DNA from: Prochlorococcus sp. AG-673-M19
Lineage (GTDB): Bacteria; Cyanobacteriota; Cyanobacteriia; PCC-6307; Cyanobiaceae
DNA: 58,456 nucleotides
Assembly: GCA_003211115.1 (NCBI GenBank)
Contig: QCTP01000006.1
Location: 1 to 58,456, forward strand
Direction of reading: 5' to 3'
Shown: one piece after another, positions 1 through 58,456 of the stretch
Layout of the letters: the number at the start of each line of letters is the position of its first letter
How positions within the stretch are numbered: position 1 is the first letter of the stretch
The notes under the pieces: generated by a model
The model's database searches: none
What the model was told of the DNA's origin: nothing
What the model saw: the letters and a program-made list of their open reading frames with translations, nothing else
Made by a program: the position numbers and the translations under genes

Positions 1-802
1 ATACCTTACTGACATAGATGGTATAGGTTCTAAAACAGCCTTATTGCTTCAGAAAAATGGAATCTCTAACATTAATGAATTAGCTGCTGCTAAAAAAATC
101 GAGTTAGGAGAAACACTATTTCAATTCAAAGAGCAAAAATATGAAAAAGCATCAAAGTTTATAAATCAATCAAAATCATATTTATCGGGTATCCCAATTC
201 GAATTTATGAAAAAGACAATTTATCTAATTTATTATTAAAAAAAGATTCAGGATTTTTGATTTTTGATATTGAATCGAATCCAGATGAGAAGCATGATTT
301 TTTATATGGATTTTTAAAAGTAAATCATTTACTTGAAAAGATTGAAGATAATTTTTATGATCCAATATTAAATCTCAAAAAAGATTGTAAAAAATCACAT
401 CAAGAAATATTTAAAAAACTTTTTTCTAACGAATACTGGCCAGTTTTGCATTATGGAGATACTGAGAAAATAGCAATTTTGAATTTAGCAAGACAATTAG
501 ATCTTGATTCAAAAGAAATTGAGATCCTAAAGTCTAGATTTATAGACTTACATTTAATAATCAGAGGATCATGGATATTACCGATTAGAAACTATAGTTT
601 AAAAACGGTTGCTAATTGGATGGGATTCAAATGGAAACAAAAAAACGTTAGTGGATCAAAAGCTTTATATTGGTGGATTCAATATAAAACTACTTTAAAT
701 GATATATTTTTAAAAAAAATAATAAACTATAATTTTGATGATTGTTTAGCTACACTGCATATTGCAAAGTGGTTAATCAAAAACAACGAAAATATTAATT
801 AA
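1..802 (+). CDS. TM0106-type RecB-like nuclease, C-terminal part (5' end outside window)
   Basis: The frame is open from base 2 to the stop at 800-802, so the gene enters from the left edge and lacks its N-terminus. The visible part starts with a helix-hairpin-helix-like stretch (LTDIDGIGSKTA) and continues into a YprB-type RNase H-like domain, recognisable from FDIESNP near the middle (the acidic D-x-E of the 3'-5' exonuclease fold) and a late NFDDCLAT segment. This order matches the C-terminal half of the TM0106 family of RecB-like nucleases common in cyanobacteria. Such proteins are thought to act in DNA processing, but their substrate is not settled. It meets the ygfZ gene tail to tail with a 4-bp overlap. 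Family assignment is from motif memory. Confidence 0.7.
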   Translation, partial: YLTDIDGIGSKTALLLQKNGISNINELAAAKKIELGETLFQFKEQKYEKASKFINQSKSYLSGIPIRIYEKDNLSNLLLKKDSGFLIFDIESNPDEKHDFLYGFLKVNHLLEKIEDNFYDPILNLKKDCKKSHQEIFKKLFSNEYWPVLHYGDTEKIAILNLARQLDLDSKEIEILKSRFIDLHLIIRGSWILPIRNYSLKTVANWMGFKWKQKNVSGSKALYWWIQYKTTLNDIFLKKIINYNFDDCLATLHIAKWLIKNNENIN

Positions 803-1644
803 AGAAAAGTTGAACCGACAGATTTATCTATTGAAATTTTGCAATTTCCAGTAAAAAAAACATTTTCTGTAGTTAAGTATTTCCTCTTAATAATTGCCAA
901 ACCTTTAATTGTATGAGAGCTTAATCTATTAATACTAGTAATGTAACCAACAACTTTTTCTTTCTTTTCGTTATTGTAAATATTTTTGTCATTAAACTCT
1001 AAATTATATTTTGAATCTATTACGGTCAATACTCTGATTTCCTGTTTTAAAGATGAAACATTTCTGATTTTTGACATTGTTTCTTGACCCAAATAACAAC
1101 CTTTGTTGAAATCTATAAGATCATTGAGTCCCAATTCAAGAGGATTAAGTTTTCCATTGATTTCATTATCTAAAGATGGTATAGCCTGATTAATCTTCCA
1201 AAGTTGCAAATCATTATTACTCATATTGTTTGGATTATTTTTATAAAAATTATATTCTTTGTCTTCATTTTGAAAAAAAATAGGTTGATTAATTTTCCAC
1301 GAATTCATATCATCAACTTCCTGAATTCTGTTAATTGAAAAAGTCTCACTTAATGCGACATCATCAGACGGAAAAATAATATCATTAAAGTATTTTCTTA
1401 TTTCAATAGTATTTCCTGCAAGGACAATTACTTCTAATTTATCTTCTAAGAAATTAATTTCCAGTATTGACTTTAAAATTCCATTGGGGGATAACCAGCA
1501 AGTTTTTAAAACCTTATTATTTAAATCATAAATATTTCCTGTTGTTATTCCATTTAAGAATCTCTTACTATCTTTTCCTGTAATAGAAAAGCAATCAAAA
1601 ATCTCAAGCCAAATTTGTTTTTTATTTTCTTTGCTTTCTGACAT
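799..1644 (-). CDS. ygfZ: YgfZ/GcvT-family folate-binding protein
   Basis: The product has 281 residues and carries the YgfZ signature KGCYLGQE at residues 181-188. It is preceded by an aminomethyltransferase-like (GcvT-fold) region with the GITTGN segment near residue 32. YgfZ proteins bind tetrahydrofolate and help make or repair certain iron-sulfur clusters, which is a useful role in an oxygenic phototroph. The length is slightly short for the family. The gene lies 3 bp downstream of pyrE on the same strand, so the two are probably cotranscribed. It converges on the RecB-like gene. Confidence 0.88.
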   Translation of the reverse strand: MSESKENKKQIWLEIFDCFSITGKDSKRFLNGITTGNIYDLNNKVLKTCWLSPNGILKSILEINFLEDKLEVIVLAGNTIEIRKYFNDIIFPSDDVALSETFSINRIQEVDDMNSWKINQPIFFQNEDKEYNFYKNNPNNMSNNDLQLWKINQAIPSLDNEINGKLNPLELGLNDLIDFNKGCYLGQETMSKIRNVSSLKQEIRVLTVIDSKYNLEFNDKNIYNNEKKEKVVGYITSINRLSSHTIKGLAIIKRKYLTTENVFFTGNCKISIDKSVGSTFL

Positions 1645-1647
1645 TAT

Positions 1648-2208
1648 TTAGATAAAGTCTTTTATTGAAAATAAGCTTTTTAATTGTACATTTTGTTCTT
1701 TCAAAGCCTCATATCCTCCTTCTTTTCTATCAACAATAGATAAAACTTCTTTAACTAAAAAATTATTTTCTCGTAACTTATTGATTGCTTTAATAGCTGA
1801 TCCAGCAGTAGTTACCACATCTTCCAAAACAGTTACTAATATTCCTTCACTTAATATTGGGCCCTCAATACCAGCTTTTGTTCCATATTGCTTTATTTCT
1901 TTCCTGATAATTAAAGCATCAAGTAATAATCCTTTAGAAGCAGCTGTTACTATTACACCACTAACCAAAGGATCTGCTCCCAAAGTTAAACCTGCAACAG
2001 CTTTTGAAGTTGGATCCATTAATTCTAAAAACAAACTACTTATTAATTGCAAGCCAATACCATTTAAAGATACAGGTTTGCAATTTAGATAATGAGGACT
2101 TTGTTTACCAGAAGCTAAGGTAAAATTTCCTTTCTTATAAGATTTTTCAATTAAAAGTTTTAATAAATTTTCCCTATCTAAATTATATTTCTGCGAAAAA
2201 TTGTTCAT
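1648..2208 (-). CDS. pyrE: Orotate phosphoribosyltransferase
   Basis: The 186-residue product joins orotate to PRPP to give OMP in de novo pyrimidine synthesis. The PRPP-binding signature [14 protein letters not shown] sits near residues 125-138, and the N-terminal part has the usual [16 protein letters not shown] substrate region. Length is normal for a bacterial PyrE. It is the first gene of a likely pyrE-ygfZ pair, and its ATG lies about 140 bp from tRNA-Met, which is transcribed the other way. The overlapping reading frame on the opposite strand is an antisense shadow. Confidence 0.95.
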
Positions 2209-2349
2209 TAATAGAAGGTCTTCTTATATTTCAAGATTAGGAGAAAAAAAAGAAATCTCACAAAAACTTACTAAGTTGGTGCTTTTTGAAATATTATTTT
2301 TATATTGTATATAAAAAAACATTGTAATTAATCATTACTACAAAATCCT

Positions 2350-2422
2350 GGGGGTGTAGCAATCTGGTGAATGCACCAAACTCATAATTTGGCTAAGGCG
2401 AGTTCGATCCTCGCCACCCCCA
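2350..2422 (+). tRNA. tRNA-Met (anticodon CAT)
   Basis: A full cloverleaf can be drawn. The acceptor arm GGGGGTG (2350-2356) pairs with CACCCCC (2415-2421), followed by discriminator A. The anticodon stem CCAAA/TTTGG encloses loop CTCATAA with anticodon CAT at 2383-2385. The T-arm is GGCGA-GTTCGATC-CTCGCC. No CCA is encoded. The fully paired first acceptor base pair argues against initiator tRNA. A lysidine-modified tRNA-Ile(CAT) cannot be excluded by eye, but elongator Met is preferred. Confidence 0.9.
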
Positions 2423-2440
2423 TCACTAATTTGTTATCGA

Positions 2441-3709
2441 ATGAAAATAACTTTTCTATTCTTACTTTTGATATTCCCGGCTTTTTTCGCTGCGAGTGAA
2501 CTTTCATTTTTATTGCTAAGGCCTAGTAAAGTTTTAAGACTAATAGAAGAGAAAAAAACAGGAGCATTTTCAATTTTAAAAATTCAAAAAAGATTTAGAT
2601 CTTCGCTAATAGCATCTCAATTTGGGGTAACAATTTCACTTATAGCCATAGGTTGGTTAAGTAAAAGTTTGGCTAATGATTTTTGGAACGAAAATATAGT
2701 TTTAAACAGGATATATGATCTGATTTTATTTTTACTCTTAGTACTTGTGGTAACCCTCTTATCCGGTCTTATTCCCAAAGCACTAGTAATTAATAATCCA
2801 GAATCAGCCGCTTTAAGATTAACTACAATTTTTGATGCAGTTCGTAAAGGGATGCAGCCTATTGTTTCTATAATCGAATTTTTTGCTAGTGCTTGTTTAA
2901 GATTATTTAATCTAAATAACAAATGGGATTCATTAAATTCAGGCTTATCAGCGGGTGAATTAGAAACATTAATAGAAACAGATAATGTTACGGGATTAAA
3001 ACCTGATGAAAAAAATATTCTTGAAGGTGTTTTTGCTTTAAAAGATACTCAAGTCAAAGAAGTAATGATTCCAAGATCTGAAATGGTAACTTTGCCAAAA
3101 AATATTACCTTTGCTGAGCTTATGAAACAAGTTGATCAAACAAGACATGCTCGTTTTTTTGTAATCGGAGAGTCTCTTGATGAAGTTTTAGGAGTTATAG
3201 ATTTACGTTATTTAGCAAAACCAATATCTAAGAGTGAAATGGAAGCGGATACTTTGCTAGAACCTTTCCTATTACCAGTCACTAAAGTAATAGAAACATG
3301 CTCATTAGCAGAGATATTACCTCTCGTAAGAGATTATAATCCATTTTTGCTTGTAGTTGATGAACATGGTGGGACTGAGGGCCTTATAACTGCGGCTGAT
3401 CTTACTGGAGAAATTGTTGGAGAAGAAATGCTCAATAGCAGAGTATATTCTGATATGAAAATGTTGGATAATTTCTCTAAGAGATGGTCAATATCTGGTA
3501 AAGCAGAAATAATAGAAATAAATAAAAAGTTAGGTTGTTTTATTCCAGAAGGATCTGATTATCATACACTTGCAGGATTTCTTCTTGAAAAATTTCAAAT
3601 GGTGCCAAAAATTGGAGATAGTTTAGATTTTAAAAATATTAAATTTGAGATAATTTCAATGTCTGGCCCGAAAATTGATCGTGTAAAAATAATTTTGTCA
3701 AAAAGTTAA
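2441..3709 (+). CDS. CNNM/CBS-domain (HlyC/CorC-type) membrane protein
   Basis: The 422-residue protein has three or four hydrophobic segments in its first ~170 residues (a CNNM/DUF21 domain). A cytosolic CBS-domain pair follows, beginning near VKEVMIPRSEMVTL (~residue 200) and including LLVVDEHGGTEGLITAADL (~305-323). The C-terminus is a CorC/HlyC-type domain. Relatives are linked to magnesium or other divalent cation transport or sensing, and the old hemolysin label is historical. The start lies 18 bp after the tRNA-Met gene. The transported ion cannot be read from the sequence. Confidence 0.85.
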   Translation: MKITFLFLLLIFPAFFAASELSFLLLRPSKVLRLIEEKKTGAFSILKIQKRFRSSLIASQFGVTISLIAIGWLSKSLANDFWNENIVLNRIYDLILFLLLVLVVTLLSGLIPKALVINNPESAALRLTTIFDAVRKGMQPIVSIIEFFASACLRLFNLNNKWDSLNSGLSAGELETLIETDNVTGLKPDEKNILEGVFALKDTQVKEVMIPRSEMVTLPKNITFAELMKQVDQTRHARFFVIGESLDEVLGVIDLRYLAKPISKSEMEADTLLEPFLLPVTKVIETCSLAEILPLVRDYNPFLLVVDEHGGTEGLITAADLTGEIVGEEMLNSRVYSDMKMLDNFSKRWSISGKAEIIEINKKLGCFIPEGSDYHTLAGFLLEKFQMVPKIGDSLDFKNIKFEIISMSGPKIDRVKIILSKS

Positions 3710-3759
3710 ATTTGACACCCTATGAAGGATAATAACTAAACATACATGGACTATAAGAT

Positions 3760-4764
3760 ATGAAACCAACCTCATCCTCAGTAAAGGTTGGCGTTATCGG
3801 AATAGGAAATATGGGATGGCATCATGCTCGCGTGCTTAGTTTGCTAAAAGATGCAGATTTAGTAGGAGTTGCTGATCCAAACATGAATAGAGGTAAGCTA
3901 GCAATAGAGCAATTTCAATGTGAGTGGTTCAAAGATTATCATGATCTACTCTCTAAAGTTGATGCAATTTGTATTGCTGTTCCTACACTTCTTCATCACA
4001 AAGTAGGGCTAGATTGTCTTAATGCAGGTGTTCATGTTCTCATAGAAAAACCTATTGCAGCTAATGAGCAAGAGGCAAAATCTTTAATAAATGCAGCCAA
4101 ACTTAGTAATTGTCTTTTACAGGTTGGGCATATTGAAAGATTTAATCCTGCATTTAGAGAGTTAAATAAAATTGTGCGAAATGAAGAAATTGTCGTCTTA
4201 GAAGCAAGAAGGCATAGCCCTCACGCTGATAGAGCAAATGATGTATCAGTTGTAATGGATTTAATGATTCATGATATTGATCTAGTTCTCGAATTGGTTA
4301 ATTCAAAAATACAGAAACTAGCCGCTGTAGGAGGAAGAAACAGCGATGGCTTAATAGATTATGTTAATGCTACTTTAGTTTTCAACAATAATGTCATTGC
4401 AAGCTTGACTGCTAGCAAAATGAGTCATAAAAAAATCAGAAGTTTAAGCGCACATTGCCAAAACGGTCTAGTTGAGACAGACTTCTTAAATCATTCTCTA
4501 CAAATCCATAGAAAAGCCCATGAATCCTATACAGCTGATCATGGTGAATTAGTATATAGAAACGATGGATATGTGGAAGAAGTAAGCACAACCTCTATTG
4601 AACCTCTTTACGCGGAATTGGAGCATTTTCTTAAATGCTTACAAGGTAAAGAATCTCCAGAAGTTGATGGGGAACAAGCCTCAAGGGCATTAAAAATTGC
4701 AGATTTTATTGAGTGTGCAGTAGAAAACTCTGGTGATGCAATATCACTAGAGATACCTATCTAA
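3760..4764 (+). CDS. Gfo/Idh/MocA-family NAD(P)-dependent oxidoreductase
   Basis: A 334-residue protein with an N-terminal Rossmann fold: VGVIGIGNMGWHHARVL (~residues 10-26) holds the GxGxxG dinucleotide-binding loop. The family lysine motif EKPIA follows near residue 95. The C-terminal half is the GFO_IDH_MocA sheet domain. These enzymes oxidise or reduce sugars or inositols, or belong to sugar-nucleotide pathways. The substrate here is unknown, and the neighbours (a CNNM membrane protein and psbK on the other strand) give no clue. The ATG at 3760 is the first in frame and gives full family length. Confidence 0.85.
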   Translation: MKPTSSSVKVGVIGIGNMGWHHARVLSLLKDADLVGVADPNMNRGKLAIEQFQCEWFKDYHDLLSKVDAICIAVPTLLHHKVGLDCLNAGVHVLIEKPIAANEQEAKSLINAAKLSNCLLQVGHIERFNPAFRELNKIVRNEEIVVLEARRHSPHADRANDVSVVMDLMIHDIDLVLELVNSKIQKLAAVGGRNSDGLIDYVNATLVFNNNVIASLTASKMSHKKIRSLSAHCQNGLVETDFLNHSLQIHRKAHESYTADHGELVYRNDGYVEEVSTTSIEPLYAELEHFLKCLQGKESPEVDGEQASRALKIADFIECAVENSGDAISLEIPI

Positions 4765-4778
4765 CAAATAAATAGATT

Positions 4779-4919
4779 TTATTTAAATCCAACGGCAGCT
4801 TGCCAAACAAATACTAATAAAAAGAAAAATAAAGGTATTAAAGGAAGAACATCAACTGTTGGAGCGAAAGCCTTATATGCTTCAGGCAATTCAGCGAATG
4901 TATTTAAAAGAGTGAGCAC
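4779..4919 (-). CDS. psbK: Photosystem II protein PsbK
   Basis: A 46-codon gene with a GTG start (4917-4919). The product begins [18 protein letters not shown] and ends with a single transmembrane helix and the PsbK-like end [11 protein letters not shown]. PsbK is a small PSII core subunit near CP43; the mature form begins after the short propeptide, at about KAFAP. An upstream in-frame TAA shortly before the GTG leaves no ATG option. It lies 33 bp downstream of tgt on the same strand, so tgt-psbK is probably one transcript. Confidence 0.93.
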
Positions 4920-4952
4920 CTTTTTAATAAATTAATTAATTATCTTATGACG

Positions 4953-6071
4953 TTACCACGTATGGCGAGCAATAGAGGATCTTTTCCAAGGAGCGAAATC
5001 TATTGTAAAACAATTATCTTTAATTGCAGTAGAAATTGCATTTGTAAATCGTATTAGATAAGAAATATTATGCAAACTAATTAGAGTCAAACCTAATATT
5101 TCATCATTTCTCACTAAGTGATGCAAGTATGCACGAGAGTATGATTTACAAGTTTCACATTTACAAGTCTTATCTATTGGAGAAAAATCATTTTTAAAAC
5201 GGGCATTTCGTATATTTAATCTTTCATCATTAAACAATGCCGTACCATGTCTTCCTAATCTAGTTGGCAAAACACAGTCAAATATATCGAATCCTTTTGC
5301 TACAGCTAAAGAAATTTCTCTTAAAGAGCCAATTCCCATTAAATATCTTGGTTTATTTATTGGTAAAAATTTCGGGACGTAATTAATCACACTATGTATT
5401 TCTTCGACTGACTCCCCAACACTGACACCTCCTACAGCTATTCCAGGCAGATCAAAAGAGCTTGTAAATTTTGCGCTATGTTCTCTTAATCTTGGATACT
5501 TACCACCTTGAACTATTCCAAATAATGCTTGATTTGATTTCTGATGAGTCTCAACACATTTTTGCAACCATGAATGAGTTCTTTGTAAAGACTCCTCAAT
5601 ATCATTTTCGTTAGCTGTGTGCGGAGGACAGTGATCAAAAGCCATCGCAACATCCGAACCAAGATCCATTTGAATCTGCATTACTTTTTCAGGTGATAAA
5701 AATACATGACTACCATCTCTTGGATTTTTAAATTCCACACCTTTATCAGAAATATTATTTAATTTGGCCAAACTAAAAACTTGATATCCACCTGAATCCG
5801 TAAGAATAGGCTTATCCCAATTCATAAACTTATGTATTCCACCAGATTCTTTAACTAGTTTTTCTCCAGGTTGCAGATGAAGATGAAAGGTATTTGAAAG
5901 AATCATTTCTGATCCTGTAGAAATTAACTGCTTAGATGAAATTCCTTTAACCGTTGCCAAAGTGCCCACAGGCATAAATCTTGGAGTGTTTACCTGACCC
6001 TTTGGGGTATAAAAAATACCAGTTCTTGCCTCTGTATTACTGCAATTCGATTTAATTTCAAATTCAAACAC
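4953..6071 (-). CDS. tgt: Queuine tRNA-ribosyltransferase (tRNA-guanine transglycosylase)
   Basis: The 372-residue enzyme exchanges guanine-34 of GUN-anticodon tRNAs for a queuosine precursor. The catalytic-site motif [13 protein letters not shown] has Asp92. [10 protein letters not shown] is the tRNA-contact region, and CKCETCK near residue 305 is the start of the C-terminal zinc site, completed by a downstream histidine. Length is typical. It lies upstream of psbK in the same direction. The region between tgt and cobS (6072-6170) must hold the promoters for both divergent genes. Confidence 0.96.
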
Positions 6072-6170
6072 GATAATTTATAAAATTTTTTGATCCTTTT
6101 TTATTAATCTACCCTATTATTTAATATTGAATCTATATTTTATCTCATCAAAAAATATTTTATAAAAAAT

Positions 6171-6911
6171 TTGGCTGGATCTTGGATTTTCTATACGACA
6201 TTTCCAAAGATTCCTTTAATTAATCCCGAATTTAAAAATATTGCACAATTTGCTCCGCCTTTGGGATTTTTTATTGGAACAATACAGAGTTATATTTTTA
6301 TTTTTTTAAGCTTAAACTCTTGGTCCATTTATGCATCTGCTTTAATTTGTTTGGCTTCAGGATATTTAATTACAGGGGGTCTACACCTCGATGGTTTAAT
6401 GGATACTTTCGATGGTATTTTTGCGGGTAAAAAGAAACGTTTAAAAGCTATGAAAGACAGTAAAGTTGGATCCTTTGGCGTTCAAGCTTTAGTTTTTATA
6501 ACTTTAATTCAGATTGCTTGCATACTCAAAATTCAAAACCAAATAATTATCGTTTTACCAATAAGCTTATTTTGGGGAAGATTTTCAAATTTATTTTTTA
6601 TAGAAAAGTTTAACTATATTAGTTATAAGAGAAAATCTATTAGTCACAAAAAGTTTTGGAATGGATTTAAAAAAGAATCTTTCATTTCCATTGTTTTTCT
6701 TTTAATTTTTATCGTATACCAATTTGTTTCAATTACATCCCAAGCAATATTAATTAAATTTTTATTTCTAATTTTGATTGGTATTTTTTTTAGTTATTTT
6801 ATACCAAACATACTTGGGAATAAAATTGGTGGCTTCAACGGAGATGCCTGCGGTGCGAGTGTTGTACTAGTCGAAACTGCAATGTTATTTATGAATGCAA
6901 TTCTTTTATAG
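6171..6911 (+). CDS. cobS: Adenosylcobinamide-GDP ribazoletransferase (cobalamin synthase)
   Basis: A polytopic membrane protein of about 246 residues. It carries the CobS signature GGLHLDGLMDTFDGIFAG followed by DSKVGSFG, with the conserved aspartates, in the first half. It performs the last assembly step of (pseudo)cobalamin synthesis. The first standard start is TTG at 6171, which opens just before AGSWIFYTTFPKIP where CobS homology begins. The frame stays open upstream to a stop at 6105 but contains no ATG, so the true start is uncertain. The 3' end overlaps the convergent histidine kinase gene by 23 bp. Confidence 0.9.
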   Translation: MAGSWIFYTTFPKIPLINPEFKNIAQFAPPLGFFIGTIQSYIFIFLSLNSWSIYASALICLASGYLITGGLHLDGLMDTFDGIFAGKKKRLKAMKDSKVGSFGVQALVFITLIQIACILKIQNQIIIVLPISLFWGRFSNLFFIEKFNYISYKRKSISHKKFWNGFKKESFISIVFLLIFIVYQFVSITSQAILIKFLFLILIGIFFSYFIPNILGNKIGGFNGDACGASVVLVETAMLFMNAILL

Positions 6912-8025
6912 GAAGTTCTAAATAGAAAATATTTTTCTTCTTAAGATTTTTTAATTCATTAACATCATTAATTGAGAAGTTTTCAAGCAATCTCAACTCT
7001 CCTCCAATTTGTTTTGCTAATTTCCTCGCTAAAAAAAGTCCAACACCAGTGCCATCCTTCTTCTTAGCCGCAGATCCTCTAAAGCCTTTTTGAAAAATTT
7101 TCTCATTTTCAATTTTGGTTATTTTTTTACCATCATCAAATATACACAGACCTTTACTAATAATGACGAGTCCAATCTCAGCATCTTTTTGGGCGTATTT
7201 AAACGCATTTTCTAATAAATTAGCCACAATTTCAGCAATTACAGCATATTTAGCCTTTAATGGCGATAAAGTCCAATCTGGCCAAAGAGAAGGTTCAGTC
7301 CAATCTCTATTCTCTAAGTTCGCATTAGCTTTACCCCTTTCTAAAATTGGCCTCAATAAACTCTGAACAGTTATTAGCTTTTTATTATCTAAATTTGGTG
7401 GTAATAATAATCTTTCCTCTCCAATTTCTAGAGGAAGTTGAATAGGTGAATTTAATTGCGCAAAAGAGTCCATATAATTATTAATTTGTTTTTGCTCTAT
7501 TATCATGCGTTCGACTATTTCAATAGAGTCATCATCTGAACCAAGTCTTTTTATTAGTAATTTTGCATATGTCCTAAGAGCAGCCAATGGATTCCTTAAT
7601 TGATGGATTATTACATTGACCTGATTTTTTAAATAATTAATTTCTTCATTTTTATTTTGACGTTCTAATTCGATTGAAACGCATCTAGCTAAAGATAGTG
7701 AAAGTGCTTTTAATCTAGAGTCAAGAGATATTGGCCAATTCCCCCCTTTCAAATCAGTTTCTACCCTAAGGACACCAAGTAGGATATCGTTTTCTTGAAG
7801 CGGGTACCATCTTCTATTAGGAGAAGAAACTTTTAGTGAAGGATCATCTTCTACTGATATTAGAAGCCTTTCAATTTGTGGCCATTGGCCAATCATTTCA
7901 AAAGATGCTTTAGTTCCTTTCTCAGTTGAAGCAAGATATATAACCAAATGAGTCACTCCCATTGAGCAACCAAAACTCTCTAGCTGTTTTATGATTAATT
8001 CTTCAAATTTTTTTGAGAGCTTCAT
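6889..8025 (-). CDS. Sensor histidine kinase, Hik2/CSK-like
   Basis: A 378-residue soluble kinase with no transmembrane segment. An N-terminal ~110-residue GAF-like region leads into the dimerisation/H-box IIHQLRNPLAALRTYAKLL, whose phospho-acceptor is His141. The ATP-binding domain shows an N-box (NLLENAFKYA, ~270) and a G-box (GTGVGLFLARKLA, ~330). The H-box wording and GAF-HK layout resemble cyanobacterial Hik2 and the chloroplast sensor kinase, which monitor photosynthetic electron transport; that subtype is my inference. No response regulator gene is adjacent. Confidence 0.85.
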   Translation of the reverse strand: MKLSKKFEELIIKQLESFGCSMGVTHLVIYLASTEKGTKASFEMIGQWPQIERLLISVEDDPSLKVSSPNRRWYPLQENDILLGVLRVETDLKGGNWPISLDSRLKALSLSLARCVSIELERQNKNEEINYLKNQVNVIIHQLRNPLAALRTYAKLLIKRLGSDDDSIEIVERMIIEQKQINNYMDSFAQLNSPIQLPLEIGEERLLLPPNLDNKKLITVQSLLRPILERGKANANLENRDWTEPSLWPDWTLSPLKAKYAVIAEIVANLLENAFKYAQKDAEIGLVIISKGLCIFDDGKKITKIENEKIFQKGFRGSAAKKKDGTGVGLFLARKLAKQIGGELRLLENFSINDVNELKNLKKKNIFYLELPIKELHS

Positions 8026-8116
8026 AATTAGTGAAATTTAAAAAAAAAACCTGAAAAGGACTTGTAAAATATGAAAAAAGTATTAAGATATATAAAGAGG
8101 TCTGACTTTAGCCAGC

Positions 8117-8147
8117 CTTAAATATGAACATTTAATCATATTTTAAG
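8117..8147 (+). promoter_or_regulatory. Long AT-rich hairpin in the leader of the DUF3155 gene
   Basis: CTTAAATATGA at 8117-8127 pairs with TCATATTTTAAG at 8136-8147 across an 8-nt loop, with one bulged base. It lies in the 239-bp region between the divergent kinase gene and the DUF3155 gene, and no T-run follows it, so it is not a terminator. It could be part of an untranslated leader or a protein-binding palindrome. No known riboswitch is recognised. Confidence 0.3.
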
Positions 8148-8264
8148 CTACATCAGGGGTTGATGGGTTCCTCTATGTAATTTATGTGAATTCAAAATCA
8201 CAGATATAAGATTAGTAAAAATAAATAAGGCTAATCTCATTAATAATTTCAGGAGTACTAATCA

Positions 8265-8633
8265 ATGTCAAAAAAGAGAAAAAGAATCAGCAGAAGAAGG
8301 TTGGCTGGCCAAAGAGTAATGGCACATGTACCCATATATCATATCGAAACTGGAAAACATAAACCAGTTACAGCTGCAAGAAGATTTATAGCTGAAAATG
8401 CTTTATCTGCCCCTTCAGTTTTCAATGTTCGAAGAAATGAACATACTACTGATAGGTTTTTTTGGGGTGAAAAAGGTTTATTTAGTGCCCAATATGCTGA
8501 AGAAAATCATTTTCTATTTCCATCACTAAAAGTTGTAGTTGAGGGAATTGGTGAAGAAAAAATATTTGAAGGTTTAGAACTTACTGCAGATGATTGGGAA
8601 GAGATTGAAGAATACGAATATGCTTTCGTTTAA
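8265..8633 (+). CDS. DUF3155-family conserved cyanobacterial protein
   Basis: A 122-residue protein. The first ~20 residues are very basic (KKRKRISRRRLAGQRV), the middle carries the DUF3155-like block KPVTAARRFI, and then comes RRNEHTTDRFFWGEKGLF. The C-terminal tail is acidic (DDWEEIEEYEYAFV). The basic head could suggest nucleic-acid binding, but no function is known. It has a good upstream AGGAG ribosome site (8251-8255). It converges on the carboxylesterase gene with a 4-bp overlap. Confidence 0.85.
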   Translation: MSKKRKRISRRRLAGQRVMAHVPIYHIETGKHKPVTAARRFIAENALSAPSVFNVRRNEHTTDRFFWGEKGLFSAQYAEENHFLFPSLKVVVEGIGEEKIFEGLELTADDWEEIEEYEYAFV

Positions 8634-9247
8634 AAAATATTATTTATATTTGAATTTATAAAATCAATTAATTTTGAATCAATTTGATGGGATCCATCAA
8701 ATTCTATTAATTCACAAAATTTAGAAGACTTACTTTTTACTGTTTCATAAATAATTCTTGAAGCATCTATAGGCACCACGTCATCAAATACACCATGACT
8801 AACAATTAATGGTGGGCATTTTTCTCCTGGAGCCCAGTTTGGATGGGGATAACCACTACAAGCAACAATTAGTCCTAATTTCAATTTAAATCCTGCATCA
8901 ATTGCCATAGCTGCTCCCTGAGAAAAACCCAACAAAATTGTTTTTCCTATTGAGATCTGATCAGTATCAAATTTTCTTAATGTACCTAAAAGTTTTTTTA
9001 CCTCAGCCTCAGCCCCCTTCCAATCATGTGGGTAAAGTTGATACCACTGTCTCCCTTGACCACTTGGATGTAATCCAGAAGCCCTCAAAGAAATTACCTC
9101 AAAATCAAGATTTATTTTTTCTATAATCTCCTTTCCAAGGGTTAAAAGGTCATCTGCATCGGCTCCCCAGCCATGTAGCAAAATTATTCTATGAGTCGCG
9201 GTTTGAGAACTAATCTCGACAAATTCATGATTAATATCATATTTCAT
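8630..9247 (-). CDS. Phospholipase/carboxylesterase-family alpha/beta hydrolase
   Basis: The 205-residue protein has the full alpha/beta-hydrolase triad of the carboxylesterase/acyl-protein thioesterase family: nucleophile Ser109 in GFSQG, acid Asp155 or Asp156 in GVFDDVVP, and His187 in DGSHQ. LLHGWGADADDL near residues 23-34 supplies the oxyanion-hole region. No signal peptide is seen, so it is likely cytosolic. The natural substrate is unknown. It is divergent from purH with about 30 bp between start codons. Confidence 0.85.
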   Translation of the reverse strand: MKYDINHEFVEISSQTATHRIILLHGWGADADDLLTLGKEIIEKINLDFEVISLRASGLHPSGQGRQWYQLYPHDWKGAEAEVKKLLGTLRKFDTDQISIGKTILLGFSQGAAMAIDAGFKLKLGLIVACSGYPHPNWAPGEKCPPLIVSHGVFDDVVPIDASRIIYETVKSKSSKFCELIEFDGSHQIDSKLIDFINSNINNIF

Positions 9248-9280
9248 GTTTATATTCTTAAGTAAGTAAACTTTTCAATA

Positions 9281-10834
9281 ATGTCACCATTAGCCCTAGT
9301 AAGTGTCTCTGATAAAAAAAATATAATCCCATTTTGTTTAGAATTGGTAGAAAAATTTAATTATAAAATTCTATCAAGTGGAGGCACTGCTACATATCTA
9401 ATGGAGGCAAAAATTCCAGTTATTAAAGTAGCAGATTTTACTAATTCTCCAGAAATACTTGGAGGAAGAGTTAAAACTCTACATCCGAAAATTCACGGAG
9501 GAATATTAGCTAAAAGAACAGATGAAGAACATAAAAAAGATATAGAATCTTACGATCTTGAACTAATTGAATTAGTAGTTGTAAATTTATATCCTTTTAA
9601 GAAAACTGTTGAAAAGGGATCTAAATGGGAAGATGCTATTGAAAATATTGATATCGGGGGACCATCAATGATTCGTTCTGCGGCTAAAAACCACAAAGAC
9701 GTTTCCGTTTTAGTCGATCCTAGTCAATATCAAGAATTTCTTGATGAGAGTAATAAAGGGGAGTTAAAAGAAACATATAAAGCAAAATTAGCACTTGAAG
9801 CTTTTCAACATACAGCTGACTATGACACTGCGATATCTAATTGGATAAGAAAAGAAAGAGGTTTACAATCTTCTAAATATATTGAATCTTATCCATTAAT
9901 CAAAACCTTAAGATATGGGGAAAATCCTCATCAAAAAGCTTTTTGGTATGGTTTAAATAATATTGGATGGAACTCAGCAGAACAGTTACAAGGGAAAGAG
10001 TTAAGTTATAACAATCTATTGGATCTTGAGTCGGCACTTTCAACAGTTTTAGAATTTGGCTATGAAGAAAAAGATAAACCTACAACAGAAACGTTCGCAT
10101 CTGTCATTTTAAAACATAATAATCCTTGTGGTGCTTCTATAAGTAATTCAGCCTCTAAAGCATTTTTAAATGCTTTGAAATGTGACTCAGTTAGTGCATT
10201 TGGAGGAATAGTTGCTTTTAATTCCAATGTGGATATTGAAACTGCAATTAAACTCAAAGATATTTTCTTAGAATGTGTCGTAGCTCCATCTTTTGATGCA
10301 GAGGCTTTAGAAATTTTAAAAATCAAAAAGAATTTAAGAATTTTAAAGTTTTCAAAAGATCAAATCCCAAAAAATAACCGAAATTCTACTAAATCAATAA
10401 TGGGAGGATTACTCGTTCAAGACACTGATAATAGTGAAGAAAAAACTGAAAGTTGGATTTCAGTAACAGAAAATACTCCAAGTGACCAAGAGTATTTAGA
10501 TTTGAAATTTGCCTGGAAAATTTGCAAACATGTAAAATCCAATGCCATTGTGATTGCAAAAGATCAACAAACTCTTGGTATCGGAGCTGGACAAATGAAT
10601 AGAGTTGGTGCTTCAAAAATAGCTTTAGAAGCGGCTAAAGAAAATAGTTTAGGAGCAGTTTTAGCTAGTGATGGTTTTTTCCCATTCGCAGATACAGTAG
10701 AACTTGCAGATAAGTATGGAATAAGGTCTATTATTCAACCAGGAGGTAGTATAAGGGATGAGGAAAGTATTGAAATGTGTAATTCAAAGGGAATTTCTAT
10801 GATATTTACAAAAAGAAGGCATTTTCTTCATTAA
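9281..10834 (+). CDS. purH: Bifunctional AICAR formyltransferase / IMP cyclohydrolase
   Basis: A 517-residue two-domain enzyme doing the last two steps of IMP synthesis. The N-terminal methylglyoxal-synthase-like IMP cyclohydrolase domain begins ALVSVSDKKNI and includes SSGGTATYL and GGRVKTLHPKIHGGIL. The C-terminal AICAR transformylase domain carries the KHNNPCGAS catalytic motif and SDGFFPFADTVE near the end. Length is standard. It converges on the DoxX-family gene, with only one base between the stop codons, so both lack a separate terminator region. Confidence 0.96.
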   Translation: MSPLALVSVSDKKNIIPFCLELVEKFNYKILSSGGTATYLMEAKIPVIKVADFTNSPEILGGRVKTLHPKIHGGILAKRTDEEHKKDIESYDLELIELVVVNLYPFKKTVEKGSKWEDAIENIDIGGPSMIRSAAKNHKDVSVLVDPSQYQEFLDESNKGELKETYKAKLALEAFQHTADYDTAISNWIRKERGLQSSKYIESYPLIKTLRYGENPHQKAFWYGLNNIGWNSAEQLQGKELSYNNLLDLESALSTVLEFGYEEKDKPTTETFASVILKHNNPCGASISNSASKAFLNALKCDSVSAFGGIVAFNSNVDIETAIKLKDIFLECVVAPSFDAEALEILKIKKNLRILKFSKDQIPKNNRNSTKSIMGGLLVQDTDNSEEKTESWISVTENTPSDQEYLDLKFAWKICKHVKSNAIVIAKDQQTLGIGAGQMNRVGASKIALEAAKENSLGAVLASDGFFPFADTVELADKYGIRSIIQPGGSIRDEESIEMCNSKGISMIFTKRRHFLH

Positions 10835-10835
10835 G

Positions 10836-11393
10836 TCAATTTGTTTTTGGATAATAAGTAATTTTGTTTGTCTTACGAAGTAAAGCTAACCTTCCTGGAC
10901 CTGCACATAAAAAATAAAGAGAAATAGCTCCGTATATAAAAGAAAGCTCAAAAGCATAATTATGACCTTCAACTACTGCTAGTGGGAATCCTTCCAAACC
11001 AGTATCTAATAGGTGAAAATAAACTGCAAAAGCCATCGTAGAGAAGAGACCAAGTGAGCATAGTCTTGCAAAAACTCCTAAAGCTAATCCTAATGGACAT
11101 ACTAATTGAGTAATAGCAGCTCCATAGGTCCAAAGGACAGGATCACCTGGTAAGAATGGAAAATATTTACCCACAACAAATTCTCCAAATCCTTGAGGAT
11201 CTTGAAGCTTTTCTAAGCCATGATGAATCATCAAAACACTAAAGCCAATCCTTAGAATAAAAATAGATAATTCTCCTAATATATTTACTTCAGAATTTGA
11301 AGGATTAGCCACAACAACCTCGACCTTTTGAGGAGCCTTTGAAGCATTCATTTTGGTTGTTTGATTTTGATTCGATTGTGTTTTGTCTTCCAT
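10836..11393 (-). CDS. DoxX-family membrane protein
   Basis: A 185-residue protein with about 45 polar N-terminal residues, rich in Gln, Asn and Lys, followed by four predicted membrane segments. The DoxX block ILRIGFSVLMIHHGLEKL is followed by FGEFVVGKYFPFLPG. DoxX-family proteins are poorly understood; some associate with redox or oxidative-stress systems. Nothing here identifies a partner. It ends one base from the convergent purH stop codon. Confidence 0.82.
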   Translation of the reverse strand: MEDKTQSNQNQTTKMNASKAPQKVEVVVANPSNSEVNILGELSIFILRIGFSVLMIHHGLEKLQDPQGFGEFVVGKYFPFLPGDPVLWTYGAAITQLVCPLGLALGVFARLCSLGLFSTMAFAVYFHLLDTGLEGFPLAVVEGHNYAFELSFIYGAISLYFLCAGPGRLALLRKTNKITYYPKTN

Positions 11394-11485
11394 ACTTCGT
11401 TAATTTTTGATTATTCTAGATAATAATGTAGATCTTTAGTTAATATGTAATTAATAAAGTTAAAACTAATCGGAAATATTAATAT

Positions 11486-12682
11486 TTATTTTGCGATTGC
11501 TATTAATTTTTCAATAACATCCGCAACTATCTTATCTGGAGTAGAAGCTCCAGAGGTAATACCTACTTTGATTTCCCCCCCAGGAAGAAAATTCTTTTTT
11601 AAAATCATTTCAGATTTAAGTGGTTTGTGGTGAATAGAATTTTCCTGAACTGAAATCCTTTCAGGTGTATCAATATGAAAAGAAGAAATATTTTTATTTA
11701 TAGCTATTTCCTGCAGGTGAGTTGTATTTGAAGAATTAAATCCACCTATTACCACAAGGATATCTAAATCTTCATCAACTAATGAAAACATTGCATCTTG
11801 TCTTTCTTCTGTAGCATCACAAATAGTGTTGAAGGCTAAAAAGTGACTATTTAATTTTTCTGGCCCAAATTTATTAAGCATTGTTTTTTCGAAAACTTTT
11901 CCTATCTCTTCTGTCTCGCTTTTCAACATCGTAGTTTGATTAGCAACTCCAACCCTATCTAAATCTTTATCTGGATCAAATCCATCAGAAAAAGCTTTAG
12001 CAAATTTATTAAGAAACTCATTTCTATTCCCTCTACCCAAAATGTATTCAGAAACGTAATTTGCTTCTTCAAGGTCAAGTACCACAAGATATTTTTCAGC
12101 AAATGAACTAGTAGCAAGAGTCTCTTCATGTTTAAATTTACCGTGAATAATAGAGGTAAAAGTATGCTTTTTATGTTTTTCTACCGTATGCCATACCTTA
12201 GAAACCCAAGGGCAAGTTGTATCAATTATATGACAACCTTTTTCATGAAGAAGTTTCATTTCTTGGACAGTCGCACCAAAAGCAGGCAAGATTACCACAT
12301 CTCCATTGGACACTAAAGAAAAATCTTTAATACCATTTTTTGCTGAAATAAATTTAACATTCATTTTTCTTAAATGATCATTAACTGATGGGTTATGTAT
12401 TATTTCGTTTGTTATCCAAATATTCTCATTAGGATAATGTCTTCTGGTTTCGTAAGCCATAGCAACAGCTCTTTCAACTCCCCAACAAAACCCAAATGCT
12501 TTGGCTAATTTAATATTTAATCTACCTTTTGTATACGTAAAACTATTATCTCTAATTGAAGTTATTAAATCACTTTGGTAAGCTTCTTCTAATGCTTTAG
12601 CTCTTTTAGTAGGAGAGTCAAAACCTCTTCGGTTATACCTTTCCGAATGATGAAGGGATTTTCTAAAAGCTTGAGTATCCAT
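11486..12682 (-). CDS. ispH: 4-hydroxy-3-methylbut-2-enyl diphosphate reductase
   Basis: The 398-residue enzyme makes IPP and DMAPP in the last step of the MEP isoprenoid pathway, feeding chlorophyll phytol tails and carotenoids. The three iron-sulfur cysteines are visible: Cys66 in [10 protein letters not shown], Cys157 in DTTCPWVSK and Cys288 in [11 protein letters not shown]. It has the N-terminal extension typical of cyanobacterial and plant IspH compared with the ~316-residue enterobacterial form. Its start lies about 40 bp beyond the amt1 terminator, so it has its own promoter or is served by read-through. Confidence 0.95.
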
Positions 12683-12718
12683 ATTTTTGATATTACAACA
12701 TTTTTAATAATTTTTTGC

Positions 12719-12746
12719 AAAAAAAAAGAAACCTGACATAAGTCAG
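12719..12746 (-). terminator. Rho-independent terminator of amt1
   Basis: On the minus strand a CTGAC-TTAT-GTCAG hairpin (12733-12746) is followed within a few bases by a run of nine T (12719-12727 on the plus strand read as A). It sits 27 bp after the amt1 stop codon and before ispH, so it should separate the two transcripts. Confidence 0.75.
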
Positions 12747-12772
12747 ATCTCTTTAATTTTATTTAAATAAGT

Positions 12773-14233
12773 TTATTTGGCAGATGCAAAGTCTGGATAA
12801 GATTCCATTCCATGCTCTGAGATATCTAAACCTTGAGTCTCCTCTTCTTCAGATACACGAATTCCTCCGAATAATCCTCCGATTACAGACCAAGCGATCC
12901 AACATGTAACAAGTGTCCAAATAGCATAAGCTGCGGCACCAAGAGCTTGAACAAGAAGTAGAGTAATTCCACCACCATTGAACAATCCCATACCTGCTCC
13001 ATCTCCTTGAACTGCAGTTCCCCAAAGTCCAATAACTAGAGTACCCCATACACCACAAACTCCGTGAACAGAGAACGCGCCAACAGGATCATCAATTTCA
13101 GCTGCATCAAGAGCTGCAACAGAAAATACAACGATAATTCCACCAACTAATCCGGCGAACCAAGCTCCTGCAAGTGTCATATCACCACAACCTGCGGTAA
13201 TACTTACTAAACCAGCAAGAATACCGTTGATGATCATGGTTAGATCAGGCTTCCCTGAAGTTAAGGTAGAAACAATAGTTGCACCGATAGCACCAGCTGC
13301 TGCTGCAAGAGTTGTTGTTACAGCAACATATGGAACCCATTGATCCATTGCAAGTTGAGAACCAGGATTAAATCCATACCAACCTATCCATAGAATCAAA
13401 GCACCTAATGTGGCAATAGCCATATTATGTCCAGGCATAGCCTGAGGTTTCCCATCAGAGTATTTACCAATTCTTGGTCCAAGAAGCATAGCTCCTACTA
13501 AACCTGCCCATGCTCCAACTGAGTGAACAATTGAAGAACCTGCAAAGTCAACGAAACCAAGAGAATCAAGCCATCCACCATTCCATTTCCAGCTTCCGGC
13601 AATTGGATAAATAAAAGCTGTTAATACAATCGCAAAAACAACGAATTCACCAAATTTAACTCTTTCAGCAACAAGTCCTGAAACGATAGTAGCTGCAGTA
13701 CCTGCAAATGCAGACTGGAATAAGAAATCAACTGTTGGAACTAATCCAGCGTCAGTAACCATATCAGCAGTTACTGTTGGATCAAAAAATAGGCCTCCAA
13801 AATATAGCCAACCGTCAGCAACACTTCCTCCGTACATAAGCGAGTAGCCAATAAACCAATAGGAGGTTACAGCTAAAGCAAATACGAAAAGGTTTTTGGC
13901 GAGTATGTTAACGGCGTTTTTAGACCGACACATACCTGCTTCAACCATAGCGAAACCGGCGTTCATGAAGATCACTAAAATGGTAGCGATCAAAAGCCAT
14001 AAATTGTTAGCAAGAAAAGCTGCATTCAACTCAGGTAGATCAGCTGCATGAGCTGAAAGATTAAAAATACCTAAACCAAACAAAGCTAGAGGAACAGTCG
14101 CAAGCCACAACATTGAGCGGTTTGAACTGAATCCACGAATACTCCTCAAAAGGAGCATAGGTCCATTAACAAGACTTGCATCTTGTAATTTGGACCTAGA
14201 GCGCCTTTGAGGCGTTTGCAAAGCAGTGGTCAT
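12773..14233 (-). CDS. amt1: Ammonium transporter Amt1
   Basis: A 486-residue polytopic protein of the Amt/MEP/Rh family, starting at MTTALQTPQRRSRSK. A positively charged N-terminus, a signal-like hydrophobic segment and about eleven helices follow. Family motifs include MNAGFAMVEAGMCRSKN, GSSIVHSVGAWAGLVGAML and DDPVGAFSVHGVCG, with the two pore histidines in the last two blocks. A longer frame with a TTG start seven codons upstream exists, but the ATG fits better. Codons look more biased than in the neighbours, as expected for a highly expressed gene. An NtcA-type box lies ~84 bp upstream, consistent with nitrogen control. Confidence 0.96.
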   Translation of the reverse strand: MTTALQTPQRRSRSKLQDASLVNGPMLLLRSIRGFSSNRSMLWLATVPLALFGLGIFNLSAHAADLPELNAAFLANNLWLLIATILVIFMNAGFAMVEAGMCRSKNAVNILAKNLFVFALAVTSYWFIGYSLMYGGSVADGWLYFGGLFFDPTVTADMVTDAGLVPTVDFLFQSAFAGTAATIVSGLVAERVKFGEFVVFAIVLTAFIYPIAGSWKWNGGWLDSLGFVDFAGSSIVHSVGAWAGLVGAMLLGPRIGKYSDGKPQAMPGHNMAIATLGALILWIGWYGFNPGSQLAMDQWVPYVAVTTTLAAAAGAIGATIVSTLTSGKPDLTMIINGILAGLVSITAGCGDMTLAGAWFAGLVGGIIVVFSVAALDAAEIDDPVGAFSVHGVCGVWGTLVIGLWGTAVQGDGAGMGLFNGGGITLLLVQALGAAAYAIWTLVTCWIAWSVIGGLFGGIRVSEEEETQGLDISEHGMESYPDFASAK

Positions 14234-14316
14234 AAATAAAAAATTAGTCTGCAAAAAAACAGGAGGTCCTGTTTCCTTTCATATATAATTTTGCTCAGAA
14301 AACTTATGTATGTCTA

Positions 14317-14330
14317 GTAGTCGTTTATAC
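14317..14330 (-). promoter_or_regulatory. NtcA-type binding site upstream of amt1
   Basis: The exact palindromic consensus GTA-N8-TAC occurs once here (GTA 14317-14319, TAC 14328-14330). Its inner edge is 83 bp before the amt1 ATG. AT-rich candidates for a -10 box (TTATAT or TATATA on the minus strand) lie roughly 28 bp downstream, a little farther than the ~22 bp usual for class II NtcA promoters. NtcA activates ammonium transporter genes in cyanobacteria, and ntcA itself is in this window. Confidence 0.62.
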
Positions 14331-14407
14331 CAATTTAATAGTTGCACATTAAAAAATTCTTGTTAAATTGAAAGATTTTCTAAATTAAATCAAAATTCAC
14401 TATCTTA

Positions 14408-15154
14408 TTACGCTAATTTCAAAGGTCTAAATCCACTCCAAGTTATATGGTCTTGATGGAATTCAAAACAACATGGAATTAAAAGCATACCTGCATTAGT
14501 TGATTCTCTAAAAAGCTTTCCGTACAATGGATCTGCATCATCGCTAGGAGAGAAATAATCTACATCTTTCCTCGTAATACAAGGCACTAAAACACTTTTA
14601 CTTTCAGGAATTAAAGCTTTTAATTCTATTAAATGTTTTTGTCCTCTTTTCGTCTCAGTATCAGGGAAAAGAGCTACATTATTTTTTGTCCAAGTGGTAT
14701 TTTTAACCTCGATATAAATGTTACGATTATCAGGATTTGAAGATTTTGGAGTTAAAAGAAAATCAATTCTGCTTTTCTTATCTTTACCGTAAGGGACTTC
14801 GGACTTGATTTTAGCTATATCACCGAGTTTATCTTTAAGTAAGTTTTGTTCAATAACTTTTCTAATCAATTTATTAGCAAATAATGTATTTATCCCAACC
14901 CAAACTTCTTCGTTATTTGCTCCTGATACTTTTACTTGTTCCCAAGTCCAAGATAGCTTTCTTGAAGTAGACGACGAAAAGCTAATCCTTACTTGAGCTC
15001 CCTCTTTTAAAAGTCCCTTCATTGGACCTGTATTAGCACAATGGGCAGTAACTATTTCTCCATTATCAATTTGAATATCTGCAAGAAATCTTTTGTATCT
15101 TTTAATTAAGACGCCTTCAACTAATGGTTCGAATTCAATTATTCGATTCTTCAT
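14408..15154 (-). CDS. sfsA: SfsA-family DNA/RNA nuclease
   Basis: A 248-residue SfsA protein. The N-terminal OB-like part contains [15 protein letters not shown] (~35-49). The C-terminal part holds a PD-(D/E)xK-like core with SRIDFLL and YIEVKNTTW, then [13 protein letters not shown]. SfsA was named for sugar fermentation stimulation in E. coli; the fold suggests a nuclease or DNA-binding role. The start ATG is followed by a normal family N-terminus. It diverges from murJ. Confidence 0.9.
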
Positions 15155-15234
15155 AAAATTTCAAGTACATTAAAAACAAAATATAATGGAATCCAAATCT
15201 TCTTGAAAAAGTTTTAATCAATATCACATTTCAC

Positions 15235-16818
15235 ATGCATTCGTATTTTAAAAATAACGTGGTTTCAATTTCGTTTGCTACATCTTTAAGTAAATTAGCA
15301 GGTTTTCTAAGACAAATATTTATAGCTGCCGCCTTTGGAATTGGAGTAATATATGACGCATTTAATTACGCTTACATAATCCCAGGTTTTTTACTTATTA
15401 TTATTGGTGGAATTAATGGCCCATTACATAATGCTGTAGTTGCAGTACTTACTCCACTAAATAGAAGAGACGGGGCAGTTGTCCTGACAAAAGTAAGTAT
15501 TAAAATAACTTTATTATTTTTTATTCTAGGAGTAATAGTATATTTTAATTCGGGTTTTCTCATAAATTTAATAGCTCCAAATTTAAATGCTGAAGCTAAA
15601 ACTATTGCATCTTACCAATTAAGAATCCTAACTCCTTGTATTCCTCTTTCTGGTTTTATAGGCTTAAGTTTTGGAGCTTTAAATTCCAGAAATAAATTTT
15701 TCATATCAAGCATAAGTCCTGCTATCACAAGTCTGGTAATAATTTTATTCATTTCAATTAGTTGGATTTTAAATCTTCAGAATACAAATTCTAATTATTT
15801 GTTTTATTCAGGATTATTAGCAATAGCAACCTTAACAGGTACTTTCATACAATTTGCTATTCAATGCGTGGAAATTCATAAGATAGGCTTATTTAGATTC
15901 AAATCAGCTTGGCTTTCAATTAATGATGAAGAGAAAAGAATTTTTAAATTATTTACTCCAGCATCGATTTCATCAGGTCTAGGGCAAATAAATGTTTTTA
16001 TTGATATGTTTTTTGTTTCAGGATTTCAAGGTGCAGCAGCAGGACTAGCTTATGGTAATTTTCTTATTCAAGCACCACTTGGAGTCTTATCAAGCTCTTT
16101 GATTCTTCCACTACTTCCAAAGTTATCCAAATTCAAAAGTAGTAAAGAGAAAAATAATTTAGAAAAAAGTTTAATATCAGGCATAGAATACTGTTTCTTA
16201 ACAACTTTTTTCTTAACTGGTTTTTTTATCACGTTTAATAATCAAATTGTGCAATTTGTTTTTCAAAGAGGAGTTTTTAATTACGAAGCCGTATTTTTAG
16301 TAAAAAATATTTTAATTGCCTATGCTGTGGGAATTCCTTTTTATCTTTACAGAGATTTATTAGTTAGAACTTACTATTTAATTGAAAAACCTGATTTACC
16401 TTTTAAATTATCTTTAGCAGGAATAATACTAAATATTTTCTTTGATTGGTTTTTAATTGGAGCTCCAATTAATGATGTTAAAAATTTATTCCCCTATAAT
16501 TTTGGAGTTATTGGCATAATCCTATCCTCAGGAATAGTTAACGCGATTATATGTGTTTTTCTTTTCAATAGTTTTGAAAAATATAAAATAAATTTACCAA
16601 AAATTGTTTTATTAAAAAAAATTGCCCTTATTTCATTATCATGCTTAATTTCAAGCACTCTATGCTATCCATTTATTAAAAATATCGAGGCACATAACTC
16701 AACCATTTTGAATTTAGCGACATTGATAATGGGGTTTTTAATATTCTCAATAATTTATTTCATGATAACAAAATTATTTGGGGTAAATAAATTAAAAAAT
16801 GTATTTAAGAGCAATTGA
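15235..16818 (+). CDS. murJ: Lipid II flippase MurJ (MviN)
   Basis: A 527-residue membrane protein of the MOP exporter superfamily with about 13-14 hydrophobic segments. Family features are the opening ISFATSLSKLAGFLRQI, the FGIGVIYDAFNYAYIIPGF stretch with its conserved DAF, and RGVFNYEA in the second half. MurJ flips lipid II across the cytoplasmic membrane for peptidoglycan synthesis. The gene starts ~80 bp after the divergent sfsA and runs toward the small DUF3181 gene, with 6 bp between stop codons. Confidence 0.93.
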   Translation: MHSYFKNNVVSISFATSLSKLAGFLRQIFIAAAFGIGVIYDAFNYAYIIPGFLLIIIGGINGPLHNAVVAVLTPLNRRDGAVVLTKVSIKITLLFFILGVIVYFNSGFLINLIAPNLNAEAKTIASYQLRILTPCIPLSGFIGLSFGALNSRNKFFISSISPAITSLVIILFISISWILNLQNTNSNYLFYSGLLAIATLTGTFIQFAIQCVEIHKIGLFRFKSAWLSINDEEKRIFKLFTPASISSGLGQINVFIDMFFVSGFQGAAAGLAYGNFLIQAPLGVLSSSLILPLLPKLSKFKSSKEKNNLEKSLISGIEYCFLTTFFLTGFFITFNNQIVQFVFQRGVFNYEAVFLVKNILIAYAVGIPFYLYRDLLVRTYYLIEKPDLPFKLSLAGIILNIFFDWFLIGAPINDVKNLFPYNFGVIGIILSSGIVNAIICVFLFNSFEKYKINLPKIVLLKKIALISLSCLISSTLCYPFIKNIEAHNSTILNLATLIMGFLIFSIIYFMITKLFGVNKLKNVFKSN

Positions 16819-16824
16819 TCATTC

Positions 16825-17106
16825 TTATAAATTATCAAGAATTTCTTCTAAATCAGATATTTGTGATGAAGTAACCAAGCTATTTAAAGGAATTGTTTCT
16901 TTACCATCACCAATCTTAACTTTAATTTTATTTAAGCTCAATTTCGCAGCCTCTTTGCAGCCTTTATTAAAATTACTAACACATTCAATAGCAAGATCCC
17001 TAGCCAAACCGGCGTCTCCAAGATAAAGATTCCATTTTTCTATTTTTATAAATATTTTTTCCGAAATAAGATTTTCTAAATCACTTATTTGCATCTTAGA
17101 AGCCAT
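16825..17106 (-). CDS. DUF3181-family small cyanobacterial protein
   Basis: A 93-residue soluble protein with no membrane segment. The features I associate with DUF3181 are the KWNLYLGDAGLARDLA region in the N-terminal half and VKIGDGKETIPLNSL near the end. Function is unknown. It lies 10 bp downstream of the two-span membrane protein gene on the same strand, so the pair is probably cotranscribed. Confidence 0.75.
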   Translation of the reverse strand: MASKMQISDLENLISEKIFIKIEKWNLYLGDAGLARDLAIECVSNFNKGCKEAAKLSLNKIKVKIGDGKETIPLNSLVTSSQISDLEEILDNL

Positions 17107-17112
17107 AATTTT

Positions 17113-17153
17113 AAACCTAAGTTGATTGTTTTTTATAATCCTTAGGTTTTTTT
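17113..17153 (+). terminator. Inverted repeat with T-run, possible terminator
   Basis: AAACCTAAG (17113-17121) and CTTAGGTTT (17141-17149) form a perfect 9-bp stem around a 19-nt loop; on the plus strand the second arm runs into T residues to 17153. The repeat covers the last codons of the minus-strand 86-residue gene. It may stop antisense read-through from murJ or protect the 3' end of the minus transcript. Confidence 0.4.
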
Positions 17154-17377
17154 ATAAAGACGAAAAGCAAATGTGATGAAAGAATTAGTGCCCATGTAAT
17201 TGCAAAGTTATTAAAAAAAACCAAGTCATGTTTGATCTCTTTAAAAAGCCAAGTTCCACTCAAAACAGCAGTAAATATCATGCAATGAATAACAAAATTT
17301 ACTATTCGAGAAAAATGTTTGTAAGTAGGATCTTCTGAATCACCATTGCCATACCATTTAATAGGCATAATTATCAA
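17117..17377 (-). CDS. Conserved small membrane protein (two spans)
   Basis: An 86-residue protein with two hydrophobic stretches (roughly residues 25-46 and 54-75) and basic, polar ends; it finishes KKPKDYKKQST. An alternative start at MPIKWYGNGDSEDPTY (17368) gives a form closer to other cyanobacterial relatives I recall. No enzymatic motif is present and no function is known. It sits between tRNA-Arg and the DUF3181 gene and probably shares a transcript with the latter. Confidence 0.65.
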   Translation of the reverse strand: MIIMPIKWYGNGDSEDPTYKHFSRIVNFVIHCMIFTAVLSGTWLFKEIKHDLVFFNNFAITWALILSSHLLFVFIKKPKDYKKQST

Positions 17378-17457
17378 GTTAAGATTGTTAATAATAAGTA
17401 GTTTAACTGAAATCTAGTTGACTAAGAGACCCAAGACCAGAGATATTACATAAATAT

Positions 17458-17531
17458 GCGCCTGTAGCTCAGTGGATTAGAGCACCTGACTACGGATCAG
17501 GGTGTCGGGAGTTCGAATCTCTCCAGGCGCG
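17458..17531 (+). tRNA. tRNA-Arg (anticodon ACG)
   Basis: The acceptor GCGCCTG (17458-17464) pairs with CAGGCGC (17524-17530), followed by discriminator G. The D-arm is GCTC...GAGC. The anticodon stem CCTGA/TCAGG encloses CTACGGA, anticodon ACG at 17492-17494. The T-arm is GGGAG-TTCGAAT-CTCTC (one G-T pair). CCA is not encoded. The A34 is expected to become inosine through TadA. Confidence 0.95.
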
Positions 17532-17610
17532 TTACAAAATTATCAAATATTTTTTTTATATTTTCCTTTAAAATATCGTTTATATTTATGTTGTAACTTC
17601 CATTATTTTA

Positions 17611-18882
17611 ATGAATATTCTTCAAGATCTTAAAGAAAGTGATCCAAAAATATTTAAATTAATTAATTCAGAAAAAAATAGACAAGAAACTCATCTTGAA
17701 TTAATCGCAAGTGAAAATTTTGCATCAATTGCAGTAATGCAGGCTCAAGGTTCTGTTTTAACAAATAAATATGCAGAAGGTCTTCCTCAAAAAAGATATT
17801 ATGGTGGTTGTGAATTTGTTGATGAGATTGAAGAACTCGCAATCGATAGGGCTAAACAACTTTTTGATGCAGAATGGGCTAATGTTCAACCTCATAGTGG
17901 AGCGCAAGCAAATGCAGCTGTTTTTTTAAGTTTACTAAAGCCTGGGGATACAATTCTAGGAATGGATTTATCCCACGGCGGCCATTTAACGCACGGATCG
18001 CCCGTAAATATGAGCGGAAAGTGGTTTAATGCCGTGCACTATGGAGTTGATAAAGAAACTAATAAATTAAATTTTAATGCCATAAGAGAAATTGCTTTAG
18101 CTACAAAACCTAAACTGATTATTTGCGGATACTCTGCTTATCCAAGAATAATTGATTTTGAATCATTCAGAATAATCGCTGATGAGGTTGGAGCTTTTCT
18201 AATGGCTGATATTGCTCATATAGCTGGACTAGTAGCTAGTAAACTTCACCCTAATCCAATTCCATATTGTGATGTGGTAACAACTACAACACATAAAACC
18301 TTGAGAGGTCCAAGAGGAGGATTAATTCTATGTAAAGATAAAGAATTTGGGAAAAAATTTGATAAATCTGTATTTCCCGGAACACAGGGAGGTCCCTTAG
18401 AGCATATTATTGCAGCTAAAGCTGTGGCTTTTGGAGAAGCTTTACAGCCCAACTTTATTAGTTACTCAAAAAAAGTCATTAATAATGCAAAAGTTCTATC
18501 TTCAACTTTAATCAAAAGAGGTATAAATATTGTTAGTGGAGGTACCGATAATCATATTGTTTTACTAGATTTGAGAAGTATTAATATGACAGGTAAGGTG
18601 GCTGACTTGCTTGTAAGTGAAGTAAATATAACAGCAAATAAAAATACTGTTCCTTTTGATCCAGAATCCCCTTTTGTCACAAGTGGGTTGAGATTAGGCA
18701 CAGCTGCATTAACTACTAGGGGTTTTAATGATCAAGAATTTATTGAAGTAGGAGAAATCATCGCTGATAGATTACTCAATCCTGATGATTTGTTAATAGA
18801 AAAAAAATGCAAGGAAAGAGTATTAACTTTATGTAGTCGTTTTCCTCTCTATGAAGGTAAACTTGAACCATCAATTAAATGA
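17611..18882 (+). CDS. glyA: Serine hydroxymethyltransferase
   Basis: A 423-residue PLP enzyme interconverting serine and glycine with tetrahydrofolate, feeding one-carbon units and photorespiratory glycine use. Family motifs are [11 protein letters not shown] (~30-40), [15 protein letters not shown] and the PLP-lysine block [14 protein letters not shown] (~226-239), followed by [11 protein letters not shown]. Length is normal. The 3' end overlaps the start of cinA by 32 bp, indicating an operon. Confidence 0.97.
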
Positions 18883-20152
18883 TCCTCGCTCTAAAGGAGT
18901 TGAAATTCTTTCTATAGGAACTGAATTACTTTTGGGTAATATAGTAAACACTAATGCTCAGTGGATTTCCGAAGAATTATCATCATTAGGACTTAATCAT
19001 TTCAGGCAATCAACTATTGGAGATAATGCCAAAAGGATCAGTCAAATAGTTAAAGAAATATCTTTAAGAAGTAATTTACTCATCATAACAGGAGGTCTGG
19101 GTCCTACTCAAGATGACTTAACAACTGAATCAATTGCAAATTCATTTAATGCCTCTCTTGTTGAAAGAGAATATTTATGGGATCAAATTAAAGAAAAACT
19201 TTCACTTTCAGGGTCAGAGATAAATAATTCCAGTTTAAAAAAACAGTGTTTTTTTCCTGAAGATGCTCAAATTATTGATAATCCCAGAGGCACTGCTCCT
19301 GGAATGATATGGGAACCAATAGAGGGTTTTACAATCTTGACTTTTCCCGGAGTACCAAGTGAAATGAAAGAAATGTGGAAAGAAACTGCTGTTAATTATT
19401 TAAAAAATAATTTTTCAGATGGTTATATATTTTTCTCAAGTACACTTAAATTTTCAGGGATAGGTGAAACTGCTATTTCGGAAAAAATTGAAAACCTTTT
19501 AAAACTAAAAAATCCTACTGTCGCACCATATGCGAATTTAGGAGAAGTGAAGCTCAGAATAACAGCAAGGGCTAAAAATGAATTAGAAGCAAAAAAAATA
19601 ATTAAACCCGTTAAAGAAGAATTAAAAAAAGGATTTTCAAAATTTATTTTTAGTGAAAATTATGATGATTTATCAAGCATATTAATAAAGGAATTAATAA
19701 AAAGAAAAGAATCTCTGGCTTTTGCAGAATCTTGTACTGGAGGTCTTTTATCTTCTTCTATTACAGCAATAGCGGGATCATCTCAAGTATTTAAAGGTAG
19801 TATTATTTCCTACAGTAATGAAATAAAACAATCGTTATTAAATATCCCCGAAAATCTTATAAAAAGATATGGTGCTGTATCTGAAGAAGTTGCTCAAAAT
19901 ATGGCAATTAATGCAAAAGAAAAATTAAATTCTGATTGGGCAATTGCAATTAGTGGCATTGCGGGTCCTAGTGGAGGTAGTAAAAACAAGCCAATTGGAT
20001 TGGTTCATATTTCAATTGTTGGTCCAAATAATCAAATTACTAATATCAAAAAAATATTTGGGAAAACCAGAAATAGAATCGAAATTCAAAGACTAAGTGT
20101 AAATGTGTGTTTAAACAGTCTTAGATTAATCTTATTATCTAAAAGTAAGTAA
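18851..20152 (+). CDS. cinA: CinA-family protein (MoCF-like domain plus nicotinamide-nucleotide amidase)
   Basis: A 433-residue two-domain protein. The N-terminal half is a MoaB/Mog-like domain ([13 protein letters not shown] and [13 protein letters not shown]). The C-terminal domain starts near [12 protein letters not shown] and is the PncC-type nicotinamide-nucleotide deamidase in relatives, recycling NMN. The name comes from competence genes, but no competence role is implied. The start chosen overlaps glyA by 32 bp; homology begins ~16 residues in, so a slightly later start is possible. leuC follows after 12 bp. Confidence 0.9.
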
Positions 20153-20164
20153 CTTTTTTGCAAA

Positions 20165-21568
20165 TTGAGTAAAGATACCTTATTTGATAAAGTCTGGGAT
20201 TTACATAAAGTCGCAAATCTTCCTGGTGGCTCGGATCAAATCTTTATCGGTCTTCATCTTATTCATGAAGTTACAAGCCCACAGGCATTCGGAGCTTTAA
20301 AGGATAAAAATTTAAAGGTGAAATTCCCAAATAGAACTGTTGCCACGGTTGATCATATTGTTCCAACGGATAATCAAAGCAGGCCTTTCAAAGATAATCT
20401 TGCAGAACAAATGATTAAAACTTTGGAAAACAATTGTGCAGAGCATAATATTAAATTTTTTAATATTGGTAGTGGCAAACAGGGAATTGTTCATGTAGTA
20501 GCTCCAGAACTTGGACTTACACAGCCTGGGATGACTATTGCTTGTGGAGATTCTCATACATCAACTCATGGAGCCTTTGGATCAATTGCTTTTGGTATTG
20601 GTACAAGCCAAGTAAGAGATGTACTTGCAAGTCAAACGATTGCAATGAACAAACTTAAAGTTAGACAAATTTGGTGTGAAAATAAATTATCAACTGGCAT
20701 CTATGCTAAAGATTTAATACTGCATATTATTAGTCAGCTTGGGGTCAAAGCAGGTGTAGGGTATGCCTATGAATTTGCAGGTCCTGCTATAAGTGCATTA
20801 TCAATGGAAGAGAGAATGACTATATGCAATATGTCTATTGAAGGAGGGGCAAGATGTGGTTACATGAATCCTGATGAAAAAACCTTTAGCTACATTAAAG
20901 ATAGGTTATGCTCTCCTCAAAATAAAAATTGGAATCGTGCTATTAAGTGGTGGAAATCATTACAAAGTAATAATGATTCTATTTATGATGATGTGATCAA
21001 GTTAGATGCTTCCAAAGTTGAACCTACAGTTTCATGGGGAATTACTCCAGGGCAAAGTATAGGAATAAATCAAAAAATTCCTTCTTTAAAAGAGATCGAT
21101 CCAAATGACCAATTTATAGCAGAAGAGGCTTATGAATATATGGGCTTCAAGCCTGGAAAATCAATTAAAAATACACCAATTGATGTTTGTTTTATTGGTA
21201 GTTGTACAAATGGTAGGATTAGTGATTTAAGAGTTGCAGCAAAAGTATTAAAGAATCAAAAAGTGGCAAATAATGTAAAAGCATTCGTAGTCCCAGGATC
21301 AGAGAAAGTCGCCAAAGAAGCAAAAGAGGAAGGTCTTGATAAGATATTTATAGATGCAGGTTTTCAATGGAGAGAGCCAGGTTGTTCTATGTGTTTAGCG
21401 ATGAATTCAGACAAACTTATAGGGAATCAAATAAGTGCTAGCTCTAGCAATAGAAATTTCAAAGGAAGACAAGGATCTCCCAATGGAAGAACACTTCTTA
21501 TGAGCCCTGCTATGGTCGCGGCTGCCTCCATCACAGGGAAAGTAAGTGATGTAAGAAATTTTCTTTAG
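20165..21568 (+). CDS. leuC: 3-isopropylmalate dehydratase, large subunit
   Basis: A 467-residue aconitase-family protein; with LeuD it isomerises 2- to 3-isopropylmalate in leucine synthesis. The three iron-sulfur cysteines are in [10 protein letters not shown] and GCSMCLAM. Substrate-loop motifs [10 protein letters not shown] and [14 protein letters not shown] are present. The start is TTG at 20165 ([14 protein letters not shown]), and no ATG in frame would give the conserved N-terminus. leuD starts 3 bp after the stop. Confidence 0.96.
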
Positions 21569-21571
21569 AAA

Positions 21572-22195
21572 ATGAAGAGTAAATTCAAACCACCAGTAGG
21601 AGAGTTTTCAAAAATAAGTGGGAAATGTATCTCATTAATTGGAGACGACATCGATACTGATAGAATTATTCCTGCTCGATTCCTAAAATGTGTTGATTTT
21701 GATTCGTTAGGTGAATCTGTTTTTGAAGATGATCGTAAAACTCTTAAAGGGAAACACCCCTTTGATTTATATGCTAATAAGGATGCTTCGATACTTATTG
21801 TAAATAGTAATTTTGGGTGCGGATCAAGTAGAGAGCATGCCCCCCAAGCATTGATTAGATGGGGAATAAAATCCATAATTGGAGAAAGTTTTGCTGATAT
21901 TTTTTACAGTAACTGTATTGCTATTGGCATTCCATGCTTTACTCTTTCAAAGTCCTCTATAAAAAAAATCCAGAAATATATAAGTAAACAAGATTTATTC
22001 TTGAAAATTGATCTCTTAAATTCTAAAGCAATATCTAAAGATTTAGAATTTAACCTTGAAATAAAAGAAACTTCAAAAAAAATGTTTTTATCTGGCGAAT
22101 GGGATGCCACTACAAAATTACTTGATAATGAAGGTTTAATTGAAAAAAAATTAAATGATTTACCCTATATAAGTTTCAATTCTAATTCCTTTTAA
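21572..22195 (+). CDS. leuD: 3-isopropylmalate dehydratase, small subunit
   Basis: A 207-residue swivelling-domain subunit. It shows GDDIDTDRIIPARFLK, the substrate-recognition block NFGCGSSREHAPQAL and the late motif ADIFYSNC. It completes the LeuCD enzyme, and the 3-bp spacing from leuC supports coupled translation. Its stop codon abuts the stop of the convergent LptD-like gene. Confidence 0.95.
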   Translation: MKSKFKPPVGEFSKISGKCISLIGDDIDTDRIIPARFLKCVDFDSLGESVFEDDRKTLKGKHPFDLYANKDASILIVNSNFGCGSSREHAPQALIRWGIKSIIGESFADIFYSNCIAIGIPCFTLSKSSIKKIQKYISKQDLFLKIDLLNSKAISKDLEFNLEIKETSKKMFLSGEWDATTKLLDNEGLIEKKLNDLPYISFNSNSF

Positions 22196-24232
22196 TTATT
22201 CAAAACCAAACAAAGTAAAGTTAATTCCTCCTGCTTCATTATGAGGTTGGTAAAAGATTCCTAATTCGTAGGATCTTTTCTTCCAATTTAATGAGATTTT
22301 AGAATTTACAAATTCGCCATAATCTTCAGAATCATTATCTAAATTTAGTCTCCCATTACTTTTAAGAATTAGTGGCCCAAATATTTGTTGGTCAAAAGCA
22401 ATATCTAAGGTGAATTTGTCAGAAATCTGATCAAATTTAAAAATACTATCTCCACTTTTAATTTTATAAAAAGGAAAAATACTAATTCGTGTATAGTCAA
22501 AAGTTTTATTTTTGAATTCACCCAGAATCAGTTCTGGGCCCACACCTAAGCCTATATACTCTTGATGATTGTCATTATCGTATAGAGAATATGAGGCTGC
22601 TATTCTCGTATTAAAACTTAATCCATTAGTTATTGGTTCAGAAATATAATTAAAAGAACTATCAATAAATTTGTTTTTAGGCGTATCAACTGTTATTGGT
22701 ATTTTTTGATCTAATGAATAAAATAAATTACCTTTGATACTAGTGACCAAATTTTTACCATTTAACTCTTCCCCTTTTAAATCTGCTAAACCCAAAGAAA
22801 ATACTTCAGTCTTATTAATACCATTAACTTCCCAATTATTTTGTTTTTCTAATCTTGAACCGTAACCTGCATAAATTTCAGCTTCACCTAATGAACCATT
22901 CCAAACTCTTTCTCTATAAACTGCATATATACTTTTATCCCATTCTGAATTTAAAAAATTAATTTTTTTGCTCAATATCGTTTTTAATCTAAAAGCATCG
23001 GAAAATTTATCGGTGTCAAAAGAATTTATTTGTTTTTCAATTTGCAAATCCCAATTATTTATTGGCCCATTTATTTTGGTTTCAAGAGCGAAATAATCGG
23101 TAAATGACGTATCTCTTTTTACCTTATCTCCAGTTATTGAATCTCCCTTCTCAACAAAACTTTTTGTATTGCCATTAAGTGCACGTTGAATTAAAAATTG
23201 AGGCTTTAAATTAAGAACAAAATCGTCAATCAAATTTATTGATTTAAGTTTTCTCGTAATAAAAAAACCATCTTTATCTAAATTTTCATATCCTATATTC
23301 CAAGTGTTGGTAGCTCCAAAATCTTGCCCTGATTTTTGTATAGTTCTATCTCCTATCCAGAATGGAATTGAAACTTTATCATCTAAAATTAAATAATTTA
23401 ATGATGAGTTAAATCTTAAGTCTTCTTTGATTGAATAAGCTTCAAGTGAATTAATCACTATTTTTACTTGATTTAATTCAAGTAAATCATTAGTAAAAAT
23501 TGCTTTTTCACTCTTCCATTTATCTCCATCAATTTCTATTTTATCTGTAGTAAATATCCAATTATGAACCTTGTATGGGGTATTTAAAACTTTTTGCTTT
23601 TTTAGGTGATCTACAAATTCAATTTTATTAACAGCTGAACTTTCAAAATTAGCAAATAAATCATCAATAAGACTATCTGTCTTTATTAATCCTTTAACAT
23701 CTATCAAATATCCTTTTTTATTATTGAAATCGTATTCTAAGCTAACCATTTTGAAGATTTGCTCCCCTACATTCAAGGAAACATTTCCTTCAGCAATTAT
23801 AATTTTGTTCTTTTTATCATAAACAATGCTATCTGATTTTAGAATATTTCCCTTAAGAGAAACGAGAACATTACCCTCAGCATGCAAGATATTATTTTTT
23901 TCAGATTGAATTTCAGATTGGATCAATAACTCTTTTTTGTTATTACTAAAGCTTGCCAGAAGTAATGAAATATCATTTCTAAGATTTTTAAGATTTTCCC
24001 CTTCTGATTTTTTTCTCAAATTATATTTAAATTCTTGAAATGAATTATTTTGAGAATCTATTAGGATCGCAGGTGATATTTTCTTAAAACGAATATTTTT
24101 ATTTAATTTAAATTGGTAATCTGCTTCATTAGGGGGAAAGCCAGTTGATCTTAATGGAGGAGATAGGTTTATTAACGAAGAAACAAATAATACGGATTTT
24201 ATAAGATTTCTAATATTCAAAATGATGGGCAC
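22196..24232 (-). CDS. LptD-like outer-membrane protein (DUF3769 family)
   Basis: A 678-residue protein with a hydrophobic N-terminal segment consistent with a signal peptide. An OstA/LptA-like beta region follows (repeated NVLVSLKGNILKSDSIVY-type strands, ~115-175), and the long C-terminal part is rich in alternating polar/hydrophobic strands like an outer-membrane beta barrel, ending in FTLFGFE. Cyanobacterial DUF3769 proteins are considered LptD homologues that place lipopolysaccharide in the outer membrane. The terminal aromatic residue followed by Glu is slightly unlike the classic terminal Phe. It lies downstream of psbI. Confidence 0.78.
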   Translation of the reverse strand: MPIILNIRNLIKSVLFVSSLINLSPPLRSTGFPPNEADYQFKLNKNIRFKKISPAILIDSQNNSFQEFKYNLRKKSEGENLKNLRNDISLLLASFSNNKKELLIQSEIQSEKNNILHAEGNVLVSLKGNILKSDSIVYDKKNKIIIAEGNVSLNVGEQIFKMVSLEYDFNNKKGYLIDVKGLIKTDSLIDDLFANFESSAVNKIEFVDHLKKQKVLNTPYKVHNWIFTTDKIEIDGDKWKSEKAIFTNDLLELNQVKIVINSLEAYSIKEDLRFNSSLNYLILDDKVSIPFWIGDRTIQKSGQDFGATNTWNIGYENLDKDGFFITRKLKSINLIDDFVLNLKPQFLIQRALNGNTKSFVEKGDSITGDKVKRDTSFTDYFALETKINGPINNWDLQIEKQINSFDTDKFSDAFRLKTILSKKINFLNSEWDKSIYAVYRERVWNGSLGEAEIYAGYGSRLEKQNNWEVNGINKTEVFSLGLADLKGEELNGKNLVTSIKGNLFYSLDQKIPITVDTPKNKFIDSSFNYISEPITNGLSFNTRIAASYSLYDNDNHQEYIGLGVGPELILGEFKNKTFDYTRISIFPFYKIKSGDSIFKFDQISDKFTLDIAFDQQIFGPLILKSNGRLNLDNDSEDYGEFVNSKISLNWKKRSYELGIFYQPHNEAGGINFTLFGFE

Positions 24233-24246
24233 ATTAAATAAGAAAA

Positions 24247-24375
24247 TTAATCCTGTGGACTTTCTAAATCTTTTCTATTTGGGGTTCTTGTAGGATCACT
24301 TGCTAAAAATCCGAATAAAAATATTCCAACAAAGAAAAAGACGATAGTGTAAACAGAAATTTTAAGGGCAAGCAT
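24247..24375 (-). CDS. psbI: Photosystem II protein PsbI
   Basis: A 42-codon gene. The product begins [17 protein letters not shown], has one membrane span, and ends with the conserved PsbI tail [14 protein letters not shown] followed by a short extra LESPQD. PsbI is a PSII subunit beside D1/CP43 and helps early assembly. It is on the same strand as the LptD-like gene, which begins 14 bp further on, and about 130 bp downstream of psbN. Confidence 0.95.
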
Positions 24376-24504
24376 AGATTTCGAGTGCTGACAGGACTAT
24401 ATCCTATTAAATTTATATTTAATTTATGATAATTGGTTTACTTTTTGTATTTTTGGTAAATTTTGAAATACTTTCGAGGAAATTAAAACCTAAAAATACC
24501 AAAG

Positions 24505-24657
24505 TTAATCATCATGATCATCCCAGGGATCAGTTAATGTTGCTGCTTTAGGACCAAAAGCTGTCCATAGTCCAAAACCTGTTAAAGCCAAGAGTAAAGC
24601 AAGGATTGTAACTGCTACAGAAACAGCTGGATCTGGGGCGGATGATAAAGTTTGCAT
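24505..24657 (-). CDS. psbN: PsbN (photosystem II assembly factor)
   Basis: A 50-codon gene. The product has a polar head ([16 protein letters not shown]), one membrane helix, the PsbN motif [12 protein letters not shown], and an acidic tail DPWDDHDD. PsbN is now regarded as an assembly or repair factor rather than a stable PSII subunit. It is divergent from psbH with 79 bp between starts, the usual arrangement in marine picocyanobacteria. Confidence 0.94.
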
Positions 24658-24736
24658 CAATTTTGGTAAGTTTGTGAACAATTTATGTATTAATTCTTAT
24701 ACAATAGCGAAATATATTCGATTTAGAGAAATTACT
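24658..24736. promoter_or_regulatory. psbN-psbH divergent leader, possible psbNH RNA
   Basis: The 79 bp between psbN and psbH must hold promoters or leaders for both. A small hairpin CGAA-ATATA-TTCG is at 24708-24720. A structured psbNH RNA motif has been described at exactly this location in marine picocyanobacteria, so position supports it. I cannot verify the consensus by eye, and the orientation is unknown. Confidence 0.3.
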
Positions 24737-24937
24737 ATGGGCCAAAAAACTGCATTAGGAACTCTTTTGAAAGCTATTGGAAATTCAGGTCAAGGGAAAG
24801 TGGTTCCTGGATGGGGAGCTGTTCCTATCATGACTGTAATAGGTTTACTTTTATTAGTTTTCCTTGTCATCCTATTACAAATTTATAATCAATCACTACT
24901 CTTACAGGGCTTCTCAGTAGATTGGAATGGGAATTAG
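24737..24937 (+). CDS. psbH: Photosystem II protein PsbH
   Basis: A 66-residue protein starting at [17 protein letters not shown]; the longer frame from 24674 lacks homology and would intrude into the leader. It has the PsbH core [13 protein letters not shown], one membrane helix ([17 protein letters not shown]) and the lumenal tail. PsbH is a PSII core subunit needed for quinone-site stability and D1 repair. It diverges from psbN, and pth follows 180 bp later. Confidence 0.96.
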
Positions 24938-25116
24938 ATTACTTTATTTTTATTTTGATCAATTTTTAGTGTAAATATATTTCAAGCCGTAAATTGCACC
25001 TAGATTTTATTTTAGAAAAAATCTTATTCTATTATTTTGTGCTCTCATAAACATTTCTGAAAACTTAATAATTTTCTATTTTATAATTTCAAAAACTCAA
25101 ATATAAAATTTCAACA

Positions 25117-25725
25117 ATGAGCAGTAGTGAGAAATTTATAATTGGTTTAGGTAATCCAGGGAAAGAATATCTCAAAAATCGACATAACATTGGATTTTTA
25201 CTACTTGAAAATTTTTCTGAAAAATATGATTCAAAATTTACTTTAAAAAATAAGCTAAAAAGTTGGTATTCAGAATTAAAAATAAATAATTCTACTTATA
25301 GATTATTTATGCCAAATACGTTTATGAATAATAGTGGAGACGCTGTTAGGGCAATAGTGGATTGGTACAAAATTGATTTGTCTCAGCTTTTTATAATAGT
25401 TGATGATATTGATCTACCTTTGGGTAAAATTAGATTTAGAAAAAAAGGAAGTTCTGGAGGACATAATGGTCTTAAAGATATCATTAACAAATTACAGACT
25501 GAAAATTTCAATAGGATAAGAATAGGAATAGGTTCGCCCCCAATTAATGAAAAAACCAAAAACTTCAATACTATTTCTCATGTCTTGGGAAATATTACTT
25601 CAAAAGAAAGTTCAACCTTAGATAAAGTTTATAAACAATTAATCGAATCACTCACTAAATTAAATACTAAGAATGAAGATTATATTATTAATGAATTAAA
25701 TTCTTTCTATAGAGAAAAGAAATAA
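25117..25725 (+). CDS. pth: Peptidyl-tRNA hydrolase
   Basis: The 202-residue enzyme frees tRNAs from dropped-off peptidyl-tRNA. Family motifs are IIGLGNPGKEYLKNRHNIGF with the catalytic His, PNTFMNNSG, and VDDIDLPLG with the key Asp, followed by GSSGGHNGLKDI. Length is normal. The DUF3146 gene starts 3 bp after the stop, so they share a transcript. Confidence 0.96.
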   Translation: MSSSEKFIIGLGNPGKEYLKNRHNIGFLLLENFSEKYDSKFTLKNKLKSWYSELKINNSTYRLFMPNTFMNNSGDAVRAIVDWYKIDLSQLFIIVDDIDLPLGKIRFRKKGSSGGHNGLKDIINKLQTENFNRIRIGIGSPPINEKTKNFNTISHVLGNITSKESSTLDKVYKQLIESLTKLNTKNEDYIINELNSFYREKK

Positions 25726-25728
25726 TAA

Positions 25729-25986
25729 ATGAAAGCGAAACCTGAAACAACAGCACATTTAAGTGTAAAAGAATACTGTTTCACAAAAAAAGAAGTAAAA
25801 GGTGTTGTTGAAGCAAGCGATTTTAAGTGGTACTTCACATGGTCATTTGGTAAAGGGATGTTATTTGTAAAACCTCCTTTAGGTAGAGCATTAATTGAAG
25901 ATTCATTATTGAGATTTCTTTTGAAGAAAGATTACGATCTTGAAGCAGGAAGTGAATATAAATTTACTATTTCTGCCAAGTTTTAG
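25729..25986 (+). CDS. DUF3146-family small cyanobacterial protein
   Basis: An 85-residue soluble protein. It begins MKAKPETTAHLSVKEY and contains the block FKWYFTWSFGKGMLFVKPPL, then GRALIEDSLLRFLLKKDY. These match what I recall of DUF3146, a cyanobacteria-specific family with no known function. It follows pth by 3 bp and overlaps the convergent RuvC-fold gene by 20 bp. Confidence 0.8.
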   Translation: MKAKPETTAHLSVKEYCFTKKEVKGVVEASDFKWYFTWSFGKGMLFVKPPLGRALIEDSLLRFLLKKDYDLEAGSEYKFTISAKF

Positions 25987-26404
25987 TATCTATTTTTTTA
26001 CTATCTTCGACTTTGATATCAAAGTAATCTTCCATAATAATTAATGCAGCTAATGCATCCAAATTTTTATTTAAAATAAATATCTCTCTTGGCAAAAAAC
26101 ATTTTATGCCTAATAAAGGAAAAATTTCAAAATATCTTTGCTTCGCTCTATAAGTTGAATTTTTTTCTTCCGCAATAATAAGATTAGGTGCGATCTGCTT
26201 TAAATCTTTTATATAGTTGTTACAACTTGTTCCATTACCAATTAAAAACTGAAGATTATTTTCTTTCTGATATTTTTTCTGAACATATTTCAAAAGTAGA
26301 TTACTTTTAATAACTATTGCTTCATAAACTTTTTTTTCATATATATCAGCTAATATTACTCCACATTTTGATATGCCAGGATCAATCGCTATAACTCTAG
26401 ACAT
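25967..26404 (-). CDS. RuvC/YqgF-fold Holliday-junction-resolvase-like nuclease
   Basis: A 145-residue protein with an RNase H-like acidic triad: VIAIDPGISKCG (Asp8), IIAEEKNSTYRA (~Glu79-80) and NLDALAAL (~Asp113). It resembles RuvC/YqgF nucleases but is not the canonical RuvC or RuvX. The DNA- or RNA-processing role is inferred from the triad. It begins exactly after the DUF3084 gene ends, so they are cotranscribed, downstream of ntcA. Confidence 0.7.
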   Translation of the reverse strand: MSRVIAIDPGISKCGVILADIYEKKVYEAIVIKSNLLLKYVQKKYQKENNLQFLIGNGTSCNNYIKDLKQIAPNLIIAEEKNSTYRAKQRYFEIFPLLGIKCFLPREIFILNKNLDALAALIIMEDYFDIKVEDSKKIDTKTWQK

Positions 26405-27376
26405 CTAAGATTCTGGATAATTTATATTTAATTCAACAATTACGGGTTGAGCAGTTTTACTATTAACCAGAGAGACGACTTCTAATTCAAAATTTGTTTT
26501 ATCATTTTTATTTAAGAAGTTTCTTAATTCTTTTACAGAATCACTTCTCAATTTAATTTCATTTGTAAGTGAACCTCTTCTCTTGATTTCTGCCAAACTA
26601 GAAGAAATTAAGAAATTAACCTTATCATTAAAATCTTTTTTATTAAAATCTTTTTGTTTGAAATCAATTTTAGTAATTTTTTCTCCTTTTCTAACTATTA
26701 TTTTATTTTCTATTATCTCAGGAAAAGCATAGACAAAATTTTCCCCGATTAAAACATTCCTTACAGATTTTATATTAACTACCCAACTACCACCTTTTAA
26801 GATAGTATTTTGCATCTCTTCAATATGATTTTTTCGTAATAATAATATATTTTTTATCTGTTTAGTTTTTGGTTTAACTATCTTATGAGTATATCTATTT
26901 GCATTTATAATGATTGTTTCTATTTGAGATTTAATATCTTGTATCTTAGATGAATTAATCTCTGAAATAATTAAAGATTGCCCACTTCTTATTACAAATT
27001 TTCCACTTCTTAATGCAATTATTTTCCTCTCTAATTGTTTAAATTCTGTCTCTTTTGCTATTATTTTATTTTCTAGTGTTTCTCTTTCTCGTTTTAATGG
27101 TATTAAAACTTGTTTACTTTCAAGAAGCTTTTTCTGTAAATCACCTAACCTAAATAGTCCAACCCTTAATTGTCTATTTACTAATATCATTAAAAACAAT
27201 GATGAAGCACTGATTAAGCTTCCAGTCAAAATTGTAATTAAAATTGCCGTTTTTTTTGGTCTTAACTTTAAAACACTAAATCTAGCTTTACCGATCTTAG
27301 AACCCAATAAATCTCCTAATGTTGAGATTAAACCTCCAAGCAGTAATAAGAAAATAATAAAAAGCCAACCAGACAC
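26405..27376 (-). CDS. DUF3084-family membrane-anchored coiled-coil protein
   Basis: A 323-residue protein. Two N-terminal membrane segments (residues ~3-22 and ~44-64) flank a basic loop containing GKARFSVLKLRPKKTAI. A coiled coil follows at ~75-130 (KLLESKQVLIPLKRERETLE). The C-terminal domain is soluble. This layout is that of DUF3084, conserved in cyanobacteria with unknown function. It sits 52 bp downstream of ntcA and directly upstream of the RuvC-fold gene on the same strand. Confidence 0.8.
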   Translation of the reverse strand: MSGWLFIIFLLLLGGLISTLGDLLGSKIGKARFSVLKLRPKKTAILITILTGSLISASSLFLMILVNRQLRVGLFRLGDLQKKLLESKQVLIPLKRERETLENKIIAKETEFKQLERKIIALRSGKFVIRSGQSLIISEINSSKIQDIKSQIETIIINANRYTHKIVKPKTKQIKNILLLRKNHIEEMQNTILKGGSWVVNIKSVRNVLIGENFVYAFPEIIENKIIVRKGEKITKIDFKQKDFNKKDFNDKVNFLISSSLAEIKRRGSLTNEIKLRSDSVKELRNFLNKNDKTNFELEVVSLVNSKTAQPVIVELNINYPES

Positions 27377-27428
27377 AATATCTTTATTTACTCGTTAATA
27401 ACATAATAGAGAATTAATCGATTAAGTA

Positions 27429-28163
27429 TCAATTAAATCTTTTTGCAAGTGCTATTGGATCAAAAACTGTAATTTTTTTTCTTTCAATATTTAGTAATCC
27501 TGAATCTTTCAAATCGCCTAATAATCTTGTAATAGTTACTCTAGTAGAACCAATCGCTTCTGCTATAGCTTGATGCGAAAGTCTTAGATCTATTGTAATA
27601 CCTTTTTCACTTGCTACTCCAAAATCTCTACACAAAACCATCAGAAAACTTACTAAACGAGATGACATATCTCTATGTGTTAGTGTCTCTATCATAGTTT
27701 CTGTTTGTAAAATCCTACTTGAAAGTCCTTGCAATAGTAAAAGGCCAACGGAAGCATCTGCTTCAATCGCTCTCAAAACAGAATTTGCAGGAGCTGTAAT
27801 CATTTCAACTCTTGTAAAAGCTATCGAATGATAAAAACGATCAGACCTATGACCAGTTAAAAGAGATAAAACTCCAAAAAGGCTATTTTCCCTTAGCAAG
27901 GCAACTGTAATTTCTTCTCCAGATTCGTAAACTCTTGATAACCTAACGGCTCCTCTTCTAATTAAATAAACTCTTTCAGCAGGATCTCCAGGAAAAAATA
28001 TTGTCTTTGATCTCTCAACCATTTCTGTACTTGCTCCTTCAAGTCCTTTAATAACTTCCATTAAAGTTCTATTAACAGGAAAACGTTCGCCAACAGTATT
28101 TACAGTATTTTGTCCGTTTGGTGGTGGAGTTAAGCGGCTAAATCCTCTAGAAGCAGGCAACAT
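27429..28163 (-). CDS. ntcA: Global nitrogen regulator NtcA
   Basis: A 244-residue CRP/FNR-family transcription factor. The cyclic-nucleotide-like effector domain ([20 protein letters not shown], ~53-72) binds 2-oxoglutarate in NtcA. The C-terminal helix-turn-helix [20 protein letters not shown] is the NtcA recognition motif. NtcA activates nitrogen-assimilation genes through GTA-N8-TAC sites. Its N-terminus is about 20 residues longer than freshwater forms. A near-consensus box upstream suggests autoregulation. Confidence 0.96.
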
Positions 28164-28210
28164 AAATATCTATACTTTTAAAAAATTTAAGGAGGCAGCT
28201 AAAAATATCT

Positions 28211-28226
28211 TGTATCAACAGTAACA
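28211..28226 (-). promoter_or_regulatory. Near-consensus NtcA box upstream of ntcA
   Basis: TGTA at 28211-28214 and AACA at 28223-28226, separated by 8 bp, match the TGTA-N8-TACA form except for one base. The site is 48 bp from the ntcA ATG in the 204-bp region shared with the divergent CobO-like gene. ntcA is autoregulated in many cyanobacteria, so an imperfect site here is plausible but unproven. Confidence 0.4.
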
Positions 28227-28367
28227 ATTTTCAATTCTTATCTTTTTTTTTAATTTATTATTTGTTTAAACTTTTGTTTCTAAGATTATACTTTAAGTAA
28301 AATTACACTATATGCAGCGTATATAAATTCAAATTATACTTGATATAGACAAATTTAATCTAAAATA

Positions 28368-28952
28368 ATGGTGGTTAGTTCGTTAAATAGTTATCCAACA
28401 AGTAATGATCAAGTTGTAAATATAAATAGAAATAATAAAAACCCTAAATCAAGAAGGGTAAATCAAAATGGTCAAATTCAAATTTATCAATCTTCATACA
28501 GAGGAAGTTATTTTTCAATCATAAGAGATTCGTTAAGAAATGCAGCTTTAGGTAGAAAAGTACTATTAGTGCAATTAATGAAAGGAGGTGTGAAACAAGG
28601 TATTCCAAATGCTCAAAAGCTTTGTGGGAACCTTACTTGGATAAGATCATCAAATTCTTATGATCAATACGAGTCAGAATATATAAATAGTAATAAAACC
28701 CTAGAGAAAGAGATCAAGAGTTCCATAATTGAATTATGGGATTTTTGCAAAAAAGAATTATTATCTGGATATTATGATCAAATTATTCTTGATGAAATTT
28801 TTCTTGCTGTCGAGATGAACATAATTAGCAAAGATGATTTGATTTCAACACTTGAAAACCGATTTATATCAGGAGATGTAATTCTTACAGGTACATCCAT
28901 TCCAAAAAATTTGTTATTAATGGCTGACCAAATCACAGAACTTCGTTCATAA
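28368..28952 (+). CDS. CobO/BtuR-like protein lacking the Walker A motif
   Basis: A 194-residue protein. Its second half aligns by eye with ATP:corrinoid adenosyltransferases: VLLVQLMKGG (~65-74), IILDEIFLAVEMNIIS (~138-153) and VILTGTSIPKNLLLMADQITEL at the end. Where those enzymes have the GxGKGK[ST] P-loop, this one reads QSSYRGSYFSII, so the nucleotide-binding loop is missing. I therefore do not call it a working CobO. Cyanobacterial relatives annotated as P-loop NTPase family share this loss as far as I recall. It is divergent from ntcA and 6 bp upstream of dcd. Confidence 0.7.
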   Translation: MVVSSLNSYPTSNDQVVNINRNNKNPKSRRVNQNGQIQIYQSSYRGSYFSIIRDSLRNAALGRKVLLVQLMKGGVKQGIPNAQKLCGNLTWIRSSNSYDQYESEYINSNKTLEKEIKSSIIELWDFCKKELLSGYYDQIILDEIFLAVEMNIISKDDLISTLENRFISGDVILTGTSIPKNLLLMADQITELRS

Positions 28953-28958
28953 AAAATT

Positions 28959-29552
28959 ATGCTAAAAAATGATCTCTGGATAAACAAACAAGCCTCCGAG
29001 GGGATGATAAATCCTTTTCAATCCAATTTGGTCAGACATCTAGATCCTTCACAGAAAAAAAACGCTGTTTTAAGTTATGGATGCTCTTCTTATGGCTATG
29101 ATTTAAGACTTTCTTCTAACGAGTTCTTAATTTTTAAGCATGTACCAGGAACTGTTATGAATCCTAAGAAGTTTAATCCTGATAATTTAGAAAAAACTAT
29201 TCTTCATAAAGACAAAGATGGTGACTTTTTTATTTTACCTGCTCATTCTTACGGCTTGGGAGTCGCTTTAGAAAAAATGAAAGTGCCAGAAAATATCACT
29301 GTTATTTGTATTGGTAAAAGTACTTATGCTCGTCTTGGAATAATAGTGAATACAACCCCTGCTGAAGCAGGATGGGAGGGTCATCTTACATTAGAATTCA
29401 GCAACAGTTCAGGAGCGGATTGTAGGATTTATGCTAACGAGGGTATTTGTCAACTATTATTTTTTGAGGGCGATCCCTGCTCTACAACATATGAAGACAG
29501 GAAAGGTAAATATCAGAATCAACCAGAACAAGTCACTTTAGCCAAAATTTAA
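28959..29552 (+). CDS. dcd: dCTP deaminase
   Basis: A 197-residue trimeric deaminase producing dUTP from dCTP. The catalytic-site motif NTTPAEAGWEGHLTLEFSN contains the essential Glu, and GKSTYARLGI supplies the conserved Ser and Arg. The N-terminal part has SYGCSSYGYDLRL. thyX starts one base after its stop, so the two form an operon for dTMP supply. Confidence 0.95.
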   Translation: MLKNDLWINKQASEGMINPFQSNLVRHLDPSQKKNAVLSYGCSSYGYDLRLSSNEFLIFKHVPGTVMNPKKFNPDNLEKTILHKDKDGDFFILPAHSYGLGVALEKMKVPENITVICIGKSTYARLGIIVNTTPAEAGWEGHLTLEFSNSSGADCRIYANEGICQLLFFEGDPCSTTYEDRKGKYQNQPEQVTLAKI

Positions 29553-29553
29553 A

Positions 29554-30192
29554 ATGAGTAAAGTTGAGCTAATTTCATTAACTCCAGATGCAGAAAAAAC
29601 AATGGCTCATATAGCCAGAGTTTCTAATCCTTCTAATCAAGCTAATGATAAATTTGCGGGATTATTAAGATATTGTATTCAACATGAGCACTGGTCAGTT
29701 TTCGAGCAATCATGCATGACATTGAAAATTGAGACTAATAGAGGCATAGCTGCTCAAATACTTAGACATAGATCATTTACTTTTCAAGAATTCTCACAAA
29801 GATACGCAGAAACTAATTTACTAAGTAATGATATCCCTTTACCAGAGTTAAGAAGACAAGATAAAAAAAATCGCCAAAATAGTATAGATGATATATCTGA
29901 TGAACTTAAAAGCAAATTTGTAGGAAAAATATCAGCACATTTTCAAGAGGCAAAAAGTTTATATGAAGAAATGCTGAATGCAGGGATTGCAAAGGAATGT
30001 GCAAGATTTATTATGCCATTAGCTACACCGACAAGAATTTACATGACTGGTTCATGTAGATCTTGGATTCACTATATACAATTAAGATCAAAAGAAGGGA
30101 CGCAAAAAGAACACATGGACATAGCTGAAGATTGCAAAGAAGTATTTATAAAATATTTTCCTTCTGTATCTGAAGCATTGAATTGGAAATAA
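29554..30192 (+). CDS. thyX: Flavin-dependent thymidylate synthase
   Basis: A 212-residue ThyX enzyme with the diagnostic RHR-x7-S-x-R motif at residues 71-83 (RHRSFTFQEFSQR). It methylates dUMP to dTMP using FAD, NADPH and methylene-tetrahydrofolate. It directly follows dcd. The stop lies 2 bp from that of the convergent txlA gene. Confidence 0.96.
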   Translation: MSKVELISLTPDAEKTMAHIARVSNPSNQANDKFAGLLRYCIQHEHWSVFEQSCMTLKIETNRGIAAQILRHRSFTFQEFSQRYAETNLLSNDIPLPELRRQDKKNRQNSIDDISDELKSKFVGKISAHFQEAKSLYEEMLNAGIAKECARFIMPLATPTRIYMTGSCRSWIHYIQLRSKEGTQKEHMDIAEDCKEVFIKYFPSVSEALNWK

Positions 30193-30194
30193 AT

Positions 30195-30740
30195 TTAGCC
30201 GTGAGTTCTTGGAGAAGACTGATAATTTTTATTTTCTTTTACTATTGAAAACTCTGAATTTAGAATTTGTTTATTAGTACTAAAATTATCGTTTAAATTA
30301 TCCAAAGATTCCGTTATGGTGCTTTCTTCTTGTTTTCCAATAAAAGTAACTTTTAAATTAGCATCTTCATCAAAAAGATTTAATTGGGGTATTCCATTGA
30401 CATTAAAATCTCTTATGTATTTCTCCCATTTTGGATTATCTACATTTAGAAAAACAAAATTGATATCATTTTCATATTTTTCTTTTATATCAGCAACCTT
30501 TGGGGCCATTTCCTTACAAACTTCGCACCACTCGGCATAAAATTCAAGAAATGTAGGTTTGTTATTTGTAAGAGCTATTTCAGGGTCAATAGAAAATTCT
30601 CCAAATTTCTTCAGAATAAAATTAGGTTGAAATATGAGATTTTTAAATAAAAATAAAGAGCAAAAAATAAGAGTAAAAAATAATATAAGTATCGACTTTT
30701 GAGTGAGATTTAAAAATGATTCTTTATTTCCAGATTGCAT
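30195..30740 (-). CDS. txlA: Membrane-anchored thioredoxin-like protein TxlA
   Basis: A 181-residue protein with one N-terminal membrane anchor (~residues 16-36) and a thioredoxin domain whose active site is WCEVC (Cys72 and Cys75) in FYAEWCEVCKEMAP. The cis-proline loop is NGIPQLNLF. Cyanobacterial TxlA and plant HCF164 pass reducing power to thylakoid-lumen targets such as cytochrome maturation proteins. The C-terminal ~40 residues are polar and look disordered. Confidence 0.88.
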   Translation of the reverse strand: MQSGNKESFLNLTQKSILILFFTLIFCSLFLFKNLIFQPNFILKKFGEFSIDPEIALTNNKPTFLEFYAEWCEVCKEMAPKVADIKEKYENDINFVFLNVDNPKWEKYIRDFNVNGIPQLNLFDEDANLKVTFIGKQEESTITESLDNLNDNFSTNKQILNSEFSIVKENKNYQSSPRTHG

Positions 30741-30868
30741 TTTGTAATTTTAACTAAACATATTTTATATAAATAAAATAAATAAAGAGTAAATTAATCT
30801 TTTTACTTTTATTCAACTGATACTATGAGTGAAGATAAAAAATGCTTCATACTTATCTAAATCATAAT

Positions 30869-32227
30869 ATGAGATCTATATTTGGTACTGATGGAATCAG
30901 GGGGAGATTCGCAAAAGAAATAACGTATTCTCTAGCATATAAAGTTGGATATGCTTTAGGAGTTATTTCGGGAACAAATAACCCAATATTAATTGGAAGA
31001 GATACAAGAATAAGTGGCGAAATCCTTTTTGAGGCAATTTCAAGAGGTATTAAGGATGCAGGAAAAGAATTTGTATATTTAGGAATCTGTCCTACACCAG
31101 CTATTCCTTTTTTGATAAAAAAAGAAAAATTTAGTTGTGGAATTATGATTTCTGCGAGCCACAATCCTCCTGAATTTAATGGAATTAAAATTTTTGATGA
31201 TAATGGAGAAAAAATTAAAAAGAATTTTGAAAATCGTATAGAAATGATTATAGAAGGAGCAAAAAGTAATAAATTATCTTCCAATAAAAATAAATCTATA
31301 CGCAAAAATAACAACCTTCTAAATATCTATAACCAAGGATTAATCGATAGTATGGGAGATGAAAATTTAAAAGGAATGAAAATAATTTTAGATACTTGTT
31401 ATGGATCAGCAACAACTTGCGCCGAAATTATTTTTAAGAAACTTGGGGCTAATGTCAAAGTGATTAATAATGAAAAAGATGGTTTAAAAATTAATTTAAA
31501 TTGTGGTTCTACATGTTTAGATCCATTAATTAAAGCCGTACAAGAGCACGGTGCTGATATGGGATTTAGCTTCGATGGTGATGCCGATAGAGTGATTGGC
31601 GTTGATTCAAAAGGCAATATCTTAGATGGAGATCATATACTTTTTCTATGGGGGAGAGAACTTTTGGAAGAAAAATCACTCCCCAATAGCACAATCATCT
31701 CAACAAAAATGGCTAATCTAGGTTTTGAAAAAACTTGGAATAATATTGGGGGGATTTTATATAGAACTGAAGTTGGAGATAAATATATATTTGAAGCAAT
31801 AAAGGAAAAAAAGGCCTTGTTAGGCGGAGAACAATCAGGTCATATACTCTCAAAAATTAATAACTTTTGTGGAGATGGTATATTAACAGCTCTTCAAATT
31901 TCCAAATACTGTAAGAAAAAAAATACAAGTTTAAAATCTTGGCTTAATACTAGCTTCTTACCTTACCCTCAAAAACTTACTAATATTCTTTTAAATTTTG
32001 ACTTTAAAAATATAAATAATTCATGTAAAGAATTTATAAATGAAAGTATAGAAAGTTTTTCAACAATTAAACAGGATGACTGTAGAGTTTATATACGCCC
32101 AAGTGGAACGGAACCTGTTTTACGTGTATTAGTTGAAGCTCAAAATAAAAAAGAAGTAGATTCTTTATCAAGAAAAATTACAACTGAACTTCGAACAAAG
32201 ATACACAAAATATCTAATAATTTATGA
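30869..32227 (+). CDS. glmM: Phosphoglucosamine mutase
   Basis: A 452-residue enzyme converting glucosamine-6-P to glucosamine-1-P for cell-wall and LPS precursors. The start at [14 protein letters not shown] is preferred over the ATG nine codons earlier because family homology begins there. The phosphoserine loop is [15 protein letters not shown], the metal site [11 protein letters not shown] and the sugar-phosphate loop [11 protein letters not shown]. It converges with trmB, with one base between stops. Confidence 0.95.
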
Positions 32228-32228
32228 A

Positions 32229-32858
32229 TCAAATTTTTATGTAGATACTTTCATAAACTTTAAGTTGATTCAATAATACATATTTTTCTCTGTTAGTTTG
32301 AATTTTATTGGGATTAAAACTCTTATTATATTGAAAATCTTTATTAGCTAATTTCTTGAACTTTATACTTTCTGATATTGTAAGTTCCATATATTCGAAA
32401 AGCTCTTTTACATCAGTTTTAATAAAAATTAAGGATCTCTTTTTCATTGAATTTGAAAGAAAATTTATAAATTGTCTTTGAATTACCCGTCTTTTATGAT
32501 GTTTTTTCTTAAACCATGGATCAGGAAAATTAAAAGAAATACTACTAATTGAATCAAAAAGGATTTTGTTTTTAGGCTGTTCAAAAAAATTATTAGCATT
32601 GCCAAAGGAAAAATATAGATTTTTATATTCTCTATTTTTAATTTTCAAATTTGCAGTTTGAACTAATTTTTCCCTAATTTCAATTCCTAAATAATTCCAA
32701 TTTTTATTTATTGATGACAATTCGAATAAAAAATCACCGGAAGCGCAACCTACATCCAAATGAAGAGATGATTTTGGATTTTCAAAAATCTCATATAATG
32801 GAGGTATTGGATCAATTTCAAGAAAGTTTTTACTGAGGGGATTTACATGCTGTCTCAT
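32229..32858 (-). CDS. trmB: tRNA (guanine-N7-)-methyltransferase
   Basis: A 209-residue SAM-dependent enzyme that methylates G46 in the tRNA variable loop. The SAM site is [15 protein letters not shown] (~residues 33-47). The family block [18 protein letters not shown] (~110-127) includes the catalytic Asp and substrate-binding lysines. Length is normal. It diverges from the DUF3177 gene with about 125 bp between. Confidence 0.94.
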
Positions 32859-32983
32859 AAAAATTATTTAATTATTTATTAACTAGAAATAAACAAAACA
32901 TATTATTCATAACTATGACAATAACAAGTTAATAAGTAGGTGAGTGAGGTTTAATAAATTATGTGTGTTAAAAAGAAAAACGT

Positions 32984-33607
32984 TTGAACATTCTTAATCA
33001 GCTTTCCATTTGGCTATCTTTTCAACTTTCATTAGTCTTCATAGTAGGTATTCCTTTAACTTTATTATGCTGGTCAATAAAAAATAAAAGTAAAGCGATT
33101 ACAAAGCTTCTAACTAATTATTGGAAAATATCACTTCTATTCTTTATTAGCCTCATCCTTTTAATCGGAAAGTACAATTACGCTTTATTAATTACAAATA
33201 TTTCAACAGTAATGATGACCATATCAGTATGGTTTTGGAATGATATTAATGACGAATTAAAAGAGTATGGGATTTCTCATTTATTAACCACAACTACGAA
33301 AGTTTGGAGGTGGTCACTAACTTTTATTTCCTTAAGTTTTTTAGTTCAAAGTCTAAATAATGTAAGTTGTATTTCTTTTATTAATGCTGCCGAATGTGCA
33401 TTTTGGCTTAAACCTTCTTCAAATTTATATATAATTTTGAAAAATTTATTTAATTTTTTATTTGGAGCTAGCTTTTCCCAGCCGGTTGCAAAATTCTTAG
33501 GATTGTTTGCTTTATTAATATATATACTTGGTTTAGTTCAATGGGCTGTTATTAAACTACCCAAAAGTGGAAGAAATTCAGGTTTTTCTAATTATGGCAG
33601 AAATTGA
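32984..33607 (+). CDS. DUF3177-family membrane protein
   Basis: A 207-residue protein with about five membrane segments and short polar loops. The N-terminal region with TKLLTNYWKISLLFFIS and a C-terminal segment ending in KLPKSGRNSGFSNYGRN match the cyanobacterial DUF3177 pattern. The start is TTG at 32984; no ATG is available at the right place. Function unknown. Its position next to trmB is common in relatives as far as I recall. Confidence 0.72.
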   Translation: MNILNQLSIWLSFQLSLVFIVGIPLTLLCWSIKNKSKAITKLLTNYWKISLLFFISLILLIGKYNYALLITNISTVMMTISVWFWNDINDELKEYGISHLLTTTTKVWRWSLTFISLSFLVQSLNNVSCISFINAAECAFWLKPSSNLYIILKNLFNFLFGASFSQPVAKFLGLFALLIYILGLVQWAVIKLPKSGRNSGFSNYGRN

Positions 33608-33911
33608 ATTAATCAGAAATTTAGAAAAAAATAATTTTTAGAATCCCAAATAGACTTTAAAAAATATAGGTTTATCTATTAAGAGATTATTCTAATAAAT
33701 TGCTAGACATCATTATTTACATTGAGTTTAATAATTCTACAATATACCAAATTGAAATATATTCAGAAAAACAAGTCATAGAATTCGACCATTATTTTAC
33801 AAAGTTCACATTATATGAGGCACTTTTAACTAGATGATCTGAAGTTATTATAAGAGAAAATACAAACACTCTTTTTTTCTTAACCAAAGAAATTTGACTT
33901 AAATTGCCTAT
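33608..33911. other. 304-bp intergenic region
   Basis: AT-rich sequence between the DUF3177 gene and the convergent ileS. No tRNA, clear terminator or known motif is seen. One 45-codon frame with a TTG start (33700-33837, plus strand) is present; it lacks a ribosome site and any recognised domain, so I do not call it a gene. Confidence 0.6.
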
Positions 33912-36809
33912 TTATATATTAATAATATTTGCGCATCTCTTGCATAAATTAGTATCTTCAATTCCCTTAACATTGATATTTTGATAATGCCAACATCTAT
34001 CACATTTTTTTCCTTTAGCTTTGAGAATTTGAATCTTTCCAAGTTCATTATCATCGATAATTAAACAATCCTTAGATAAATTATTAACTATATTAAAACT
34101 AGAAACTATCAACCAATCACTGTATAAATCAACTTCCTTATTGCCAAATTTTTCTAACCAAAAAAGAGAATTTTTAACTATATCATTTTCAGGGAGATAA
34201 TTAACCTCCGTTTCAAGAGCGGCTCCAATTATTTGCCGAGTTCTACAAACCTCAATTGCTTTATTAATTTCTACTCTCAATTTTCTTAGATTAGAAATAT
34301 GTTCATTAAGTTCTGGATTAATCCATGACTCAGGAAAGTTTGGCCATCCTCGCTGAAATACTGATTTTTCTTTGGTTGAATATGGAATATTTTGCCAAAT
34401 ATCTTCGGCCATATGACAAAGTACAGGCGAAATAAAAACCGCTAAATTTTCTACTATTTTAGACATTACAAACTGACAAGATCTTCTTCTAAACTGAGAT
34501 TTTGCACTTACATATAATCTATCTTTTGCGATATCCAAGTAAAAATTAGATAAATCTACAACACAAAAACTTTGCAATATTTGGAAAAATTTCGAGAATT
34601 CATAATTTTCATAAGCCATTGTTATTTGATTTGAGACATCAACTAATCTGCTTAACATCCATTGATCTAATAGAGGCAACTGATCGATATCAATTTTTTC
34701 GACCATTGGATCATAATCATGAATATTACCTAAAAGGTATCGGGCAGTATTTCTTACTTTTCTATAAACATCTGATAATTGTTTTAAAATATTAGATCCA
34801 ATAGGCACATCAACTGAATAATCGACAGAACTGACCCAAAGCCTAAGAACATCAGCTCCATAAGCAGGTTGAATTTTCTGGTTAGGGCCACCATTAATAA
34901 TGATATTTGGATCAACAACATTGCCTAAGGATTTACTCATTTTTCTACCATTTTCATCTAATGCGAATCCATGAGTTAGAACTTTTTTATATGGCGGTTT
35001 ATTATTTACTGCTACAGAGGTTAGCAAAGAAGATTGAAACCAACCTCTATGTTGATCAGATCCCTCTAAATATAAATCAGCCGGATATTCTAATTCGTCC
35101 CTTTGCTCACAAACTGCGGCCCAACTAGATCCTGAATCAAACCACACATCCATGGTATCTAAACCTTTTCCCCAACGATCAGATTCTTCTTGATACTGCT
35201 CTGGCAATAATTCTTTCTCATCCCATTCCCACCATATATCTGCTCCATGCTCCTGAAATAAATTTTGAATGTGATTAATAGTTTTACTATTAAGTAATAT
35301 TTCCTTTCCCTTTTTTTCGTAGAAAACTGGAATTGGGACTCCCCAAGATCTTTGCCTAGAAATACACCAATCTCCTCTCCCAACAACCATTGAATAAATT
35401 CTTTTTTTCCCTGTTAAGGGCATCCATTCAACATCATCAATTGCTCTCAATGCTGAGGATCTAAATCCTTCTACAGATGCAAACCATTGTTCAGTAGCTC
35501 TAAATATTGTAGGTTTTTTAGTTCTCCAATCATAGGGATATCTATGCTTATATTTTTCTTTTAAAAGCAGCAATTTATTTTTCTCCAAATCTTCAATAAT
35601 CGAATCATTAGCATCTTTTAAAACATTTAATCCACAAAATTTTTCAGCATCTTTATTCAAATTTCCTTTTTCATCGACAATACAAGTTATCGGTAATTGA
35701 TATTTCTTCCCAACAATAAAATCATCCATGCCATGACCTGGAGCAGTATGAACGATACCCGTACCAGATTCAGTGGTTATATAATCACCCCCAATTACAA
35801 TATTGCAAAACTTATTTTTTGTAGGATGCTTATACTCGATACCGTTTAGGATTGAACCTTTTACATCTAATAAAACATTAAATTCTCTATCGAGTTTCTT
35901 AGAAATCTCAGAAATTAAATCTTCAGCAAAAAGATATAAATTACCTTTTTTATCTTCAGCAAAAACATAATTTATCATAGGATTGATAGCTACTGCTTCA
36001 TTACCGGGGATGGTCCATGGTGTAGTTGTCCATATAGCTATAAATAATTTATTTAAATTAGAAAGTACTTTATTTTTTAGATTTTTCTCTTCTAATTTCA
36101 GAATAATTTCAACTGATAACTTAGTAATGTTTAAAGAAACATAAATACTCTTTGAGTAATGCTCTTCTGGATACTCTAGTTCTGCTTCTGCAAGTGCTGT
36201 TCTAGAACTTGGACTCCAGTGAACAGGTTTTAAACCCCTATAGATATAACCATTTAAAAACATCTTTCCAAAAACACCAATCTGCGCAGATTCATAATTT
36301 TTCTTAAGAGTTAAATATGGATTCTCCCAGTCTCCCCAAATACCCCATCTCTTAAAACCTGCTAGCTGGTTATTAATCTGAATCTTGGCATAATCTGTTG
36401 CTTTTTTTCTTAATCCTAAAGAATCTAAATCTTTTCTTTCTTGAGATTTTAAACTTTGCAAGACCTTTAACTCAATTGGTAATCCATGACAATCCCAACC
36501 AGGTACAAAATGAACCTTGAACCCCTTTAAAGTTTTATATTTATTAATAATATCTTTTAAAACTTTATTTAATGCATGTCCCATATGAAGTGAGCCATTT
36601 GCATAGGGAGGTCCATCATGCAAAGTAAAATTTTTACCTGAATTAGATGATCCCAATTCCAAATCTATCTTATTTTTAAACCAGAATTCCTGAATTTCAG
36701 GTTCTCTTATTACCGAATTAGCTCGCATTGAAAAATCAGTTTTCAATAAATTTAAGGTTTCTTTATAAGAAAAATTTGATTTTTTATCTTTATTATTTTG
36801 TGGGTTCAT
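33912..36809 (-). CDS. ileS: Isoleucyl-tRNA synthetase
   Basis: A 965-residue class I synthetase. The HIGH motif is in [16 protein letters not shown] (~residues 68-83) and the KMSKS motif in [11 protein letters not shown]. The CP1 editing domain lies between them ([17 protein letters not shown]). A C-terminal zinc finger shows CDRCWHY and CKRCANI. Length fits bacterial IleRS. The Ycf66-like gene lies upstream on the same strand, ending 41 bp before the ileS ATG. Confidence 0.97.
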
Positions 36810-36850
36810 TCTAAGTTATGGAATTTATTAGTAATCAATGAATTTTTTAA

Positions 36851-37378
36851 TTAATTATTTTCCTTTTTAATTGTATCTTTTTTAGATTGAATTGTTTCTT
36901 TTTTTGACATCTCTAGAGTCTGTAAATTATTTTGATTGGAATTATTTATATTATCATTTTCACCATTCCTAACCCACTTTTTTTTATTTAAATTTTCATT
37001 ATTTGTTCCAAATTTTAAAAAATTATTTGAATTAAAAAAATCTTTCCTCGCAAGAGAGATAGCCTTTATAAGTATTAGAACATTTTTTTTCAATTCTACT
37101 ATAGTTTTTAGTTTAGTTTTCTCTTGATTAGTTAATTGATTCCATCTTATAGAAAAAATTTCTACTAAATAAAAAATAAATAATATAGTTAAGGCAGTTA
37201 AAATTGAAGAATATAAACGATCAAAAATATTATTCTTAAAAAGTAACAACATCCCAATAACTAAATTGATACCAGCCTTTATCAGATCTCTTGGTCTACC
37301 TAATTCAATATATAAAAGAGGTAATAACAAAAATATAATTCCAAAGAATAGATATAAAAAACTTAAATAAATTACCAA
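36851..37378 (-). CDS. Ycf66-like membrane protein
   Basis: A 175-residue protein with three hydrophobic segments in its first ~75 residues, including ELGRPRDLIKAGINLVIG followed by a further span. A polar, asparagine- and lysine-rich tail of ~80 residues looks disordered. The membrane part resembles the N-terminal domain of Ycf66, a plastid/cyanobacterial protein of unknown function, but this is a weak match made by eye. It precedes ileS on the same strand. Confidence 0.55.
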   Translation of the reverse strand: MVIYLSFLYLFFGIIFLLLPLLYIELGRPRDLIKAGINLVIGMLLLFKNNIFDRLYSSILTALTILFIFYLVEIFSIRWNQLTNQEKTKLKTIVELKKNVLILIKAISLARKDFFNSNNFLKFGTNNENLNKKKWVRNGENDNINNSNQNNLQTLEMSKKETIQSKKDTIKKENN

Positions 37379-37461
37379 AATTTTGCATTATTTATATCTG
37401 AGTATAGTAATAACACAAATAATTTACTCTTTAAATTGCTTTATGTTAATTTCCCTTGAAA

Positions 37462-37543
37462 TGCGGTCGGGGAGACTTGAACTCCCACACCCGAAGATAC
37501 GAGTACCTAAAACTCGCGCGTCTACCAATTCCGCCACGACCGC
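37462..37543 (-). tRNA. tRNA-Leu (anticodon TAG)
   Basis: Class II tRNA with a long variable arm, 82 nt. The acceptor GCGGTCG pairs with CGACCGC, followed by discriminator A. The anticodon stem CGAGT/ACTCG encloses loop TTTAGGT with anticodon TAG. The variable arm is ATCTTCGGGT-like, and the T-arm is GGGAG-TTCAAGT-CTCCC. No intron or CCA is encoded. Confidence 0.95.
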
Positions 37544-37684
37544 ACAAATAAAATTTTAGTTTAACAAGGTATATTTTAAAAATTATTTTTACTTTAGATC
37601 CTCAATTTGACACATAATTCAAGTTTTAATCCTTTTAGAAAAATAAAAAAATATTAGATATCACTATGCACTCACTATGAATTA

Positions 37685-38659
37685 TTGGTTATATTATTTA
37701 TAGATTTTAAAGAAACAATTTCAAACTTAACTAGCCAAAATAAAAAAATTCAAACTAATTCCTCTAAAACATTTAATTGGCATAAGGAGATAAAACATTA
37801 TATCGACCCCCCGAATTTTTGGAACCCAACATTAGGATTATTTTTTGGTGGTTATTTTCTCGCATTTCTTAGTATTTGGCAGTGGTACAGAGGAGTCTGG
37901 CCTCTACCACTACTAGTTGCTACTGCATTTCTTGCTCTTCATATAGAAGGTACTGTAATCCATGATGCATGTCATAAGGCAGCCCATCCTGTACCTTGGA
38001 TAAACCAAGCAATGGGTCACGGATCAGCTATACTTTTAGGCTTTAGTTTCCCAGTTTTCACAAGAGTCCACTTACAACACCATAGTCATGTAAATGATTC
38101 CAAAAATGATCCAGATCATATTGTGAGTACTTTTGGGCCAATTTGGCTTATAGCTCCAAGATTTTTTTATCATGAAATATTTTTCTTTCAGAGGAAACTT
38201 TGGAGAAAATATGAATTATTACAGTGGGGCATAGAGAGATCAATCTTTATAACAATAATTTTAGCTGGATTAAAATTTGACTTTATGAATTTAATTTATA
38301 ATCTTTGGTTTGGTCCTGCATTAATGGTTGGAGTTACATTAGGTATTTTCTTTGATTATCTCCCTCATAGACCATTTCACTCGAAAAACAAATGGTTAAA
38401 CTCAAGAGTTTATCCAAGCAAATTCATGAATATTCTAATAATGGGACAAAACTATCATTTGATCCATCACCTATGGCCTTCAATTCCATGGTTTGAATAC
38501 AAAATAGCATATGAAAAAACCAAGCCTTTATTAGAAATGAAAGGTTCACCTCAAAGAGTTGGGATTTTTGAAACTAAAAATGATACTCTAAATTTTCTTT
38601 ATGATCTACTTATTGGTATAAGAAGTCATGGTAATAAAAAAGGGAAGATTAGAAAATAA
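37685..38659 (+). CDS. crtR: Beta-carotene hydroxylase CrtR
   Basis: A 324-residue membrane di-iron hydroxylase making zeaxanthin from beta-carotene. The histidine boxes are HDACHKAAH, HLQHHSH and HRPFH, plus HLIHHLW near the C-terminus. Several membrane segments surround them. The start used is TTG at 37685; family homology becomes clear only from about FNWHKEIKHYIDPPNFW, so the N-terminus is uncertain. Zeaxanthin is a major photoprotective pigment in Prochlorococcus. Confidence 0.93.
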   Translation: MVILFIDFKETISNLTSQNKKIQTNSSKTFNWHKEIKHYIDPPNFWNPTLGLFFGGYFLAFLSIWQWYRGVWPLPLLVATAFLALHIEGTVIHDACHKAAHPVPWINQAMGHGSAILLGFSFPVFTRVHLQHHSHVNDSKNDPDHIVSTFGPIWLIAPRFFYHEIFFFQRKLWRKYELLQWGIERSIFITIILAGLKFDFMNLIYNLWFGPALMVGVTLGIFFDYLPHRPFHSKNKWLNSRVYPSKFMNILIMGQNYHLIHHLWPSIPWFEYKIAYEKTKPLLEMKGSPQRVGIFETKNDTLNFLYDLLIGIRSHGNKKGKIRK

Positions 38660-38725
38660 TTCATAAATTTTCAAATTTTAAAAAATTTTATAATTATAAC
38701 TAATAAAACTTTTATGATTATTGAT

Positions 38726-39022
38726 TCATTTTTCACTGATAATTTTTGGCACTTTAAAAAATTGATTTTCTCTTGAAGGTGCCAAATTTAAAAGTTCCTC
38801 AGAATTTTCATACTCTTTTTTTTCATCTTTTCTAAATACGTTTAGAACTTCTATAGCTCTAGTGGTGCATGGAATATTCTCTGTATCAATTTTCTCTAAT
38901 TGTTTAATATAGCTCAAAATATTTTCTAACTGTTCAGCATGTTTCTGTGTCTCACTTTCATTTAATTCTAGTCTTGCTAATTGAGCAACTTTTTTTACTT
39001 CATTACTACTAATTCGTTTCAT
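38726..39022 (-). CDS. gatC: Aspartyl/glutamyl-tRNA amidotransferase subunit C
   Basis: A 98-residue protein. The N-terminal region VKKVAQLARLELNESE and the middle ENILSYIKQLEKIDTENIP are typical of GatC, the small subunit that stabilises the GatAB amidotransferase forming Gln-tRNA(Gln) (and Asn-tRNA(Asn)). gatA and gatB are not in the window. Confidence 0.93.
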   Translation of the reverse strand: MKRISSNEVKKVAQLARLELNESETQKHAEQLENILSYIKQLEKIDTENIPCTTRAIEVLNVFRKDEKKEYENSEELLNLAPSRENQFFKVPKIISEK

Positions 39023-39195
39023 ATCTTTTCAATAATTTCTTTTATTTATAAATTCTAAAGGTTTTCCAAAACAATTACTTAAGCCCGCAATAAATTGAAC
39101 AAAATTGATACGAATCTATATTCTAAAATCTCATAACAAGAAAAAAATTTTTTTATACTTCAAAAACTAGACTTTATAGTATTTGACCGCTAAAA

Positions 39196-39837
39196 ATAAA
39201 CTTAGAACAATTATTAAAAAAAATAGATACACAACCTTTTCAAAAAAATTTTTTTTATCGGCACTCTAAGTTAGTAGCACCTGAATTGATAGGATGCTAC
39301 CTGATTAGAAATAAGGTTGATCAAGGCTTATTAAAAGGAATGATAGTTGAAACTGAAGCTTATTCACAAGAAGAAGAGGCTTGTCATGGGTATAATAAAA
39401 TGACCCATTCAAATAAAGTTTTATTTGGCGAGCCAGGAAGATTTTATATTTACAGATCATATGGTATTCATCATTGTTTAAATATTGTTACTGATAAAGA
39501 TAATTTTGCAAGCGGTGTTTTAATAAGGGCCGTTTTTGTATCAAATAAAAACGAAAGATTAGCCGCTGGACCAGGATTAGTAACAAAAGCATTTGATGTG
39601 GATAATAAATTAAATTCCCTCAAGGTTCTTGATAATAAATTTTTATGGATCAGCAAAGGAGATTCATATTTGGCGAAAAAAGATTTAATTCAAACAACAA
39701 GAATTGGCATATCTAAAGCAAAAAATATAAAATGGCGTTGGTATCTAAAAAGGAGTAGAAGTATTAGTAAAAGAGAAAAAGGGGATAGAAATCCTTATTT
39801 AAAAAATTCAACAAATAATTTGTCTTGGATAACATAA
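39196..39837 (+). CDS. 3-methyladenine DNA glycosylase (AAG/MPG family)
   Basis: The conserved part includes [54 protein letters not shown] (split across the family's catalytic and DNA-intercalation blocks) and [11 protein letters not shown]. It excises alkylated purines in base-excision repair. The first standard start is TTG at 39286, but homology ([13 protein letters not shown]) extends upstream of it in an open frame starting after a stop at 39184. I therefore extend the gene to a possible ATA start at 39196. The stop overlaps the pyrB start (TAATG). Confidence 0.82.
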
Positions 39838-40853
39838 TGGTTTCTTGGCCTCACAAACATATCCTTACACTTTCAAATTTCTCAAAAGATGATTATAAAT
39901 CAGTTTTTGAGTTAACTGAAAGATTCAAATCTCTTATTAATGCTGGTACAAAAAAAATACCTGCTTTACAAGGAAATTTAATCACATCAATATTTTTTGA
40001 AGCTAGTACTAGAACCCGCAATAGCTTTGAACTTGCTGCTAAAAGGCTTTCTGCTGATGTACAAAGCTTTTCTCCTTCTTCAAGTTCTTTAAGTAAAGGA
40101 GAAACTCTCATAGATACGGCACAAACATATGCCGCAATGGGTTCTGATATTTTAATTATTAGACATTCTTCAAGTCATATCCCCTTAGAAATTTCCAAAA
40201 AACTCGATGCATTTAATGCAAAAACTTCTGTACTTAATGCTGGTGATGGTTTACATAGCCATCCAAGTCAAGGATTACTAGATCTCTATACATTAATAAA
40301 ATTCTTTTCTCCAGAATCACTAAAACCAGAAGTATTAAATTCTAAAAAAATATTAATTATCGGAGATGTAATTCATTCAAGAGTTGCCAGATCAAATCTT
40401 TGGGGGTTGACCGCATTTGGTGCAAATATAATCTTATGCGGTCCACCAACACTTATTCCTGAAGAATTCACCAATTTTGTAAGCAGTCCTCCTCCAAATC
40501 AATTAACGGACCCAATTTCTTCAAGAGGATCCATTACAATATCGAGGTCATTAGATGAATCCATCAAATATGCAGATGCAGTGATTGTTTTAAGATTGCA
40601 GAAAGAAAGAATGATGGAAAACTTATTAAGCAGTATTAAATCCTATAGTGATAATTATTGCTTGACTCCAGAAAAAATATCGATGAATGAGAAAGATATT
40701 CCTATTTTGCATCCTGGTCCAATAAATCGTGGTATTGAAATTAGCAGCAGAATAGTTGATGAATATCCAAATTGCTTAATCAATGATCAAGTTTCTAATG
40801 GTGTGCCAATAAGAATGGCTTTACTTTATTTATTAAGTAAATTCAAAAAGTAA
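39837..40853 (+). CDS. pyrB: Aspartate carbamoyltransferase, catalytic subunit
   Basis: A 338-residue enzyme committing carbamoyl phosphate to pyrimidine synthesis. The carbamoyl-phosphate loop is [17 protein letters not shown], and later motifs are [11 protein letters not shown] and HPGPINRG. The ATG at 39837 overlaps the preceding stop in TAATG, giving translational coupling with the DNA glycosylase gene; a TTG four codons earlier is less likely. pyrE, also in this window, acts two steps later. Confidence 0.95.
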
Positions 40854-40855
40854 AA

Positions 40856-41197
40856 TTAAAGCAATTTGAGACCTTCGGTAAAAAAACCATAAAACAAACC
40901 CAATCTTAAGGAATCAACTAACAAAACTAACAATTTTTTCCTACTATCATTCCTTAATCTTCTTCTAAATTGAATCAAAATTTCAATAAAAGAAACTGAT
41001 AAAAAAGCGCCTACTGGGTCAATCAGTTCAAGTACAGCACTTATCATTCCTAATGAACTCCCAAAAAAGTAACCAGTCAAAATAACAATTAAAGCTAATG
41101 AATACCTCCGCCAAGGATTTTCTGCCCATTGGCTTAAACTGTCAAAGTTATCAATGACCAATAGTTGAAATTTAGTTTTTTGGGGTTTAAAAATCAT
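40856..41197 (-). CDS. ycf20: Ycf20 (DUF565) family membrane protein
   Basis: A 113-residue protein with two hydrophobic segments. The block ENPWRRYSLALIVILTGYFF leads into the first span, and IEILIQFRRRLRN follows the second, matching the DUF565/Ycf20 family of cyanobacteria and plastids. Algal and plant Ycf20 relatives are linked to photoprotective quenching, but the molecular role is unknown. It converges with pyrB and lies downstream of a 64-residue gene on the same strand. Confidence 0.82.
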   Translation of the reverse strand: MIFKPQKTKFQLLVIDNFDSLSQWAENPWRRYSLALIVILTGYFFGSSLGMISAVLELIDPVGAFLSVSFIEILIQFRRRLRNDSRKKLLVLLVDSLRLGLFYGFFTEGLKLL

Positions 41198-41222
41198 TTT
41201 TAATCATGACTGATTAATTAAT

Positions 41223-41417
41223 CTACTCAGAATTTGATCTAACTTTAGGATTACCTTCAATTAATTCAAGTAAAGCCTCCATTTGTGCGAGAACTCCTCT
41301 AAGTTCTCCTGGTTCAGGAAACAAGCCATCATCTTGAATTCCCAAATGCATTTCTCTTAATTCCTGCCTTATGTAACGCAAATGACTCACTACTTGCTCT
41401 TTTTTTGTTTGTGACAT
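41223..41417 (-). CDS. Small conserved protein of unknown function
   Basis: A 64-residue, charged, probably helical protein beginning MSQTKKEQVVSHLRYIRQEL and ending EGNPKVRSNSE. There is no membrane segment and no recognised motif. Helical heptad-like spacing (LRYIRQELREMHLGI, then VLAQMEALLELIE) suggests a helical hairpin. It lies 25 bp upstream of ycf20 on the same strand and probably shares its transcript. Confidence 0.65.
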   Translation of the reverse strand: MSQTKKEQVVSHLRYIRQELREMHLGIQDDGLFPEPGELRGVLAQMEALLELIEGNPKVRSNSE

Positions 41418-41618
41418 AATTAATTTTTACAATTTGAGTTTAAGAATTTTTTTTCTTAATGAAAATTTGAAAATTTTGTCCAATTATAAAAATATAATTC
41501 ATTAAAATAAACCTCTAAACCTTTAATTATTTTAGAAAATTTTGAAAGAGTTTAATATTCAAGTGAATATCAATTACTTGAGGTTATATTATTAAAAATG
41601 TATTGACAAGCATAAGAT

Positions 41619-41840
41619 ATGAAATCTAAGTCAGATTACAAAATAAGTGAAGAACTTGTAAATTCGTTCAATGAAGAAATGACTTTCGAACTCGCTAAAA
41701 GATTAGAAGAGGAAAATTATCCTACTCCATTTGATGGATTAAAAGATTGGCATTTACTAAGGGCCTTAGCTATTAATAGACCAGAATTAACTTCTGATTA
41801 TATTCATCTCCTAGATCAGGAACCATTTGATGAAAACTAA
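41619..41840 (+). CDS. DUF2555-family small cyanobacterial protein
   Basis: A 73-residue protein. Its core ELAKRLEEENYPTPFDGLKD, then WHLLRALAINRPEL and a final IHLLDQEPFDEN, match the DUF2555 family. Function unknown. It overlaps the start of coaBC by 11 bp, so translation is coupled. The ~200 bp upstream are AT-rich, with no other gene seen. Confidence 0.85.
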   Translation: MKSKSDYKISEELVNSFNEEMTFELAKRLEEENYPTPFDGLKDWHLLRALAINRPELTSDYIHLLDQEPFDEN

Positions 41841-43086
41841 ATCTAAAGAATCAAAAGTTAAGATTCTTTTATTAATAACTGGAAGTATTGCTGCAGTAAG
41901 AATCCCTTTACTGGTGAGTCAATTAGTTAAGGATAATTATGATGTAAGATGTGTTATTTCTGAAAATGCTGAAAAATTAATTCAGCCGTTATCACTTTCT
42001 ATATTGAGTAGAAATGCTTGCATATTAGATAAAGACCAGTGGTCATATCTTCATTCAAGACCTCTTCATATAGATCTATGCGATTGGGCTGATTTTTTAA
42101 TAATAGCTCCTTTAACTGCAACTACACTTTCAAAATGGGTTACAGGTAATGCAGATGGATTAGTCTCTAGTATTTTAATTGCGAATAATAAACCTATTAT
42201 TGTTGCACCTGCAATGAATTCTAAGATGTGGCTTAATCAAGCTGTTCAAAGAAATTATTTCATTTTACAGGATTATCCTAATGTTTTATTACTAAAGCCA
42301 AGTGAAGGAATATTAGCTTGTGATGAAATTGGAATTGGCAAGATACCACCCAATGATCTAATACAATTAGCTCTAAAGTTTTTACTTATCCAAAATAAAA
42401 AGCCCTATTACCAAGACTTAACAAATAAAGAGTTTTTAATTACAGGTGGATGTACTTCAGAAAAAATTGATGCTGCCAGAAAGATAAGCAACAATAGCTC
42501 AGGGACAATGGGATTAATGCTTGCTCAAGTAGCAAGATTTAGAGGTGCAAAAGTCAAATATATTCATGGTCCTTTAAGAAATAAACTTGATATCACAGAG
42601 GGTATTAAAACTTATGAAATAGAAACTAGTAATGAATTAATTGAGGCGATTAAAAATGAAATTTCTAAATGTGATTATTTTATTATGAATGCTGCAGTAG
42701 CAGATTTCAAAATCTCAGTCGAAACTTCAAAAAAAATTCCGAAAAGTGAATTTGAGAATTTTTTTAATGATAATATTGAATTTGTTCCAGATATTTTGAA
42801 AGGTATAAGTAAATCGAAAAAAGAAAATCAAATTTTTGTTGGATTTTGCGCATTCACAGGTTCTATTAAAAATGCAAGAAAAAACATTAAAGAGAAAATA
42901 ATACTTAAGGGTTGTGATCTACTATTTGCAAATCCTATAGATATTGAAGAGCAAGGATTTGGTCCGTTAGCTAAAAATGAAGGTTGGCTTTTTGACAACA
43001 GGAATATGGAAATCCATTTAGACAAAACATCCAAAATTGAATTAGCTAATAATTTAATAAATCAAATTATTTCAACTAATAAATAA
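41830..43086 (+). CDS. coaBC: Bifunctional phosphopantothenoylcysteine decarboxylase/synthetase
   Basis: A 418-residue two-domain enzyme of coenzyme A synthesis. The N-terminal flavoprotein decarboxylase (CoaC) shows LLITGSIAAVRIPLL, WADFLIIAPLTATTLSKW and VAPAMNSKMW. The C-terminal ligase (CoaB) shows ITGGCTSEKIDAARKISNNS and MNAAVADFK. The ATG at 41830 inside the DUF2555 gene is preferred to the adjacent TTG one codon earlier. Confidence 0.95.
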   Translation: MKTKSKESKVKILLLITGSIAAVRIPLLVSQLVKDNYDVRCVISENAEKLIQPLSLSILSRNACILDKDQWSYLHSRPLHIDLCDWADFLIIAPLTATTLSKWVTGNADGLVSSILIANNKPIIVAPAMNSKMWLNQAVQRNYFILQDYPNVLLLKPSEGILACDEIGIGKIPPNDLIQLALKFLLIQNKKPYYQDLTNKEFLITGGCTSEKIDAARKISNNSSGTMGLMLAQVARFRGAKVKYIHGPLRNKLDITEGIKTYEIETSNELIEAIKNEISKCDYFIMNAAVADFKISVETSKKIPKSEFENFFNDNIEFVPDILKGISKSKKENQIFVGFCAFTGSIKNARKNIKEKIILKGCDLLFANPIDIEEQGFGPLAKNEGWLFDNRNMEIHLDKTSKIELANNLINQIISTNK

Positions 43087-43306
43087 TTCATAACAACTAT
43101 ATTTGTATTTTTTTGTAATCTTAATGCTTAAAAATAGTCTTATATCTTAAGATAACTCAAGTTTTTAAAAAAATTAAAAAAGCTACGGGTTGTTTCGAGG
43201 ATCTAAAAAAACTAACTTTTATGGTTCTTTACCTTGTAATATCCGTACTGAACATTTTAAGGTAACCCTTTACCAGTAGTCACAGAACTTTTATTAAAAT
43301 TTTATT

Positions 43307-44101
43307 ATGAGAATTCGTTCTTTCTTAGCTTTTGTTATTTCACTTTGTTTAACTTTTGCTTTTGTCCCAGATAAAACATATGCCTTCTCAGAGAGAGGAA
43401 ATGCCCAATTTACTGATGTTGTAAACACAGGAAAAGCTAATGATTGTCCTTCATTAGATTCATCCCTGGTTGGATCAATTTCTTTAGGAAACGGAGATTC
43501 CTTGAAAGGGATATGCATGCATCCAACTGAAGTTTATGTAAAAGTCCCTGGCTCTAAACGAAAAGAAGCAGAATTTGTTGCAACAAAAATTATTAGCCCT
43601 AGAAATAACACAACAGTTACAGAGGTATATGGAGATATTGACTCCGGAACATTTACTGAAAAGGGTGGGATTGATTTTCAATTAATTACTGTCCTAACTC
43701 CTGGAGGCTTAGAGGTTCCATTTGCATTTTCTGCAAAAGATTTAAAAGCTGATATACCATCATCAATTGAGCCAGGTACAGAAGTGAGTGGTGCCACGTT
43801 CACTCCAAATTATAGAACCGGTGATTTTTTAGATCCTAAAGCAAGAGCTAAAAATACAGGAGTTGAATATGCTCAAGGTTTAGTTGCCTTAGGGGGAGAT
43901 GATGAAGAACTTGCTAAAGAAAATATCAAAGTTGATGTGAATGGTACTGGAATAGTAACACTATCAATTGAAAATGTAGATTCTGATACAGATGAATTTG
44001 CAGGCACATTTGTAGCTATCCAACCTTCTGATACAGATATGGGTTCCAAAGAACCACTTGATGTAAAAATAATTGGTGAGCTTTATGGAAGAAAAGCTTA
44101 A
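43307..44101 (+). CDS. psbO: Photosystem II manganese-stabilising protein PsbO
   Basis: A 264-residue lumenal protein. A signal peptide (basic MRIR, hydrophobic core to ~residue 20, cleavage near TYA-F at 26) targets the thylakoid lumen. Cys47 (NDCPSL) and Cys70 (KGICMHP) are the conserved disulfide pair. Later motifs include LTPGGLEVPF and GRKA at the C-terminus. PsbO stabilises the oxygen-evolving manganese cluster. About 220 bp of leader separate it from coaBC, and a strong terminator follows. Confidence 0.97.
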   Translation: MRIRSFLAFVISLCLTFAFVPDKTYAFSERGNAQFTDVVNTGKANDCPSLDSSLVGSISLGNGDSLKGICMHPTEVYVKVPGSKRKEAEFVATKIISPRNNTTVTEVYGDIDSGTFTEKGGIDFQLITVLTPGGLEVPFAFSAKDLKADIPSSIEPGTEVSGATFTPNYRTGDFLDPKARAKNTGVEYAQGLVALGGDDEELAKENIKVDVNGTGIVTLSIENVDSDTDEFAGTFVAIQPSDTDMGSKEPLDVKIIGELYGRKA

Positions 44102-44118
44102 TTTCAAATAAAAACAAA

Positions 44119-44147
44119 AAAAGAGGGTTTAAGCCCTCTTTTTTTTT
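44119..44147 (+). terminator. Rho-independent terminator of psbO
   Basis: AGAGGG (44122-44127), a 6-nt loop and CCCTCT (44134-44139), followed by a run of T to 44147. The upstream A-run extends the stem. It lies 18 bp after the psbO stop and before sat, giving psbO its own short transcript. Confidence 0.88.
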
Positions 44148-44174
44148 CTAGATTTGTCTTACAAAAATCATACA

Positions 44175-45350
44175 ATGAAATCACAACAAAGCTCCAAAAG
44201 AGATTCGAAAGGTCTCATCCCTGCTTATGGAGGAGAACTAAAAGAATTAATTATTAAGGATGAAGAAATTAAATCAAAGCTTCTTTCCCAAGTATCTTAT
44301 GAACATGAATGTAGTGATAGAAATGCTTGTGATGTAGAGCTTTTAATGGTTGGAGGATTTTCCCCTTTAATAGGATTTATGGATAAAGAAGATTACAAAT
44401 CAGTAATTAAGAACTATAGAGATACAAAGGGTTTACTTTTTGGATTGCCAATTGTAATTGATACTAATAATGCAAGAATCAAGGAAGGTGAGAAAATATT
44501 ACTCATCTATAAAAAACAAAAATTAGCAGTTTTAGAAGTAAGTTCAAAGTGGGAGCCAGATAAATCTATAGAAGCTGAATTGTGTTATGGCACAAATTCT
44601 ATTGATCATCCTGCAGTAAAGATGATTTTTAATGAAAGAGGTCGATACTATTTAGGAGGTAAGATATATGGTTTTGAGCTCCCAAATAGAGATTTCCCAT
44701 GTAAGACTCCAAAAGAAGTAAGAGATTTATTACCTGCTAATTTTGATGTAGTTGCTTTTCAATGCAGAAATCCAATTCATAGAGCTCATTATGAATTATT
44801 TACTAACGCCTTAAAATCTGAAAATGTTTCCTCAAATGCAGTTGTTTTAGTTCATCCAACCTGCGGGCCAACACAACAGGATGATATCCCAGGGAAAGTA
44901 CGATATTTGACATATAAAAAATTAGAAGAAGAAATTTCTAATAGAAATATAAAATGGGCTTTTTTACCTTACTCAATGCATATGGCAGGCCCTAGAGAAG
45001 CTCTTCAACACATGATTATCAGAAGGAATTATGGATGTACTCATTTTATAATAGGTAGGGATATGGCTGGATGTAAATCATCATCAACTGGTGAAGATTT
45101 TTATGGGCCTTATGATGCCCAAAACTTTGCAAATAAATGTGCAGGAGAATTAATGATGCAAACTGTACCTTCAAAAAATTTGGTATACACGTTAGAAAAA
45201 GGTTACATAACTGCTGAAGAAGCAAAAGAGAATAACTTTCAAATAATGAAACTAAGCGGAACAGAATTTAGAAAAAAACTAAGGAATGGGGAATCAATAC
45301 CAGAATGGTTTGCATTTAAAAGTGTAGTGGATGTTCTTAGAAAGTCTTAA
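44175..45350 (+). CDS. sat: Sulfate adenylyltransferase (ATP sulfurylase)
   Basis: A 391-residue enzyme activating sulfate to APS. Motifs are FQCRNPIHRAHYELF (the HxxH nucleotide site), AGPREALQHMIIRRNYG and GRDMAGCKSSSTGEDFYGPY. There is no APS-kinase extension. The start chosen is the ATG at 44175 (MKSQQSSKRDSKGLIPAYG); a TTG seven codons earlier is possible but would sit right after the psbO terminator. ftsH follows 46 bp later. Confidence 0.95.
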   Translation: MKSQQSSKRDSKGLIPAYGGELKELIIKDEEIKSKLLSQVSYEHECSDRNACDVELLMVGGFSPLIGFMDKEDYKSVIKNYRDTKGLLFGLPIVIDTNNARIKEGEKILLIYKKQKLAVLEVSSKWEPDKSIEAELCYGTNSIDHPAVKMIFNERGRYYLGGKIYGFELPNRDFPCKTPKEVRDLLPANFDVVAFQCRNPIHRAHYELFTNALKSENVSSNAVVLVHPTCGPTQQDDIPGKVRYLTYKKLEEEISNRNIKWAFLPYSMHMAGPREALQHMIIRRNYGCTHFIIGRDMAGCKSSSTGEDFYGPYDAQNFANKCAGELMMQTVPSKNLVYTLEKGYITAEEAKENNFQIMKLSGTEFRKKLRNGESIPEWFAFKSVVDVLRKS

Positions 45351-45396
45351 TATTGTTTTATTATTAGTATTATGTATTTAATATAATTTTTTTATC

Positions 45397-47250
45397 GTGA
45401 ACAAACGTTGGAGAAACGTAGGACTTTATGTTCTAGCCGTAATTACAGTAATTTTTATTGGTACTTCCGTATTCGATAAACCTAATACAGATAATTCAAC
45501 AAAAACTCTCAGATATAGCGATTTTATTGAAGCTGTTCAAGATAAAGAAGTGAGCAGGGTTTTATTATCTCCAGATAATGGAACTGCTCAAGTAGTTGAA
45601 AATGATGGAAGTAGATCTGAAGTTAATTTAGCTCCAGACAAAGATCTACTCAAAATTCTTACTGAGAATGATGTAGATATAGCTGTCACTCCAACAAAAT
45701 TATCTAATCCTTGGCAACAAGCTGTAAGCAGTTTGATTTTCCCTGTTCTGTTAATTGGAGGTCTATTTTTCTTATTCAGAAGGTCACAAAGTGGAAGTGG
45801 TGGTGGTGGTAATCCTGCGATGAGTTTCGGGAAAAGCAAAGCTAGACTTCAAATGGAACCATCTACCCAAGTAACTTTTTCCGATGTTGCTGGTGTTGAG
45901 GGGGCAAAATTAGAGTTAACAGAAGTTGTTGATTTTCTAAAAAGTCCTGATAGATTTACAGCAGTTGGAGCGAAGATACCCAAAGGTGTACTTTTAGTTG
46001 GACCTCCAGGAACAGGAAAAACTCTTTTAGCTAAAGCTGTTGCAGGAGAAGCAGGTGTGCCTTTCTTCTCGATCTCTGGTTCAGAGTTTGTCGAAATGTT
46101 TGTTGGGGTTGGTGCAAGCAGAGTTAGGGATTTATTTGAGCAAGCCAAAAAGAACGCTCCATGTATTGTCTTTATAGATGAAATAGATGCAGTAGGTAGA
46201 CAAAGAGGAGCTGGAATGGGAGGTGGAAATGACGAAAGAGAGCAAACACTTAACCAACTTTTAACTGAAATGGATGGTTTTGAGGGTAATTCTGGAATAA
46301 TCATTGTAGCAGCTACTAACAGGCCAGATGTTTTAGACTCAGCATTAATGAGACCTGGTAGATTTGATAGACAAGTAACAGTAGACAGACCGGATTACGC
46401 TGGAAGATTACAGATATTAAATGTTCATGCCAAAGATAAAACCCTATCTAAAGATGTAGATCTTGATAAAGTTGCTAGAAGAACTCCTGGCTTTACAGGT
46501 GCTGATTTAGCGAATCTTTTAAATGAAGCCGCTATCCTTGCAGCAAGAAAAGACCTTGATACTGTTAGCAATGAAGAAGTAGGAGATGCTATTGAAAGAG
46601 TAATGGCAGGACCTGAAAAGAAAGATAGGGTTATAAGTGACAAGAAAAAAGAACTTGTCGCGTATCATGAAGCAGGTCACGCACTAGTTGGTGCTTTAAT
46701 GCCTGATTATGATCCTGTAGCGAAAGTATCTATAATTCCTAGGGGTCAAGCAGGAGGATTAACTTTCTTTACGCCAAGCGAAGAAAGGATGGAGTCGGGT
46801 CTTTATTCACGTTCTTATTTGCAAAACCAAATGGCCGTAGCCCTAGGCGGGAGAGTTGCTGAAGAAATTGTATATGGAGAAGAGGAAGTTACTACTGGCG
46901 CTTCTAACGATTTACAGCAAGTTGCTAATGTTGCCAGACAAATGATTACTAAATTTGGAATGAGCGAAAAAATAGGTCCAGTAGCATTAGGTCAATCCCA
47001 AGGAGGAATGTTTTTAGGAAGAGATATGAGCTCTACTAGAGACTTCTCTGAAGACACAGCAGCAACAATTGATGTAGAAGTTTCTGAGCTTGTTGATACA
47101 GCATACAAAAGAGCCACAAAAGTACTATCTGAAAACAGAAGCGTTCTTGATGAAATGGCTACAATGTTAATAGAGAGAGAAACAATTGACACTGAAGATA
47201 TTCAAGATTTACTAAACCGTTCTGAGGTAAAAGTAGCAAACTATATCTGA
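45397..47250 (+). CDS. ftsH: ATP-dependent zinc metalloprotease FtsH
   Basis: A 617-residue membrane AAA protease with two N-terminal spans (~8-24 and ~107-127) around a lumenal/periplasmic loop. Walker A is GPPGTGKT, Walker [12 protein letters not shown], and the second region of homology is [18 protein letters not shown]. The zinc site is HEAGH. It starts with GTG. The opening [14 protein letters not shown] resembles cyanobacterial FtsH3/FtsH1-type subunits, partners in hexamers that remove damaged D1 or control regulators; which one is my inference. The KDPG-aldolase-like gene follows by 1 bp. Confidence 0.95.
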
Positions 47251-47251
47251 T

Positions 47252-47905
47252 TTGAAAAAATCAGATTCTTCCATAAAAATTAAAAAAGATTTCTTCTATA
47301 AAAAATTAAGGTCTCAATCTTTCTTTTTATTAATAAAGCCAACTAAAAATATTTATACAGATAATGTACATAGAAAATTAATTGAACAACAAATAGAACA
47401 GTTAATAAAACTAGGTTTTGTAAATATCGAAATTAGTTGGTCTGATAATGAAAACTGGGTTAATTATGTATCAAATCTAAAATTGAAATTCCCTAAACTT
47501 CACTTAGGTTCAGCTTCTATAATTACCAGAAAGGCAATAGATCAATCCATTAATATTGGGCTCAATTATTCAATGATGAAAGTTTGGGATAAAAATCTTT
47601 TTAATTATTCAAATTCAAAAAACCACTTATTAATTCCTGGCATCAGTAATTTAAAAGATCTTGAAGAAGCAATAGATTTGGATTGTAAAATTATCAAAAT
47701 TTATCCAGTGAAAGATAACATTAAATTAATAAACATATCTCAATATAAAAATATAGATTTTATAGCAGCTGGGGGGGTATCTATATCTGATATAAATTTA
47801 TACAGATCTTTAGGTTTTAAAGCTATAGTAATTGGTAATAAGGGTTTTAAAAATAAAGTTATAGATCCAAAGATTTATGAATGGCTCAAAGAAAGATCAA
47901 ATTAA
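47252..47905 (+). CDS. KDPG/KHG aldolase-like protein
   Basis: A 217-residue protein of the Eda (2-keto-3-deoxy-6-phosphogluconate aldolase) family. Glu60 in VNIEISWS corresponds to the catalytic Glu, and Lys149 in IIKIYPV to the Schiff-base lysine. LIPGISNLKDLEEA and AAGGVSISDINLY are the phosphate-site blocks. The Arg normally found four residues after the Glu is Ser here. The start is TTG one base after the ftsH stop, suggesting coupling. Role in the Entner-Doudoroff route is likely by family but not certain given the change. Confidence 0.82.
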   Translation: MKKSDSSIKIKKDFFYKKLRSQSFFLLIKPTKNIYTDNVHRKLIEQQIEQLIKLGFVNIEISWSDNENWVNYVSNLKLKFPKLHLGSASIITRKAIDQSINIGLNYSMMKVWDKNLFNYSNSKNHLLIPGISNLKDLEEAIDLDCKIIKIYPVKDNIKLINISQYKNIDFIAAGGVSISDINLYRSLGFKAIVIGNKGFKNKVIDPKIYEWLKERSN

Positions 47906-47908
47906 AAT

Positions 47909-49003
47909 TTATTTCATAATTGAGCATTGGGCATGATGGAGAAGAAGGTGGTCTGCCAAGACAAGAGCTACCATTGAGTCAACCATCGGTACTGCCCTTG
48001 GTAGTACACATGGATCATGCCTACCTTTGGCCTTCATTACCACTTCTTTACCATCAGCATTAACAGTTTTCTGTTCCTTTCCAATAGTTGCCGTTGGCTT
48101 AAAAGCTATTTTCATCTCGATATTCTCTCCATTACTTATACCTCCCTGTATACCTCCTGAATTATTTGATATTGTTTTAAGCTTATTAATTTCATTAGTT
48201 TCAATAAACGAATCATTATGTTCACTTCCTCTTAAATAAGTACCTAAGAAACCTGAACCTATTTCAAAACCTTTAGTAGCAGGTAAAGACATCAAAGCCT
48301 TGGCTAGATCAGCTTCCAATTTATCAAAGACAGGCATACCTAATCCTGATGGAACATTTTTTACTAAACATTCAATAACTCCTCCGCAAGAATCACCTTC
48401 TTGCTGTAATTCTTTTATTCTTTCGATCATTTTCGCAGCTACATTTTGATCAGGGCATCTAACTATATTTGAATCTATTTTACTCAAAGTAACTTGATTT
48501 TTATTAACTTGAGAATCGATATCATGTATTCTTTTTACCCAAGAAAGAATCTCCGTATTAAATAAGGTTTTTAATAATTGTTTTGCTATCGCACCTGCAG
48601 CCACTCTTCCTATAGTTTCTCTAGCTGAAGCTCTACCACCTCCAGAATCAGCCTGTATTCCGTACTTTAGATGATATGTACCATCAGCATGAGATGGCCT
48701 GAATACTTTCTCCAAATTACTGTAATCCCCTGGCCTTTGATCCCTATTTCGAACCAACATTGCAATAGGTGTTCCAAGTGTAATCCCTTCCTTTAAACCA
48801 CTAAGTATCTCTAATTTATCTTCTTCACTTCTTGGGGTTGTAATTTTACTTTGACCAGGTCTCCTCCTATCCAATTCTTTTTGTATCAGATCAATATTTA
48901 TTCTTAACTTAGGTGGGCATCCATCAAGAATCACTCCAACTGCTCCTCCATGAGATTCTCCAAAAGTACTTATACGAAAAATTTTACCAAAGCTGCTACT
49001 CAT
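47909..49003 (-). CDS. aroC: Chorismate synthase
   Basis: A 364-residue FMN-dependent enzyme making chorismate from EPSP, the last shikimate step. Signatures are [17 protein letters not shown] at the N-terminus, [19 protein letters not shown] (~residues 117-135) and [18 protein letters not shown] near the end. Length is typical. It converges on the KDPG-aldolase-like gene, with 3 bp between stops, and lies downstream of psbA but is cut off by the psbA terminator. Confidence 0.97.
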
Positions 49004-49065
49004 AAAAATATCAAATTGTTTAAGTTCTACTAACTATTATATGAACTCAATTGAAAATTAAACAT

Positions 49066-49094
49066 AAAAAAAAGCCCCCTTTATAAAAGGAGGC
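49066..49094 (-). terminator. Rho-independent terminator of psbA copy 1
   Basis: Arms GCCCCCTTT (49074-49082) and AAAGGAGGC (49086-49094) with a 3-nt loop form a 9-bp stem including one G-T pair. On the minus strand it is followed by eight T (49066-49073). It separates psbA from aroC. Confidence 0.9.
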
Positions 49095-49115
49095 TTTAAA
49101 TTTAGAACTTTAAGC

Positions 49116-50198
49116 TTAACCGATAGCTGGAGCTGTAAGAGCTACTGTTGTAGACTCAGCTGCTGCTAGATCAAGTGGGAAGTTGTGAGCGTTACGCTCG
49201 TGCATTACTTCCATACCTAGGTTAGCTCTGTTAAGAACGTCGCCCCATGTAGGAACAATCTTACCGTTTGCATCAACAACTGATTGGTTGAAGTTGAAAC
49301 CGTTAAGGTTGAATGCCATTGTGCAGATTCCCATTGAAGTTAACCAAACACATACAACTGGGAATACAGCTAGGAAGAAGTGAAGACTTCTGCTGTTGTT
49401 GAATGAAGCATATTGGAAGATCAAACGACCGAAGTAGCCATGAGCTGCAACGATGTTATATGTTTCTTCTTCTTGTCCGAACTTGTAACCATAGTTCTGA
49501 GACTCTGTCTCAGTTGTTTCTCTGATTAGAGATGAAGTAACAAGTGAACCATGCATAGCTGAGAATAAAGATCCTCCGAACATACCAGCAACACCAGCCA
49601 TATGGAATGGGTGCATAAGAATGTTGTGCTCTGCCTGGAAAACAAACATGAAGTTGAATGTTCCAGAGATACCTAAAGGCATTCCGTCAGAGAATGAACC
49701 TTGACCGAATGGGTATACAAGGAATACTGCGAAAGCTGCTGAAACTGGTGCAGAGTATGCAACACAGATCCAAGGACGCATACCTAAACGGTATGAAAGC
49801 TCCCACTGACGTCCCATGTATGCTGAGATACCAATAAGGAAGTGGAATATTACTAGCTGGTAAGGACCACCGTTGTATAACCACTCATCTACAGTAGCTG
49901 CTTCCCAAATTGGGTAGAAGTGTAGACCAATAGCGTTTGAAGAAGGAACAACTGCACCTGAGATGATGTTGTTTCCGTATAGGAATGAACCAGAAACTGG
50001 TTCTCTAATTCCGTCAATGTCTACTGGAGGTGCTGCGATGAAAGCAACGATGAAACAAGCCGCTGCTGCAAGTAGGCATGGAATCATTAAGACGCCGAAC
50101 CAACCAACATAAATTCTATTGTTAGTTGATGTTACCCACTCACAAAACTGAGGCCAGCCTTTTAACAGCGAAGTACGCTGCTGCTGAATAGTTGTCAT
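49116..50198 (-). CDS. psbA: Photosystem II D1 protein, intact copy
   Basis: A 360-residue reaction-centre protein with five membrane helices. Motifs include [27 protein letters not shown] (the Mn-ligand region), [17 protein letters not shown] with the chlorophyll-ligand His, and the C-terminal [12 protein letters not shown], after which CtpA removes the 16-residue tail. MGRQWEL shows Gln at the position equivalent to D1-130, the D1:1-like form. Residue 69 is Ser. It carries a structured leader and its own terminator. A near-identical copy lies 863 bp upstream of its start. Confidence 0.98.
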
Positions 50199-50296
50199 GA
50201 GTTCGTAAAGTATGTCTCTAACGAGACGTGTAAATAAAAACGAAAAATAAATTTCGCTTCAATAAATATAGTCCAAAATCATAAATAATGTGTAAA
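50199..50296 (-). promoter_or_regulatory. psbA copy 1 promoter and leader
   Basis: Reading toward psbA: a possible -35 TTTACA (50291-50296), 20 bp, a -10 TATATT (50265-50270), a hairpin GCGAAA...TTTCGT-like, and a 5-bp hairpin GTCTC-GTTA-GAGAC (50214-50227) just 16 bp from the ATG. The latter would sit around the ribosome entry site. Structured PhotoRC RNAs are known upstream of psbA in marine cyanobacteria, and this may be related. Element calls are by eye. Confidence 0.5.
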
Positions 50297-50385
50297 CAAT
50301 AATTATGGCAGGTTAAGGTTTTTAATGAATTTGAGATGATATGTACCTTTTGTCTTAATATTTTCTTTGTTATTGAGGTATTAAC

Positions 50386-50514
50386 TTGGTAATAATTGAG
50401 TGGTTATTCAAAGGGAAAAGATCAAAGGAAATAGTTCCCTTATTTAAAGCAAAATATAGAAGACTGGAACTAGAGGCTTCTGGAGCAATTATTTATTGGA
50501 GTGAGAGAATTTAA
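50386..50514 (+). CDS. Candidate 42-residue small protein between the psbA copies
   Basis: A frame from TTG at 50386 to TAA at 50512-50514 encodes a basic, soluble peptide with IEWLFKGKRSKEIVPLFKAK followed by YRRLELEASGAIIYWSERI. A GAGG ribosome-site-like sequence (50375-50378) is about 7 bp upstream. The composition (mixed charge, ordered hydrophobic spacing) looks more coding than the surrounding AT-rich DNA. No homologue is recognised, and it is too short for firm statistics. Confidence 0.42.
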   Translation: MVIIEWLFKGKRSKEIVPLFKAKYRRLELEASGAIIYWSERI

Positions 50515-50843
50515 AATGCAAAATTTATTAAATACAACATTCATAGCAAATTAAAGAATTTATAAGAAAATCTTATCTATTTTATAAATAATACTTATTT
50601 ATAAACGAAGAAATTAAATAAATAAATGAATAAATCAGCATATTTTCCGACTCAAAAAAAATAGATCATATTAGCAATTTCTAGCAAATTAATAAGGAGG
50701 GTTAAAAATTATTGATATTGCACCAGAGTAGATAATTAGATTTTTTCTAGATAACCAACCAGTAATAAATTTATAAAACATCAATTAGTAAATATATTAA
50801 TTTCAAAGGGGAAATTTAACCTAATTTATTTATTTATTTTTTA
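50515..50843. other. AT-rich spacer within the psbA duplication
   Basis: No gene is seen here. Two adjacent hairpins lie at 50562-50576 (ATAAGA-AAA-TCTTAT) and 50581-50605 (10-bp arms TTTATAAATA/TATTTATAAA with a 5-nt loop). Short TAAATAAATG-type runs follow. The hairpins come just after the 42-residue ORF but have no T-run, so they are not convincing terminators. Confidence 0.55.
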
Positions 50844-50945
50844 TTAAAAAGTTTGAATAAGAGAGCCTAATTCTGGAGTATTTAAAAGCATCGCAAAAAA
50901 GGTCAATACTGTTAATAGTACTATCGAAAAATAAAATCCAATCAT
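50844..50945 (-). CDS. Candidate 33-residue single-span membrane peptide
   Basis: ATG at 50943-50945 to TAA at 50844-50846. The peptide is hydrophobic from residue ~3 to ~22 (IGFYFSIVLLTVLTFFAMLL) and ends NTPELGSLIQTF, a layout typical of small photosystem or cytochrome b6f subunits. It does not match PsbI, PsbK, PsbM, PsbT, PsbX, Psb30, PetG, PetL, PetM or PetN as I remember them. It lies between the two psbA copies on the same strand, 66 bp before the psbA copy-2 terminator region. No strong ribosome site is visible. Confidence 0.5.
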   Translation of the reverse strand: MIGFYFSIVLLTVLTFFAMLLNTPELGSLIQTF

Positions 50946-51011
50946 AGAGATAAATTAATATGAACTTAACTTAGAAAGCTGTATCAGAAATATCAAATTA
51001 TATAAATAGAC

Positions 51012-51040
51012 AAAAAAAAGCCCCCTTTATAAAAGGAGGC
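51012..51040 (-). terminator. Rho-independent terminator of psbA copy 2
   Basis: Identical in sequence to the copy 1 terminator: a 9-bp stem GCCCCCTTT/AAAGGAGGC, a 3-nt loop, and eight T on the minus strand. Confidence 0.88.
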
Positions 51041-51061
51041 TTTAAATTTAGAACTTTAAGC

Positions 51062-52144
51062 TTAACCGATAGCTGGAGCTGTAAGAGCTACTGTTGTAGA
51101 CTCAGCTGCTGCTAGATCAAGTGGGAAGTTGTGAGCGTTACGCTCGTGCATTACTTCCATACCTAGGTTAGCTCTGTTAAGAACGTCGCCCCATGTAGGA
51201 ACAATCTTACCGTTTGCATCAACAACTGATTGGTTGAAGTTGAAACCGTTAAGGTTGAATGCCATTGTGCAGATTCCCATTGAAGTTAACCAAACACATA
51301 CAACTGGGAATACAGCTAGGAAGAAGTGAAGACTTCTGCTGTTGTTGAATGAAGCATATTGGAAGATCAAACGACCGAAGTAGCCATGAGCTGCAACGAT
51401 GTTATATGTTTCTTCTTCTTGTCCGAACTTGTAACCATAGTTCTGAGACTCTGTCTCAGTTGTTTCTCTGATTAGAGATGAAGTAACAAGTGAACCATGC
51501 ATAGCTGAGAATAAAGATCCTCCGAACATACCAGCAACACCAGCCATATGGAATGGGTGCATAAGAATGTTGTGCTCTGCCTGGAAAACAAACATGAAGT
51601 TGAATGTTCCAGAGATACCTAAAGGCATTCCGTCAGAGAATGAACCTTGACCGAATGGGTATACAAGGAATACTGCGAAAGCTGCTGAAACTGGTGCAGA
51701 GTATGCAACACAGATCCAAGGACGCATACCTAAACGGTATGAAAGCTCCCACTGACGTCCCATGTATGCTGAGATACCAATAAGGAAGTGGAATATTACT
51801 AGCTGGTAAGGACCACCGTTGTATAACCACTCATCTACAGTAGCTGCTTCCCAAATTGGGTAGAAGTGTAGACCAATAGCGTTTGAAGAAGGAACAACTG
51901 CACCTGAGATGATGTTGTTTCAGTATAGGAATGAACCAGCAACTGGTTCTCTAATTCCGTCAATGTCTACTGGAGGTGCTGCGATGAAAGCAACGATGAA
52001 ACAAGCCGCTGCTGCAAGTAGGCATGGAATCATTAAGACGCCGAACCAACCAACATAAATTCTATTGTTAGTTGATGTTACCCACTCACAAAACTGAGGC
52101 CAGCCTTTTAACAGCGAAGTACGCTGCTGCTGAATAGTTGTCAT
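51062..52144 (-). pseudogene. psbA: psbA second copy with in-frame UGA at codon 75
   Basis: Identical to the intact psbA except for two bases. A G-to-T change on the coding strand makes codon 75 (Gly, in FLYGNN) a TGA stop at 51920-51922. Codon 69 reads Ala instead of Ser. The remaining 285 codons stay open and unchanged, so only a 74-residue fragment would be made unless the stop is read through. The lack of any other decay means the mutation is very recent, or the base is a sequencing or assembly error. Leader hairpins and terminator are intact. Confidence 0.85.
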
Positions 52145-52242
52145 GAGTTCGTAAAGTATGTCTCTAACGAGACGTGTAAATAAAAACGAAAAATAAATTT
52201 CGCTTCAATAAATATAGTCCAAAATCATAAATAATGTGAAAA
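52145..52242 (-). promoter_or_regulatory. psbA copy 2 leader with altered -35 region
   Basis: The -10 TATATT (52211-52216) and the GTCTC-GTTA-GAGAC hairpin (52160-52173) are the same as in copy 1. The sequence just beyond 52238 is different, so the position of copy 1's TTTACA reads TTTTCA on the minus strand here. Promoter strength may therefore differ between copies. Confidence 0.4.
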
Positions 52243-52304
52243 AAACCCTTATACATTAGATAAATTTTTCTTATGAAAAATGAAAATTATCATGATTTTA
52301 AAAT

Positions 52305-53201
52305 CTAACTAAAAAATTCTTCACATACATGATCTGATAAACCTAATACTTCTTTTTTTGTGAAACTCATTGCAATATTCTTTTCTTTATAAGCTACCTC
52401 ACCAATAAAAACAGGCCAAATAGTATCTTCCCCTTTGTAAGTTTGAGTATTACCTTCCATATCCATAAACAATGGATCGCTAGTTTTAATGGGCTTCCAA
52501 TCTTGATTCATCCTCGAAGGATGAATTAAAGCATTGATATTCCCATTTTTCTCTCTTGGATAATCAATACTTCCTTGATGTACATGGACAACTAAATCTT
52601 TCGCAAGTTTTATCTGATTATTTTTTAACTTGTTTATCTCATCTCTTAAAGCCTTAATAATTATTAGAAATCTATTAATAATTTTTGGGTCATAAAAATT
52701 TTGAGCAACAGATCCTATTTCAATTACTAATCCACATGGCCAAGCTTCTACAAGAAATCCAGTTTGTTTTTGATCTTTTTCATGTAAATAAATTGGCAAC
52801 CCAAATTTATGCTGAAGTAAAGCTGCTAAACAGAAATCTTTTATTCTTCTGCCATACATAACAATACTTGTTCCCATATTTGACGTTGTAGTGTGCAAGT
52901 CAATAGCAATATCACAAGGATCTGAACCGTTGACCCCAAACTTTTCAACTAGATAATTTGCCCTATTAATTTCATAAATACTATTATCAAGATTATCTTT
53001 AGTTGAATTAAAAGATCTATTTAAGTCATTATCTATATATCTACATCCCCTTTCAAAAGCTAGAGGGTTTCCTATAGTGTACTTATATTCAATATGATTA
53101 ACGTTAGCATCGTTATGCTTACTAAATTGATTGACGGCCCAAACTGGATTAATTTCATTTCCATGAGTACCAGAAACGATTAATATTTTTTTAAGGGCCA
53201 T
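52305..53201 (-). CDS. Aspartoacylase / succinylglutamate desuccinylase-family hydrolase
   Basis: A 298-residue zinc hydrolase. The start at MALKKILIVSGTHGNEINPV is preferred; an upstream TTG-type extension of 18 residues is hydrophobic and lacks homology. Zinc ligands are His13 and Glu16 (GTHGNE) and His103 (DLHTTTSN); NDLNRSF supplies the substrate Arg. VIEIGSVAQ holds the likely catalytic Glu. The family deacylates N-acyl amino acids such as N-acetylaspartate, but the cyanobacterial substrate is unknown. It lies upstream of psbA copy 2 and is divergent from the glutathionyl-hydroquinone reductase gene. Confidence 0.87.
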   Translation of the reverse strand: MALKKILIVSGTHGNEINPVWAVNQFSKHNDANVNHIEYKYTIGNPLAFERGCRYIDNDLNRSFNSTKDNLDNSIYEINRANYLVEKFGVNGSDPCDIAIDLHTTTSNMGTSIVMYGRRIKDFCLAALLQHKFGLPIYLHEKDQKQTGFLVEAWPCGLVIEIGSVAQNFYDPKIINRFLIIIKALRDEINKLKNNQIKLAKDLVVHVHQGSIDYPREKNGNINALIHPSRMNQDWKPIKTSDPLFMDMEGNTQTYKGEDTIWPVFIGEVAYKEKNIAMSFTKKEVLGLSDHVCEEFFS

Positions 53202-53223
53202 ATTAAAAATAAATTTTAAGTTT

Positions 53224-54171
53224 ATGCAAAATAAATATGTAATTAATTTCGCCAAAAGATCATGGTTTTGGTTTTGGACAAAATTAATGAATGGTTTCGC
53301 GCCTTCAGATATACATGGAAATTATAAAAGGCAGAAAGGAATTTTAATAGATAAGACTTACGATTTTAAAAATAATAATGAAAATTCTTATTTATTAGTG
53401 GGCAATTCTTGTCCTTGGTGTCATAGAACTTTACTAATCTATAAACTTAGGAAACTATCAAAGCAAATCAAAGTTATTTTTTTAGAAACAGATATTGATA
53501 GTGGCCAATGGGTTTTTAATGAAAAATTTAAAGGCTGCGAAAATCTTAATCAATTTTATAAAAAAGCTTTGCATCATAATGTTTTCAGATCAACATTACC
53601 ATTACTATTTAACTTTCAAAATGATCATATTAATGTCTTATCTAGTGAAAGTTCCCAAATAGTAAGTTTACTGGGTTCGATCAAAGGCGATTCCTCTCAA
53701 AAGACACTCAAAATAAATAATTGCGACCAAGATTTATTAAAAGCAATTCAATCTGACATAAATGATGGAGTCTATAAATGTGGGTTTGCTAGAAATCAGA
53801 GATCTTATGAAAAAGCAAGTAAAAGCCTTTTTAAGGCTTTAAGCAAAATAGAAAAGAAGTTAGATAAAAACATTGGTAATTGGATTTGTGGAGAAGAATT
53901 GAGTTATGCAGATATTTATTTATTTCCAACAGTTATTCGTTGGGAATTAATTTATAGGAACCTTTTTAAATGTACTGAAAAAGAAATTTCGGATTTTAAA
54001 AACATAATTAAATGGAGATTAAAGTTTTTTTCATTATCTGATGTTTCTGAAACATGTTTTGATTCTGAATGGAAAAAGGACTATTACAAAGCATTATTTC
54101 CTTTAAACCCTAATCAAATTGTCCCAACACTTCCATCATTAGCGGAAATAATGTTATCAGTTCCAAAATAG
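53224..54171 (+). CDS. Glutathionyl-hydroquinone reductase (ECM4/YqjG-like GST)
   Basis: A 315-residue glutathione S-transferase of the Xi/ECM4 class. The thioredoxin-fold active site is NSCPWCHRTLL, with Cys63 as the likely nucleophile and Cys66 nearby. The C-terminal helical domain has WICGEELSYADIYLFPTVIRW. These enzymes reduce glutathionyl-hydroquinones with glutathione and may protect quinones; the physiological role here is inferred. It diverges from the aspartoacylase-like gene with 22 bp between starts. Confidence 0.87.
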   Translation: MQNKYVINFAKRSWFWFWTKLMNGFAPSDIHGNYKRQKGILIDKTYDFKNNNENSYLLVGNSCPWCHRTLLIYKLRKLSKQIKVIFLETDIDSGQWVFNEKFKGCENLNQFYKKALHHNVFRSTLPLLFNFQNDHINVLSSESSQIVSLLGSIKGDSSQKTLKINNCDQDLLKAIQSDINDGVYKCGFARNQRSYEKASKSLFKALSKIEKKLDKNIGNWICGEELSYADIYLFPTVIRWELIYRNLFKCTEKEISDFKNIIKWRLKFFSLSDVSETCFDSEWKKDYYKALFPLNPNQIVPTLPSLAEIMLSVPK

Positions 54172-54300
54172 ATTGATCTAAAAATAACCATTTACTTATA
54201 AATTTCATGTTGTAATGAACACGAATCTTATTAATAGATGATGCAAAATCAGTTGAAATTAACTATGTTATAGATGTCTAAGTAAGTACCAAAGCTCAAA

Positions 54301-54519
54301 ATGAAATCCATTGACGAACACATTCAAAAAGATCAATCGGAAATCGCCTCTGCTAAAGAAGAGGGTAATCTTCCAAAGGTCAGACATTTAACTGAAGAAT
54401 TAAAGGAACTAGAAGAATATAAGGATCATCATCCTGAAGATAAGCATGATCCAAATGCATTAGAGTTATTTTGCGATGCTAATCCAGACGAACCTGAATG
54501 CTTAGTTTATGATGATTAA
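54301..54519 (+). CDS. cp12: CP12, Calvin-cycle regulatory protein
   Basis: A 72-residue, very acidic protein. It is recognised by the CP12 tail ALELFCDANPDEPECLVYDD, with the C-terminal redox Cys pair at 58 and 67, after a helical charged region. CP12 scaffolds GAPDH and phosphoribulokinase in the dark. The N-terminal Cys pair of plant CP12 is absent, as in other marine picocyanobacteria. A strong terminator follows. Confidence 0.93.
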   Translation: MKSIDEHIQKDQSEIASAKEEGNLPKVRHLTEELKELEEYKDHHPEDKHDPNALELFCDANPDEPECLVYDD

Positions 54520-54540
54520 GTTTAAATCTTTCAAAAATAA

Positions 54541-54568
54541 AAAAAGGACCTTAAAGGGTCCTTTTTTT
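54541..54568 (+). terminator. Rho-independent terminator of cp12
   Basis: AAAAAGGACC (54541-54550) and GGTCCTTTTT (54557-54566) form a 10-bp stem with a 6-nt loop, ending in a T-run to 54568. The matching A-run gives it possible bidirectional function for the convergent 75-residue gene. Confidence 0.9.
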
Positions 54569-54583
54569 ATTTAAATATTTTTA

Positions 54584-54811
54584 TTAATAATCCATATTAA
54601 AATCAGAGGGACTTCCAGTTAATGAACAGACCACAGATTCTTCATTCTTCATTTCTTTTACCTCAACAATCGGTCTACCCATTTTTTTTAAAACTTCAAT
54701 ATCTTGAATAGTCTGGCATCTTGCAATTATTTTTCCTTGTTGATCAAAGCAACTATAAAAATTCATGAGTTTATTAAAGGCATTAATTAATTTATGGCTA
54801 ATTTCCACCAT
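54584..54811 (-). CDS. Small conserved protein of unknown function
   Basis: A 75-residue soluble protein. It begins MVEISHKLINAFNKLMNFYS, has a central DQQGKIIARCQTIQDIEVLKK and ends SLTGSPSDFNMDY. No known domain is recognised and there is no membrane segment. It lies ~40 bp downstream of obgE on the same strand and faces cp12, so it may be the last gene of the mutS2-obgE transcript. Confidence 0.65.
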   Translation of the reverse strand: MVEISHKLINAFNKLMNFYSCFDQQGKIIARCQTIQDIEVLKKMGRPIVEVKEMKNEESVVCSLTGSPSDFNMDY

Positions 54812-54852
54812 TAAATCAAGTATTTATTTAGTTAAATAACGCCTACAAAAAA

Positions 54853-55836
54853 TTAGATATTATTCCAAACCTCAGAAAGTAATGAAGAAAGGCCTTTTCG
54901 TAAAGATGAAGAAATAACTAAAACTTTTTTGTTAGATAAATTTTCTAACTTTTTTATCATTATTTCCAAATAATTTTCATCTACTAGTTCCATCTTATTA
55001 AGTACCACTATTCTTTCTTTATCCAAAAGACCATTGCCATATTGTTCTAATTCTTGCTCAACTATCTCAAAATCATGAATAGGATTTTCTGAAATTGAAT
55101 CAATCAAATGAATAAGAATCTTGGTTCTTTGAATATGTCTTAAAAAATCATGACCTAAACCTACTCCTTCAGCCGCTCCAGATATTAAACCAGGAATATC
55201 TGCGAAAAGGCATCCATTTCCATCAGCCTTCCTAACAACTCCTAAATTAGGTATTAAAGTTGTAAAAGGGTAGTTTGCAATCTTGGGGCGTGCTGATGAT
55301 AAAACTGATATTAAAGTACTTTTCCCTGCATTAGGAAGACCTATAATACCTACCTCCGCAAGAAGTTTTAATTCTAATTGTACTTCCCAAATCTCTCCTT
55401 CTTTACCCTCAGTAAAAGATTCCGGAGCCCTATTTTGGTTACTCAAATAATGAGCATTACCATGTCCACCTCTACCTCCATATGCAATAGTTAAACTTTG
55501 CTTATCTCGAGTTAAATCTCCTAAAATAATTCCAGAATTAACATCTCTTACTTCAGTACCACAAGGAACTTTTAGGATTGTATTTTCCCCTGAAGCTCCA
55601 GTTCTTTTATTTGGACCTCCTTTGAAACCATCTTTAGCAAATATTTCTCTATTAAATTTGAAATCCAAAAGGGTTTGAAGATTATTATCAGCAATAAGGA
55701 CTATTGAACCACCCTTTCCTCCATTTCCTCCAGAAGGTCCGCCTGCAGGAACAAATTTTTCTCTTCTAAATGAAACTATTCCATTACCGCCCTTACCAGC
55801 TTTAAGAATAATGTTTGCTTGATCAATAAATTGCAC
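54853..55836 (-). CDS. obgE: GTPase ObgE/CgtA
   Basis: A 327-residue Obg GTPase. The N-terminal glycine-rich Obg fold has [20 protein letters not shown] and [14 protein letters not shown]. The G domain has G1 [10 protein letters not shown]3 DIPGLI and G4 NKMELV. It lacks the extra C-terminal domain of some Obg proteins. Role: ribosome assembly and stress control. It lies downstream of mutS2, with 42 bp between them. Confidence 0.95.
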
Positions 55837-55878
55837 TTAAAATGTATGAATAATTTTTTTCTAGATACTTTTTAGATT

Positions 55879-58290
55879 TTATTTTATCCACGCAATACTG
55901 CAACCATCTCCACCTTCATTATTTGCAGCATCTTCAATTTTATCAACATAATTCAAACCCGATAACCAAAGACGTAATCCTTTCTTTAATTTTCCAGTTC
56001 CAATACCATGAATTATCCAAAGAGGTCCATGAAACTTTCTCATCTTTTCTTCAATTATTATTTCCGCTTCATGAACTCGCATTCCTCTAACATCTATGGT
56101 GTTTTTACTTGTCCTAATTTTGGAAAAAGAAAAATCTTCTCTGATTGAATTAACTTGAACTATAGAATTTTTTAAATTAGGTTTTTGTCCATTAAGACCT
56201 TCAAAATCATTTATTGATAATGTACTTCTAAATGATCCACATTTAACCTCAAAAGATCCCGCTTTTTCATCTAAATCTATTATTTGGCCAGTACTATTTA
56301 AACTTTTAATTTTTATAAAATCCCCTATTTTGGGTCTCCATGATGAAGTCTCTTTAATATTTGTCTGAGTTAGATGTACTGTCTCAATTTCTTTAAGTCT
56401 AATTCCAATTAATCTCGAATCCTCTCCAGTTGCATTTTTATCTTTTAATTTTTTTATCAAATTTATAACCTCCTTTTTAGCTGCTTTAATATGTTTTGAT
56501 AATTTTTGCCTTTCACTTTCCTGTATTTTTTTAGCATTAATTTTTTGGAATTTATAATTATTTTTTATTTCATCATGTAATATTTCTGTTCTAGCTATCA
56601 GTTCAGCGGCCTCTTCTGCCGAATTTTGTTGCTTTATCCTTTCTTCTTCTAAGCCTTTGATAATATTATTAATATTTTCAACTTCTTTCGGTTTTAAATA
56701 ATTAGAAGCTTCATTTAGTATTTTCTCATTAATCCCAATTCTCTTTGAAATAGATAACGCATTACTTCTCCCAGGAATTCCCCAATTAAGAGTGTACTTT
56801 GGCTTGAAAAATTCTTCGTCAAAAGCGACTGAAACATTTTCAAATCTATTATCGCTGTATTTTAAAGCCTTTATATCTCCATAATGAGTTGTGACAAGAG
56901 TGATATCAGATATGGTTGCGAATTCTTTCAGTAACGCGATTGCAAGTGCAGTGCCTTCAGAAGGATCAGTACCAGAGCCGATTTCATCTAATAAAACAAC
57001 TGATAACCCCTTTTTATTATTAAGCGATTCCAAAATATTTTTAATGCGAGAAATATGTCCACTGAAAGTAGATAAATTTCCTTCTAAGGATTGATCATCC
57101 CCTATATCAACAAATATATTTGGGCAAAAAGGGATGATTGGATTTTTTGTTGAGGGAATAAATAATCCTGCTCTAACCATCAATAATGCTATCCCTAAAC
57201 CTTTTAAAGCAGCCGTTTTCCCTCCAGTGTTAGGTCCAGTTATAGCTACTACTTTGGTGGTTCTATTTATATGAAAGTCTATAGGAACAGGATTAGGTGC
57301 TCCTTTTTTTTTATTTTCCCAAATCAAAAGAGGATGAGAAAACCCCATCAAGGTAACTATTGGATCATTTTCAATGATAGGCGCATTACCCCCGATCCAA
57401 TTTGAATATCTTGAACGAGTTAAAGCTTGCTCAGTTCTCAATAAAATATCTGACATATCAAGAAGACTTTTATCATTATCACTAATAATTTGTGACCATT
57501 CTTTTAATAATTTAAATTCTTCTCCTGCCACCTTAGCTTCTAAAGAAGCAATTTTATTGCCCTTTAATACTATAGATTCTGGCTCTAAATATATCGTATT
57601 TCCAGAAGCAGAAGAATCATGAATTATACCTTTGAATTTCTCTGCAAATTGTACTTTTATAGCTAAAACAGGTCTTCCATATCTATCGCCAATAGTAGTA
57701 TCTTGAATATAATTAATATTTTTTTGGATAAATTTATCAACTAATATCTTTCTTTCAGTTTTCTTAGATAATATTTCTAGCCTAAGTTTTGCTAATTTAT
57801 CACTGGCCCGATCAGAAACTCTACCATTTGATTCAATACCAATTTTTAGAATTTTCTCAATTTGATTATGATCTATTAAACGATTTACAAAAGATGAGAT
57901 AAAAGGCCTTGCTTCAAAATCTAAAAGTACTTTTTTTAACTCTCTAGCAGCAGTAATTGTTTCAGCTATTTCTAGTAAATCATAAGAAGTAATTACGCCT
58001 CCTTTGGAACAAATCTCAATATTTTTACTAATATCAAATATACCCGAAAAACTAATCGAATTTTCTAAGTTTTTTTCTAAATTATTTATTTCGATAGTTT
58101 CTTGCAATAGTCTCTTAGAAATTTCATATTCAATGGGGATTTCAAAAGCTAAAATTGCATTTTTCCCCATTTTTGTAGAGGCAAAACAAGAAAGTTGAGT
58201 TTTCAAAGTATCCCACTCTAAAAGACTTATAGATTCTTGTGAAAGTGATCTATGTTCAAATAAATTTTTATAATGACTTTTCTCTTCCAT
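55879..58290 (-). CDS. mutS2: Endonuclease MutS2
   Basis: An 803-residue protein with a MutS-like core lacking the mismatch-recognition domain. The ATPase has Walker A AITGPNTGGKTAALKG (~residues 348-363) and Walker B LLDEIGSGTDPSEGTALA. A long coiled coil follows (~505-620). The C-terminal Smr nuclease domain shows DVRGMRVHEAEIIIEE and HGIGTGKLKKGLR. MutS2 proteins act against recombination or in ribosome rescue, depending on species. Confidence 0.94.
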   Translation of the reverse strand: MEEKSHYKNLFEHRSLSQESISLLEWDTLKTQLSCFASTKMGKNAILAFEIPIEYEISKRLLQETIEINNLEKNLENSISFSGIFDISKNIEICSKGGVITSYDLLEIAETITAARELKKVLLDFEARPFISSFVNRLIDHNQIEKILKIGIESNGRVSDRASDKLAKLRLEILSKKTERKILVDKFIQKNINYIQDTTIGDRYGRPVLAIKVQFAEKFKGIIHDSSASGNTIYLEPESIVLKGNKIASLEAKVAGEEFKLLKEWSQIISDNDKSLLDMSDILLRTEQALTRSRYSNWIGGNAPIIENDPIVTLMGFSHPLLIWENKKKGAPNPVPIDFHINRTTKVVAITGPNTGGKTAALKGLGIALLMVRAGLFIPSTKNPIIPFCPNIFVDIGDDQSLEGNLSTFSGHISRIKNILESLNNKKGLSVVLLDEIGSGTDPSEGTALAIALLKEFATISDITLVTTHYGDIKALKYSDNRFENVSVAFDEEFFKPKYTLNWGIPGRSNALSISKRIGINEKILNEASNYLKPKEVENINNIIKGLEEERIKQQNSAEEAAELIARTEILHDEIKNNYKFQKINAKKIQESERQKLSKHIKAAKKEVINLIKKLKDKNATGEDSRLIGIRLKEIETVHLTQTNIKETSSWRPKIGDFIKIKSLNSTGQIIDLDEKAGSFEVKCGSFRSTLSINDFEGLNGQKPNLKNSIVQVNSIREDFSFSKIRTSKNTIDVRGMRVHEAEIIIEEKMRKFHGPLWIIHGIGTGKLKKGLRLWLSGLNYVDKIEDAANNEGGDGCSIAWIK

Positions 58291-58304
58291 TTATAAAGAA
58301 ATAA

Positions 58305-58456
58305 TCAAATATTTGATTTAATCCCACCTTCAGGAACATAAAGCATTTCAAGCCAGTTACCTTCTGTGTCCTGCATATAAAAAGAAGCTGTCCCATCACG
58401 ATGTTCATGAATAGGCGCAACCTTCACTCCAGAATTTTTTAAATCAAAATAAATAT
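58305..58456 (-). CDS. VOC/glyoxalase-family protein, C-terminal end (5' end outside window)
   Basis: On the minus strand the last ~50 codons of a gene run in from the right edge and end with TGA at 58305-58307. The fragment includes KVAPIHEHRDGTASFYMQDT and EGNWLEMLYVPEGG, the pattern of the final beta strands of vicinal-oxygen-chelate (glyoxalase-like) domains, with a metal-ligand Glu in WLEMLY. Specific function cannot be read. mutS2 begins 14 bp downstream of it on the same strand. Confidence 0.75.
   Translation of the reverse strand, partial: IYFDLKNSGVKVAPIHEHRDGTASFYMQDTEGNWLEMLYVPEGGIKSNI

Follow-up and report, generated by a model that had tools for sequence, protein, structure and literature searches.

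Prochlorococcus genomes carry one to three identical copies of psbA, as given in the accessible sections of PMC3441193. The multi-copy genes described there resemble the locus analysed here in that the copies are near-identical and specify the same D1 isoform; unlike them, each of the two copies of genome G000 carries one private change, one of which is a nonsense change. The other described system that bears on the locus is the set of artefacts arising from MDA of single cells. In the available text of PMC1855051, 85% of 475 MDA chimeras were inversions. A large inverted repeat found elsewhere in G000 is of the kind that such chimeras would give, whereas the psbA changes are point differences with no chimeric junction. 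The window (the whole stretch of G000 DNA that was analysed, 58,456 nt) carries the following features at the locus.

49066..50292, minus strand: repeat unit 1 (leader, psbA, terminator), 1,227 bp
51012..52238, minus strand: repeat unit 2 (leader, psbA, terminator), 1,227 bp, two mismatches to unit 1
49116..50198, minus strand: intact psbA copy, on the aroC side, specifying a 360-aa D1 with a private Ser69 (TCT; changed base 49994)
51062..52144, minus strand: second psbA copy, with UGA at codon 75 (51920-51922) and the genus-typical Ala69
51920..52144, minus strand: 74-aa product of the UGA copy, expected if the stop is real
49071..49097, minus strand: terminator hairpin of the intact copy
51017..51043, minus strand: terminator hairpin of the UGA copy
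50265..50294, minus strand: promoter-like site of the intact copy (TACACA-18-TATATT), a match to consensus only
52211..52240, minus strand: promoter-like site of the UGA copy (TTCACA-18-TATATT), a match to consensus only
50386..50514, plus strand: small spacer ORF with a TTG start, 42 aa, a YWSERL-motif small protein (NF058615)

The psbA pair sits between genes that we take, from their protein sequences, to be aroC (47909-49003) and an aspartoacylase-like gene (52305-53255). Alignment of the units upheld the preliminary description of two direct 1,227-bp repeats that differ at two bases, at the same coordinates, a match far above chance. Each unit extends from 94 bp upstream of the psbA ATG to about 50 bp beyond the stop codon. 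The terminator hairpin is the same in both, and the promoter-like sites lie at an equal distance from the ATG. As a class such sites are not above chance (8 found, 12.3 expected in shuffles), and only their matching position in the two units is suggestive of promoters. A scan of nt 48000-53300 against Rfam returned nothing at the gathering score. The intact copy specifies a full-length D1 (TIGR01151, 744.8 bits against a cut-off of 596.05, residues 1-359), and its best solved relatives are photosystem II D1 chains. Under table 11 the UGA copy gives no full-length D1 but pieces of 74 and 233 aa, which score 121.6 and 487.7 bits, both below the TIGR01151 cut-off. The psbA spacers of G023 and G111 also contain the NF058615 ORF, and in G069 and G019 it lies upstream of psbA; its frame is broken in G070, and G182 gave no match by the motif used. 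Another part of the spacer (50629-50742) shows a 73% match to a different contig of the same genome (C15:3290-3402).

The mismatches between the units fall at coding offsets 204 and 222, 18 nt apart. At offset 222 (nt 51922), GGA is changed to TGA in the second copy, so the conversion of Gly75 to UGA reported beforehand is correct. At offset 204, the intact copy has TCT (Ser69, nt 49994) and the UGA copy GCT (Ala69, nt 51940). The Ala69 codon pattern was found in 199 of 266 genus genomes, the UGA copy of G000 included, while a codon-69 pattern covering Ser and some other residues was found in one, the intact copy of G000; the rest matched neither pattern, many having no assembled psbA. At codon 75, a TGA/TGG pattern matched three genomes, two of them through TGG at places outside psbA, and UGA75 is therefore unique to G000 (1/266). 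An exact 30-base pattern had no match among the genome contigs scanned, a set from which the record of the window itself may be missing. Across 118 full, ungapped psbA copies from 109 genomes, codon 69 specifies Ala in 117 and codon 75 Gly in 117, and an internal stop occurs in G000 only. The odd residue of the pair is thus Ser69 in the intact copy and not Ala69 in the UGA copy, and this polarity of the two changes is the main new result. Since both Ser69 and UGA75 are private to G000, there is a single private G>T on the coding strand of each copy, and the pair contains no wild-type gene. The remainder of the UGA copy is as intact as had been described, with its leader (including the promoter-like site) and hairpin in place and all codons 3' of UGA75 identical to those of the other copy. 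The gene carries no further private change, that is, no further decay after any loss of function.

A second psbA is not in itself unusual in Prochlorococcus; the preliminary description had called a dead or switchable one unusual. Matches to the D1 family (psbA or its relative psbD) were present in 249 of 266 genus genomes, and at least 21 of these have three or more, a lower bound, as incomplete genomes may be without psbD or a copy of psbA. Tandem pairs number 14 (G000, G070, G182, G023, G111, G254, G237, G116, G245, G257, G255, G264, G259 and G024), three genomes have dispersed copies (G001, G019 and G022) and in four (G010, G020, G089 and G128) psbA is in pieces, mostly at contig ends. This census is a modest by-product of the analysis. 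The tandem arrangement and an alignable spacer are common to G000, G070, G182, G023 and G111, of which G023 is a single contig. The pairs of the four relatives share with that of G000 the tandem order, a spacing of 1.82-1.95 kb and similar unit borders but, unlike it, are identical over the whole gene and specify Ala69 and Gly75. Within these five genomes the two copies differ at no site in four and at two in G000, while psbA differs between the genomes at 8-23 sites, and the paralogous flanks outside the unit are unrelated (0.27-0.36 ungapped identity). Paralogues are thus closer than orthologues although the duplication is shared, which supports concerted evolution of such psbA pairs. In short-read drafts, copy identity could partly arise from one assembly-graph path being used twice, but it is argued to be real because G023 is a one-contig genome. 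Comparison of the 12 other tandem pairs (G264 set aside) showed seven to be identical across the whole gene and three across the 1,050-1,065 bp compared, with two differing sites in G245 and 18 in G024. The G024 copies (G024:C1:935456-938051), compared over 1,064 bp, are in this respect unlike most other pairs. The G245 pair was considered as a repeat of the G000 pattern and rejected: its two differences are separated by 23 nt; one is a private G>A (V284I) in one of the copies, and at the other site the rarer T is common to a few genomes. It speaks neither for nor against an artefact in G000.

The tandem psbA pair is genuine and belongs to a Prochlorococcus lineage, and the near-identity of its two units is presumably maintained by gene conversion. 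That one gene was doubled solely by misassembly is very improbable. G000 does contain at least one chimeric contig and tandem repeats are hard for short reads, but four relatives, the one-contig G023 included, have the same order and an alignable spacer, and an 863-bp spacer that is present in relatives would not arise from a chimera.

G000 is 66.7% complete in 55 contigs and is probably a single amplified genome. One of its contigs (C22, locus L287; 16,227 bp) begins and ends with the arms of an inverted repeat, each of 5,247 bp (nt 1-5247 and 10981-16227), that match without a mismatch. In all five relatives compared (G019, G023, G033, G111 and G031) the repeated sequence occurs at one locus on one strand, in some as neighbouring pieces and with hits of less than 100 bp elsewhere set aside. 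A native, perfect inverted repeat of 5.2 kb is therefore unlikely, and to judge from the sequence the structure is most likely an MDA chimera. The data were presumably processed by the Prochlorococcus single-cell pipeline of PMC6122165, which in the accessible text consists of k-mer normalisation followed by SPAdes; its benchmarked error rates per 100 kbp are 5.0 mismatches, 3.0 indels and 1.5 misassemblies. The same settings appear in the available part of PMC5519541, where the single-cell assemblies of P. marinus had the fewest mismatches of the benchmark. For another normaliser, Diginorm, the part of PMC5496428 available states that filtered read sets were always of lower mean quality than the raw reads.

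The two private changes of G000 do not look like ordinary psbA evolution. In the 108 other genomes the private psbA changes comprise 68 synonymous, 12 missense and no nonsense changes; leaving out G119, whose three synonymous and six missense changes fall in multi-base clusters, the numbers are 65, 6 and 0, and three of the private changes are G>T or C>A. G000 has no synonymous, one missense and one nonsense change, both G>T, and two random sites would lie within 18 nt of each other with P ~0.03. The clustered changes of G119 (G119:C2:88946-90028, locus L272) are at codons 47 and 125-127 and may reflect recombination or errors. Oxidised guanine can give G>T. The window gives no sign of strong, genome-wide oxidative damage, and this explanation was rejected: of 252 private single-base changes found there at conserved codons, five were G>T or C>A, which is no enrichment and is similar to relatives. 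The count covered 16,939 codons in eleven genomes, had codon 75 outside it and is too weak for 5 errors per 100 kbp.

Disrupted psbA genes occur elsewhere. In the one-contig genome G001, a psbA (G001:C1:223756-224836, locus L074) has one C too many in a run of C near codon 96, which shifts the frame, and an intact copy is at nt 1114290. As in G000, one copy is disrupted and an intact one kept; unlike in G000, the copies are dispersed, the lesion is a one-base insertion in a C run, and the genome is a single contig. A psbA fragment at a contig end of the multi-copy genome G020 (G020:C7:1-327, locus L076) shows GAG changed to TAG at contig position 15, also a coding-strand G>T. Among the matches listed, no report of a broken Prochlorococcus psbA was seen in the titles and abstract openings of Prochlorococcus psbA papers. 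Viral genes were considered as donors of Ser69. Codon 69 is Ser in 17 of the 80 viral psbA loci kept (at least 599 were found), and codon 75 is Gly in all 80. Named phage psbA records fall in the 80-90% identity band at most, while the protein of one viral contig (L130) is 98% identical in a protein-level comparison. No donor tract is visible, because the G000 copies differ by only one base there, and a phage donor is considered needless rather than disproved. Other candidate disruptions in the window were dismissed. An early stop near nt 38659, relative to G033 and G070, is ordinary and lies in an AT-rich, variable C-terminus. Three other G033 queries were interrupted or short in the window: two are, from their positions, frames overlapping other genes, and the third is a gene cut by the window start.

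We judge it likely, with a probability of about 0.7, that UGA75, and probably Ser69, are amplification or assembly errors, and both genes of the living cell probably specify an identical D1, with Ala69 and Gly75. An artefact is the most probable origin of the UGA, given that the intact copy is also privately changed within the same 18 nt and that the genome carries an inverted chimera of the MDA type. It accounts for the presence of a mutation in each copy, for the short distance between the two changes, for their common G>T type and for the lack of synonymous changes alongside them. The two changes would most likely have come from whole-genome amplification of a single cell, from its assembly, or from both. 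Read normalisation could have enriched minority reads carrying errors; with the repeat threaded twice by the assembler, two alternative short paths may have survived as a bubble, and one path may have been placed in each psbA copy instead of being removed. Nonsense changes make up 4.3% of random psbA changes, and at 5.0 mismatches per 100 kbp the expectation for 118 copies (not all of them from single cells) is 0.28 nonsense errors, so that one such error is unsurprising. Several observations count against an artefact. The uniform published rate gives 0.108 mismatches expected in the pair, and two have P ~0.005, which means that errors would need to be concentrated in repeats. The low mismatch number for P. 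marinus in the benchmark of PMC5519541, as far as the accessible text gives it, also counts against it, as do the lack of a general excess of private G>T or C>A changes in the window and the assembly of the 5,247-bp repeat of C22 without a mismatch. An assembler should normally keep the wild-type path if it represents the majority of reads, and the two haplotypes may therefore reflect true molecules, amplified or native. The one-contig genome with a frameshifted psbA indicates that real breakage of psbA is possible.

The main rival is a real and very recent loss of function in one of two redundant copies, which we consider a serious but distinctly less probable explanation. The cell would then make its D1 from the intact copy, with Ser69, and at most a 74-aa fragment from the UGA copy, and the null allele would persist until it is lost or until the neighbouring copy repairs it by gene conversion. 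Redundancy would let a null survive for a time, Ser69 is tolerated in phage D1 (with Gly75 in all 80 viral loci kept), disrupted psbA genes are confined, among the matches listed, to multi-copy genomes (G000, G001 and G020), and some tandem pairs, such as those of G245 and G024, do differ. A real null needs two separate rare private mutations, however, one per copy within 18 nt, each a G>T and neither synonymous, together with survival against gene conversion, which should erase differences and has left most other pairs identical; furthermore the intact copy, expected to be under strong constraint, also bears a private missense change. A variant in which the pair acts as a reversible dosage switch, in which gene conversion by the adjacent copy can always restore the nonsense-silenced one and D1 supply varies between cells, appears very unlikely. 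Least probable of all is that UGA75 is read through or recoded, with both copies giving full-length D1. Every codon past the UGA is intact and the same as in the other copy, and the search for RF2 in G000 yielded no complete gene, which may only reflect the missing third of the genome; RF2 scored above the cut-off in four of five relatives, the fifth (G070) being 69% complete. UGA terminates 9 of the 53 main ORFs of the window, and UGA75 recurs in none of the other genomes. Within the two thirds of G000 that were recovered, no tRNA-Sec match exceeded the cut-off of Rfam, and the eight sub-threshold matches coincided with tRNAs for Leu (two), Gly, Ser, Tyr, His, Trp and Arg. Neither this search nor the stop usage of the window points to a selenoprotein or to UGA reassignment. 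The preliminary description had left four options for the UGA copy: a new pseudogene, a copy kept alive by gene conversion, a read-through gene, or an error. Error is the likeliest source of the UGA, gene conversion in the form of concerted evolution is supported, and read-through is without positive support.

As judged here, the locus mainly calls for caution: where tandem copies in a single-cell assembly differ at single bases, the differences should not be taken as pseudogenes or isoforms without the reads. Were the UGA real, a newly arisen null would have been caught in a photosynthesis gene that is among the most conserved, and Prochlorococcus would be able to lose one psbA copy.
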